Below, piece by piece: positions 1-64,000 of a stretch of 64,000 nucleotides of DNA. This DNA comes from Loxodes magnus (Eukaryota > Ciliophora > Karyorelictea > Loxodida > Loxodidae): the NCBI GenBank assembly GCA_946699065.1, contig CAMPDV010000084.1, forward strand, positions 558,001-622,000, given 5' to 3'. The notes beneath the pieces are model-generated. The model was not told where the DNA came from and searched no databases. It saw only the letters and a list, made by a program, of their open reading frames with translations. The stretch's first letter is position 1, and every line of letters begins with the position of its first letter. The position numbers and the translations under genes are program-made.

Positions 1-1103
1 TATCCTTATATCATGTCAATTATGCAAAAAAATTTTCTTACTCTCATCAATTCTCCAAAAGTCCTAAATTCTTAGATAAATAAAAAATAAACTTCTCCAA
101 GAAACATACTTTCAAAGTCAGTTTGGAAATATTTGATTTAGACTAATTAAGCAACTAAGTTATGATAAAGATAAAAGCTTTAAATCTTCATATAAATAAA
201 CTAAATAATTTTAAGGAATTAAAATTAAAAATCCTTATATGAGTTTTGAAGATGACTTTCACTATAAACTACTGTAATTGTAGATAAAGAGTTAAAGAAA
301 ATTATGATAAATAAGTATATTTATAAAATTAGCTATAAATAACTCTAGGATGTTACTATAAATAAGATTCTTTCATACCTAACTCAAACTAATTAATATT
401 TAACTAATTTTATTTTAACACTATGATAAAACATTTGATTCATTTCTATCTAGTAATTTTATTAAATAAAAAATGATTTTAGATAGAATAGTTTGCTGTT
501 TAATAGAATTTACAAGAAAATATATAAGTAAATAATAATAAATCTATAATAAGATAAAAAATAAATTTTAAGGATTATTTATAATTCAAACTATAAAGCG
601 CATATTATACTCAATTTTTCTTTACTTTTTAACAATAAATAGATATAATTCTTAAATCCTAATTATTAAGTTAAACCTTAAAATAAAATTATTTATATAT
701 ATAATATCCCATTTACAAGTTCTTCCTACATTTTGAAGAAGTCTACTTTATTGCTTGTGAAAGACTAAAGCCATTGAAAATATTCTTAGTTGTATAAATT
801 ATTAAAAATATAAGAAGCTTAATTAAAGAAAATGCTATGATTGCTAGATACAGTTTAGCTATTAGGTAAAATTTTATCTTAATGTAAAACAATTTCAATC
901 TTATTGTCATGGGATGTAAATAAATACAAAAATAAGTAATAATTGCAAATAATTTTGTTCTAATTTCTTCTTTTACATTCTTTTATTTTTCAAATTGAAG
1001 ATATTATTGTTCGTAGTAGATAATCCTACACATTTAAGCTTATTTGTTCTTTAATAATAATCAACAAGATAATAGTTAACTTTCATATTTGGGAAGCATT
1101 GTT
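1..1103. other. AT-rich spacer, no gene seen
   Basis: Very AT-rich sequence with no recognisable protein motif, RNA gene or repeat related to the rest of the window. It lies upstream of the GYIP-repeat gene that starts near 1104. Confidence 0.5.
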
Positions 1104-2170
1104 ATGTTTAAAATCAATTAATTTAATCTTTGGACTTTAAAATTGTAAATAAAAATAAATTTTAAACTTAAAGATATTTATGCTTTAATTATCAAAGTTT
1201 AATAAAACTAAATTTGCTTTATTCAAAAAAGGTTTTCAAAGATCATTTCAGTTAAGTTTTGATCAAGAAAAGCTGCCATTGCAAAATAGAACAAATTTTT
1301 ATCAGTGTTATCCATTTTCAGTTCTAAAAATCATTCCACAAGGGAGCATGAGATTTATTCTCCTTTTATACAGAATTTTCCAACACTTTTATTATTGCTA
1401 TCCAATATTTTTCATCTGATTATAGATTAAACCTTATTACAACAAAAACAGCACCCTTTACGCTTTTATTCTGGTTATCTTACAGCAGTAAATCTTGGCT
1501 ATACGCTTTAACTCGATTCATAAAAAGATAGAGGGTCTTATTTAACAACTCCTATTTAGGTATCATTTACCAAAATTTTAATGCTTTATTTATAAGATAC
1601 TTCCTCTATTCTAATTTTGCAAATCTCAACATCGTTAGTATTTCCGTAAATAGTTCACTATGCTGATTTGATAGAGTTTTAAAAAATAATCAGACTTTTA
1701 GCTTGAAATAATAAATCTCCATATTTATCTTTTTTTTCATATCTATGAAGCTTTAATTCGTTAATCGAAGGATTTCAAAAGTTATACTTGGCTTTCAGTT
1801 TGAGCTTTGAGGATTAGCTGATTAAAGTGTTAGTTTAATTTTGTAAGAAAGGAGTTTGTAAATTTGTTTCCATAGGAGTTTAAATGTATGCCATTTAGGG
1901 TTACTACTCATACCACATCCCTGGTTGTATTCCTTGTTACATTCCTGGTTACATTCCTGGCTACATGCCAGGTTACATATCAGGCTACATACCAGGCTAC
2001 ATTCCTGGTTAAAGTCCATACCTGGATACATACCAGGCTATACTTCGGGATAATTTCCGGGTTGCATTCCTTATTATACTCCAGGTTACATTCCAGACTA
2101 ATTTGATTTTAATCCCATTTACATCTCAGAATTAGATCCTCCTTTAAGTTTATTAAAACCTAAAAAATGA
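1104..2170 (+). pseudogene. GYIP-repeat protein gene, copy 1, one frameshift
   Basis: With TAA/TAG as Gln and TGA as Trp, the ATG at 1104 opens about 300 codons that align along their length with the intact gene at 27702-28763. Shared blocks include LDSQK, SFTKI, LILQIST and NNK. The C-terminal part is a tandem tetrapeptide repeat of the type G-Y-I-P, read as PGYIPGYMPGYISGYIPGYI with small changes, from about 1907 to 2100. Near 2005 the repeat frame shifts by one base (net -1 or +2). In the new frame it continues as more PGY units and ends at TGA 2168-2170 after a DPPLSL block that the paralogue also has. I do not recognise the family. PGY-rich tails occur on some C2-domain and annexin-like proteins, but I cannot show a C2 fold here. 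The frameshift suggests a pseudogene, although an assembly error or programmed shift is possible. Confidence 0.6.
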
Positions 2171-4123
2171 AATAGTGTCTTTTAAATATAGAAGGTTCTA
2201 AATAATTAAGTGAGAAGAATAGTTTCCATTTATCTAAATTGTATAAGATAAAATATAAATATAAAAGTTTTAGTTCTTTATCATTTAAACTTCTTAAAGC
2301 AAACTAACTAATTAAAAGTAAACTAACTTAGTTTTTTATTGCTCTTCATTTGAATTAATACAGTCATAAACTGACTATGATTGCTTACTATTAAATACTT
2401 TAAATACAATTTAAATTATATTAGAATTCAAGTTTAGGTATTTTGCTTTATTTGGATTGCTACAGCTATAAAGATCTATTTTATAGCTCTTAAATATAAA
2501 ATATCATAGTAGATATAGTAAAGGAAATTTAATTGATTAAAGGAATGATTACTTTATTACTTATATTTCAACTGGAGCAGATCGTTAATAAGATAAATAA
2601 AGTTTATCTCTATTATACAGTGACTATTCTTTTTTATTTTCAAAGGGACATTCAATTTCTATTAAATTATTAAAGGAAAATATCTATCTATTATATTACC
2701 AAACTAGGAAGTGTAAGTTTAACTTTAAGTTGCAATTATAAATAATCTAAGATAATAATAAGAACATATTTGTTTCTTTGGTATTTCTTTTAGTACATTT
2801 CAATAGATTCTTTATAACTTCATTGAATAACAAAATGATTGAACTCGATAATAACTTAAATTTTTTTATATAGATAAAAGCAATAAAAATCACAGATTAT
2901 GAGCTATCATTGATCTAATTTCTATTCTGATTTAATAAGATTATATGAATGTATATGTTTTATCTCAATTAAGCAGGCTTAAATTAAAAGATCTTAGTGA
3001 AATTATTTTCTCTTTGCTAACTTAAAAATAAAATGGATATATTATTAAATTAATCTATTTTACATTATATATGACTTAGTGCATTTTAATTATTATTTAG
3101 ACTCTAACTTTCTATAGTTTATTGCTTTCATTAAGCTTAAGGAAATTCATAAAATCATAATGGAAATGCTTTTTATAGTAAAGTTATATATTATATTAAA
3201 CGCCTTTTCCGAAGATTATCTTAACTTAACTAATAATAAACAAAATTTAGTTAAATATAATAATATTTTAAAGCATTAATTAAGTTTTAATAGTTTATAA
3301 TATAAAATAAAAGTAAATTATTAAAATAACCTAATTATTAATAATTAAGAAAATAATACTTAAATCATATTATAAATATAAATTGCTCTTAATTTAATTA
3401 TAATTTATTTATTATTTTAATGCTAAAAGGTTAATAAGGATAGCTAATAAAGTAACTTAATTATTAGTTAGCATATTTTTATATTTAATATATTCTCTTT
3501 TAGTAAATAATAAAGTAATTAGTATTATATTTATAATTATCAATTGTAGCTTATAAATTAAAATATTTATTTTTACTTTTTTATATTTGTTAGTATTCTT
3601 TAATTATAGCTCCTTCGTTTCTCTAACTTTTTAAAAGCATATATTTGACTAGATTGTTAACTTATCCACATTTAATTTTGTATTGTTTATTTTTTAGTTA
3701 ATTATATATAAATTAAGGAAATTTTATCAAAATTTTAATATCTAATTAAAATCTGGAAATATCTAGCATCTGTAACTAGCTACTATATTCTCTAGATTTT
3801 TGTTAATTAAGATAATGATAGTATCATAAATTATTTATTTGTTCTTTCGACACATAAAAGAAAGGAAAAAGCTTTTTACTTATATCTATAAACTAAGAAT
3901 TCTTTAAAAAATATAGAAGATATTAAGATATAATAAATTAATAATAATAACTTATTACTATTGTTTGATATTATTATTTATTATAAACTTGTAATATTTT
4001 TATTTGTTTATATATTCTCCAATTAACTTATAATATTTTATAATGTTGTTTTAATATATTATTTATCTATTTTATACTAGTATAATTTATATTTACTTTG
4101 TTAATATAACTTATGAACTAAGC
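2171..4123. other. AT-rich spacer
   Basis: About 2 kb without a recognisable gene. Composition is close to a random A/T mixture with short A/T runs. I see no tRNA, knuckle motif or tandem array. Confidence 0.45.
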
Positions 4124-4135
4124 TTCTGTTTTTAT

Positions 4136-4500
4136 TTAAATTTTAACTTAAAGAGTTTTTTAGTGTCTTTAATTTCAGGAATTGTTTCCTTTGTTTATGG
4201 ACGTTAGTAAATGTTTTTAAATTACTATTTTAATATTATCTTGATCTCATCATTTTTCTTTAATTACTATTATTTTCTACTTATCGTTAATCTTCTGAGC
4301 TGCATGATCACTAAAATAATAGATAATATTTAAATTTATATCTTACTATCTAAAGTTATCTTAATTTTCCTTCTAGCTCTTATACATTTCTTTGATGTTT
4401 AAAATTCTCCTATTGCATAACTTTGAGTTCTTGGAGTATGTTTTGCTAATTGTAATTAGATTGGGATGTATCCTGAATAAAGATACTTTTTACATGAAAT
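4136..4500 (-). mobile_element. Gag-only retroposon, L family, decayed copy
   Basis: On the minus strand the end near 4500 reads as an L-family 5' end. An A-rich leader is followed by QDTSQSNYNQQNILQELKVM and then QQENF...NVQELEGK, matching the element at 26646-27375 almost residue for residue. The rest of the body is too decayed to follow to a zinc knuckle. A 12 bp direct repeat, ttctgtttttat, lies at 4124-4135 and 4501-4512 on the two sides and is the likely target-site duplication. The short length indicates internal loss or 3' truncation. Confidence 0.6.
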
Positions 4501-4767
4501 TTCTGTTTTTATATGATAATATAGAATACATTAAGAAACATAATTGATTTTACTTTTCCTTTCCTAAGATTTTAAATAACTTGTAGCTTAGGTTTAAGAA
4601 TTATTTTTAAGTATATTTTAAGTTATAATAGTTACATCTTTTATTAATTAAGCTGGGAACAAACTCTCTATTATAATATATTTCTTTATTCTAATAAATT
4701 AGCTATAGTAATAATATATTTAGATACTGTTAAGTTTAATATTTAGATAATTAATACTAATAAAAAT

Positions 4768-4846
4768 GACAGCGGTGGGATTTGAACCCACGCCCCGAAA
4801 GACTAGCGCCTAAAGCTAGCGCCTTAGACCACTCGGCCACGCTGTC
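4768..4846 (-). tRNA. tRNA-Leu(UAG)
   Basis: The reverse complement folds into a class II tRNA of 79 nt. The acceptor stem is GACAGCG/CGCTGTC, the D stem GCC/GGC and the T stem GTGGG/CCCAC around a TTCAAAT loop. The anticodon stem CTAGC/GCTAG closes the loop TTTAGGC, so the anticodon is UAG, reading CUA. The variable region is 11 nt. It is an ordinary leucine tRNA, not one for the reassigned stop codons. It is identical to the copy at 9159, and the two share about 40 bp of 3' flank. Confidence 0.95.
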
Positions 4847-6762
4847 TTAAAGTAACTTAAACTAAAAGCTTAAATAGCAGAAACAAGTAAATTATATATA
4901 AAACAAATAAACCAATCTTCAAATATGCAGCTACCTCTACTTTAATAAAATATCTTCATGTCTGAAGTAAGTTAAAAATAAAATAATTGAAACTTAGTTT
5001 AATAATCTATTATTTTATTGATGTTTGAACATTTACTAAAATTTGCTTAGTTCTACTATAAAAATATAATAATTTAATTTAAAGAAAATAAATAAGAATA
5101 TATTATCTTAGTAGCTTTATAATATCTGCTATTTATAGTAAAATAGTTATAAATAATATCTTTCTCATATATTTTTAGTTATAGTAATAATTTTAAACTT
5201 TTATTTAAATATTAAATAGTTTATTTAAAATTAATGCATTCAATATAAGTTTCCTTTTAAATTATAATTCTAATTATTACAATTAATTAAAAGCAAGCTA
5301 CTTATAATTATAGAAGATATATTTAATATTTATAGATTTAAATCCATTTATTTATTATAGCTTATACTATGTATACTATATAAATAAAAGATGAGAATTG
5401 AAAATAATAATATATAGCTTCTATTTTATTTTCTTTATATTAATTAATTTAAAAATAGCTTAGCAATATTATGCATCCATCATATTTACTTTATTTTGAT
5501 ACTTCTATAAACTTTATTTCGTCTCATATTTTATTTTTAACTATTATTGCTTTGAAATAACTTTTTATCCAATTTTCTATTTGTTTATTTTTAAGAGTCT
5601 TTCTCTGAAATATCATTAAAAAGGTATTTATTATTCTAAGTTAAGCATTTTACAGGCCTAAATTAGTTTCTAAAGCAAAACTTAGCTAAAAGCTTGATTA
5701 ATCTAGATTAAGAAGTTATTGGATATAATGAATAAAGTTTAAGTTATATGAATAAGCTTACATAGTATAAATATAAAAGGATAAACTAAACATTAAGAAT
5801 AAGTAAATTATTATTAAACTTAGCTAAACTTTATTTCAATTATTTAAGGAATATTATAATCTATTAAGCCATTAGCTAAGCAGCTTTATATTTGCTAGAT
5901 ATATTGCTAATTTTGGTATTTATCTATTTTCAATTTTATCTTTAACGGGTTGCTATCCTGTTTAGCATTCCTTTTTATAATCAAGAAATGGTAATTTTGA
6001 ATACTTCTATACTTAAGAAATCTAGCATTTTTATTAGATTCTAAGACACTTAAAAGATTCCTTGACTAAGTCTAAAAAGATTAAAATTTTGAAAGATGTA
6101 TAAGAATGTTAAAGATATTATAAAAAACTATATTATCAAAATTAAATAAGATAGATTTACGAAAGCTATAAAACTATATTTACTATTAAATTTGTTTTTA
6201 AGAGTGTTTGCAAATGTAAAACTGATTTAAAGCTATTTTCATATGGGATGGCTTTACACATTAATAACAACAATAAGTATCTTCAATAATGATATTTATC
6301 TCTTCAGTGCTATAATTATATCCTTTATATAAACATTTGAACCTTAAAATTAAAAGAATTATTAAATAATAAATGAAGGATATAAAGCTAATAAACTAGT
6401 TTGCTAGATTTAAAAAACTAAGACATAATTAATCCAAAATAAGTAAATTATACAATTCTACCAATTTTAAAGCTTTTTCTTTATATTTAAAACTTAGTAG
6501 ATTTCACTATTATAAAATAATAGTTTTAGAATTAACTAAGCAGAATTAAAGTTTTCTGAGTTACTAAAAGGTTAATTAATTACTAGTAGCTAATCTTTCT
6601 AAATAAAGATTGGAATGCCTATAAATAATATAAGATTTAAGCTGTAAATAGAATGTTAGCTGATATCATATAATAGATCTATTACATTATTATAAAGCAT
6701 CTATTTTAGTCAAATTAAAGTATTATATAGTTATATTTAATTTATTATACATAAAATGCAAA
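4847..6762. other. AT-rich spacer with faint coding-like patches
   Basis: No feature is certain. The T-rich patches near 5500-5620 and 5900-6010 have the texture of decayed minus-strand coding sequence like the retroelements elsewhere, but no motif can be read in them. Confidence 0.35.
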
Positions 6763-7473
6763 ATTTCTTGCAAAGCTTCTCTTCTTAAAAGGTTTCATCT
6801 CAGCCAAATTAAGATTAATGGACAATACTTTGAAAACTCAAAATTATGCAACAAGAAAACTTTAAATTATTAAGTTAAGTATAATAACTTGAAAGATAAA
6901 ACGAATTCCTGATGATTAATATACAAGAACAACAAATTAAAAATAAATAGTTAGAAAATGTTAAAATAGACTTATTAGAAACAAAATTCAACCAATTTGC
7001 AGAGTTAACGGAAAGCATACCATTATCTATGCTTTTGGTGAATAATCCAAAGGACGTAGAAGAGTAAATTCCAACAACTTATATTCCCTAGCGGAAAATA
7101 ATGACATATTGATACTCAAGAGACCAGGACACAAAGTAAGAAATTGCTATAAACCTTTATAAATATAAAAGAGAATTTATTGAAAATTAATGAGAAAATA
7201 TTTTTAGGATCTATTGCACTAAAGAAGGTAAATTTGCTGGAAAAAATACTAAAATTAAACAAAGAATCCCCAAAAATTTAGCTTGTAATTAATGAATTCA
7301 CTAGAATTGAATGGGAATCGATCTATCGAAAATCATTATAAAAAAATTAAAAATAATGAGAAATTATGTGGACTCGATCAAAAAATGTAAATTTTTTTAA
7401 TTTAGCAATAAACTTTTAATTCGTGATGAACCAAATAAAGGTGAAATCACGTTAATTAATTATTATTATTATA
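6763..7473 (+). mobile_element. Gag-only retroposon, L family, copy L1
   Basis: It starts with the leader atttcttg, shared with the copy at 26646. The encoded coiled coil begins LKIMQQENFKLL and continues in one frame for about 100 codons. A knuckle remnant PGHKVRNCYK follows in another frame near 7120-7150, and RIYCTKEG near 7207 in a third, so the ORF is broken by at least two frameshifts. The 3' end carries gatgaacc...aggtgaaatcac, which can fold, and then a (TTA)n tail. The first half of the CCHC knuckle is unreadable. Confidence 0.7.
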
Positions 7474-7849
7474 CTTAGATTTTTTTATTTGTTTAGGCAA
7501 TATTAAATCTTTAGATAAATAAAATTGCTACTTTTTCATAGCAAACTAGGGTTTTCCTTATATTAAATAAAATTAGTTACTTCGTGACTTAATCACCATA
7601 CGTTAAAGCTATAAGCATAATTAAATATCTAGTTTCAGTAGGAATTATATGAGCTACTATTATCAGTTACAATTAAATTAGTAATTTTCTCTTCTTTCAT
7701 TAACAAATCTTCTAAATAGTTATTTGGAAAATAAGTAGAAATTTTCCTTGCTTATTTAATAAAGTTAAACTAATATAAATTAGTTTTTTAAATTTTAAAT
7801 TGCTTAAAACAGTTAAAATCACTGTCGTTTAAAATAAGTTTTATAGTTT

Positions 7850-8630
7850 GAAATTGCTTGATCATTAAAGTCTTGGTATAATCTTCTTTCTGGTCTAATT
7901 GTTCTTGTTTTCTTACACACTTATTCCTTTTCCTTCTATAGATTTCTCCATTTCTGATAAAATAAAGCTGTTTTTTCTTCTTCCTCTCTTGAATTCAATA
8001 TTTTTTTTTAAATGCTAAAATTTCTGACATTTCTTATACAGGTATCATGTGCTAATACAAAAATAGCATTGCTTTCTGAATCTTTTTCATGTTGTGTAAT
8101 TTCCTGCGGTCTTTGAATTTCTATGTCCATATTGTACTCTAGTAGGCCCTGCTAACTTTGGAAGTTCTTCTGATTCTGCATATCATTTTCAATCTGTTGG
8201 TTTTCATCTTAAATCTTTCATATTTAGAAATTTTTTGACTGAATTGGTCTTGCTTGTAGTTCCATAGCGCGTCAATTTCTCTTTCTATTAACCAGTCTTA
8301 AGTTCATCAAATCTTCAAATCTTCAAGACTTTAATTTATAGGCTACTAGTTCTGTTACTTTCTCATTTTCCTTCCGAAGCGACTTAACCTTTTCCTGGAG
8401 GTTTAAAACACCTTGATGAGCAGTCCATTTTCATCTGACTAAAAGGATTGAACTCTGAGACCTTTTTGTGTAAGATAGTTTCGTCTACTTTCTCGGTTTC
8501 TCTTCCGAGGCTGGAGTTAGTGTAATTTTAGTGGTTTTCAGAGACCTATTTATTTTCTGATATTGTTGTTGGGTACTAGGTTCCTAGTTCCTTGAAGCGA
8601 AATTTTTTTTTCTGAGATTCTACATCTTTT
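7850..8630 (-). mobile_element. Gag-only retroposon, A family, decayed copy M1
   Basis: Minus-strand reading gives blocks found in the A-family element at 22410-23376: GRETEKVDET, then KVSEFNPFSQMKM, then EREIDALWN. The knuckle is at 8027-8068 and reads C-Y-F-C-I-S-T-W-Y-L-Y-K-K-C. It matches C-X2-C-X4-H-X4-C except that the His is Tyr, and the Trp before it is a TGA codon. Several frameshifts separate the blocks, so this copy is dead. The A-rich element start lies near 8630. No terminal duplication was found. Confidence 0.65.
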
Positions 8631-8639
8631 TTTAAAAAT

Positions 8640-9158
8640 TAATATAAATTAGAATTTTAAAATAGTGTAATGCAAGCACAAATCAATTAAATTTTTTCCA
8701 ATTCGAAAGAGCTTCTCCACTTTGTTCTTTATCTGCCATAGGATCATTATTAGGATTGTGATGGGAAATAGTTTTAAATAATTGTTAAGCTTATTAATTT
8801 CTTCTATTTTTATTCCGTTTTTTTTCATTCTTAATTAACTTGCGACATTGAAGCCTTAGTGTTAACTTCCGTTTTTAATAATTGGCTCTCATTTTATAGT
8901 TGTTGTATAGTATAAGTTAAAGAATTGATTCGTTAACTTAAGTCTTAGAATTATTTATTTGCTACCTCAAGGGACTAAATTTAAATTATTAAGTTTTATT
9001 AGTCATATCCTGTTAGTTCTTTCTGGATTATTTCTTAGTAGATATTTTTAAATGGTAATATTATTATTGATTTAAATTAAACTAAATAAACTATATTAGT
9101 ACTACGCTTTGATAACTATTAAAAATCATTTTATTCTTAAATAATCAATAATAAAAAT
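8640..9158. other. AT-rich spacer
   Basis: Nothing recognisable lies between the M1 element and the second tRNA-Leu gene. Some T-rich patches may be decayed minus-strand element sequence. Confidence 0.35.
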
Positions 9159-9237
9159 GACAGCGGTGGGATTTGAACCCACGCCCCGAAAGACTAGCGC
9201 CTAAAGCTAGCGCCTTAGACCACTCGGCCACGCTGTC
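9159..9237 (-). tRNA. tRNA-Leu(UAG), second copy
   Basis: This is identical over all 79 nt to the gene at 4768-4846. The anticodon is again UAG in the loop TTTAGGC, and all stems are intact. The flank after the gene (ttaaagtaacttaaattaaa and onward) matches that of the first copy for about 40 bp, so the pair arose by local duplication. Confidence 0.95.
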
Positions 9238-10040
9238 TTAAAGTAACTTAAATTAAAAGCTTAAATAGCAAAAATAAAATAGATAAATAATAATCTTACT
9301 TAAATATAAAAATTAGCTTTTATAGCTTAAGCTTATTTATATCTCTATTTAATTATATAATCAATCTCTATAAATAAAATCTAGCTATTTATAGCATTCT
9401 ATAAAGTAAAGGTATTTTCTTAATTACTCTTTAATATTTTAATTTAAGCATTTATTAATTAGATATACCTTAAAGCAACATCTTAGCTTTTATATTTTTG
9501 GTATATTTATTAAAAATTAATAGTTCTACAAATGTCTCAAAACAAGAATAAAGTACTTTTATTTAGGATTTTATTAATACAATAACTAAACTACTATTAA
9601 AATAGCACTATCAAATTTGAATGAGCTAAATATACTTATAATCATATTTTAAACAATTATCCATCAGAATATTTAGAATCTTAATGACTTAAGAAAAAGG
9701 ATTTGCTAGTCTTTTATTTATAGCTTAAAGTATCTTTCTTATAAATTTCCCATTAAATGATGACTTTAATTAAATATTCTGAGAGCGAAACAATTTCAAT
9801 TAAAGCTGATTTAAAAAATAATTTAAATTATGGATATAAAAGAAGATTACTTGGAAGAAATATCCTTATATTTGCATTAAATTAAGGAGAGAATTGAGAA
9901 AGAAATATTAAGCAATTTTATTTATATAATATGGTGACAATATTTTAAATCCAATAATTTAATTGATTAAGCTTATTTAGCCTATTTAGTTTAATTTGAT
10001 TTAAATAGTTCAAATGCTTTCATAATTATAATAATTTATA
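9238..10040. other. AT-rich spacer
   Basis: I see no gene or repeat here beyond the short flank shared with the first tRNA-Leu copy. Confidence 0.45.
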
Positions 10041-10045
10041 AAGAT

Positions 10046-10090
10046 GTCTGTGAGATCTACGCGTTGAAAGACGCGTTTTGCTACACAGAT
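10046..10090. ncRNA. 45-nt GC-rich double stem-loop, tRNA-like
   Basis: An isolated GC-rich island lies in AT-rich DNA. An outer stem TCTGTG (10047-10052) pairs with CACAGA (10084-10089). Inside, ACGCGT (10059-10064) pairs with ACGCGT (10071-10076) around the loop tgaaag. The outer stem resembles a tRNA acceptor and the inner one an anticodon arm, with no D or T arm. It could be a tRNA with both arms deleted, a miniature tRNA or a regulatory hairpin. The strand cannot be decided because both stems are near-symmetric. Confidence 0.35.
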
Positions 10091-11100
10091 AAATAAATAG
10101 GCTTTATTCCTCAGTAACTTTATAGTTACTATCTAAAGAGGTCTAATATCATAACTTCTTAACCTAAGTAATAAATTCCTCCAATTAAAACTAGCTAGAC
10201 AGGCTACTTATAAGTATATACTCTATCTAAAATCTTTTAAATGCATATAATTAAGTTACTCCAAATTTCATAGAATAATCTCAAATATCGTTACTTTTAT
10301 ATAAATTGTAATATCACATAAGTTTAAGCATGCTAAAGGCAAATATTAATTAAAAGGGATTGTATACAAATTAAAAGAATTCCTACTGGATATATAAATA
10401 GCTATTTAACTACTCTGATGAAAACCTTAAAACGAAAAAAGAGCTTATATAATCATTAAAAATATTTCTCGAATATAGTAAAACTTAATTGATGAAATTT
10501 ATTTCTGCATTTAATCTAATAGCCATAATGTTTATTTTATCTCAATCTAATTTCAAAGATTTTACTAAAATAAAATGATTTAATGCAATATTAAATTAAT
10601 GAAGCAATCAATAGAACAAGAAATAAATTATAAAGCATTGCTAGTTTAATTATTTTATTTAACTAAATTATAGAAAATTATTCATCTATTTACTATTTTT
10701 ATAATCCAATTTATAGTCAAACTTTCTACCTATATATTTTAAGATGTGTATCTTACATGTTGCTCAAATGTCTTTTTTAACTATTGCCTAATTATCCTTG
10801 CTGATTTATTAAAACTTTATTTCTTAAAAGTTAATTGTTAGGTATATTTAATTTATCATCTAAAATCATTTTTAATTAGTTATTATTGTTTTCGAAAAAT
10901 CATAAGAATAATAAGACTCTACATCTTTAAAGTTGCTTTTACTTTAATACTCACAAAAAATTCCTTTACTTTAATTTGTATAATCTAGCTAGATTTATGA
11001 ATCTATAATTAAAATTAGCTTAATAATCAGCATAGTAATAATTACATTCGAATTAAATAAAATAAATATATAGCAATAACCTTAGTTTTACTTATGTAAT
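10091..11100. other. AT-rich spacer
   Basis: No recognisable gene, RNA or repeat. Confidence 0.4.
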
Positions 11101-11250
11101 AGCTCTTTCTCTCTTTGGTTCCCATAATGCTTGGGATATTTTTTCATTTCTTTATTTCTTAACATCCTTATTTTTTACTCACTCCTTCTGATTCTACATT
11201 TCATTCGTGCCTTTTGTAACATATTTGAATAAAAAGATTAATTTCGCTTT
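11100..11250 (-). other. Possible decayed coding fragment
   Basis: A minus-strand frame here has coding texture, for example RHEWNVESEGVSKKQG followed by KKWKNIPSIMG. It has no knuckle or other named motif. It may be a fragment of another short retroelement or of an unrelated gene. Confidence 0.25.
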
Positions 11251-11563
11251 TAACCGCAACCAGACTTTCATAGAAGGTATTTAGAAAGTTATTTATAATA
11301 GAGGTAAATTGAACTATAGAAAGGAGAATATTAAAATTTAGAAATATTAGCTTATTTCTATAGTAAGAAAGTAATAATAAATAGACATTGTAGTAGAATC
11401 CTTTATATAGAGGAAATTTCTTAATTTAATTACCCTACATACTTTTAAACTTCGTTAATCTAATATTTTTTACTTGCTAGCTTTTAAAAATAAAAAGGAA
11501 TAGGCATTTTTAATAGAATTATTAGAGATTTTAGTAATTAAATAATTGAAATAATTGAGTATA

Positions 11564-12895
11564 ATGAGTAAAGAACTACCTCTGTCAGATTTAAAATATC
11601 TGTAATAAGTGAAATTTAAGTTTTTAATCAGATAATTAATATAAAGGGAGGGTAGTTTAAATGATTTAATTTAAGATTTATTAGATATATCTACACTTAT
11701 TAATTAATTAAGTCTACTAAGCAAGTATCTTTAAGCGAGGTATCTTGTATCTCCTTCTTACATTATCTAAAAAATTTGGTGAAAGAAATATATGAATATT
11801 AGAGTTTTATATAGCAATATTTTAATTTTAAGTATGATTAAGAAGTTTCATTTGAAGCTATATTCTAAAATAATAGAAACAATCAGCTTACTTTCTTTAT
11901 AAGCATACTGCTTATAAATGAATAATTCCTAAATAAATTAATTAAGGTATTCAAGGTATTATACAAATAGCTAATATATTATGCTAATTCATAACCAAAG
12001 GATATTACAATTTTTATTTGGATTATAGTTTAAGTCCATTTTTACTTGTTTAATAATACAAAATATACGAAAGATAAAAATCTAATGATACTAATTCCTC
12101 CAATTAATAGTTTAATATATAAAGTTTAAAAAAGAAGCAAAGAAGATAGAAATCTTTCTGGATAATGAAATAGCTAAAGAATAAATTAGAAGCTTATTTT
12201 ATCATAATGCTACTAATATAATAAATTGCTATTAAAATAAAGTATTTTCTACTTAAAATGATTAAAATTATGACTAAAGGTATTTAAGAAACCTTCTATA
12301 ATTATTATTTCAAACTAGTCAAAAAAGGCATAATGTAATCGCTTAAGTTGATTCAATTATAAGAATATCAGATAAGTTAAATGATTTAATTATTCCTTCC
12401 TACTAAACTACAAATTCAAAATCTGATTATTTAAATAATAATAGTTCAAATATAACTACTATCTCTTTCTTTTAAATATTAATAGCATAAATTAAAGATT
12501 AAGTCTAAAATATCTAAGAAGTTTCAAATTTAATTAAGCCTGCTAAACAATACGCTGTTTTAATAAATAGGACTCAAGCTTTTAGTTTTAAAATATTATT
12601 TTAACTCTTTTTCTTTAGAGACAAAGTTCTAACTAACTCTCAGGATAATACTTTAATTAATTTTAGCTAGTCAAGCAATTTAATTTGCCTTATCTTATCT
12701 TATCTTTTCATTTAATATAATTTGACCCATTTAAAGTGTGCTTACTCTTTTATTTCAAAGATATATCTACATTTTTCATTTTACTTTTCCAACAAAATAT
12801 TTCTTTTTTGGTTTCCAAGGAAAATTTTAAAAACTTTATATCTCAACTCAGGTACCTAAACTGAAAAAGCTAAAATCCCTTTCTTAGGATTGTGA
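11564..12895 (+). pseudogene. Decayed membrane-protein gene upstream of the REJ-like gene
   Basis: An ATG at 11564 opens a frame beginning MSKELPLSDLKYLQQ. The most natural reading changes frame in the first half: STKQVSLSEVSCISFLHYL is in a second frame. It returns to the first frame from about 12119, which is open to a TGA at 12893-12895. That part contains QIRSLFYHNATNIINCY and VQNIQEVSNLIKPAKQYAVL, typical of the extracellular stretch of ciliate REJ/PKD-type proteins, but I cannot assign it firmly. Multiple frame changes mark it as a pseudogene. It ends about 70 bp before the next gene, so it may be an older tandem relative of it. Confidence 0.4.
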
Positions 12896-12968
12896 GAGTA
12901 GTTTTAAAAAAATGCTAATCTAAGCTATACTCAAATTAAAATGATTAAAAGATAAATAAATTTATAAA

Positions 12969-14606
12969 ATGAAAGAAGTTTTGATATTATGAATATCGGT
13001 TTCATTAGCTTCCTAACTAAAAGTTTTTATTTCTGGAGATGAACATAGAGATCTAGTACCCCCAGATAACTTGACACTAAATACTCTGGTTATTGATTCT
13101 CTTGGCTAACAAGTTAACTATTAATGATCATGTGAAATTATCGTTTCTAATTACTAGAAAATTGATTACCAGATAGATGCCCTTGAAAAAAAGTGTAATT
13201 ATTCTACTTCTTAAATAACCTTATAAGGAGACTGATTTCCAGTTGGAAGCTTATTAGAACTAACAGTTAGAGCTTCAACTTCTAATAAAAGAGCCGCATA
13301 AGATACAGTTATTTTAAATATAACTTAAAGCTTATCTTCTCCTATATAAATATATTTGTAAGAATATGAGTTCAATATAGTGAATCCTTAGGAAAGCTTT
13401 ACAATGTAAGCAATTGTTCTAGATCCTAGCTTAGAAATTTAGTCAGTATCTTGGACATAAAGTCCAGGAGATATATGATAATCAGCTAGCTTCTTTGCTA
13501 CTACTCTGATGATATAAATAAATGCTACATAGCTCTATTAAGGAAATTACTACACATTTATGATAGAAGTTTAGGACGCTGAAAATAGATATAGAAGCTA
13601 TAAAGAGATATATATCAATAGACAGCCACAAGCTGGCAATTTCTACGTAGAGCCATAAAATGGAAATGCTTGGGATACAGTATTTAATCTAAAGAGCGAA
13701 GATGATTATGATATAGAAGAGTTTTTACCTTTGAGCTACTAATTCATTTATTTAGATTAATATTCAGTAGAATATCCTTTAAGTTAAAAAGATGATAGGC
13801 AAGAGAAGAAACTTAAGTTACCTTATATCAAATGTAGTGAGCTATAGAATTTGACAGTTGGAGTTGTGATTTATGACTAATTTAATGCGACGACTAAGTC
13901 ATGGTTTGATATAAGTATTACGAAAAAACTTCTGAACATATCTTTAGAAATATAAAAACTGCAAAATTGAAAATTTATTTCAGGAATAGAAGCTTAGAAT
14001 TTCATGCATAGCATAGCTTTAGAAATTGGCAACAGTACATAAAAGCTAATTTCTTAACAAATGGGTTAATACCTTTGGTATTTATCCAATAGCATTGAAA
14101 ATAGGGAAATGTTTTAAATAGCAATTTCTAGCTTTTATGAAATAAGATTCAGTGTATCTTATTAGAATTTACAGAACTATATTGATAGTTTTTATCAATG
14201 CCTCAACCAAGGAAACTATCCACTTAACTATTTATAAATGCAATAGTCTACCTAAATAGTAAAGCAAATGTTCAGTATAAAAGTATAAAAACCCTCTAAT
14301 GATTAAAAAGTATATTTGGATCATAATAACCTCACTAGTATAAACAACTTTCAATATGATCAGACTAATATTTCTATTTGATAGATCTTAAATAAACTAG
14401 AACTGTTGTATGCTTAAGGAAAGTCTATTCAATTTTTATCAATAGAACTCTGGGACCTAAATGATTTCTTTTTTGAAATACAGATAAGTGATCATATAAG
14501 TGATAAGTATGAATAATGATAGTAGCATCATTTAGATTTTGCTATCACTAATTTCACTGAAAACTCAAAAGGTTGCTTTGTTAAAATATTTTCATATTAT
14601 AATAAG
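12969..14606 (+). pseudogene. REJ/polycystin-type surface protein gene, interrupted
   Basis: ATG 12969 begins a signal-peptide-like N-terminus (MKEVLILWISVSLASQ). The frame then stays open without a shift for 546 codons. It reads as a large extracellular region of the REJ (receptor for egg jelly) / polycystin type: a W-S-C near codon 58, SWTQSPGD, an NRQPQAGNF block followed by LPLSYQF, and NLTVGVVIYDQFNATT. Such proteins are usually surface receptors or channel-associated proteins. About seven in-frame TGA codons fall where Trp is expected, alongside five TGG. At 14605 the frame runs into a SINE-like S element. Plausible downstream coding (TKINIQAIQKHGNQF) resumes near 15080, only to meet a second element near 15205. 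The membrane half is not visible, so I call it disrupted, unless the insertions are removed during nuclear development. Confidence 0.65.
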
Positions 14607-15077
14607 AGGTTGGGGAAGTAAAGTACCCATAATCGACTTTATGTCTTCCTCTGCTTTGGTTTGGCCTCGAGACATAAGATTCTTAGACCTTCGACACTGG
14701 CTTGGCTTAGTTTAATTTTAATACTGGAACTAAAAAGAAATAAAATTGCGAGCTTCATCAGAGGTGGGGAATTTAAGTACCCATAATTGACACATGTCGT
14801 CCTCTGCTTTGGTGATGCAATGAGACACAATCCTGCCATGTCCTTGGACCTCCAACAAGTATTAAAGATTACGAGTATTCTAAAATTATATCAGTATTGA
14901 ACATTTTTATCAGTATCTGATAATTATACCAGTATTGAGCAAGGTTTATCAGTATCTGATAATTTTATCAGTAACAAACATTCTTGTCAGTATGAAACAT
15001 TTTTTTTAAAGAGCTGCGCACCAACGAGAGTGCTACGCGCTCTATATTCAAATTTATTTATTTATTATTTATTTATA
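14605..15077 (+). mobile_element. SINE-like S element, copy S1, 5'-truncated
   Basis: About 440 bp nearly identical to S2 (25289-25798) and S3 (33233-33690) but lacking their first 45-60 bp. It begins at agaggttgggg inside the REJ-like gene. It contains two related stem-loop units (CAGAGG...CCTCTG with a shared TACCCATAAT core), a run of repeats built on tatcagtatctgata, and a 3' hairpin AGAGC-t-GCG...CGC-GCTCT. An (ATTT)n-like tail follows. Loss of the 5' end with a kept tail is the pattern of incomplete reverse transcription. It has no ORF of its own that I would trust. Confidence 0.8.
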
Positions 15078-15195
15078 GACTCTACCAAAATAAATATTCA
15101 AGCAATTTAAAAACATGGAAATTAGTTTGACTCTAAAAGCCATTATTTAATTTATGAATTTGCCTATATTTTTAAATTTTTGCTTCAGATATAAA
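15075..15195 (+). pseudogene. Continuation of the REJ-like gene after the S1 insertion
   Basis: Directly after the S1 tail the reading TKINIQAIQKHGNQF then SHYLIYEFAYIFKFLL has coding texture in one frame, on the same strand as the gene broken at 14606. This suggests the insertion split one coding region. It stops at the 3' end of the minus-strand element that begins near 15205. Confidence 0.35.
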
Positions 15196-15204
15196 ATAAA
15201 GTTA

Positions 15205-15735
15205 ATTAATTAATTAAATTAGCTTAGTACCACCATTGTTTGGTTCACCACGAAAAAATAAAGAAGCCAAATTTAATTATTAATAATAGGCTAGAAATGC
15301 TTCTAGCTACATCTGGTCTCTTTGCTTCTTGTCTTCTTCACTCCATTTTTATAATCAAAATTGATTGCCTTCACTCTTCAAATTCTTGTATTTCTTCCAA
15401 AAGCTGGAGTTAGAAGGGGTTAGAGAACATTCCAATATTTGTGTCAAATGACTCAGTTAGGTTAATTCTTCTAAGTAATAATTATTTTTGATCTCAGTCA
15501 TGTCTTTTCTTTATTGTTTTCTAATTCCTGATCAGAATAGCGAATGGCAAAATCAAGATAACTCTGAGATCTGGGTTTCGGTTCCCTCTAATCGACCTCT
15601 CGTAAAGATAGAGAGAACCCTCTAACAAATAAGGCTTATCACACAATGGGCCCGTTCTTATTTGCTTGTGGTGGCATCTATTGCAAGAGTACTTGCAATG
15701 CAGACATGACTGCATCGTATTACCTACTCGATCAA
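15205..15735 (-). mobile_element. Gag-only retroposon, 5'-truncated copy M0
   Basis: Minus-strand translation from about 15715 gives a Cys/His cluster (SCLHCKYSCNRCHH), then LCDK...GSLYLYERS, resembling the YC-x3-G-x-IY-R motif of related elements. A C-terminal part (SSFWKKYKNLKSEGNQF then WSEEDKKQRDQM) follows in another frame. The 3' end has ggtgaacc...ggtggtac, the same type of foldback seen at the 3' end of L1 and L3, followed by TTAA-type repeats. The coiled coil is missing, so the copy is 5'-truncated. The frame is broken. Confidence 0.55.
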
Positions 15736-15739
15736 CTAG

Positions 15740-16057
15740 AAACTAGAATCCATTTTAAAAATGAATATATAATAAAAACGAAATATAGGATTATATTATT
15801 TAAAGTCTAAACAAAAGAACAAAATATGAAAACAGTTTCTAATAAATTATAATAATAATATAATTATTAATAATGATGACTTAAATAAATTTTATTAAAA
15901 GCATTAAATAAATAAGTTTAATATCAATTAATTATAAAAATGTAATCAACCTTATGCTTAATATTTAAATTATAAATACATTCTATTATTTATATTTATT
16001 TTCAGGTTTTTTAATTATGTTTAGGAAGAATTTTAAATTTACCTTTAATATATAAAT
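15740..16057. other. AT-rich spacer
   Basis: Nothing recognisable between the M0 element and the inverted dispersed repeat. Confidence 0.4.
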
Positions 16058-16331
16058 TATTTTACTAAACTATAGATAATTTCTAAAGAAAAACTTCATT
16101 TATTAATTAATTAGCTTATTTTATTTCCTTTTCTTCCTTTATACTTACAAAATTTAGTTTTACACCTAAAATTACTGTCTCCTAATATATTCCTGAAATA
16201 TTAGAAAGGAAAGCTTATAGCAGTTAAAATAAGAATCCAGAATAAAATTAAATAAACGATAAGCAAATGTAAGAGATGGATTAGGAGTATAAGAAATAAA
16301 AATTAGAATTACTTTATTAAATAAAAGAAAT
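16058..16331. repeat. Dispersed repeat, arm 1, inverted relative to 34691-34966
   Basis: About 275 bp here are, as reverse complement, close to identical with 34691-34966 (for example ttttacacctaaaattactg here and its complement there). The two lie about 18.4 kb apart in opposite orientation. No ORF with known motifs, tail or terminal repeat was found, so the class (MITE, SINE or gene fragment) is open. Confidence 0.8.
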
Positions 16332-16980
16332 TAGTCTTCCTTCTTTACCTGATTAATTATCTAATTTTTATGATTGATTAGAATTTAAAATGAATTATTA
16401 AATCTTCATTGGATCAGTATAGCTTTAATCACAAATTGTTAGTGATTTACTTAATTAAGATTTTAAATTTCTTATATTTGTCTTCTGTTCTTTTAATTTC
16501 TTAATTAAATAAATGTGTAGAAGCTTTTAAACTCAATTCAGTATTCAAAATTTTATTATAATTTTAGAGTTAATTAATTTTTATATCTACGCCGTTTATT
16601 TGCTGAATTAGTTGCTTCACTGATCTTATATATTTTGCTTCTCCCCTATAAAAAATAAATCTCAATAAAGACACATAATTCATAATTAAGAGAATAACTT
16701 TAAGTAAATAGTTTCTTAAGTTCCATTTTATTATATTATATAATAACTTTAAAACATTATAATGAGTACTTTAAGTATAAATTAAAGTACTATGAAGTTA
16801 AACCTTATAAATATCTTTAATTTAATGTTTTAAAACAAATTTACTTTTTCAATAGCAAAATACTTAAGATTTACAACTATGCATTATTTTTGTCTAAATT
16901 TTAGATAAAAGAGCAATTAATAAAGTCCTTTTATAGACGCAATTTTTAACTTTAGAGTTATAATAAATATTTTAAATTTG
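16332..16980. other. AT-rich spacer
   Basis: No gene or repeat recognised. Confidence 0.45.
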
Positions 16981-16995
16981 ATATGTTGGTTTATA

Positions 16996-17839
16996 ATAAT
17001 AATAGTAAACTAAATGTTAAAAAAATGTTTTGGCATATTCTGGACTTTCAACCAGTTCCTCCCGCCATTTTTTTGACTCGGATGGATACCGCGACCATTT
17101 TTTTTATGTGGATGGTTACCACTGATTGCTTTCAAAAGAGCGCATAGACAGTTTTTATTTGTATATTCCTGTTGGAGTTATCCATAGAAAATTCAATGCT
17201 CTTCATGTTCTTTATTATACCTTTTCATTTAATTTCTTTCATTCTCAGCATTTTCTTAATAAGTGGTAATTGGATTGGCAATATCAACATTATTTTTTTA
17301 ATCTTCTTTTGACTAATATGTTTTTTAAATAGCTTATTTTCAATATTTTCTAGTCTTTTAATTAAGTTATTATCATATCTAATTTCTTTCTGTTCTTAAA
17401 CACTTTATAATGGAGTGAAAGTTTTTTCAATTTCCATCTTTGATATACGTTAAGATTTTTATTGCGATTACATTCAAAGTTGTTCTTCCGTTATTACCTT
17501 GTTTTCTATTAGCTGATTCTTAAGGATTTCCATTTCATTATTTTGCACGTCAATGTTTGTTGTAAGTTCCCGTATTAATAAGTCTTAATTATATATTGTT
17601 TCTTCGTATCAGGATATAATTTTTTACATTTGTTCGATCTTTTGTCGTAGTTCCTCTGAAATATCTGATTTAAATTCCTCAGTTTGCAAAGTTCCAGATC
17701 ATTATTTTACCTTATGAGTCGGAACTTGATTCTTCTTATTGTTTTTCTTTTTATCGAAGTACTTAAGCAGCCTTTTTCCGAGCATTTCTTATTTAATTTT
17801 CATTTAGTCTAATGTTCTGCTCCATCTTTTTTTTTTTAT
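16996..17839 (-). mobile_element. Gag-only retroposon, B family, full-length copy M2
   Basis: This 844 bp element is bounded by a perfect 15 bp target-site duplication, atatgttggtttata, at 16981-16995 and 17840-17854. On the minus strand it starts with an A-run leading to ATG (complement of 17823-17825) and MEQNIRLNENQIRNARKKAA. The coiled coil follows (EELRQKIEQM, NNEMEILKNQL). The knuckle C-W-Y-C-Q-S-N-Y-H-L-L-R-K-C is at 17248-17289, a perfect C-X2-C-X4-H-X4-C, and LWITPTGIYKQK comes next. Two frameshifts lie before the knuckle. The 3' end folds as CTGG-ttgaaagt-CCAG and ends in a (TTA)n tail. The same family is at 46598-47323. There is no reverse transcriptase. Confidence 0.85.
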
Positions 17840-17854
17840 ATATGTTGGTTTATA

Positions 17855-18281
17855 TGATATATTGGGAATCTACTATAAGTTATATTGCTAATCAAATTTA
17901 GTTATTAAAAGCTAATTCATTTTTATTACAGTTTCTAATTATCTTTAGACAGATAAGTTATAAAGTAACTATAGCATTCAATTTAATCTGTTTAATCTTC
18001 CTAAATGAATAAGTTTTAATCTCTCAGTTTATGTAATATATTTTAGAAAAATATCCTCTAAGCACTTCCTTTAAGTAAAATGCTTCATAAATTAAAACTT
18101 AAAATTAAAAATAATTTAAAGATAAATAGAAAGTTTTTATTGTTTTTAAATGTAACTAAGCAAAAAATTTTATAACAAGTAATAATTAAGCAGTCTAAAT
18201 GTAAAAACTTTATTATTCATAAATACTTTATATTATTACTATTTTATTTAAGATTTTTGGGTTATTATTTAATAAAAACAT
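17855..18281. repeat. Segmental duplication, left flank of tRNA-Leu(AAG)
   Basis: From about 17967 this flank aligns with 37380-38474, upstream of the tRNA-Leu pseudogene. Shared stretches include aaatgaataagttttaat and gattttt..ggttattattt next to the tRNA. The second locus holds a retroposon (37557-38300) that is absent here, so this copy represents the pre-insertion state. Confidence 0.75.
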
Positions 18282-18360
18282 GACAGCGGTGGGATTTGAA
18301 CCCACGCCCCGAAAGACTAGCGCCTTAAGCTAGCGCCTTAGACCACTCGGCCACGCTGTC
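18282..18360 (-). tRNA. tRNA-Leu(AAG)
   Basis: A 79-nt class II tRNA that differs from the two tRNA-Leu(UAG) genes at a single base. The anticodon loop is TTAAGGC instead of TTTAGGC, so wobble position 34 is A and the anticodon is AAG, which reads CUU and, as inosine, CUC/CUA. All stems are intact. The flanking sequence differs from that of the UAG copies and is shared with the pseudogene at 38475. Confidence 0.93.
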
Positions 18361-18639
18361 TTAATATGTCTTAAATTGTAAGTTTAAATATAAAAAAGCA
18401 AGTAAGACATAAAACAAAATTAATAATATTTAATAGAATATTAATCCTAAATAAAAGAACGCATTTATTCTTAATTTTAGAGATTATCTAAAATTTAGTT
18501 TTTATGAAAATTTATTATATAAATATAATAGTTTAAAAATAAATGTTTCTTATTTTTTAAAGTGCTTTATAATAAGCCTTTATTTTATTCCTATAAATAG
18601 AATAGCTTTAATAATTTAAATATTTTATTTAATAGAACA
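18361..18639. repeat. Segmental duplication, right flank of tRNA-Leu(AAG)
   Basis: The first 120 bp or so after the tRNA are nearly identical to 38541-38660 (ttaatatgtcttaaattgta and onward), and the two copies then diverge. The duplicated block continues into the gene-Y coding sequence. Confidence 0.75.
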
Positions 18640-19330
18640 TAATTTATGTCTACAATTAAAAATTTTTTGTAATTTCCGTTTAAATAAGTTTTTTTTAATT
18701 CTCCATGATGTTTCTTGTTCTAAATTTTCTTACGAAAATATTTTAAACCTCTTACTAAATTTTCTTCTTTTTTGAAAAACTTTTTTATCTTTCAATTTGA
18801 AATTTATAATCTTTTCTTCAATAATTCCTTGTATAAATTTGACTAATTTAACTACTTTTGAAAGTCGGATTTTTAGTAATCTAATTGATTTGATTTTGCT
18901 CATAAAAATTAATTATTTTATTTTTTTCTAAAAGTAACTTAATTATTACAAAATTTCTAAAATAATTCTAATAATTAATAGTATAAATTATTATTATTAT
19001 TTATAGTGACATTACCATTATTAGATTAACCATTTAAACTTTAACTCCATTTGGTCTTATAGAATATAGTTGCTTCTTACGTAGTTACACAAAGATTTCT
19101 TGCTTTCTTTTTCTATTTCTTATTGTTTTTCTTGTTCTTATAGTACATTATTTCCTTATATTCCTTCTAATAATTTCCTCATTTTAATATTGCTAGATAA
19201 TAAAGATATTTATAAATATGTTCTGATTCTTCAAAATATTAATCACATAAACATTCTGCACTGATTATGTATCCATATGGGAATATCTGAATTCATTTTA
19301 AAAATTATAAGGGTAAACTCTCAGTTTATA
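18640..19330 (-). CDS. Unidentified protein gene Y, copy 1 (approximate limits)
   Basis: A minus-strand frame reads as a coherent protein: PYGYIISAECLCDQYFEES, then YKYLYYLAILKWGNYQKEY, a Lys/Asn-rich stretch, then SDFQKQLNQS and a basic coil. The copy at 39330-39725 preserves SNAECL, FNES, IYEYLY and FQKRL, which supports real coding. I do not recognise the family. ECLCDQ hints at a small Cys-containing N-terminal motif. Both the start codon and the stop are uncertain. It lies about 280 bp from the tRNA-Leu(AAG) gene inside the segmental duplication. Confidence 0.4.
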
Positions 19331-19924
19331 AACGGAAATGTTCACTAAATAATGTATTTATTCAATTTAGTATATGATATTTAAGGAAACACACTTTGCT
19401 TATTGTATGCTTGATTAGTTATTCTTTTTCTAGTTGGTATAAGAGTGTTTCTTATAAGATATTTTTAGAAGATCATCCTTTTACCTTTAAGGATGAGATC
19501 TTTATTGAGATCTTGAAAAGTATTATTTTATAGTATCAAGCTGATATAATTAAATACTTTTATTCAAACCTTTCTTACATGATAAATCAATTTCGTATAC
19601 TAGATTATAAGAAATATTATACAAATCTGAATTTTGTAAATATTTTAGTTTAATTTAAAGTAAATTAACTTAAATTTCATTGTTTTCGTTTTTAATAAAA
19701 GAAATCAATATAAAACAATGAAAAAATAATTAAATGTATATTGAAAAAGTTTTGACTTTTCTTTGCTAATTAGTATTTTTATGCAATTCCTTAAGTTCTG
19801 GAAAATTTACATAAAAATAATATCACTAACATGCTTTGCTTTTGATAGAATCAAAATTCAACATTGCAAAATGTTTTAAAGTCAATGGAGATAAGTAAGT
19901 AAACATAATTACAATTTAAAAAGG
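19331..19924. other. AT-rich spacer with a small hairpin
   Basis: No gene was recognised. A foldback ATCCTT...AAGGAT at about 19475-19494 sits beside a second one, agatctttattgagatct. Neither has a context that assigns a role. Confidence 0.4.
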
Positions 19925-20745
19925 TTCATCGATTTAGGATGACTTGAAACCTCTAAGTCAAGGACGGTTTTTTTCTAGTAGCTGGAGCCACTTTCTTCCC
20001 ATCCTCTCATCTGGTATTATATCATTCCAGCCCATAAATTCGTCCTCTTTTGTTTTGGTAGAATTTATTGTAGTAAAACTTCCTCTCTTGTATAACTCGC
20101 AATTCCTAATTCTTTTTCTTCCTTTCCTTTTAATATTATTCTTTTATCGTCTTTAAAATTGTGCAGTTTCTTTACAAATGGTTAGATCTTTTGCCCACAT
20201 AGCATTTTTTGTTTGGGTCTTATTCAGATCTATTGCATTGGTTCCCCCAGTACCATCATAGTTTGCTATTTCTCTGGTTAATGATATATTCGCTATTATT
20301 CCAATCATTGTCATCTTTCTTAAGGGTTTTCTTCATTTGGTATTTTTAAGATTTATTAAATATTCATGACATTCTAGTTGGTGGTTCCAATAAAGAAATA
20401 ATCCATCCGGATCCTTTTACGTGATGTTTGGAAGCTTTCCTTTTCTAAGGTTTCTGTTTTCCATTCTGAGTTTTTTGAGCTCTTCCATGAAATGTCGCAA
20501 GTATTTGAGATTGCTCTTCCTGGTATTGTGGCATTACAAATTGTCTCACTGCTGCAGTCTCCTCCGTTATTCGTCCTTTCTTGTCGCTTTTCTTCAATTG
20601 GAATTGCTGTAATCTCTTTATAGCGTTTATTCCCATTTCTTACATGGCTTTGGGAATTTCCTACATCTGGTATCTTCCAGACTTCTGCTTTTTTGTCTTT
20701 TTTAGAGACGTTGTAGCTTCTTTTGCCATTTTCAAGCCATATTTA
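19925..20745 (-). mobile_element. Gag-only retroposon, copy M3
   Basis: On the minus strand an ATG near 20737 begins MAKEATTSLKKTKKQKSGRY. The frame stays open for over 100 codons (MGINAIKRLQQFQLKK, RITEETAAVRQF). A coiled coil (RHFMEELKKLRMENRNL) follows in a shifted frame. The knuckle reads C-Y-V-G-K-R-S-N-H-L-Q-R-N-C, the second Cys having become Gly, and RGRIYG follows. The 3' end folds as GGTT...AACC. This region has a higher G+C content than its surroundings. It is decayed in the second half, and no target-site duplication was found. Confidence 0.6.
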
Positions 20746-22391
20746 TTATAATTTTTTAAGAGGAGATAAATTTCCTTATTTGGAGAGAATTACAATAGCT
20801 TTAGAAATTGATAATCTACAATGGGAGTTTAATTATTTTAATCTTATTTATATCCTATGTGAGTAATTATTTCTTTATAGACAATTGGTTATCCATTAAT
20901 GTTTAAATTTTGTTATTTCTATTTTCCTTTTTACCAAAGCAGTAATTGCGTTAAAAATTGAAAGCATCATGCTGAGCTCTACTAAAGAGAAAACAATTTA
21001 TTTGGAGGTTTCTAATTTTATGAAAATAAATAGTTAATAAATAATGAAAGCTAATGCTAATTAATTGCAGATTTATGTTAGGAAAGTCTATATTTTATTT
21101 TAGTTTAGTATTAAAAAGCTGGATTTAAAATTTTCCATAATAACTAAGCTAGTTGAATCAGCGTATTTATCTTAACAAATCTAGAGTAAATTTAAAAAAT
21201 GCTGAAAACTAGTATATAGAAACTTTGATAATAATTATTTCTAAGTTAATAGTACTTATTTAAATCTTAAATTACTCTTAAAAATGAAAAAATTACTTTT
21301 ATTTTTTAACTTTTGTAAGTTACATATAAATAATAAGAAGTTTTGTAAAAATCACAAAAATAGGGTTTAGCACATGATATTTATACCTCAAACTAATAAA
21401 ATAAACAGACTAAAATATCTAAATAAAACAGATGTAATTAAAGAGCATATGTTTAAATTTGATGATATTTATTATATATAGCAATAGAAAGTTTAAATTT
21501 AAAAATATATTTTAAATATAGAAGCTTCTAGAAAAATAATTATACTCTAATATAGTAATATGCTAATTTTATATCTATCTTTATTTATTATTTTTTTAAA
21601 ACTTAACCAATATAAATAGAATTTAAGCTATTAAGAAAATTAAGTTGCCTATTTTAGCCAAAAAACTGTAAATTTCAATAATTTTTGGGAAAGAAATGAT
21701 CTAACAAAAGATTTAGATAAAAACTAAGGCTTACATTATTTGGTTAGTGTTGATAAAGTATTTAGATAAGTATTAAATGATTTAATTATTTATAATATGA
21801 ATAAATCAGTTTATTTTTGTTTATATAAAAAATAGAAAAAAATGAATGTAATAGATAAATTTATAAAATTAAAAATTAATCTAAAATTATGCAAAAATAG
21901 AATATTAATAAATCAATAGTATTTTATTAATAGATTTTAGTGGTTTATTTTATTTATTATTAATGTCTATAATCCAATTAATATAATTTATAAACAATCA
22001 AATCATATTATAAATGGATTAAATTCTTAGTTAGTTGCTTAACAAATTTGGTTTTTTAATTAATAATTAAAGTAATTATCATCAAATACACAAAAAAATA
22101 ATTTTAATCATAATTATTACTTGCTAAGTTAGTTAAAAGTTAAATCTATTTTCTAAAGGCTTTGTGAATAAGTATATTTTTAAAAGCTAGAATAATTAAA
22201 TAATACAGAAGTTAGATATATAGCAAAATTTAATTTTTAAATCAGAAGATACTTAAAGAAAGCACTTTTAATTAAATCCTAAAATTCCAATTTCTTATAT
22301 TCGAAATAAACATAATAAACTTCAATAAACTCTAAAAAGTTAGAAATAAATTAAAAAATTAACTATTAATTAGACTATTTAAATAGAAATC
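20746..22391. other. AT-rich spacer
   Basis: About 1.6 kb with no recognisable gene. The first 200 bp have slightly more mixed composition and could be decayed element sequence. Confidence 0.4.
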
Positions 22392-22409
22392 TATTTAAAG
22401 AGCTTAGGA

Positions 22410-23376
22410 TAAAAAAATGGTTGAAGGTTTCAAGTCAAGCTTCTATACCACCTCTTCCTTAGCCAAAAAGGAAGGGCGGAAGCAAGAAACCAAGTCTTAA
22501 TAATCTTAACATCTTCTCTATCACAACCTTAACCAACACTGAACTAGCAACTTGGAATCTAACAAAGCAACGAATGCAAACCTTGAAGAATATACACGCG
22601 GAAACTCCAACCTCAAGCGAGAAACCGAGGAGACAGATGAAGTCTGTTCTCCACCAGGAGGTATCAGAGTTCAACCCTTCTGGCCAGATGAGTATGGAGT
22701 AGCTCATCAAAGTGATACTGAACTTCCAGGAAGAAGTCAAGAGATTGAAGATGGACAATGATATGCTGATGGCAAAGCTAGACCTAGCAGAAGGAATTGA
22801 GTCAAGACTTATGTCCTAGGAAAGAGATCTTAACGCCTTTTGGAATATCTCACAAAGTCAGACTAACGAATCCTAAAATTAGCTTTAGAAACAGACTGAA
22901 CTGGATAACAGACTCGGAAAAGTAGAAGAGAAATTGAAAACTTTTAAGAAAGTGTAAAGCGAAACTGGAGCTATACATATGGAAATCGAAGTCTAGAAAG
23001 AGCAAACAAATCAAGGAAAATAATTAAAAATAAAAAAGAAATGTTTCTGCTGTGGAAGCGTATGACATTTTTATCGGAAGTGTTAGAATTCTAATAGAAA
23101 TAAAGAAACTATTGGATAAAAGTACAACTAAAGAAGAAAAAAGAAGAAGCAAGAATGAAAAGAATGTATTGCAATCTGGATGGTTCAATATACAAGACTA
23201 AGGTGGAACCAAGGCAAGTTAAAGGAGGGAAAACCTGGAAAAATCCGAGTTCCCAATCTCGCTAAAATTGGGCGACCCGAACTTTTATATTTAACAGCAG
23301 GGAGCATGAACTGCTGTATTCTTGACGGGGTTGAAAATCCTTAAAACGGAAAACTTAAAATTAATATTATTATTAT
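22410..23376 (+). mobile_element. Gag-only retroposon, A family, type copy LA
   Basis: The element sits between two copies of tatttaaagagcttagga (22392-22409 and 23377-23394), an 18 bp target-site duplication. It starts with an A-run into ATG 22417 and encodes VEGFKSSFYTTSSLAKKEG. A shifted frame then carries VSEFNPSGQMSMEQLIKV, QERDLNAFWN and a coiled coil to the knuckle C-F-C-C-G-S-V-W-H-F-Y-R-K-C at 23042-23083, with Trp coded by TGA. After another shift comes RMYCNLDGSIYKTK. The 3' end has ggggttgaaaatcc and then (ATT)n. It is full-length or nearly so but broken by at least two frameshifts. It is much richer in G+C than its surroundings, so the insertion is fairly recent. Confidence 0.85.
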
Positions 23377-23394
23377 TATTTAAAGAGCTTAGGA

Positions 23395-23858
23395 AATAAA
23401 GAAAAATAAATGTAAATAAAATAATAATCTAAAAATTCATAAAGTATAAGCTTAATATTTAAATAAGAGTAAAAATATAAAATAAATTAAAAATTATAAG
23501 AAAAATATATATAGGCTAATAATTATTTTATTTTGCTTAAATCTTAAGAATTTCTTTAATTACGATTAATATTAAATTAATTATTTAGAATTAGATTATG
23601 ATTAAGTTATATTTAAGAGTCAAACTGAGAAATCTTTGAAAAATCCTTTGAGATTTACTTTAATCATTTTCTTAAAGGTAAAATAGATTATTGGTTTCCC
23701 TTCTAGCTAATTTCTTATAATTTTAGTTTCTTCATTCTATATGGAAATTAACTAAAGGATTTGTAAAATTTGATATATTCTAATTAATCTTAATTTAATT
23801 TATGATTTTAGCTTTTAAAAAGACTCAAGTTCTCAATTAATTAGTAAGAAAAATAAAA
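23395..23858. other. AT-rich spacer
   Basis: No recognisable gene between the LA element and the receptor pseudogene. Confidence 0.4.
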
Positions 23859-26040
23859 ATGAATAGTTTTATTTTATTGTTAGTTGACTTTATTTTAAAT
23901 ACATAGAAGTCAGATAATTAATACTATCTTTTCTAGAAGAGTAATAATGAATTACTATAATTAGAATTAATGCTAAGAAACTATTTTTTAGTATATTTCT
24001 TTTATGAATATAAACTGGCTAGCTAGTTTCAAATTAATTAACTAGTAGATTATTTTTAATTAGGAGTGCTAGCTATCATAGATGTAACTAACTCTATAAT
24101 TTTTTCTTATTAAATATATTTAGAATGCTAAAAGACTAACACAATACATCTTATTGCAGGATTACAACACAAGTAAAGAGATAAGTTCTTTAACTATTCA
24201 GTTTTATTTCTCCAAGCACTTAAGAAAAATCTCTTATAATATAGAACTTTTTAGATTATTTGGAGTGAAAGAATGTAGCCTTTTATAGGAAGAAATATAA
24301 ATAGTTATGGATTAATTGCATGATTCTCATTTAAAAGTTAGACTTAGACTTTTACTGTAAACTATAAAGAATAAGAAAAACAAAATTAATTTATAGGATC
24401 CATATTAAAATTTCTTGGAAGTATATGTATATTTCAATTAGACTCATAAATAACTATAGAAATATTCAAAAATAGCTAAAATATTATATTAACATAAAAG
24501 ATATTCTAATTCATCTTTTACTCCTATCAACCTTCGCAATTTTAAGAACCATTGGAATTTCAAATATCCTAGAGACACTAATTTTAATCACTTCTGAGCT
24601 ATTTAGCTCTAAAGCAGAATTAGAGTGATATATTTTAGAAGCTTATTTAAGTGAATTAAGCAAGTAAATAAATGAAAATAATAATTGAAAAATAATAAAA
24701 AGAAATTTATAAAGTATAAACTTTAATTATAAGATATTTAATTTTAAAACTAACAATTAATAGAAGTAGGAGTCATTACTAGTTAATATGTTTACCTTAA
24801 TAAATCAATTATCTTTACAGGAGTAATTTAATAAATACCTAACTTTTAAAATATATGTAATGAAATATCATTTTTAGTTAATTAATATTTGTATGATGGA
24901 AACTTAAAGGAATAAGTTCATATATATGTTTAAGTTTTGAATTTTTAATTTAGGTTGAATAAATAAATGAGGGAGAAGATATACTAAAATACTATAAAAT
25001 GTAAGATAAAGGATATTACATTGGCAATAATAAATAATGGTTAAAAAAGTAGAAACTGAATATTGAAGGATCTAAAACAAATAGAAATTACAATGTTTTT
25101 TTTTAAACTTTTTAAATGATCATACAGGGATAAGAATTTTTGTATAAAAAAATAAATTAATATCAGCTTTAGGTACAATTTGCTCTATTGAAACACTATC
25201 AAACAAACAAAATATCCCTATTTGTCTGAATTTTTCCATCAAATGCTTGTATGTCATTCTTGCAAGTTAAAATAATTAATTTTATTATATTTTTAAAACC
25301 GCCATAGTTGTTCGAAGGTGAACAACAAGGGCATCTACATCAGAGGTTGGGGAAGTAAAGTACCCATAATCGACTTTATGTCTTCCTCTGCTTTGGTTTG
25401 GCCTCGAGACATAAGATTCTTAGACCTTCGACACTGGCTTGGCTTAGTTTAGTTTTAATTCTGGAACGAAAAAGAAATAATATTGCGAGCTTCATCAGAG
25501 GTGGGGAATTTAAGTACCCATAATTGACACATGTCGTCCTCTGCTTTGGTGATGCAATGAGACACAATCCTACCATGTCCTTGGACCTCCAGCAAGTATT
25601 AAAGATTACGAGTATTCTAAAATTATATCAGTATTGAACATTTTTATCAGTACTGAATAATTATACTAGTATTGAACAAGGTCTACCAGTATCTGATAAT
25701 TTTATCAGTAACAAACATTCTTGTCAGTATGAAGCATTTTTTTAAAGAGCTGGGCACCAATGAGAGTGCTACGCGCTCTATAATCAAATTAATTTATTAA
25801 TTAATTTATTATTTATGAAAAACTTGCTTTATAATAATAATATTTGAGGAAAATCATAGGGTGAAGATATTAAAGCAGAGCCATAAAAATGAGAAATTTT
25901 AATACTAAATCCTTAAGAACTAACAGAATTTCCATAAAAACTTAAAGATAATGAAGAATATTGAAAACCCTGATTCGAGAAATTTAAAAAGAGGAGGTAG
26001 AAAAGGAATGCGTATTTGTATACAAATTGAGTTTGGCTAC
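23859..26040 (+). pseudogene. Receptor pseudogene, paralogue of 54238-58101
   Basis: ATG 23859 starts a signal-peptide-like sequence (MNSFILLLVDFIL). The following DNA aligns with the first 1700 bp or so of the intact receptor gene: LAIIDVTNSIIFS, IYLECQK and HLIAGLQ are kept. A one-base deletion near 24212 shifts the frame. The homology is then split by the S2 element (25289-25798) and resumes at 25813 with the paralogue of the next coding block (sites matching IWGKSLGQGIE and LNPQELRELP). It stops near 26040, so the second half of the ligand domain and all membrane segments are missing. Confidence 0.75.
25289..25798 (+). mobile_element. SINE-like S element, copy S2, longest
   Basis: The body runs from ccgccatagttg (25299) to ctctataatcaaatt. 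It opens with a hairpin ttgttc-gaaggt-gaacaa. Two CAGAGG...CCTCTG stem-loop units follow, then tatcagta-type repeats, a terminal GC-rich hairpin and an A/T tail. The flanks carry aattaattttattat (25274-25288) and aattaatttattat (25799-25812), a target-site duplication with one length difference. The intact receptor gene at 54238 shows the uninterrupted target, so the boundaries are well supported. Confidence 0.8.
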
Positions 26041-26645
26041 TCTTCATAATAATTATGATGAATTTTTATTTAATTCCAGGAAACTTTGTTATACATATTT
26101 CAGACTAATTTAATTTTTAAATTTCTTTTATACTCCAAAATGGTTTTCTTCTTGAACTTTCCTTGAGCTAGAATAATAAAAGATCAATTATAGGGTATTT
26201 ATAGCAAATAGCTTATATTCTAATACTTTAGCATACTTATCTCAGTAAAAGAATTTTAAAATAGAGCATTTTAAATAAAGTTGAGATTATACAAATGATA
26301 AGCATTTTCTAGCTTTCTTAAATATTTGCTATAAAATTAGTAAATCTCTATATTTCTTTAAAATAATATGAAGATTAGCTATTTATAAGTAAATCAGCTT
26401 AATTACGTTAAACTAAATTAAGTCTTTAACTAAATTAATATAAATTAAAGTATCTACTTAAAATTTATCTCTAAGCATAAAAAACTATAAAAGTCCAGAA
26501 TTGGATGAATATAAGATTCTTTCTATTTAATTTAAAAATATCAATCTATTAATAGAAAAGTATTAGCCATTAAACGCTTATAAGCAAAAACTAATTAGCT
26601 ATTATCCATTATTTAATATAAACTGTTTTTATTAACAAATTTACT
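26041..26645. other. AT-rich spacer
   Basis: No gene recognised. It separates the receptor pseudogene from the L2 element. Confidence 0.4.
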
Positions 26646-27375
26646 ATTTCTTGGAAAAATCTCTTCTATGCAGGATCCATCCCAATCGTTTTACGATTAG
26701 CAAAGCATATTCTAAGAACTCAAAGTTATGCAATAGGAGAATTTTAAACTTTTAAAAAACGTATAAGAGCTAGAAGGAAAAATTGCATACCTAATGTCTA
26801 ATACCTAAATACTAAAAAATGAAAATTTAAAACAGTTAATTCGAGTATTGAGCAAAAAGAATCCAAATTCAATCAATTAACTGAATTGACTGAAAGCTTA
26901 TTTCTAAAAAATACAACAAAAATGCCCCATGGATGTGGAACCGAATCTTCAATCAGCAAAAATTCCGATAGTAAAAAATAGAAAATAATGCTTTTATTGC
27001 AAGAAATATGGAAACTTTTTAAGATATTGCTGAAAATTCTAGAAAAAATAAAAACTTGAAAACTTTAATTTACGGAGATCCATAAGTAATCTATACTGCA
27101 CTCCGGACGGTTTACTATAAAGATAAAAGATGTACATAGGGAATTAATTCTTGAAGGACATAAATATCTCTATAAAGAAAAAATTTGAATATGCTTGAAT
27201 CGAACTCGATTGAACTAAGATACCTTTTATTAAAAAGGGTTAACAGAATACTGGAAGATATGTATTCAAAGAAGAAGCCCAAAAGAATACTGGAAATGGA
27301 ATAATATTTAGCACAGTGTAAACTTTAAAACAGGATGTACCTTATTGATAGGAGGAATCACTATAATTAATTATT
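26646..27375 (+). mobile_element. Gag-only retroposon, L family, intact copy L2
   Basis: The leader atttcttgg and the sequence up to the ATG align with L1, L3 and the copy at 4136-4500, which defines the 5' end. The body carries a complete ORF (separate entry). The 3' end, gatgtaccttattgatagga then atcactataattaa, matches the 3' ends of L1 and L3, and the tail is (TTA)n-like. No clear target-site duplication was seen. This is the only copy of its family here with an unbroken ORF, so it may be the youngest. Confidence 0.75.
26668..27348 (+). CDS. Coiled-coil zinc-knuckle protein (Gag-like), 226 aa
   Basis: ATG 26668 to TGA 27346-27348 is one frame with TAA/TAG as Gln and internal TGA as Trp. 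The N-terminal half is a coiled coil (SIFQELKVMQQENFKLL, NVQELEGK). At codons 108-121 lies C-F-Y-C-K-K-Y-G-N-F-L-R-Y-C, a C-X2-C-X4-x-X4-C knuckle whose His is Asn. It is followed by WKF, then NLYCTPDG at about codon 147, and a basic tail with TGRYVFKEEAQKNTG. Zinc knuckles of this type bind nucleic acid in Gag and ORF1 proteins, so RNA packaging is the likely role (inference). The TGA codons in NQLNWLKA and YCWKF are conserved in the copy at 37557. No enzyme domain is present. Confidence 0.7.
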
Positions 27376-27701
27376 ATTTTTATATTTTATCCAAAGTAGA
27401 AATAAAGATATTATTTAGTATTTGATAAGTTACATTGGTATTTTTTATAAAGAATTCTATAAAACTCATATTTATCTCTTAATGTTCTCAAGTAAAAAAA
27501 ATAGAATATATAATCTACAAGTACTTTTAACTTAAATTTTATTATCAAAGTATGAGAATCAAGATATTAAAAATTAAAATTAATTAATAAGTATACCAAT
27601 CAACAAAGTACTTATATACTAAAAGTCGTTTATATAAGTTAATGATTTAACTTAAAAAATTTAAAATATTTTAAATAAACATAATAATAAGTTTTTGATT
27701 A

Positions 27702-28763
27702 ATGTAAAGTTAGTTGTTTCAAGGATAAAGCTAAAAAATTTGAATTGTGAAATAATTATAGAGAAAAGCTACCATAGTAAAGTAGAGGACATTTTTTTCG
27801 TTGTTATTTAGTTTGATTTCTTAATAGTTTTCTATTTAACTGGATGAGATTCACTAAAATTTTTCACAGAATTTTCCTATACATTTTTAATTTCCATCTA
27901 ATATTTATCATTTTTTTCTAATATATATTACATTGCATTTGCAACAATTTCCTTTCGATTTATCCAGTCCTTTGCTTTCAGCTTTAAACTTCGGTTCAGT
28001 ACTTGAACTAGATTCATAAAAGGAAAGCGGATCTAGCTTAATAACTCCAACTTAAGCATCGTTTACAAAAATTTGAATACTCTACTTAGAACATTCTTCC
28101 TCAAATTTAATTTTGCAAATCTCTACATCGCCACTATTGCTGTAAATAGTTCATTATACATATTTACTATTTTAAGAATAAAAAATCTAACTTTATGCTA
28201 GGAATAATAAATTTCCATAATTACTTTTATCTTATCATTCAAGAAATCTTATCTCTTTAGCTAAAAATGTTTCCCGTCCAATCTTAACTTTCAACTTAAC
28301 TTTTGAGAATTAGTCATTGTAAGAGTTAATTTAATTTGATGCGAAAGAACTTGGGAAATTTCCTTCTATGGGAATTTAGGCGATTGCCATTGAAGATTGC
28401 TATATGTCCTGAATTCCAGGTTATATTCCTGATTAAATTATTGGCTACATTGCTTGTTACATTTCAGGTTACAAGATATTAAAATTTTCTGGTTAATTTC
28501 TTGATTATATACTAGGATTTATATATGGCTGCTCTACTGATTATACAATTTCATTTCTTTCTAATGCAATTTAAGTATAATTTGCCTGCTATAACCCTTA
28601 CTAATTTCCTTAATAAACTCCAGGTAAATTTGGGTTTGCTTCAGATTTTTATTCAGTCTATGATCCACCTTTGAGTTTAGCTAGACCGATAGGAATATGT
28701 AACTAACTATAGCTCTATTAAACTAGGAGTTCTTTTAGATAGGCAGGTAGCATATTTAAATGA
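27702..28763 (+). CDS. GYIP-repeat protein, copy 2, intact, 353 aa
   Basis: ATG 27702 to TGA 28761-28763 is a single open frame under the all-sense reading. It aligns along its length with the broken gene at 1104-2170: RKATIVKQ versus RKAAIAKQ, then QNFP, LDSQK, SFTKI, LILQIST and NNKFP. The C-terminal repeat is degenerate (IPGYIPDQIIGYIACYIS), then comes an NPYQFPQQTPG block and the shared DPPLSL before the end. The function is unknown. The central domain is hydrophobic and beta-like, and tails of this sort often mediate assembly or membrane association, which is only a suggestion. ATG choice is uncertain by about 20 codons. The other copy has a longer N-terminus with LKLQIKINFKLKDIY. Confidence 0.6.
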
Positions 28764-30370
28764 TTTAAAAGCTAAATATGAAAATAAAGAATTTAAATTC
28801 TTTAGCATATAAAATGGCTTTGGAATAAACAAAATAACTAGCCAAGCTTAGCTTTATTTTATATTTACTAACACATTCATTAATCCTACCTTTTAATACT
28901 TGCTTGGTTTTTTAATATGATAGATAGAAGTATTGATATTAGTTATATTTAAATAATGGTATTTTGCAGGGATAGTGACATCTAATATAGCTATATTTTA
29001 AAAGAGTAGAAATATAATAAACATAAAGTAGATTTAATAAAAGTGCTTTAAATGTTTAAATAGCAGATTATTACAATTTGTCTACAGCACTTTAATTAAA
29101 TAAATACACTAATCATATAAATTAAGTTTTAGTTAATTATCTCTATATCATAATGAAAACCTCTTTATTTACACAGGAAATCTTATTTAAAAATAAATTA
29201 TCCAAGAAAACTTATTTAATGCTGCTATTTTAATTCAATAAAAAGAGAAAGTTTAGATTTAACTTTTAAGAAGCAAACAAATAAGTAATAATGAATCTAC
29301 TTATTATGATTATTATTAATTCAATGTATACATAATTTACCTAATAATTACTTCAATGGAGCTACAATTATTAAAATTATTAAATTTAAAGTTATATTTA
29401 CATTTACTATTATGGATGAAAGCAATAGATGTATAAAAACATTTTAACGATTTTCAAATAATACTTTAATCATATTTAATAAAAATGATATGGAAAAATT
29501 GTTTATTCTTCCTTTAATTGAAATAAAAAGCGAAATTTATAGAATTCTCTTTACTAAAATATAAAATATAATTAATCAAATTTTTATTTATATGGTTTTC
29601 ATAAATAAGGGATAATCATAATTAATTTAAATCATTTCTATTTTACAATTTTTTAGTTTTAGCTTGAAATACGAGGTAAGAGAAAAAACCAAATTATAGC
29701 CTTACGAAAAGGTTACTTTATAAATTAAAAGATAAAATATAATAAGTTATGTCTTAAGATAAACAACTTTACCAAAATTAAAAGCTTATTTTATATAAAA
29801 GGAATAATTAGTTAGCATAATATATATAATTTATAAACTTTTTAACTGAAAAATATGGCAGGCTGCTTTATTTTAGATAAAGAATTTTAGGAAAAAGTTA
29901 ATGCTTCGATAATATCTGTATTTGTGAAGATTTTTCTAAATTGAACTATAAAATTTTCATTAAGTTTTCTCTAAAAAAATTTGAAGCTTGATGTTAGCCT
30001 TGATATCTATGATATATCCTTTTAATTTTTAAGAGAATTAAATATTTGAATTAGTTAATAAATGATTATTTTCTAAAAGAGTATTTATTTCTTTAAAATT
30101 GAATTCTTTTAAATTTAAGGAAAATACTAGCAATCAATTTAGCATTGTTAAAGAATGATAAGCTAGGATTTTGAAAATTTTTAAACTTCAAAGAATTCAA
30201 ATATAGTAATTCTAATTTTTTTATATCTTAAAGAAATTAATTTAAAATTATTATTTCCTAAATAAAATAAAATTGATTTGCAATTTTCCTTTTTCGAGTA
30301 TTTCAAATATATATTGTAATTAGCAGCTTATGCTTAAAATGCATATCAAAAATAATTGTAAATTCAGTTT
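28764..30370. other. AT-rich spacer
   Basis: About 1.6 kb without a recognised gene. The sequence near 29880-30200 has patches with coding-like texture, but I could not find a consistent frame or motif. Confidence 0.4.
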
Positions 30371-30374
30371 TTCC

Positions 30375-31225
30375 GAGCTCTGGAACTCGTGCAATCTCAC
30401 CTTCCATGCTCAGTCTTTCTTCCTTTTAAGATTAATCTTTCTCTATATCATTTTCCTTCGCTATGATTTATTTTGCTGTGTTTTCTTAAAATTTTCTATC
30501 TTTAATTGATTTCCACTACTTATATTACTTGAAACTTTATTAAGATATTATGGAGATTAGCAATTGTAGCATCACTTACGTGGCTTGATTATTCTCAATT
30601 TTGGTTCTTCTATTTTTATTTCAATCTCCACTTGTTATACTAAAATCTTATTTTGTTAAACTTTGAAGTGATATATGAAGTTCTAAATTAATTCTTTGTA
30701 GTTTAAGATGCTGAAAATATTCGTCCTATTTTCTTCAGCTAAGCTGAAACACAGTTTTGGTTGTTCTGAATATTGAAAAATACATTCTTTTAACGTTTTT
30801 AGTTCTCATTTTTGGTTACATCATATTGATTTTTCTTCTTAAGTTTTCCTGTGAGTTTCTAGTTGAGATGTTTGAGATTCTATAGTTCTTTTTTGACGTT
30901 GACGACAATTAGTGCAAATTGAGCATTATTGATTAGCTCAGTTCCGAAATCAAAGAAATTTTATTTCTTGTACCTCAACAATTTTTTTTTCGTTTGCATG
31001 GTTTTACTTCGACTGTTGGTTTTTCCGGTTTATTCTATTTATTATTTCTTATTTGTTCTTTCCCATTCATTCCCCTTATTGCTAGGTAAGGAGATATTTG
31101 CCTTGCTTAACTCCCTCTACGAGTTTTTCAATAATTTTGAAATAAATTTTGCTTAACTATTAAATCAAATAAATTTAGGAAATAAAAGAAAAGCAAGGTT
31201 AAAATTTTCAGGAAGGGGTTTTTTG
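30375..31225 (-). mobile_element. Gag-only retroposon, decayed copy M5
   Basis: The minus strand reads as a coiled coil (VKKELQNLKHLNQKL and onward). Near 30580 a knuckle remnant C-Y-N-C-Q-S-P-Q-Y-L-N-K follows, with the His replaced by Tyr and the last Cys lost by a frameshift. The preceding Trp is a TGA codon. The 3' end near 30375 folds as CGAG-ttccagag-CTCG. The limits are approximate and no target-site duplication was found. Confidence 0.55.
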
Positions 31226-31229
31226 CCAC

Positions 31230-32081
31230 CTCATGAAAGTAGGGTGGAAAGCCAGAAACGTTAATTCTCAAATACATGTTTACACTTCAATCGATTAAAC
31301 TTTAATTTTTACTTGATCTGAAATTAAAATTTGTAGCCTAATAGATAAAAAAGAGAAAAGTATAAATATAGTCATAAGTGAAATATTAATAAATATATAC
31401 TTTCATCAAAATTTAATTTTTTTATATATTTTATACTTTTTTTTACTTAAAGCTACTAATTCAATTACTATTTTATAATTACTCTAATCATTTACCTTTT
31501 ACATTTTGTCATATAAATGCTTTAAACATTTTGTGCTTATTATAAAATAATAGACTATCTAATAAAATAAATTTAATAGTAGTGTTATAGCTAAATTTTA
31601 AATCTAAAGGCATTAAGTGCTTCATTTTTACCTCATAATTATATTTTACTCATAAAGTATCCTAGAACTTTACCCTGATATTTTAAAACATATTCGAAAA
31701 AATTTAGTTTATTAAAGCAAAAATCTTTAGAAATTAAATTACCAACTAAGAAAATAAATTATATAGAATGATTGAAGTGACTATATTACTGTTATAGTCG
31801 CTAATTAATTCTAGAAATAATATTTGTGATATAATCATTAATGAAACATCAGCCTTTTTATACTAAAAATGTAGAAAATAATTTTTATGCTTATCAACTT
31901 AGGGATCCTAATGCAGCATTTTGAGAAGTCTAATAAGCATTAAAATTTATATTTTTATTGAATTTAATCTGGTTCATATAACTTAAAATTAGTTATTTAT
32001 ATACTTTGGTATATGCTAAAATAAGCTTTTTAAAAGAAATAGTAAGTTAATAATTAATAATTGAGATTTTTATAAAATACT
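31230..32081. other. AT-rich spacer
   Basis: No gene recognised between the M5 and M6 elements. Confidence 0.4.
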
Positions 32082-32099
32082 TTTAGAAAATTTCCTTCA

Positions 32100-32981
32100 A
32101 CAATGAAATTAAAATGTTCAACAGTGCCAATCTGGACACTGTTTGAAATAAGTTGTTTTATCAGCAACACTTCTCATCATTCTTGACTTTCTAATGAAAT
32201 TATCTTCACTAAGGTCTTCTCAGTTTCTTTGATTTCTTGTTCTATTATTTCAAAAGGTACTTCACATCATTTTTTTCTGTAAATATCTCCGTGCTAGTTG
32301 CAATAGAGCCTCTAGTATTTTTCTTATTCTTTACGCCAAAATTTTTTCTTGAAATTCTAAAATTATTAGCAATTCTTGTACAAATGTCACTTACTCTTAC
32401 AGTAGTAGCATTTCTTCCTTACTTACCTGATTGGTTTTCGATTTATAACCTATTTTTATTCTAATTCCATCTAATTTGTCTAATTAGTTATGTTTGTGCT
32501 AATATTCTTTTGCTTAAAAAATCCAACTCTTGTTTTTATACGATATTTCCAAGCCTTGATGCTTCTTATCTATGTTCAGTTTAAATGTTCCAATATGCTT
32601 GGAATTTCCTTTCTTAATTAATAATTCTAATCTCTAAGTTATCTTATCCAAGCGATAATAAGTTTCTTAGTTCTTAATTTTCCTACTTAAGCACTTTAAT
32701 CTCTTCCTAGAGATTGGATATTTCAAATACTAACTGCTAAATATTGATTTCCTTTTTAATTATCTTTAATGGAAGTTCTTTTCCTGTTATTATATTAGAT
32801 TCCTTTCTTTTTATTACTTTAGGAGTTGTTTATTATAGTTATTAAATTCTTTATTAGTTTTGTAAGTGGGGAGAAGAAGACTCTTGATACTTTTTTTATG
32901 CCTGCTTTTTCTCTAGAGCTTTTTTCTCTTCTTTGCTCAAGAAAAAGCCGGGAACAAGATTTTAAGACTCCATTTTTTTTA
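32100..32981 (-). mobile_element. Gag-only retroposon, A family, full-length copy M6
   Basis: This 882 bp element has a perfect 18 bp target-site duplication, tttagaaaatttccttca, at 32082-32099 and 32982-32999. The minus strand starts with A8 directly before ATG and reads MESQNLVPGFFLSKEEKKAL. The coiled coil (QEEIKVLKQENQELRNLL) and QERKFQAYWNIQ, an A-family block, follow in the same frame for about 200 codons. After one single-base shift the knuckle C-Y-Y-C-K-S-K-W-H-L-Y-K-N-C (32369-32410) is perfect, with Trp from TGA. It is followed by RLYCNQHGDIYRKK and about 60 more residues. The 3' end folds as AACAGTG-t-CCA-gat-TGG-CACTGTT. There is no (TTA)n tail and no reverse transcriptase. It is the best single example of the family. 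Confidence 0.85.
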
Positions 32982-33232
32982 TTTAGAAAATTTCCTTCAG
33001 TTTATAGTAAATTCTATTTAGTATAGAAAAATTTAATAATAGATGCGAGATTGATACAATTATTTCAACATAATGATCTAGTGATTTTTACTTGATACTG
33101 TAAAATATATATATAAAGCTAAAAAATATTTGATATGATGTTATATTTAATAGAAAAGAATAATTTTATATTTTTTAATTTTAGTTAGATTTAAAAATAT
33201 TATAATAAAACCCTTTATTATATATATTATTA

Positions 33233-33690
33233 AATCGCCATAGTTGTTCCAAGGTGAACAATAAGGGACGGCTTCATCAGAGGTTGGGGAAGCTAAGTAC
33301 CCATAATCGACTTTATGTCTTCCTCTGCTTTGGCTTGGCCTCGAGACATCTGCTAGTTTGACCTTCGGCACTTGCTTATTTTAGTTTTTAATTCTGGAAA
33401 TAAAAGGAAATTATTTTTGCGAGCTTCATCAGAGATGGGGAATTTAAGTACCCATAATTGACACATGTCGTCCTCTGCTTTGGTGATGCAATGAGACGCA
33501 ACCCTGCCATATCCTTGAACCTCCAACAAGTATTAAAGATTACGAGTATTCTGAAATTATATCAGTATCTGATAATTTTATCAGTATTGAACAAGGTTTA
33601 TCAGTATGGAACATTTTTAAAGAGCTGCGCACCAACGAGAGTGCTATGCGCTCTATAACCAAATTTATTAATTATTTTATTTATTTATAA
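33233..33690 (+). mobile_element. SINE-like S element, copy S3
   Basis: It starts at tcgccatagttgttcc and ends at gcgctctataaccaaattt plus an (ATTT)n-like tail. It has the same two CAGAGG...CCTCTG units as S1 and S2 but a shorter tatcagta repeat tract, so that internal tract varies in copy number between insertions. No gene is visible at the insertion site, and a duplication cannot be fixed because both flanks are A/T repeats. Confidence 0.8.
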
Positions 33691-34690
33691 CTATTTAAAT
33701 TACTTTATTAAATAAAATAGTTAATAGCAAAAGATATAATTCATATTTAGGATTTTTAATCTATTTAAATACCATTTCTTTTCTTCTTATCATGAAAAAT
33801 TTCAAAACAGCAAATAAAAAATCCAGACAAATATTTTTATCAAAAATAAGCATTCGCAACCAAAATCAGATTTCTATTTAAACTTTATAATTATTAATTT
33901 ATTTAGAAGAGTAAATATGAAAACAAATAATATGTAAAATTTATTTATCATTTTATTCTTTTTTAGAAAAAGCAAACATATTTCTAAACATTTCGCCATT
34001 TTATTTTTGTATTGGTATATTTTATCGACTATCTTGGTATAAAATTTTATAATAGAAAAATCAGGAAAGATAAGCATTAAGAATAATTATATACATTAAT
34101 TTTTACTAAATATAATAATTATTATTGCTCTTTTTTATTAAATAGATGCTTAAAATATTTTAACATAAATTTTATTAATTTTTTTATTATAGTTTCAAAT
34201 TAAGGGCTAGCTAGTTTTATTGTGTGGATCTATCAAATTTAAAATTAAGTTAAATTTTTTATTTTACTCGATAGTCATTTTTATTATTGAAATTTTTTAA
34301 TTAAATAATGAAAAGTATTTAAAGCCAGTTTAGATAAAGAAAATAATCACTAGGAAGTTTAAACAAAACTTTTTATCAAAGTAAACAAATAAATAAAATA
34401 TTTTTACATATTTTGACTTCTCTTACAAAGCCATTACGTCTTTAGTTACTTATTTTAATTTCTTTGATTATAATTTAAACTTTATTCATTTACACTAAGA
34501 ACTATAATATCTAGTAACTACTTCGCATATTATATAAAGTATAATATATTTCTTTGCTATGAAGATGGTCAAAAGCTATTTAGAAAAAGTAATTAATTTT
34601 AATGATCACTTTAATGAAAATATTTTTGCTTATTTGTTTGCTATTCTTTGAATATCTCTATTACAATTTAAGTTTAATTTTTCTTATTTA
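33691..34690. other. AT-rich spacer
   Basis: No recognised gene. Confidence 0.4.
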
Positions 34691-34966
34691 TTTCTTTTAT
34701 TTAATAAAGTAATTCTAATTTTTATTTCTTATACTCCTAATCCATCTCTTACATTTGCTTATCGTTTATTTTATTTTATTCTGGACTCTTACTTTAACTG
34801 CAATAAGCTTTCCTTTCTAATATTTCAGGAATATATTAGGAGACAGTAATTTTAGGTGTAAAACTAAATTTTGTAAGTATAAAGGAAGAAAAGGAAATAA
34901 AATAAGCTAATTAATTAATAAATGAAGATACTCTTTAGAAATTATCTATAGTTTAGTAAAATAAAA
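34691..34966. repeat. Dispersed repeat, arm 2, inverted relative to 16058-16331
   Basis: Reverse-complement match to 16058-16331 over about 275 bp with a few substitutions and small indels. The two copies diverge abruptly on both sides. It has no protein motif or tail. Confidence 0.8.
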
Positions 34967-36035
34967 TAGTTTCTATATTAGGTTCTAGGGTTTAGGATCT
35001 TTAATAATCTAAATAGTCCTATATAAAATATCTTTATCTTGTATAGACTTAACCATTATTCATCTTTAATGTTCTCATCAAATTTATAGAAATACTCTAA
35101 TCTGTTAAAGTTTTCATAATAATTTAAGAAAAGTTTCTTAAAGTTTGAAATTTTAAGCATTAAAATTATTTTAGCTACTCTTTAATTTTATGCACTACAA
35201 AAGATTTATTTGAGTAATGGTTATAAAATAACAAATAAGAGTTGTAAAAGCAATGTAAAGAATTTGAATGAGATAATCTTCTTCTCAAATTTGGATATTC
35301 ATAAATAATAACAAAGAGATAGTGAAGTTATTTCATCAATAAATAGATAGAAATGTAAGATGAAATGAATAAGTAAATAGAAAGTATACAAATTTAATTT
35401 TTTTAATTCCACATTTTATATATTTTACACTATTTTATTATTATCATTATTTAGCTTCCTAACATAAATAGATTAATAGTATAAATAAGCACCAGAACTA
35501 AACATTTAATTAAAATCCTTTAAAAGGGTAGATTTAAATTTTATTTATCTATAAATTGATTTTTATTTAAATAAGATGTGAGTAAGAAAATATAATTTTT
35601 AGAAACTCTCCTTCGTTTAATAATATTTATTAAATAAGTTTGTGTAGTTTTAATTTATAGAACAACTAATTTTACCTATAAAGACATAAAATAAACAAAT
35701 TATTTTATAAATATTTACAAACCAACTATGCTTAACTTTTATTTTTATCTCTAAAATGCTTACTTCCTCTCATTTATTTTTAATTATCTGCAATATAATT
35801 GTGAGATATTAAATAATTAAATAAATAAGCAAAGAGATTAAAATTATGTTAATATGCTATATTTAAAAATATACAAATAATCTATATTAAATATTAATAA
35901 TTAAGGAAGTTATCTCCTTTAAAAATATTTCTTTTAAATTTAAATTTTTTTAATTTTTATGAATTAATTAATTATTATATAAAAAATAATAATAGATTAG
36001 AATGGAACTACTATTATTTATTTAGCCACTTTTAA
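34967..36035. other. AT-rich spacer
   Basis: No gene recognised. Confidence 0.4.
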
Positions 36036-36712
36036 ATTCTATTTTTTTTATAGAATTTCTGATGTTGCTCAAATATATCTTGCTCTTCTTTTACTTCATC
36101 TCAATCTCCACAAGCTCTAAGCTTAAGTCCTTTTCATCCTCTTTTATTATTATAGTCCTATTGCTCCTTAAAATTTTTCTAATTATTTTTTATTCGCTTC
36201 TGTTATTGTCTCATGTAATTATATTCTTCTGAAACTTTACCTTCTCACGGGCAGAATATTTATCTCATCTTACTCCAAAGTCTTTTTTCCTCAATTCTTA
36301 CTTTTTGCTAACTGTTAGCTTTATCTTACTATATATCCTTTCTTTTTGCAGAATCAACTTCTTAATAAATTTTTCTGCCTGTTGATATAGTCAGATTTTT
36401 AAACTTTCTCAATATCCATAAGGTCTCAATTATTTTAGCTTTTCTAGGTTATTTATTGTGTTTATAAATTAAATTAGTTAAATCTTTTTTTATTTTGGTT
36501 GAACATTTTACTCCTTGCGTATTAGATTTGCTGCTTATTTCCTTTTTTAATTGCTATTTTCTTACTAAATCTGCATTGCGGTTTGTAGCAAGGTCCTAAT
36601 TTATTCGTTTAATTATGAGACTTAAGATTTTAGGGTCTGTTTCTCCAAGAATATTTGAAATATTGATTTTTAGTATTTCATTATTAAGGTTTTTTTTTTA
36701 AAAAGATATATA
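36036..36712 (-). mobile_element. Gag-only retroposon-like copy M7
   Basis: A run of A (T10 on the plus strand near 36700) precedes an ATG on the minus strand, as in M2 and M6. The frame then reads coherently for about 200 codons: MKYQKSIFQIFLEKQTLKSQ, a coiled coil (SQLNEQIRTLLQTAMQ), and a basic region to ELVEIEMKQKKSK. No complete knuckle is visible, only a GYWES stretch in the expected zone. At the 3' end AAATTCTAT and ATAGAATTT form a perfect 9 bp stem (36036-36062). I place it in the group by architecture, with less certainty than the others. Confidence 0.45.
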
Positions 36713-37379
36713 ACTATTATTATTATTATAAAATAATGTTTCTTACAATAGAAAAATAAATTAAAGTCAACAATAAATTAAAAGTAATAAAATGAAAAGT
36801 ATATAATCTTATGATGATATGATATGCTTTTATAAACTATACAAATAAGAAGGTTAAATCATTTCTATAAATAAAATCCTTTTTTATAATTGAAGAATAA
36901 AATAAGCAGTTAATTAGTCTTAATGTAACTTATAATTAATAAATTAGACTAAGTATTCTTAAATAAACTAAATAATAGGATGAGACATGCATTTAGAAAA
37001 ATTAATTTAACATTTTTAAATTATTATTAATATATCCTTAGTCAAAATTTAGCTTTAATGTAGTCAAAGCTGAACAATCATCATTCAATTTTACTAAATT
37101 TTTAAAATTAAAATTTAGACTTTTAATAAGAAAAAAAAAATTAAAATTGAATTTAAAAAATTTATTGTGGTCTATTTTTTATAAAATAGTGCAATTGGTT
37201 TTTTCATGCTATCCAAACTATTTTTTTAATTGTTTATTTGAAATAATGTTTATTTTCCTTTTTTATATAATTAAATGCAGGCATATTCTTGAGAATCTAC
37301 TAACGTTATATGGCTAAATAAGTAACTTAATTAAAAATTAGTTAGTAATTATTAGATTTCTAATTTGTCTTTTTTAAAT
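36713..37379. other. AT-rich spacer
   Basis: No gene recognised. A short (ATT)n run lies at about 36713-36730. Confidence 0.4.
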
Positions 37380-38474
37380 AACTATAACATTAAATTTAAT
37401 CTGTCTAATCTTCGTAAATGAATAAGTTTTAATATCCCAATTATAGTATTATATTTAGAAAAATATATTCTAAACTCTTCCTTTAATTAAAATGCTTCAT
37501 AATTTAAAATTTATAAATATAAAAGTTATTTAAAGCAATTAATCAAAAATTGAACATTTCTTTCAATATGTCACTTTTAAACAGGATCCATCCCAATCGT
37601 TTTAGGATCAACAAAATATTCTTCAAGAACTCAAATTTATGCAATAGGAGAATTTTAAACTTTTAAGAAACGTATAAGAGCTAGAAGGAAAAATTACATA
37701 CCTAATGTCAAACACCTAAATACTAAAAAACGAAAATTCCCAACCAGTCAATTCGAGTATTGAGCAAAAAGAGACCAAATTCATCAATTAACTGAATTGA
37801 CTGAAAGCTTGATTCTAAAAATACAACAAAAACGACCCCATGAATGTGGAACCGAATCTTCGAGCAGTAAAAATTCCGATAGTAAAAAATAGAAAGTAAT
37901 ACTTTTATTACAGGAATTATGGTAACATTATAAGATATTGTTGAAAATTTCATATAAATAAGAATTAGAAAGCTTTAAGTTATGGAAATCCATAAGTAAT
38001 CTATACTGCACTCCAGAAGGACTCGTATATAGGAAAAAATGCATATTGAAAGTGAATTACTGATGGATATTGCATATGCACATTAAAGAAGAAATCGTTA
38101 AATGTTTGGAGAGGAACTCGATTTAAATTAATTTCCAATGATCAAGAGTGGAGAACACACTAAAGCAAGATATGTACTAAAGAAAATGACTCAAAAGAAG
38201 ACTGGAAATGGAAAATTTAACAAAACTATTTAACTTTTTAAAAATGATGAATCCAAAAAGGGTGGTATCAGTATAATTCATTATTATTATTATTATATTA
38301 AAAAAAATTGAAAAATAAATTAAATGTTTTGATTATTTTTAAATTTAGTCAATCAAAAATTGTATAGTATATAATAATTAAGTAGTCTAAAAGCAAAAAA
38401 TTTATTATTCATAAATACTTCAATATTATTACTATTTTATTTAAGATTTTTTGGTTATTATTTAATAAAAACAT
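37380..38474. repeat. Segmental duplication, left flank of the tRNA-Leu pseudogene
   Basis: This aligns with 17967-18281 except that a complete L-family retroposon is inserted in it. The insertion therefore happened after the two loci were duplicated. Confidence 0.75.
37557..38300 (+). mobile_element. Gag-only retroposon, L family, decayed copy L3
   Basis: Closely related to L2: QDPSQSF, ELKFMQQENFKLL, NVQELEGK and NWLKA are kept in frame. The ATG is lost. In the knuckle region two Cys codons have become Tyr (Y-F-Y-Y-R-N-Y-G-N-I-I-R-Y-C), and a frameshift follows. The 3' end has gatgaatcc...gggtggtatcag and a (TTA)n tail. Its flanks attaatcaaaaattgaa and attaaaaaaaattgaa look like a mutated 16-17 bp target-site duplication. 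The paralogous locus at 17967-18281 lacks the insertion. Confidence 0.75.
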
Positions 38475-38540
38475 GACAGCGGTGGGATTTGAACCCACGC
38501 CCCGAAAGACTAGCGCCTTAGACCACTCGGCCACGCTGTC
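38475..38540 (-). pseudogene. tRNA-Leu pseudogene with anticodon-arm deletion
   Basis: 66 nt, identical to tRNA-Leu(AAG) at 18282-18360 except for a clean 13-nt deletion that removes one of two direct repeats of tagcgcctta. The anticodon stem-loop is lost, so it cannot decode. Both flanks match those of the intact gene, which makes this the second arm of a segmental duplication. Confidence 0.9.
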
Positions 38541-38811
38541 TTAATATGTCTTAAATTGTAAGTTTAAATATAAAAAAGCAAGTAAGACATAAAACAAAAT
38601 TAATAATATTTAATAGAATATTAATCCTAAATAAAAGAATGAATTTATTCTTAATTTTAGAGATTATATAAAATTAAAAATAATTTATTTTTTGTTTTTA
38701 AGGCAATTTTTCATTTATTTGTAATTAATTAACTGTAAATTTTTATTTATTCTAAAAGTAATTTTATAATAAACTCTTATTTTATTATTATAATTATAAT
38801 AAATTAGATTA
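38541..38811. repeat. Segmental duplication, right flank of the tRNA-Leu pseudogene
   Basis: The first 120 bp or so are nearly identical to 18361-18480, and the sequence diverges after that. Confidence 0.7.
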
Positions 38812-38862
38812 TAGAGCGCGTAGTATCTCGTTGGTGTAAAGTTCTTTCCATATTTCAGTATA
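38812..38862 (-). mobile_element. S element, 3'-end fragment
   Basis: The reverse complement of this 50 bp stretch matches the 3' hairpin of the S elements (gctctttaa...agagtgctacgcgctctat) with some substitutions. An A/T tail lies on the expected side. It is a severely 5'-truncated insertion in the opposite orientation to the other copies. Confidence 0.6.
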
Positions 38863-39325
38863 TGTCAATTACTTTAAGTAAGCCTTTAAATAAAGAGGAT
38901 TTTTCTATTATTAATTTTATATCTTTGTCCTTTTCCTCCTTATACTTCTTATTCATCTTTCTACGCTTTATTAAACCTTTTCAAGCTTCCTTTACTTTTT
39001 CTTGTGTAATGGCAGTTTTCTTTTCTAATTCTTTTCTTATGAATCAAACTTTTAAACTCATAAAATTATCTTTATCCTGCTTTGAAGTTGTTGCCTATTT
39101 ATTTTTTTATTCATATTTCTTTTTTATGTATCCTTTATTCCTTTTTTTTAGTATATATTTGATATAACTTTTAACTATGAAGTAAGTTTCCGTTACTCCT
39201 ATTATTTCAATGAATTTCTTGAATTCGGTCATACCACATTTAATAATTTAAATGTTTTTAATATTGAAATATTAATGTTGACTGCATCTAAATATATCAT
39301 ATTATTTATTTTAAATTAAGTATTT
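38863..39325 (-). other. Coding-like minus-strand stretch next to gene Y
   Basis: The minus strand reads MTEFKKFIEIIGVTETYF and, in another frame, a Lys/Glu-rich coil (FIRKELEKKTAITQEKVKEA). No family is recognised and there is no knuckle. It could be the decayed continuation of gene Y or an unrelated remnant. Confidence 0.3.
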
Positions 39326-39329
39326 TAAT

Positions 39330-39725
39330 CACATAATCAAGTTTCTTACCTAAATTTTGTTGCAAAAATATTTGAAAATTCTTATAAAATTTTCATCTTC
39401 TTTTGTGGAATTTTTTTATCTTGCATTTTCTCAGTTCTCAATTTTAATATTTTCTTCGATAATCCCTTATAAAAGATTTTGACTAAATTAGCCGCTTTTG
39501 AAAATTAGTATTTTTTAATTTTAATATATAATTTTATGATATTAATATAATTTTTTCCATTATTTTTTCAAAAGTAGTAATTATTCAAAATTCATATAAA
39601 AATCTCTATGGTAAAGATATTCATAAATCTGTTAAGACTCATTAAAATCCTAACTTTGTAAACATTCTGCATTTGACTATGTATAAATGTGGTAATATCT
39701 GCGTTCATATTACAGAGGAAACATT
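39330..39725 (-). pseudogene. Gene Y, copy 2, decayed
   Basis: The minus strand keeps parts of the protein encoded at 18640-19330: SNAECLQSQDFNESQQIYEY, then FQKRLIQSK and a basic coil. The middle Lys/Asn-rich section is missing, and different frames are needed for the two ends. It belongs to the same segmental duplication as the tRNA-Leu pseudogene. Confidence 0.45.
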
Positions 39726-40044
39726 ATTAAAAATAATAAGAATATTAATTGAATAGGTTATTTTATAATTTTACATTGAAAATAAGAAAAAATTTTATTA
39801 TAGATATTATTTTATTTTTATAGAATCAGCTAGCTGTTGAAAAATATTAAATTAAAAAATAATGTAATTTCAAACGTTTTGTTGATAATATACAAATTAA
39901 AATACTAAATAATTTGAAAAATAATATATAATTAATTTAAATATTTACTAAAATAAAGCGGTTATTATATAAATTTTATTTAAATTGGTTAGAAATTACC
40001 GAGAAGAAATTCCCAATGATGAATCCGATTACGAACTAAAGATT

Positions 40045-40170
40045 CTAAATATTGGACCAGACTAGTCACTTCATCATAGGTTGGGAAATGAACCTGTAAT
40101 TGATAGAAGGCGTCCTGTGCTTATGACAAAGAGATGCAACTTGCCTATAATTAGATGAAGGATCTTATTG
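40045..40170 (+). mobile_element. Degenerate S-element unit
   Basis: The stretch cttcatcataggttgggaa, then gtcctgtgcttatgac and gagatgcaac, follows the order of one internal unit of the S elements (cttcatcagaggtgggga, gtcctctgctttggtg, gagacacaat) with many substitutions. It is an old single-unit remnant. Confidence 0.5.
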
Positions 40171-40411
40171 AGAACAAATTGTTATAGAGAGACTTTAATA
40201 ATTGATATTTTTAGATGTGCTAAATGCACTTTAATAAATTTCTTTCTCCTCTTTTATAAAAAAATTAAATATTTAAGTTTTTTACAAACTTAACTTCTTT
40301 ATTTTTTAAAAATATTTTAGATTTTTTATTTTTTAAACTTTATCTACCCCCAAAAGATTATTTAATTTGCATAAATAAAAAAAATGCTTAAATTATTATA
40401 AAATATATAAA

Positions 40412-41197
40412 ATGGCTTCTAAGAAATAACAGAACTTTGAACAAAACATTTAAACAGGAAAATTCTCTAAAAAATAAAAAAGCGAAATAATTACAATGAG
40501 TGAAAGTGAGAAATATGATTGATATGACGAACATTAGCCACTTGGAAATCCAGAATTAAAAAAACTTCCTACACAAACTCAAATAGAAATATTATCTAAG
40601 TCATTAAAAGAGTTTATGTTTAAAAATAGATACCTCACTGATAAAGTATAAAAATTAGAAAAACTAATAACGTCTTTACTTGAGAAACAATATTAATCAT
40701 CATAAGAAATAGAAAACAAACTAGAACAAAGAATTCTTTAAATTTAATAATAAATTCAGGTAACGCCATTTTCGTTTTAACAGAATTAATCAGATCCTAT
40801 GAAAATAGAAAATGAAGCCTCAAATTAAAATAAACAGTAAACGTTTATTTAAAATAAGTAGTAAATTTAAATTAAATAAGTGTTACAGGAATAATAGTTT
40901 AAAAGAAGAATAAAATGCTACGTGTGCAATAAATAACACCAATGAAAATACTGCTACTAACTAAGCGAAATTTAAAGAAAGAATAAATTAGATATTTTTA
41001 GAAAACTATTTAGGATATATCCAACATAAAGCGGAATAATTTATAGAAAAAAATTCTTTAATTCAAATCTTAATCCTTGGATAAATAATTAGGATTACAT
41101 GCAAGATGAAAACTATTCAGAATATTAAAGGATGGTGCGCTAATGAAGTGCTACACTGCCTAACTAAGCCTAGTAGAAATTCAAGACAAAATAATGA
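40412..41197 (+). CDS. Coiled-coil zinc-knuckle protein L4, about 244-261 aa
   Basis: ATG 40412 opens one uninterrupted frame. Candidate TGA stops are at 41144-41146 (244 aa) and 41195-41197 (261 aa). The protein has a basic N-terminus (MASKKQQNFEQNI), a coiled coil near codons 65-115 (FMFKNRYLTDKVQKLEKLI), a Gln-rich linker, and the knuckle C-Y-V-C-N-K-Q-H-Q-W-K-Y-C at 40916-40954. That is C-X2-C-X3-H-X4-C, one residue shorter than usual, with Trp coded by TGA. Then comes IYPTQSGIIYRKKF, the same C-terminal motif as in the A and L families. No (TTA)n tail or target-site duplication is visible, because a minus-strand element abuts it. It may be an intact retroposon ORF or a domesticated relative. 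Confidence 0.6.
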
Positions 41198-41299
41198 AGA
41201 CAAGCTGATAGAATAGGTCAGATGGATGACTACTAAGGCTTTAACAAAGCTTTATAACTTTTAACTTTTTATGCATATTTATTCTAGAAAAAACTAAAT

Positions 41300-42095
41300 G
41301 CATAATATAATTTGCTCTTTTAGTTACTATTTCAACCCATGTCGAAGCAGCTGATTTCACTTTGGGGTTTGAAACATATTCTCTTCTCTTCTCTTCAGGT
41401 TCTGGATTAGATTTTTATTTTCCTTTATACGTTTTTTCTTTTAAGATACAGTGAATTTATCTAAGTTATTAATTCTTATTTCTTGTCAGTGTCTCTATTG
41501 CCAAAATGCTTATTCCTTTTTTGAAATAGTTATCACCTTCGATATAAATGCTTTTCACTATTAAAGCTGTAGAATTTCTTCACTATTGGCTTAGTTAATA
41601 TATCTGAGTGTATAAAGGCAATATTTTTTCTAAGTTTATTTTATCTCGATTTCCTTTTCGTCTTTTTGTGCTTTTAGAATTTCATTTGCAATTTTAAATG
41701 ATTTTCTTTAATTTTTTCAAGTCTATTTCATTTTCTGCTAATTTATTCTTCTAGGTCTTACTTTGTCTGCTCTTGTCTTATGATACTCTTCAAAAAAAAA
41801 CCGCTTTTTTGGGTTTAATATTTATTCTATTTTATCTACTATTTTAAATTTTTTCATTAGCGATTTATTATCTTTCTTTTGCTTTTTGAACACTTTCTGG
41901 TGTACCAGCGCATTTTTAATTAGTGAATAAAAGCTTATTTACTGCTCAGTAGTAAAATCTGAATCTTCCAAGAGCAAATATTTTCGCTAAATTCTAGGCC
42001 TTTCTTCACAGATAAAAGTGAGTAACTTTCTAAGTGTTTTCACCTTTTTTCTAAGATTCAAGTTACCGCTTACTTCTACGTTTTGAGAGCAAGAA
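41300..42095 (-). mobile_element. Gag-only retroposon, decayed copy M9
   Basis: The minus strand has a coil (RQEQTKQDLEEQISRK) and a knuckle remnant, QLFQKRNKHFGNRD, in which K-H-x4 is kept but the flanking Cys residues are gone. The 3' end carries atgggttgaaatag, like the ggttgaaa found near the 3' ends of LA, M2 and M11. The limits are approximate. It lies tail-to-tail with the L4 ORF. Confidence 0.5.
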
Positions 42096-42256
42096 AACTT
42101 TTATATATTATATTAATATTTTCTTTTTTTTTACTATTATCTCTTTATAATATTTTTCTAATATTCATTTGAGCTTTTCTTATAATTAGAACATCACAAT
42201 AATATAAAGTCAGTTACCTAATCATTTTTGTTTTTAATTCTATTTTCATATATTTT

Positions 42257-43177
42257 AAAAAACTTGGAGATATTTGCCAAAGAATTTATGTTGCTAAGAA
42301 GAGCAAAGGAACTGAAATAATATTAACCAGTCACCTATTATATCCACTCCTCAAAGACAAGTAGAAAAATACAAGCATCTCTAGACAAACTAAACCGAAA
42401 TACCTCAAAAAAGCAATGGATGAATTGATCAGTGTAAAAAAATTATCTTTAAATAAAAAATTGAACGATCTAACCAAAGAATAAGTTCTTGAAATGGATT
42501 ATAATAGATTTTTTTAATTATTTTCCATCTTATAAGAGTTTGGACTAAATCCAACATGAATCAAATCTCACACAACGGACAAAAATATACACACGCCATA
42601 TTTCTATTCTAAGGAGAAGTTCAAAACTAAAATGGAAGATGTATATCAAGATTTACAAGTAATTATACATCAAAAATTTAATAAAAAAAGAAAAAATAAT
42701 TAGAGATAAAGAAGCAAGAATAAAGAAAATAGAGATAAATTTGCAATAACTGATGTAACAGCATTCTTAATAGTTCAACTTTGTGATTCTTATGGAAAAT
42801 GAAAGAATGTAGAAAAGGCTAAAGACATTGAAGAGGAAATGCTACATATAAAGAAGTACATATCACCTTTGGAAAAAATGAAATAAATTTTAAAATATTT
42901 ACTACCTTTCATCCAATATGTGATGGGAAATTATGCATCAAAAATTTACCTGTAGAGATATTGCAACTCTTCAAATGAGCTGGCTTTAATTAGAGAATCT
43001 GAGATTTGCTCGATACTCAGACAGGAAATTTTAAAGAAACAATTTCTTTTCCAAAACATCATTTAATTTGGTTTGGTATAAAACACCATTCCTAAGTTTA
43101 ATTGAAATGAACAACTCACATTATCGCTAAAAATAATTAAAAATATATAAAATAATGATTTAAATATTTTTATCTGA
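42257..43177 (+). CDS. Unidentified ORF, about 250-300 aa (start uncertain)
   Basis: One frame stays coherent from at least 42257 (KKLGDICQRIYVAKKSKGTE) through LTKEQVLEMDYNRFFQLFS, FGLNPTWIKSHTTDK, TDVTAFLIVQLCDSYGKWK and NELALIRESEICSILRQEIL. The first in-frame ATG is 42416, and upstream sequence also reads well without an ATG, so the 5' end may be truncated or split. Candidate stops are TGA 43103-43105 and 43175-43177. I recognise no domain. It has mixed basic and hydrophobic helices and no zinc knuckle, and it lies between M9 and L5. It could be a host gene or the remains of another mobile element. Confidence 0.4.
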
Positions 43178-43399
43178 ATATTAAAAAGTTTAATTTATCC
43201 TAACAGAATTTTCTTTAGTATTAGATAACTCTAAAATAATAATTAAATTTCTTAATTTATTAAATATATCAAATTAAAAATTAACTATATTTAATTCATC
43301 AAGCTGTGAGCAATTTTTTATTAATTTAATTTTTTAATATATTGGAAAACTTAAAATTAAAAGATTTTTATGATTGTTTGAAAATACTATTACATTAAA

Positions 43400-44186
43400 G
43401 AACTGCATTATATATAAAAAATGGATTTAACCTCATCTTCTGAAACCCTAAGACAATCTAACTTAAACAATAAATAATGAAAAAGAAATATAGTAACTAT
43501 TCTCGAAATTATTCCTCTAAAATGTTAAATCTCTGAGTTGTAAAAAAAATTAGGACTCTGTTATAAACTGCAGTAAGGGTGCAATAATTAAATAACTAAT
43601 TAAAAAAGTAATTTAGTAATAAATCAGAAACATAAGAAATAAAATTTATGCTATAGAAAATAGGAAGAAATTCAACTAGTTTACTGCACATTAATAGTTA
43701 TCAATCTGTAAAAACTAAAAACTAAAAATATAGAGATTTTATGGATATTAAGAAGAAATAAAAACCTGATTGCATCTATAAGTAGAGAAATATATTAAAA
43801 TGTTTATTCTACAAGCTCAATAAAAATATTTACAGTTTAAAATTAAGTAAAGAATAGAAGAAAACTGAGGCAATTTTATTGCACTCGAGAAGGTTACATT
43901 TATAGAAGAAATTTTATAAAGGAATGAACATGATGAATCAATAACAGAAGCGAACAATAATTAATGAGTTAAATACTATAAGGAGCTACAGAACATATAA
44001 AACTAAGAGAGGAAGAAAACGACTGACCTTCAGGACAAGATGAAAACTGGGGTAAAAAGAGATGAACAAGAAATCAATGAAAAATTTCAAAGGAAGCATC
44101 AAAAATTTTATAAGACAAATAAAATCGAACTTAAATGGCTAAACTAATAATGATAGATTAACTATAATTAATTATTATTATTAAAA
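43400..44186 (+). mobile_element. Gag-only retroposon, copy L5
   Basis: A-run plus ATG 43421 starts MDLTSSSETLRQSNLNNKQW. A knuckle remnant (DCIYKQRNILKC, missing one Cys and the His) lies near 43770 in a shifted frame. RQFYCTREGYIYRRNF follows at about 43875 in the starting frame, with Trp-rich TGA codons after it. The 3' end is aactataattaattatt plus (ATT)n, almost the same as that of L2. No target-site duplication was identified. Confidence 0.6.
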
Positions 44187-44334
44187 GTATAATTCAAATT
44201 ATTTTAATAAAATAAACATATTTAATAATATTTCAAATATTTTATAAATATTCTAAATATAGAATATTTTGCTATAAATTTAATGCTTAAAATTTAAATT
44301 TACATAAATATTAAGAATGTTAAAAAGCTCAAGA

Positions 44335-44620
44335 TTTTGGAATTTCAGAAGTCGGTAAATACAAACCAAAATATTCTCATGAGAAACTATGTTTGAGGAT
44401 TGATCTTCTTAACTTTATCTTTAGACAATGCCCAGCCACCATTTATTCTGCACTCCAATACAGACATTGCTAAAGATTATAATCCAATCGTCCTTATCAC
44501 AGCCTCATCTTTCCAGAATAATTAAATAGGCACTTAACCTCACTAAATAATTCAAAAGGCGCAATAACCAAAATAATAACTTGGAGTTTGACTCCTTGTA
44601 CCATTCCCCTTCTTTGCCAT
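44335..44620 (-). other. Possible short ORF, unidentified
   Basis: On the minus strand ATG (complement of 44618-44620) opens about 95 coherent codons: MAKKGNGTRSQTPSYYFGYC, then SLAMSVLECRINGGWALSKD. G+C is higher than in the flanks. The plus strand also reads without obvious breaks, so the strand is not certain. No family was recognised. Confidence 0.3.
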
Positions 44621-45885
44621 ATTTAATGATAACTTAGAATTTGAATAAATAAATTTTATTTGTTTAATAAACATTTTAGCAAGAAAAGTTTAATAAAAGT
44701 AAATAAAATGAATATAATTATTAAGTTTATTAGTTAATTTATTATATATCTTTAACTTATAAAATTTTCTAATTTTTATATTTATAAATTTATTTTTTAC
44801 AGCTTTTACATTCAGAATATCATTAAGAATGTAGCTGTCAAATAATATTTATATGTAACTATTTATCTAAATTTTATCTCTTATTGCAAAAATAATTAAT
44901 TAACAAAAAAGGAATTATCAGATACATTATCAATAACTATCTTTATTTAGCAAATAATCCCTAAATTATTTTTTAACTTAAGAATAGAAATCTACTATAG
45001 ATAAAAGCTAAACATATAAGTAAAAAATACATATAATTTATATTTTTTATGAGGTATAAATATTAATTACTATTGATATATTAAAAAATTAAAAATTTAT
45101 TTAGTTTTCAAAAGAAAAATAATATAAGAAAAAAAAACAAAAAAAGAGCACCTAGAAGTAAATTAAATTTTGATTAAACATTATTCAACGACTGAAAACT
45201 AAATTAAATTAAATGTATATTATATGATTTCGTTTAGACTAATTTGAAGTTATTAAAGTATTTATATTTAATATTTTTATTTAAGAAAGAGTAAGTTTAT
45301 TATCTAATAAATTAATGTAATTTAAAAAGCAAGCAAAAGTATCATAAATTTATATAATTTATATGAAAATTAATTTTTATAGATATTTATTTTATAGCAA
45401 GAGGCATCAAATATTTCAAAAATATTTTAAAATGCTTCAATTAAAATTAAAGCTTAAAACTTTTAATTAAATTAGAAAATAAACTATTACTACTAGAATG
45501 TTTAGTGAAATACTAAATATTTAAAATTATTGTCGCTGTAATTAATAAAATAATTATTAGAAGTTTAATATTTAAAATTAATTCTATATTTAATATAACC
45601 TATTACTTTTAAACTAGAATAAATATACCTTTAAACTATAAGTTTATTATAATAGAAATTACTGAAAAATCATATCTTATTTCTCTTAACATTTAAAAAT
45701 GTGTTGTAGTTAAAGAAAACTTGATCTAATATCATTTAGAAAATTGATTAGATTTGCATATCTACTTTTATATTAATATTTGATTCTAACTTAAAATATT
45801 CTCTTTAAAATTTAAAATATATTTTTAAGAAACTTTTTTTTCTAGTTATTAAAAGTAAAAGTAGTAATAATATTTTAAAGGGATG
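44621..45885. other. AT-rich spacer
   Basis: No gene recognised. Confidence 0.45.
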
Positions 45886-45889
45886 TCAC

Positions 45890-46290
45890 CATTATTAGTT
45901 TTGCTAAAAATTAAAATTTTTAAAGTCTTTATTCATCTATAGATTTCGAAGTCGTATTCATCTGGTTTTTCTGGATTTTAAATCTTTATAGCTAAATTTT
46001 TATCCTCTTGCCAACTATTGAAAATCTATAACATACTTTTATTTATAAAATCTTCTCAATGCATCCATCATTTTTGAAATTTCTTAATGTGGATAGAATT
46101 TTTTTAAATTAATATCTTCCGCTCTGATAGTTAAAATTTTTAATTGATTTTAAATTCCTATTTTTACTTCTTAAATTTATTTCTCCTTAAACTTGAAGTA
46201 CTAATTTACATTATATTCATATTTTTTTCAGTATCAGCATCTAATTGTTCATTTTAGCAGGAGGAGTTTAAGTATGGATTTTATTCTTCT
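45890..46290 (-). mobile_element. Possible gag-only retroposon fragment M10
   Basis: The minus strand reads TIRCWYWKKYEYN, which resembles a knuckle start C-x-x-C with the second Cys codon turned to TGA. About 100 residues with a helical, basic character follow (FYPHQEISKMMDALRRF). It resembles the other elements but lacks clear ends. Confidence 0.35.
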
Positions 46291-46597
46291 CTTAATTCCG
46301 GATCCAATTGAAGGTTTAGCTTGATATGATCTAATTAGCTGATCCTCTTGTCAAAATTTTATCAAAACTTCATTCGATTAGATTAATCTAACTTTTTATT
46401 TCTTAGGAAATAGTCTATTAGTTAAATTCTTGCTTAGAATTCTATTCTATTATCAATTTGTTTATGCTTAGCATAAGAGATTAAGTTTATTTATTTTATA
46501 TTTTAAAATTTCTTTGCTAATTTCTAGCTAGCTAATTTAGCATATAAAAATTGTTATAAGATTCTGTTAATTGCTAAATTTTTTTGTGGAAGATATT

Positions 46598-47323
46598 TAT
46601 AATAATAATAATAATAATATTTACTTAATTGTTTAAAGTTTTTGCTTTCAATCAGGTACCTGTAGCCATTTTTTTTACGTGGATGAATACCACGACCTTT
46701 TTTTATACGTGGTAGGTTACCACTAATAGCTATTTTCAGTTATCGCTAAAATTTTCTATTTATAAATTCCATCTTTCGTTATTCAGAGTTTACTAAGGTT
46801 TCTTCATGTTCTTCGTTCTTCTCTTATTTGGAGTTTCTCTCAACCTCAGCATTGTCGTAGAATGTGATTATTCGTTTTACAGTATCAGCAGTTTTTGGTC
46901 TATTTTTCTTAAATCTTCTTCTAAAAAACCTTTTCTTCCAGTTTCTCTATTCTCATTTATAAGTTTATATCAATTTTTTCTTCTTGTTTCAATTATTAGT
47001 CAGTTAATTTAATTTATTCTTTTTCTATATCATGTTCTATTATTAACTAACTATGGATTGCGATTGTTCATAAAGCTATAATTCTGTTACTAAGTTATTT
47101 TAGATTAACTGACGACGTAATATTAATAATTCATTATTTTGGTCGTAAATACCGTTCATTAATTCCCTTATTTTTCCCCTTGATTGTAAATTGTTTCTTC
47201 GTATTTTTGGATTAGTTTTTTAATTTGATCTAACTAACTTTAGAGTTTTTTATCAGCTTCACTCTTAGATTCCTGAATATCGATTGGTCCGACCATAACT
47301 TTTCCTTCAGAAGAAGAACTTGA
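46598..47323 (-). mobile_element. Gag-only retroposon, B family, copy M11
   Basis: A 726 bp insertion bounded by a perfect 14 bp target-site duplication, ttgtggaagatatt, at 46584-46597 and 47324-47337. The minus strand starts inside the ORF (SSSSEGKVMVGPIDIQ), so it is 5'-truncated relative to M2. It keeps the coil (ELLILRRQLIQNN) and the knuckle N-C-W-Y-C-K-T-N-N-H-I-L-R-Q-C (Cys-to-Cys 46849-46890), perfect C-X2-C-X4-H-X4-C with CWYC Trp coded by TGA. LWITKDGIYKQK follows. At least two frameshifts are present. The tail is a long (ATT)n. Protein similarity to M2 extends to the C-terminus (YQWQPTTYKK against NQWQPSTQKK). Confidence 0.85.
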
Positions 47324-47799
47324 TTGTGGAAGATATTAATTTATTCCTAACCATATTTGTTTAATATTATAATAATTATTTCATCATTTAAGAGCTCAGC
47401 AATTTCTATAATTAAATTACTTTTTATATAATCTCCTTTTTATTATTAAATTATTAAAAAATTGATTTTTTTAGCAATAATATTTTAGGATTTTTCTCTT
47501 TGCACCCTCTATTTCTAATAATAAAGCAAGATTTTAAAAGGTAAATTCTCTAAAATGTTTTAAAATTTTTCTTAAATCCAATATTGCATATAAATTTTTT
47601 AAAATTATTTATCTAACTTGATTTTTTCCTGTTAATCTCAATAGCATAATATACAAATAATTATAAAAACAAATTTTTAGTTAGGTATATATTAATTCTC
47701 ATAAATACTTTTATTAATAAGCTATTTTAATAGCAATATAATTTAAATTTAAATTCAAATAAATTTTCCTTTCGACTAGAAGTTTTAAAAGTTTTCAAC

Positions 47800-48640
47800 A
47801 TCTTAAGTTTTTTCCTTTCTCTGATTTTGTGATTCTTGTTTTCTCAGTCAGATCTTTCTATCAATCGATTGAAAGAAAATCTTTGTTTTGCGCCAGATCG
47901 ATTTCCAGATTGCTTTTCGTATTTTCTCTTACTGCAGATATTTCCGTTACAGATATCATCAAATTTTGTGAAGGTTGCATAGTTTTTAAATTATTTTGGT
48001 TTTATTTTTGTTTGTTCTTTTCTTTTTCCTATTTCTATTGGAAAATTCACATAGTTGGGATTCTCGTAGGATCTATTCAAGTTTTCTCTCAATCTCCATA
48101 TTAATTTGTTCGCGCCTCACCAAGTTCCTTTCGTCTTGTTCTTACCAAATTCAAATGTCGTTTTCCATTGTCTGAATTCTTTCTCTGACTATTTTTTGTT
48201 AGTGTTTCTAAATTTTCCGCCAAAGTGAGGTTCATCGTCTTCAATGTGGTTTTCAACTTCTTATTTTTGTTGTGTTTGTTCCTCTTCATATATTCGGATT
48301 CATATAAAATTATTCATATTAGGACTGGCATTTAAGTTGGTTCCATGCTTTTTAATGCTTTCTCATCTAATTCATTCCATTTTGTTCTGGTATTTAAGTG
48401 GTTTATTCCTGGTTATTAAATCTGTGGATTTTTTTTAATTTCTTTAGCAGAGTTTCAGTGTCACTCGCTTTTCTTATTTTTTCTTTTCAGTTAATATGTC
48501 AGGAGAATATCACCCTATGGAGTTTTTATAGTCTGGCCCCTTTACTTTGGTCCTTAACCTTATTGCGTTCCTCCTCCCAAGAGAAATCTACCTTAAAGAG
48601 CTTCTGTTTTAAATATTTAACATCAATCTAGTTAAAATAA
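47800..48640 (-). mobile_element. Gag-only retroposon, A family, decayed copy M12
   Basis: The minus strand gives DVKYLKQKLFKVDFSWEEER, a coil with AENLETLTKNSQRKNSD, and MEIERKLEQILRESQ. A knuckle remnant, CNLHKIWWYLQRKY, has its zinc ligands largely replaced. The DNA tgcaatctggat...caagactaag of LA is recognisable here as the decayed YCNLDG region. All three frames are needed, so the copy is dead. Confidence 0.55.
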
Positions 48641-49009
48641 AATTTTGATTTAATAAAGACTTAATTAGATCCTATTTATTGACTTTAAATAATTTAAATA
48701 ACTAATTATAAAATGTTAAACATTTGAGAATTTAATCATGCAAAAAGATTAAGACATTAAAAATTTAATTCTACACTGATAAATTTTTCATAATCAATCT
48801 ATTTTCTAATATTTAATTTTAATATTAAAAAGAGGAAAATATTTAGGCTAAAAGGTTTATATGATAAATATTTTAAATAATCTATTAGATTTACAAAAAC
48901 TTTTTTGCTCCAAAATATGAAATAATTAAAAATTAAAATAAAGTATTTTTAATTAATATAATAGAGATAATATCAATTTTAAATCTTTTTGGAACATGAT
49001 CAGCTTATG

Positions 49010-49760
49010 ATTTTCTTTCTTTAAAATAAAAAATTGCTTTTTTCTCCTTTGTTTTACCATTGATAAATCTCATGTCTTTCTCAATCCTTTTGGCCATCAT
49101 TTTTCATATTTTTTAAATTCATTTCTTTCTATAAAATTCACTATCCATTGTTACATAGAACTTTAAAAAAATTGTCGTATTTTTTTTCTGTTTTTTCTGT
49201 TTTTATTATTTATTTGTTTATATCTTCAGTAATTCAAGTATTTATATCCAAAATCTTTACATATTTTGCCTTTCTTTATTTTTTTAATAATATTATCGAA
49301 ATTTTTATTAGTCTCCAAGATTTTTTATTCTATTTTCAATTGGTAATTTTATCTTAAAATACTTAATTTATAAATTAAATTTATTCTTTAGTTATTGTCG
49401 AATTTGTTGTAAAATTTCTTCCATTAATATAAATTTGGACATTAAGGTTTCCAATGAATCCTAGATTTAATTTTTTAAATATTGATCTTCTAGAAAAAAT
49501 CTAAATTTTTGTTTCCCTCTTTTAATATCTACATTTCTATTTAAATTGCTTAAATAAGTAGTATATTTTCATAATTTCTTGATCATAGATTTTCTCAAGA
49601 TTTTTTGATTTGTTTGGAAAATCTTGGATGCCCAATTTATAGCATGAATAAATTTGCTTTATCTTAATTCTAAATTCCTACTTATCAACGGTTGACTACT
49701 AATGATCTGTTAACTAAGAATTCAAATTTACAATCTCAGGCTTTTTCCCTTTTTTTAAAC
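49010..49760 (-). mobile_element. Gag-only retroposon, L-type, decayed copy M13
   Basis: The minus strand has a coil (ETLMSKFILMEEILQQIRQQ) and a knuckle remnant G-K-I-C-K-D-F-G-Y-K-Y-L-N-Y. This lines up with the L2 knuckle, with His and the last Cys both replaced by Tyr. A Trp (TGA) follows, as in L2. The sequence is strongly AT-shifted. Limits are approximate. Confidence 0.5.
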
Positions 49761-49826
49761 TGAGCTAATATAATAATTTAGTAAAAGTTATATAAATGTA
49801 TATATTTAATTTTTTAGAAATTATTT

Positions 49827-49900
49827 AGGTCTTATGACTCAAATGTTATATTTTCAAATTTCTAAGTGAAGGTTGTATGTTCGAATCCCACCAAGATTGC
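49827..49900 (+). pseudogene. tRNA-Arg(UCU)-like pseudogene
   Basis: 74 nt with a tRNA layout. The acceptor AGGTCTT/AAGATTG pairs at six of seven positions, an anticodon loop TTTCTAA would give UCU, and the 3' part gaaggttgtatgttcgaatc is close to a eukaryotic tRNA-Arg(UCU) T arm. The T stem has two mismatches (GTATG/CCCAC), the anticodon stem has an extra base and mispairs, and the D arm is poor. It is best read as a decayed gene. Confidence 0.5.
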
Positions 49901-52900
49901 TTTTAATCAACGCAATTTATTATAAATTATAAAAAAATTAATTAAAGCTGCATAAACGTATCCTCTAGTTAATTCCAATAACCTCTATTTTTCATAATTT
50001 AATTTACTGAAATGAAATATCCAAAATTCTTATGAATTATACATTATAGCTTTATTAAAATAAATCTTTTAAATAATGCATTTAGCATCTTTTTATTAAA
50101 TTTTTAATTAAAAAATAAGCAATTTATTTATTTAATAGCTATTAATAAATAATCCATACAGTTATAATCTAAATAATATTCTCTTACACAAAGTAGAAGT
50201 TCCAAGCATGATTATATAAATAATCTAAATAAAAGCTAAAAGAAATAAAATAATTATTTAATTAATTTTACATATATTAGAAATTTCTTTAGTTATAGTT
50301 CAAATTATCTCAATACTTTCTTTAAATTTAATTATCTTTGAAGTTTAAAACTTAATAAATTGTATTTTTCCTGTTCCTCCTTATTTAAGTTTTCCAAATT
50401 TCTTCTTCAAAAAGCTTAAATAAAATACCATTTGAATAAAAGCTTACTATCTTGAAGAAACTTGATGGAATTTTAGTGAAGTATTTTAATATTTTTTCAT
50501 TTCTTTTTTCCGTTTTTAATTGTTTCTAAGATATATTTGATGAATTTTAATTTAGTCACCACTAGAAATTATATAAAATTGGTATATATAAAGAGTTCTG
50601 TTTTTCTTTTATTCTATAAATAAAAATAACAAATTTAAAGTTAAAAAAGATTGCTTTATTTTATTTTATTGTACTCCTTCATACTTTACTCATAATATTT
50701 ATGACACATTAGAATTTTATACAACTGAAAGTTTTACAAAGGCATTTTAGAATTACTCAATTTAATAAATTAGTAAAGCAATTCCCTCAACTTGCGAATT
50801 CTAGCAAAGATTTAGAGTTTAAGATAATAATTTTTTAATTCTCTTTATCTAATATAAACTTTATCATTAGCAACTTGTCAAATTAGATATTAAATGGAAA
50901 TGAAAGCTATTTTATATAATTACAATTGAATATAAAAGTTATAATTTAAATCCATAATTTTATAAAGTTCATTATAGTTCATAGATGCTTGACAAATCAT
51001 ATAACTATTTAAAGTCTAAAAATAAAATATTAATATTCTTTAGCTACTAAGAAATGCTTAATTATAAATAGTTCTTTATGTTAATAATTTATTTAACTCC
51101 TAATCAAAGGTATTCTGGAATTTCTCTTCTTCATGTAGTATAAATATTTTTAGATTATTTAATTAAAAAACACAAGTGTAATCATTTAGTTTATAAAAGG
51201 AGCTAAATAAATTTATTTCATAAGCATTCTATATTATCGATAGCTTGTATTAAGAATTTAGATATCACTATATAGGAAAATTCTACCAGGTTGAATTCCT
51301 ATTAAAATTAAAATAATAAGAAAATCTTAAAACAAATCATATATATAAAAGGAGTATTAAATACTTTTATTTAGAAGCCATTCTTCAGTCTAATTTGCAT
51401 TTATTCTTTAAAAGATAGAGATGAGTAAATCCAAAATATTTATATAAAACGAAAATACATAAAGAATAAATAAATTTATAGAACATTAATAAAAATTAAA
51501 TATTTTATCTCACTAAAAGAGCTATCTATAAGATGCAAAAAGAAACTAAGCAATCTCTTATATTTTTTTCTTTTATTAAATTACCAAAATTCTCTTAAAG
51601 CCAAGCAAACATTATAGAAACTATATGTGAATAAAAAATTATTTTTCTTAATAAAAGATAAATATAACATGACTTTATACATCAAAAGTTACAATAAAAG
51701 CACTTTATGAACTATTAAAATAAAAACTAGCAAAAATAATAAACCTTTTGAAAAATCCAACGTAAAAAGAATTAAGTGACTTCAAATATTAATTAAATTT
51801 TAGTTTTAAGTTATAATTATTTTCTAGGAACACTTAAGCAAATTTACATTTAGAAACGTATAAATTTACAGTTATGGTATATTTATTTAACACTTCTTTA
51901 TTAATAATTTTTAGTTATGATGTTAATAAAATAAAATAATGCAAATCATAAGAATATTTTATATCTAGGACTTTATTTAAAATAATCCATAATACATTTG
52001 TTAGCTTAAATAAATCAGAGTATTTTTCCTATTTATAAATTTTCCTATTTTTCATCTAAAAATATTTTTTGAAAGATTCTTTAAAAAATAAAAGCTAAAC
52101 ATTTTAGTATCTAAAATCAAGGAAAATATTTAAAAAAATTAAAAAAAGTATTGACTAAAAATGCATAACTAGAATGTAATAACTTTAAAGCTTATTCCAA
52201 TTAAATAATGGTACTTAATTATAATTAGAAAGAATTTAAAATGAATTTATAAAATTGATGCAATAAAATACAAAATGAAATAACTTAAATTAAATTGATG
52301 TATATCTAAGCAAATTAAAATAAATAACCAAATTTGCTTGTTTTAATTTTGGATTAAGGAAATTATAAAACTTTAGTAAAGTTCAGAAATTTTAGATAAA
52401 AACATTAATCCTTTAATTTAAAATTATAAAATAAACTGAATACTAAAATTAGGAAAAATAGGTGTATTTAAAGAAATTAAATTTGAATATTAAATTATTT
52501 AATTTATATAACTAAAAAGAATCTCACTAGAAAATGTAAGCAAAAAGAAATTGTATACTGCTATAAAAGAATCATTAAACTGTTTTATTTTATAATGATA
52601 GTTTGATATCAAGTTTGCTGATAATTTTTAAAATAAAAAATAATTTAAAAAGAATATTCAAGATATTAAAGGCGATAAATATAATTTGCTTTAGTAAAAA
52701 ATTTATAATTTAAGTATTGCTTAGAAATAAATTAAGGGATTCTCAAAAATTTAAAGAAAAGGCTTAAATTTAGATTTATTGAGTCTTTCTTTATAGAGTT
52801 TAAAAAAAAATTTTCATTCTTTGTCAATTATTTATTATGAAAATTTAGTTAAATTTTTTGAATTAAAAATAATAAAAAGAATATTATGAAATCAGATAAA

Positions 52901-54237
52901 GTTGCAATAAATTTTAGATCTCATTTAAAATAATATAAAATAAATGAAAATTTATGAGATATTTAAGTAAATTTCCACTATAAGATTTGAATTGTTTATT
53001 TATTTATTTATTTATTTTATTATTTATTTATATAAATCCAAAATATTATAATTTTACTAACACTTAAATCCTTAATAAAGGAGAAAAATATTAGTCTGAT
53101 AAATCAAAATAAAATATTTAATAAAGCGCTTAGATAATCTTAAAAAGAACGAAATAAAGTAATTTAAAGGATAATTCTACAAATCAAATGCTAAAAAAAT
53201 TATCACTAAAAATTTTAAATGAAGATGCTCTTTTAAAAGTAAAAATGAATAGAGGTCGCAGAACTTTTACAGCTTAAAATTTAATTAATTTTAAGAAAAC
53301 GAAATGAAAAAGTACTTAAAGATGAAAAATTAAATTTATATTTAAGAAACTTCGTTATCTTATAATTTAAATAAAATTTAAAATGCCTTCAGTTGAAGAT
53401 TATATTTAAAAAACATTAAATACATTTACTAAAGTCTATTGATGATAGAAATAATTCTCACAGTTATAGATGTCAAAACACTCTTTTAGTTTAAAATTAA
53501 ATAAATTAGAAATACTTTCAGTATACTAATTTAAAATTATATTGGTTTTAAGAATTAATTGATATTCAAGTTGCTTAAACAAAAATTAATTAAAAGAGTT
53601 TAAGAAAATAATGCTAAATAATTTCAAATTTATTCTTAAATAATAATCTCAAAATCTTTGCAAGATCAACTTATATAATCTTTCTTCTGGATAATCTTAA
53701 ATGGAAGATTAAATCAATAGATGCCTTTAATAATATTCAATAGAAGTAGAACTAATTTAAAACTTTATTGATTTAGTTGTTCTTATTTTAGATTAGATAA
53801 TTAGTTTTTCTTATTTTTAGCTTCAAGGTTTTAAAAATGAATTCATATACTTAAAATTTCGCAAGCACAAATTTAAAAATTGAATTAAAATTTAGAAATG
53901 AAATATCTCAAAACTACTAAATTCTCTTTCATTTTTTAATTTATTAGAAAATCCAATAAATTAAATTTAAGTCACTCATTTTAATTAAAAAAGGTAATAC
54001 CTTATATAGCTTTAAGAACTAAGGGCAAATTAAAATAAGCTTAAAATATAACTCCTTTGCTTTAGTTATTATTTTAAAGATTTAATAGATAATTAATTTT
54101 GATTCTAATTATTTTGCTTATTTTATCTTAATTTATTAATGGATTTATAAGGTTAGATCATTTTATTTAATAATGAGTTTTATTAAAGCTTCAGACTTAA
54201 AAGCTCTAATTTTCAATTTATTAATAAAAATTATAAA
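49901..54237. other. AT-rich region without confident genes
   Basis: About 4.3 kb. A short ATTT tandem run lies at about 52997-53030. The plus-strand stretch 53240-53870 can be read as a protein with some coding texture, but in an all-sense code that is not enough and no paralogue or motif supports it. Confidence 0.45.
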
Positions 54238-57200
54238 ATGAGATGTTTTAGTTTTTTCTTAGTTTTGTTTACTTTTTTCTAAGTAGGCAAAAGTCAATTG
54301 ATATTGACTGTCTGATCTGAGAGGAGTGATTCTGATTTACTAAATCTAATCTAAAACAATGTGAGAAATGTATTGTAAGATAATGTCTTTTTTGTCGATG
54401 ATAAGCTGGTTAGCTAGTTTTAGATTCATTAACTAATGAATAATTTTTAGTTAGAAGTGCTAGCTATTATAGATATAACTAACTCTATAATTTTTTCTCA
54501 GTAAATATATTTAGAATGCTAAAAGAATAATATAATACATCTTATTGCAGGATTACAACCTAAGTAAGGAGTAAAGTTCTTCAACTATTCAATTTTTACT
54601 TCTCCAAGCGCTTGAGAAGAGGCTTTTATAATATAGAACTTTTTAGATTACTTTGAGTGAAAGAATGTAGGCCTTTTATAGGATAAAGAAATATAGCTAG
54701 TTATGGATTAGCTGCATGATTCTCATTTAAAAGTTAGACTTAGACTTTTATTATCAATTATAAAGAACAAGCAAGAACAAAATGAATTCTTGGGAAGCAC
54801 ATTAAAAAGCCTTGGAATAAGTATATTTATATTCCAATCAGATTCATAAATAACTATAGAAATATAAAAAATAGCTAATATATTATATTTAGATAAAAAA
54901 GGATACTAGTGAATCTTTTGTTCCTTATCAACCTTCGAAATTTTAAGAAATATTGGAATTGAAAATATGATGGAAGGGCTAATTTTAATAACTCCAGAGC
55001 TATTAAGTTCTAAAGCATAGTTAGCTTGATATTTTTTAGAAGCTTATTTAAGTGAATTAAGGAAATAAATAAATGAAGATGATAATTTAAAAATGATAAA
55101 AAGAAATTTTATTAAGGAAGTATAAAACCTAAAGTTTAATTATAAGATATTTAACATTTAAAACTAAGAATTAGTAGAAATAGGAATTATTACTAGTACG
55201 AATGTTTATCTTAATAAATCAATTAAATTTACAGGAGCAACTGAATAAATACCTAATGATGAAAAAGTTTTAATTGAAATTTCGTTTTCAGCTAATGAAT
55301 ATATGCAAGATGGAATTTTCATTGACTAAATTCATTTATTTAATTAAGCCTTGCATTTGGCAGTTACAAAAATAAATGAGAGAGAAGATATACTGAAATA
55401 CTATTATATTCAAGAGAATGGATATTATATTGACAACTTTATATGAATGTAAGAATAAGTAGAAAGTGAATATTAAAGAATCTAAAATTAAATAGGAGTT
55501 GCTATGCTTACTCCCTATACTTCTTATATGACAATACAATTATTATAATTCTTTTATAACCATAACTAATTAATACCAGCTTTAGGTACTACTTCCACTA
55601 CTGAAAGTTTGTCAAATAAAACAAAATATCCTAATTTCGTTAGATCTATTCAATCAGATGCTTATATGTCAATTTTGCAAGTTAAAATTATTAAAATTTA
55701 TAAATGAAAAAAAATAGCTCTATTATATGATAATAGCATTTGAGGAAAATCATTAGGTTAAGGTATTGAATCAGAAACATAAAAATGAGGAGTTGAAATA
55801 CTAAATCCTTAAGAACTAAGAGAATTACCTCAAAAATTAAATGGAATCGAAGTTAAAAATTGAAAACCTTAAATAGAAGCATTTTAAAAAAGTGGAGCTA
55901 GAATAGGTATCTGTGTTTGCTTGTAATCTGATGTTTTCTTTTTTATTTTTCCATATTTATACGAATTAGGAGCAAGAGCGGATGATTGAATATGAATAGC
56001 CAACGAGTGAATTTCAGATGAAAAGTTTCAGTAAATTCTTGGAGATAATTACTAAGAGACACTGGAAATATTAAAAGGAACTTTATAGTATAATCCAGCT
56101 GCTTATAGTACTGAATATGGTTAATAAATGTTCTTAGAACATTATAAAGTTTATGGAGTAAATCCCCATTGATTAGCCTCATATGTTTTTGATGCTATAA
56201 TTTTTCTAGGTGTTGCTCTAGATTACACAGTATAGTGAGGTTAAAATTATTATGATTGAAATGTTTTAAATTAGGCATTGAGAAAAACTAAAATAGTCGG
56301 AACTAGTGGTACTCTTTAGATTGAAATGCAATCAAATGACCCAGTCAGTAAAAGATATGATATATTAAACATTAGGAAAAACTAAAGTAGTGAATGGGAG
56401 GCTAAGAAAATAGGATTATTTTGCTCTAGCTGTTCAATCATTTTATAACTAAAAGAGGAAATAATGTGAGGAGATGGAACTTTCAACATTCCAAAAGATT
56501 ATATAGAAGATATAGACTGTCCTTTTAGAAGTAGAGACATAAGAAATTTTGAATCGGGTTAAATTTTATTCACTGTAATTCTTATTTCATCAGTAGTTAT
56601 AGCTACTTTTTTTGGAATAAAAGGTTATAAAACTTGAAAGAAATTGGAAATATAGAAACTGAACTAAATGACAGAGATGTCTCTTTCAGATGGAATTTGA
56701 CTTTTAGTCTTCTTCATATAATAATGTTAATTAGTTTCTTTTGGCCCCAGTCTAGAATAATTACATTTAAGTTTCAAAAAATTTTTTGATATTTTCAAAT
56801 TGGAACTTTATGAGTTTATTTTGTTAGACAATAAAACTTATGAATTTTTGTACATTATTATATGTGCTTTAGTTTTATCTATGCTCATTATGATGATTAT
56901 CATATTTTCAAGATTAGAAGAGAGATTTTCTTAGTATGAACTTTTATAATTCTTATTTTCGATTTCTTTTAGTCTATTGCCAATAATAGTAAACATATTT
57001 TTTATTCCAATACTCAGCGTTACTTTTGACATTTTCAAATGTAATGAAGCAGTTGATTTGAATAAAGACAATAAATATGAATGAACAGAAAGTTTCTTTT
57101 CAAAGGACTGCTATACTTTATGTTGGCAAAATAAGCATATCATATATGTAATAGGTTCTTCATTTTGCATATGCTTTTGTATAACGGTGCTAACATTTTT

Positions 57201-58101
57201 GAATCCTTTTCTTTAATAAATATAAAGCGAAGTTCACATAAAATAATCAGTTATGTTTATAATATCAAAGTGTATAATTCAAATAATAATAATAGCCTTA
57301 CAAAAATCTTTATTTGATCATTTCTAAAAGCAATACAGCTTATTATTCGTTTGCATAATAATAGTTTATACCTACTTCATATATAAGATAAATCCTTATA
57401 ACTACTAAAGAATATTTCGCTTATAGATAACTTCTTAATTTATGATCATTTGAATTTCTTCTTGTGCTACAATATCTATTTATACTAATCATAACCTATA
57501 AGAATTGCTTTTTATCTTAACTTTAGGAGGATGAATAGTTATAATTTTAATTGGGGCTATATGGATTATTAAAAGTCCTAAGTTTTTATACAGAAAACAG
57601 TAGGACAATACTAAGTTATTTCGTTTTGCTTTTAGACTTTGCTAAAATGTTTAAATAATAGAATCATTTATAATGAATTTTAAACATAACTAAATAACTT
57701 TAACTGACTTAAGAAAAATAAATAATGATTATATAAATGTAGCAACCTAAGAACAAAATTATGAAGAATCTATTTTAAATTTTGCTTAAACGTAGTAGCA
57801 AAAAGAAGATTAGTCAATAATAACCGATCACTAAACTAAAATATCAGTTCAATAGAGTAAATAGTCCATAGATTCAATTTCATAATTTTAAAGCTTCAAT
57901 TTTATTTAAAATGATTAAATAAGTAAAAATCTCAACTTTTTACTTTGTGAGAGATAATCTCTAAGCAACTAGAAATTTATCTAAAAAAGCATTTCAGAGG
58001 AAATTATTAACAAGTAATTTTTATAATTTAGCAATAATGATCCTATAATATCTGATCTATATTCTGAAAGATAATTCATAAAGGAAAACATCAAGATATG
58101 A
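54238..58101 (+). CDS. Receptor with ANF-type ligand domains and 8-9 membrane segments, 1287 aa
   Basis: ATG 54238 begins a signal peptide (MRCFSFFLVLFTFF) and one frame runs to TGA 58099-58101. A second in-frame TGA at 58141 is the alternative end. Residues about 30-330 form a first ligand-domain-like region. Residues about 365-740 read as an ANF-receptor/periplasmic-binding type 1 domain: ALHLAVTKINE, PALGTTSTTESLSNKTKYP, WKKIALLYDNSIWG, SGARIGICV. A short Cys motif (FCSSCS) precedes the membrane. From about residue 777 to 1107 there are eight or nine hydrophobic segments, then a Gln/Ser-rich cytoplasmic tail. About 22 TGA codons are read as Trp against 3 TGG. No intron or frameshift was seen. 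This is likely a surface chemoreceptor. Fusion of such domains to many membrane helices is known in ciliates, but the signalling partner is unknown. Confidence 0.8.
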
Positions 58102-58143
58102 TAAATCTAGAAACTTAAAACAAATTATTTTTAATATTATTGA

Positions 58144-61100
58144 TAATGTAATTTTATATTAAAAGCAGATTGGATCTTTAATTATTATAACTTAAAATGC
58201 TATATAAGCAACCTAACAAAAAATTGCTTATTTTTTCTATAAACAATGTGTATAAAGTGATCATATTATAGTTAAGTTATTTAATCTTGAATAATAATAA
58301 TAAATATTATATATTCTAACTTCCAATTTTATACTTTTATATATTAATTAATAATTATTTTATGTTTACATTTCTCTATACAAATAAAAAATAAAAAAGA
58401 ATAAAAAATAAATAAGAAAATATGTACTTTTAGATTATTTAACTATGATTATTTAAAGACAAATAAAAAATAAAAAGAATAATATTTAAAAAAGATATAT
58501 TAATAAAATTATTAAAATTAAATAATTTATAAGAAATTAAATATATAAGTTAAACATTCCCTGAAATAAATTATTAATTCATTATTTATTTTTTATGCAA
58601 TGCTATATAAAATATTTAAAAAATATGAGTGGCCAAAATTTAAAATATAATAATTTCATTTTTTGACATATTTCTTAAAAAAATACGTTTATAAATAAAA
58701 TTTTATCATACTCAAAATATTAGAATTCCTTTATTATTAAGATTTAATAATAATAGCTAATAAAATTAAAATAATTCTTGAAGGGTTAAAAATAATTAAG
58801 TATATTTATTTTTTGCTTACAAATAATTATAAAATTTATATATATAAAAACTAGCAAATATTTGAAAATTTAATAAAGATTTGTCCAATATAAGTATATA
58901 AAAAAATAATAATTAATTTTAAATATAAAATATTAAAAATATTAATAGATTTAAATCATATTTTTATAATTAAGTTGAAACACGTTTTTGTTTTTCATGA
59001 TATTTCTAGCAATAATATTTAGGACCTTAAAATTAATGTAAATATCTATATTTATGTTTTTTATAAAAAAATATAAATAAAAGAAATAAAAATAAAACTT
59101 TTTAAAATCTAAAAATGTGAAATTTTATCTTACAAATATAATTTAAAAATATTTATATTTATGTTTATTGCTAATAACTATAAAAGAAATAATTAAAGAA
59201 ATTAATATTAAAATTTTAATATTAAATTTATATTGCAAAATTATAAAATTTTAACTTAAAAAATACTTATTAATATTCAAAATACCTAATAAATAAATAT
59301 TAATTAATTATATTTGGTTTAAAAAAGAGTATAGATAAGTTTTAATGGAGTTAAAATCTTTTTCCAGGATGATTAAGTTTTGAAGATAAATATCACATAT
59401 TTTAATTGAATGAAAATATAAAATATATAAATTTAAAATATCGAATATGAAATGCATACAAGAAAAAAATTATAAATATTTTAAAGAAATTAAAATATTT
59501 AAGTGAAATTTTACTATTTTAAGGAGATAACAATTAAATTAAATTAATTTTAAAATATTTTTATTCTAATATAATTTATTTAAATACATTCTTAATATAA
59601 AAACAAAAAAATTGCAAATAAGTTATTTATTTAATAACATTTATAAAATAATTCCACTTTGAGACAAAATAATTTTCAAAGCTATTTATTTTTATATTTT
59701 TAGGTAAAAATAATTAGAAATAACTCAAGTGAAGAAAATATTTATCTAAAATCTTGGAGAAGGATGAAGATATAATTTATACCTAGTAAATTTAATTGAA
59801 TCTTAATGAGGTTTTAAATATATTTATAAATCTTCTTTTTGAAGAAAAAATGATTTTCTTTATAAATTTTTCTTTTGAACATTTTCTTTTATTTAATGGT
59901 CTGATATTTAATTTCAATGATAATTTGAATAAATATAATTAAGACATATCTATAAGCTTGCTTTAATAAAAATTTAAGATAAAAATTTATTATTTCTGGA
60001 ATTAAAATTAAACACCCTATTTGGAAGGTTCATAAAAATAGTAAATAAATAAAATAAAATAAATCTCCTTATTTAGCAACCAAATAGTTACCAAGGGTTG
60101 AACTTTTTATTTATCTTTGAAAAAATTATCTTTTAAATGGACTGTCCTTACAGACATTTTAAACATATATAATTAAAAAAATCAGCAATTTAAATTATAA
60201 TTTAAAATAAATAAAATAAAGTGGCTCATTTTAAATTTTTATTTATTTTAAATAAAACTATTAATTGTGAGCGAAACATTCTTTATAATTATTAATATAT
60301 TATAATAAGATTAAAATAAAAATTAATTTAAATTAAAAAGATAATTTTATAAAATGTTACAACTACTAGTTATATTTATATTTTATAAGGTTAAAAAGTA
60401 TTATGATTATCAAATTTTTGTCAAACTTATTCTGATAAATTATTTTAATTTACTCATATAAAATTCATTTTTTATGTAAATAAGTAGAAATAAAGCAAAC
60501 AAATAAATATCAAATTTTTAAAGATGTTTATTAAATTAATTTCTAAATAAATTAATTTCTTAATGAAATTACTAATTAATTTAAAGTTTTGAAATTGATG
60601 AAATATTATATTTTTAAATAAATTAATTAAAAATTTAATATTTACTATATAATTTTGTTTTAAAAGGAGTTTTTAATTTTTTTTTAAATTTTTTAAACTT
60701 TAAAAATTCAGATTCAAGAAATTTACAATAAAATTAAAAGAATAATAATAATATTTATTTATCTATCTGCTAAGAAAAACGAATAAAAGATATTTAAAAA
60801 GAATAAAGATAAATTTTTAGAGAACTTTGACATTTATTCTTATAAAAACTTTTAATGTAAAATATTATGAAAAAAATGAATAAAAATTTTATTAAAATTA
60901 TATACTTAAAAAAAATTATATTAAAAAAATACAAAACTAAATAAGCTTTTAAATAAAAAAAATCATAAAAGATTACTAGCTAAAATAAAATATTTTAAAT
61001 TATATATTTTACTAGCATTTAGATTTAAATTTATGGATTTATAAATTTATTACTTGAAAGGAAAATAATATTAAATTAATTATAGTTAATAAGTTTGTAT

Positions 61101-62927
61101 TTTTATAATTTAAATATATTTTATTTAATCAGAATTTCTATATTTTCTTTTTATTATTTCATATGCATTAATAAATCAGTTAAATAACTTTTTATTATTT
61201 TTACATGTTTATAATATTTTATTAAAATTACCCCATCAAAATTTAGATTAATATTTACTTCTTTATTATAAATTTCTTATAATTTGCTTTTTTTGTTAAT
61301 ATTTAGTTTTATTATAATTAAATACTAGCCTTTTTACATTATTTTATTAATAAAAATAAATGTTGAAAATAATAAAGTTCTATTCTCTAAATTCCAATCT
61401 ACCATAATTATAAAATAGAATATTTTAATTTATATATTTAATTTTTGCAAATTTTAATAAGTTAAAATTAAGAAATTTAAATAAATACATCATCTGATAT
61501 AGAAGAAATAGTGGATAGAGTTTTAAAAATAATAAATAAATTATTCTTTTATAAACTATGATTCTAATCATTTTAAATAGCACAACTAAAAAATTAATAT
61601 AAGTTAAAAATCTTAACATGTTTACAAAAAAAATAAGAAAAAAACTATATCTAAATTTAGTTTTAAATAAAATATTTGCAATTATGAAAAAATAGATAAT
61701 TTATATTATTAGAAAAATATTAAAATTATTTTATAATTTTCAATTTCATTATTATTTTCTAATTTTGTAACTTCAGTAATTTTAAATTTGTCAAAAAAAT
61801 CTAGCTTAAACATTTTAAATTTAAAAATAAAAAAATTTTAAATTAAAGTGCTATAAAAGTTTAATAATCTAATATTAAAAAAATTAAAATTTCATTAATT
61901 ATTTAATTATTTGGTAATTTTATTCGGTTTATCTATAAAAGTGGATATTTAATGTTAATACTAGCAATTATATAAAATTAATAGATAAATTTTATTTAAA
62001 TCCGATTCCATATATATAAAAAAATCTAAAAACTAAAGTTTCTAATTGTAATCATCTATTTAAGCTAAAATAAAAATTAAATATGTATAGTATATTATTT
62101 TTTTGCTTGTTATATTTAAAAAAATAATAAAAGAATAAAATAATAATTTAATAGTTATAATATAAATTATCAATCTTTTTAAATCTAACCTTCAACCTAA
62201 TTTTATCTAATGTCTTAATTGTCTTTTCTTGCTTAAATTTATTAAGTTTTACATTATTCAAATCTTTTTTAATAAATCTTCAAATAATTATTTAAGTTTA
62301 AGGATTTTTTAATATTTTTAATTCAAATTTATTTATTTTCAAAGCAATAGATAAAAACCTTCATTAAATCTTTCACTCTGTTTCTAATTTCTATGAACTG
62401 CATACTCTAATTTATGTTTATCCACATGAATATTAATTATATTAATTTACCTTATCTAATTTTAACTTATAAAATATACTAAGAAATATTTAAGATAAAA
62501 ATTATTTGGGCTATAATTAAATAAATTAATGCTTTTCTTTAAATCTACCAAGTACTCACCAAAACATTTTATTTCTATTTGTTGACTAAATTTGAATCAC
62601 TTTCATAGAAAATGGCAAATAAATGCCTTAAATATATTCAATTTAAATTCTGCTTTTTTTATTTAAAAATATCTAAACTTAATTTATTTTCAAAACTTCA
62701 TAAACATTTTAACCACAGAAAGATAAATTTAAATTACTAATTTTATTTATTACCAAAAATAAAAATATATAAATACTATATGATTCATAAAAGTTTTACT
62801 TACCATAAAATGATAAAATAATTCTAAGAGAAAAACGTAAAATAAAATAGTAAAAAATAGTAATAAATAAAAATAAATAAAGGTATAGAAATTAATTTAT
62901 TAATTAATTTTAAACTAAAAGAGTTTT
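58144..62927. other. AT desert, no genes seen
   Basis: About 4.8 kb of near-random A/T with very few G or C. No motif, tRNA or element end was found. It separates the receptor gene from the GC-rich RNA candidate. Confidence 0.6.
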
Positions 62928-63206
62928 TGGACTGCAACTTCTTGTAGTTTAACGACCCCAACACTCCCTTCATGGGATAACGGGGATATCCTATTGCTTT
63001 CGAAAAGCAGCTGCCAGGGAGCTCCATCGCTATGGGTAGCCAGACTTCAAGCCACTACCAGGAGTGGATAATCAAGAGGAAGGCGTTCCCTTGCAAAGGT
63101 TGACTTTGACCAGGGGCTTTCTCAGCGACAGGAAAGGAACTTTTTCCTAGCCATAAAACCAGAAAGTATGATTCAGAAGGTCAATCTCAGCTCCCACCAT
63201 CTTTTT
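62928..63206 (+). ncRNA. GC-rich structured RNA-gene candidate, class unknown
   Basis: A sharply bounded island of balanced composition in an AT desert. The plus strand holds a series of small perfect hairpins: TGCTTT-cga-AAAGCA, CCAT-cgct-ATGG, CCACT-accagg-AGTGG, GGAA-ggcg-TTCC, CAAAG-gttga-CTTTG and GGAAA...TTTCC. It ends in CTTTTT, as expected for an RNA polymerase III terminator, which favours the plus strand. I tested tRNA, 5S, U1-U6, U3, SRP, RNase P and group I intron signatures by eye and none fits well. A C-rich ccccaacac near 62955 invites comparison with a telomerase RNA template (inference only). Confidence 0.5.
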
Positions 63207-64000
63207 AATTATTAGAAATTAATTTATTAAATAAGATTGTAATATATATTAATTTATTTTATTATATTATTAAATATATATAATTCATATTACTAAGCAG
63301 GAAATGTATCTTTTTTAAAATATTATACTTTATCTAATAAAATGAATAGACTAGAGATTAATAGTATTAAAAACTTTAGATATTGATAAATCCTTTAACT
63401 AATATATAATTGTCTCTATTAGAAAAATTATGAAATTATGCTTAAATTTTGATTTATTAATATCTAAAATTATCTCCATAATAAACTTTTATATTTGATC
63501 TTTCTTAATTTAATTAATAATTTGTATTATCTAGTATAAGTAAAATTTATGTAATATTTAAATTAGATTAATTTAATAAAAATGATTTTAAACTTTTAAA
63601 TAAGAAATAGGAAATAAATAAACTTGAGATAATAAATGTAGAAAAATAGACTTTATCTTAGTATATTCTTAATATTTAAATAATAAAAGCATAAATATAA
63701 AATAAACTGTTAAATAAAGGAAAGAAAATATAATATTTATTGCTTTTATAATAAATAAGAATAAATATAATTAATAAAGTAAAGTATTGTATATTTAATT
63801 AAAATAATTAAAGCTTAGTATAAACTTTATTAATATTAATTAATATATCTTAAAAGTTAATTAGTAAATTAAATAGCTTTTATATATGTTAACTATAATT
63901 ATTCTTTCCATATTTATTAAACTTATATATCATTATTATTAATTAATATGAGAATAATTTAGAAATCTAATGACTAGTAAAAGTAGCATCTATTATATCA
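63207..64000. other. AT-rich spacer
   Basis: No feature recognised to the end of the window. Confidence 0.5.

Follow-up and report, generated by a model that had tools for sequence, protein, structure and literature searches.

M6, an 882-bp element of the ciliate Loxodes magnus, is best explained as a full-length copy, its frame now broken, of a non-LTR retroposon whose only product is a Gag/ORF1-like protein and which moves in trans. We put the probability of this reading at roughly 0.8. To spread, the M6 family probably uses an enzyme that another element encodes. This donor is hypothetical, since none of the LINEs read has an (ATT)n tail; the tail is (TTTA)n in LINE-A and LINE-B and (TTAA)n in LINE-C. 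The interpretation of M6 as an enzyme-less, protein-coding retroposon was put forward in the initial annotation of this DNA, and it is supported by the full-length copies and by their lack of a reverse transcriptase (RT).

The window, i.e., the whole stretch of 64,000 nucleotides that was analysed, is C84:558001-622000, and the genome searched comprises 705,730,643 bases in 7843 contigs. The accessible part of PMC11441545 describes a MAC assembly of 706 Mbp for L. magnus and translation table 27, in which UGA is stop or tryptophan. In the code of the window, UAA and UAG are glutamine, and UGA is tryptophan or stop. UGA is read as tryptophan because it breaks knuckle motifs at places where tryptophan fits, and the knuckle of M6 itself requires this reading. 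Table 6 alone, under which UGA interrupts the knuckle, was therefore rejected. The bacterial code (table 11) was also rejected; it gives 0 ORFs of at least 120 aa in the window, which is a warning for the annotation of genomes where UGA is tryptophan or stop. Since this code has no reserved stop codon, an open frame alone is weak evidence of coding. GC content is about 22% in the window and falls to 13-14% in the very AT-rich positions 58001-62000. The window also holds three tRNA-Leu genes on the minus strand (4767-4846, 9158-9237 and 18281-18360; anticodons TAG, TAG and AAG), which are alike also outside the tRNA proper, and a REJ domain fragment at 13509-13970 (Pfam E 1.6e-15).

Limits of M6 and insertion marks of its family

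The features of M6 are as follows.

32100..32981, minus strand: M6, full-length copy of a gag-only retroposon family, 882 bp; genome matches span about 3-880 of 882
32082..32099, no strand: target-site duplication (TSD) on the 3' side of M6 in sense, exact 18-bp repeat
32982..32999, no strand: TSD on the 5' side of M6 in sense, exact 18-bp repeat
32497..32973, minus strand: N-terminal part of the gag frame (residues about 1-159) with a coiled-coil-like stretch; 89% by blastp against the continuous copy L016
32243..32536, minus strand: middle part of the gag frame, carrying the CX2CX4HX4C knuckle (32369-32410); shifted to another frame by a 1-bp deletion
32148..32243, minus strand: C-terminal part of the gag frame, shifted to a third frame by a second 1-bp deletion
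32120..32143, minus strand: 3' hairpin

The perfect 18-bp TSD reported earlier is exact, with tttagaaaatttccttca at both 32082-32099 and 32982-32999. No other direct repeat of at least 12 nt was found in 32060-33020, where a scan also gave no terminal inverted repeat or LTR. By chance, a direct repeat of at least 14 bp located 600-1200 bp upstream occurs at 3 of 2000 random positions. Read in sense, from 32981 to 32100, M6 opens with an A-run leading into ATGGAGTC; the gag-like frame comes next, then a hairpin, and the short terminal part lacks ATT repeats. The A8 leader noted previously is present in the sense start, TAAAAAAAATGGAGTC, where A8 includes the A of the ATG. The 3' hairpin was likewise found, and its fold is only modestly better than chance (last 61 nt, -12.8 kcal/mol, z -2.06; 6 of 200 shuffles equal or better). 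The claim of one ORF with a coiled coil and a CCHC knuckle stands for the family, where other copies have a continuous frame, and fails for M6 itself, which has no single ORF. Its start, knuckle and C-terminus lie in three frames because M6, compared with the other copies, lacks 1 bp at each of two places. Thus, M6 is a complete copy with a broken gene, frameshifted twice.

The initial annotation proposed a count of copies across the assembly. With the 882 bp as query, 856 first-look candidates were obtained; for this and all other gag-only families, candidates are first-look matches and not confirmed copies. The best-ranked 40, a sample biased toward good copies, consist of M6 together with 39 other copies that match it at 95-97%. 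Each covers almost the whole query, from about 3 to 880 of 882 (a few from 7 to 877), so that 882 bp is the family length and M6 is full length, as had been claimed. We retrieved 30 copies with flanks, which represent 21 independent insertions after duplicate sites were merged (L002=L010, L011=L012=L013, L014=L019, L015=L020 and L023=L025-L028). At 15 of the 21 sites there is a TSD of 14-20 bp, allowing no more than one mismatch, and at the remaining 6 one of 10-12 bp, in some cases of low complexity. In most copies the 3' end reads ...TTTAATTTCATT, after which come ATT units in varying number; the tail of M6 itself has none. The 5' end is the A-run, often separated from the TSD by a few extra bases. 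Its constancy, which the initial annotation had suggested checking, is borne out by 308 exact matches to the 5' pattern; the 3' pattern has 133, and controls gave 0 for both.

One empty target was found. Locus L066 corresponds to the target of L019/L014 and has the 20-bp TSD as a single copy, without M6; the end of a LINE-C lies just upstream, so the shared upstream sequence is less than 30 bp. The copies examined are dispersed inside contigs and flanked by TSDs, unlike head-to-tail arrays added at chromosome ends. The M6 family thus has the properties of a non-LTR retroposon: variable TSDs, a simple-repeat tail, no LTR or terminal inverted repeat, and a precise empty site (one case).

Related gag-only families and the gag protein

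M6 is not the only element of this kind in the window.

22410..23380, plus strand: g22, second full-length gag-only retroposon; 18-bp TSD, A-run and ATGG, (ATT)5 tail
16995..17839, minus strand: win17, third gag-only retroposon; 15-bp TSD, A-run, (ATT)3 tail
46601..47323, minus strand: relative of win17, probably 5'-truncated; 14-bp TSD, (ATT)6 tail, no A-run and ATG at the 5' end
40412..41261, plus strand: copy of the gag-only family gE; T-rich tail, not ATT
7762..8634, minus strand: decayed gag relative

For g22 there are 4031 candidates, of which the best 40 (including itself) span nearly all of 967 bp at 94-100%, and TSDs of 14-18 bp flank 4 of 5 copies. The best 40 of 2320 win17 candidates (including itself) are nearly full length at 98-100%. 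The gE family has 2909 candidates; 38 of the best 40 rows span about 870-935 bp, and the other two, one at the query locus and one at a neighbouring locus on C97, exceed this because flanking sequence was part of the query. For gE we could not identify a TSD. There are thus four gag-only families with 856 to 4031 candidates each, none of which includes an RT, and M6, g22 and win17 share TSDs and (ATT)n tails. A scan for a tail plus a TSD gave 10 matches, against a chance rate at 12 bp of 56 in 600 positions. With a TSD of at least 14 bp there were 5 matches, 3 of them with gag (22410, 16995 and 46601); the matches at window 31552-36727 and L064 6916-7606 have no gag and were dropped. Diverged gag-like relatives or (ATT)n-tailed repeats with no clear TSD lie at 26182-27543, 37072-38441, 6339-8011 and 42792-44182. 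A low-stringency self-comparison of the window was dominated by AT-rich background and was not used. Judged by eye, one M6 copy apparently lies within a gE copy (L087, C3181:33323-33453).

These families bear on the possibility that M6-type elements are retrocopies of a cellular knuckle-protein gene, i.e., a prolific processed pseudogene made by LINEs. Such a pseudogene would have one small frame at the extreme 5' end, no enzyme and TSDs, as these elements do. However, the tails in three families are (ATT)n and not poly(A), the 5' ends are constant, and the best-scored copies are full length in each of the four families. We regard this explanation as very unlikely.

In the M6 family, 17 of the 30 rows, or 13 of the 21 independent sites, are without an indel, and in each of these 17 rows a single frame matches gag across 276 residues; L019, a duplicate of a counted indel-free site, does have deletions. 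The predicted length of gag would be about 285 residues if the last UGA is stop. The protein has a leucine-rich heptad stretch, the CX2CX4HX4C knuckle and a conserved C-terminal block, RLYCNQHGDIYRRKW, which resembles KLYCSPEGKLYKKKW in L063. Its coiled-coil-like score is modest (10 of 500 shuffles as good). Pfam searches with sets of 10, 2 and 5 proteins gave no gag match above the cut-off. Between the M6 family and g22, 58 of 168 residues are identical (score 215; the best shuffled score is 88), and 33 of these 58 use different codons. Nucleotide identity by codon position is 0.52/0.62/0.36. This comparison shows a coding pattern of change and is stronger evidence of coding than an open frame. 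Within the M6 family, selection on gag is unproven: among 22 rows, nonsynonymous and synonymous changes number 123 and 43 for private changes, 15 and 2 for changes in two copies, and 8 and 7 for changes in at least three copies.

Since gag is conserved between families, M6 does not fit a SINE, which has no coding capacity. We nevertheless weighed the proposal that M6 is a SINE-like or DNA element with an accidental reading frame. The lack of a reserved stop codon favors it, as does the distribution of UGA in L016, with 4 in the gag frame and 3 and 6 in the other two. Against it, the knuckle and its flanking residues are kept between families while third codon positions change most, and no indel is present at 13 of 21 sites. 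In addition, long TSDs of differing sequence together with a repeat tail fit target-primed insertion, and a DNA element would be at odds with the absence of a terminal inverted repeat or LTR. Of the explanations considered here, we hold this one to be the least probable.

LINEs of the genome and the source of the enzyme

The gag-only retroposon reading would be undermined if most copies were truncations or internal deletions of a longer LINE carrying an RT, as the initial annotation itself pointed out. Sampling did not reveal such a pattern, and a long LINE containing M6 was rejected because none was found in the samples read. Outside the scored list, copies picked by the M6 5' end have the 3' end in place in 6 of 8 cases, or at about 4 of 5 sites, since L075, L076 and L080 share one flank; copies picked by the 3' end have the 5' end in place in 6 of 6. 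On contigs C1-C270, 22 of 47 exact 3' ends have an exact same-strand 5' partner at 841-867 bp, and no longer pair was found up to 9 kb. The 25 unpaired 3' ends include known full-length copies with an altered 5' pattern, e.g., C84:830865 and C131:334618. The first-look end counts for M6 (5' 730, 3' 712) look balanced, and they were not used as a measure of truncation because the LINE-A control gave 2215 at the 5' end vs 1402 at the 3' end, the opposite of what is expected for a truncated LINE. At one duplicated site (L077 and L078; C45:51170 and 33504), an M6-like 5' end leads into a different gag with its own knuckle, and this is a chimera or a nested insertion between gag families.

The absence of an RT from the unit was confirmed. 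The unit is one gag frame, not the RT and EN of an autonomous LINE, and no RT was found inside it or contiguous with it. Queries with LINE-A EN, LINE-A RT and LINE-B RT gave no match in the window at E 1e-6. An RT lies within the 1.5-kb flanks at 1 of 21 sites (L011-L013); it belongs to a same-strand LINE-A fragment about 800 bp downstream, beyond the copy's own tail and TSD.

A PF00078 search of the genome gave 3403 RT candidates, and the 150 scored were all over the cut-off. The sample of LINEs read at length is small: nine loci, which represent three lineages and one relative. LINE-A (L061, L062 and L065) and LINE-B (L064, L067 and L068) are about 5.4-5.5 kb, encode their own knuckle ORF1, EN and RT, begin with an A-run before the ATG, and end with a hairpin and the (TTTA)n tail. 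No clear TSD was found in five LINE-A/B copies, unlike M6 and g22. L063, the relative of LINE-A, has a T-run end and no intact knuckle motif, and 30 shorter RT loci (L031-L060) all match LINE-A. LINE-C, with its (TTAA)n tail, has a long ORF1, coiled-coil-rich by eye, in the one upstream region read. We considered LINE-C as an ORF2-only partner, an idea prompted by a 5' end that seemed to be constant at query position 1611, and dropped it because 1611 is most simply the truncation point of L066 itself and the upstream part of another copy, L069, shows the long ORF1. RT matches also occur in tandem every 2532 bp on C5131 and C20, and every 2504 bp on C5131.

The most serious rival derives M6, in the manner of HAL1, by deletion from an autonomous LINE, unsampled or extinct, that has this gag as its ORF1. 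HAL1 is itself an ORF1-only derivative of L1 with several origins, according to the accessible part of PMC5753468, and the LINEs sampled here are nine loci and 30 shorter RT loci out of 3403 candidates. The 5' ends of g22 and LINE-A have about 45 nt in common (0 of 500 shuffles), which ties one gag-only family to a LINE at the 5' end; the same comparison for M6 gave 330 of 500 shuffles. However, gag adjoins no RT as one unit in the loci read, and the ORF1s of LINE-A and LINE-B match the gags at the knuckle only (hhalign probability 0.7%, from few sequences). The single LINE-C upstream region that was read encodes a different long ORF1 and gave no gag match, and the tails of the LINEs read differ from those of the gag-only elements. 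A homologous ORF1 together with a shared 3' end was not seen for LINE-A, LINE-B or LINE-C in these few loci. We consider a HAL1-like origin possible and somewhat doubtful. It is compatible with movement in trans, and the gag-only unit would then be secondary.

For the preferred reading of M6 as a gag-only retroposon moved in trans, we propose that its RNA would be copied by target-primed reverse transcription, with EN and RT supplied by a separate LINE. The borrowed enzyme may recognise the M6 3' end through the hairpin, the ATT repeats or both, and the family protein, with its putative RNA binding, could coat its own RNA and so favor its own template. More speculatively, Loxodes may have a split retroposon economy, in which a separate gag-only lineage, underived from living LINEs, keeps its own Gag under selection and most families share one (ATT)n-priming RT in trans, so that Gag and enzyme would evolve as separate selfish replicons. 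This proposal is tentative and, on balance, unlikely.

Other observations concern the surroundings of the LINEs. At C131:596485-596758 and 634124-634397 and at L061 and L063, gag-only elements follow a LINE 3' tail in the same orientation, with no more than about 100 bp in between. A SINE-like repeat occurs in the window at 14602-15073, 25339-25810 and 33276-33689, the first two copies being 95.6% identical, and the LINE-A 3' tail lies at about 15005-15076, 25741-25822 and 33616-33688.

Comparison with known retroposons

A large part of the L. magnus repeats is unclassified, as stated in the accessible part of PMC11441545, and the gag-only families may give a name to part of these. We found no description of a gag-only non-LTR class in ciliates in the literature searched, and the class may stand among those unclassified families. 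Several gag-only families in one genome are natural replicates, and the best win17 copies are 98-99% identical. If gag is needed, one may ask why an element that borrows its enzyme keeps its own coat protein, a question common to HAL1 and HeT-A.

The initial annotation called M6 a member of an unusual class. The class is real and unusual, but it has precedents among ORF1-only non-LTR elements in HAL1 and HeT-A; here, several abundant gag-only families occur in one ciliate genome. SINEs are short, enzyme-less, repeat-tailed elements mobilised by LINEs, and they encode no protein. They resemble the M6 family in being short, enzyme-less and repeat-tailed, and probably in being moved by LINEs, and they differ from it in their lack of a protein. 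LINE-A and LINE-B resemble M6 in the A-run before the ATG and the hairpin near the 3' end, whereas the LINEs read here differ from it in ORF1 and tail. Two L. magnus LINEs of 5-6 kb with EN and RT, rnd-1_family-27 and -19, are given in the accessible part of PMC11441545. Like M6, these are non-LTR elements, presumably of the same genome, and LINE-A, LINE-B and LINE-C may or may not be the same families.

HeT-A of the Drosophila telomeres encodes Gag but no RT, which likely comes from TART or TAHRE (PMC5537684, accessible part). On this description, it is like the M6 family in having Gag without a reverse transcriptase; HeT-A adds to chromosome ends, whereas the M6 family inserts at dispersed sites with TSDs of 10-20 bp. 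HAL1 (half-LINE-1) of mammals is a non-autonomous non-LTR element that encodes ORF1p only (PMC5753468, accessible part), and as such it is an ORF1-only unit like the M6 family. HAL1 derives from L1, whereas the M6-type gag matches the ORF1s of the LINEs examined at the knuckle only. As far as HAL1 is described there, the M6 family is also unlike it in its (ATT)n tail and in the coexistence of several gag-only families in one genome.
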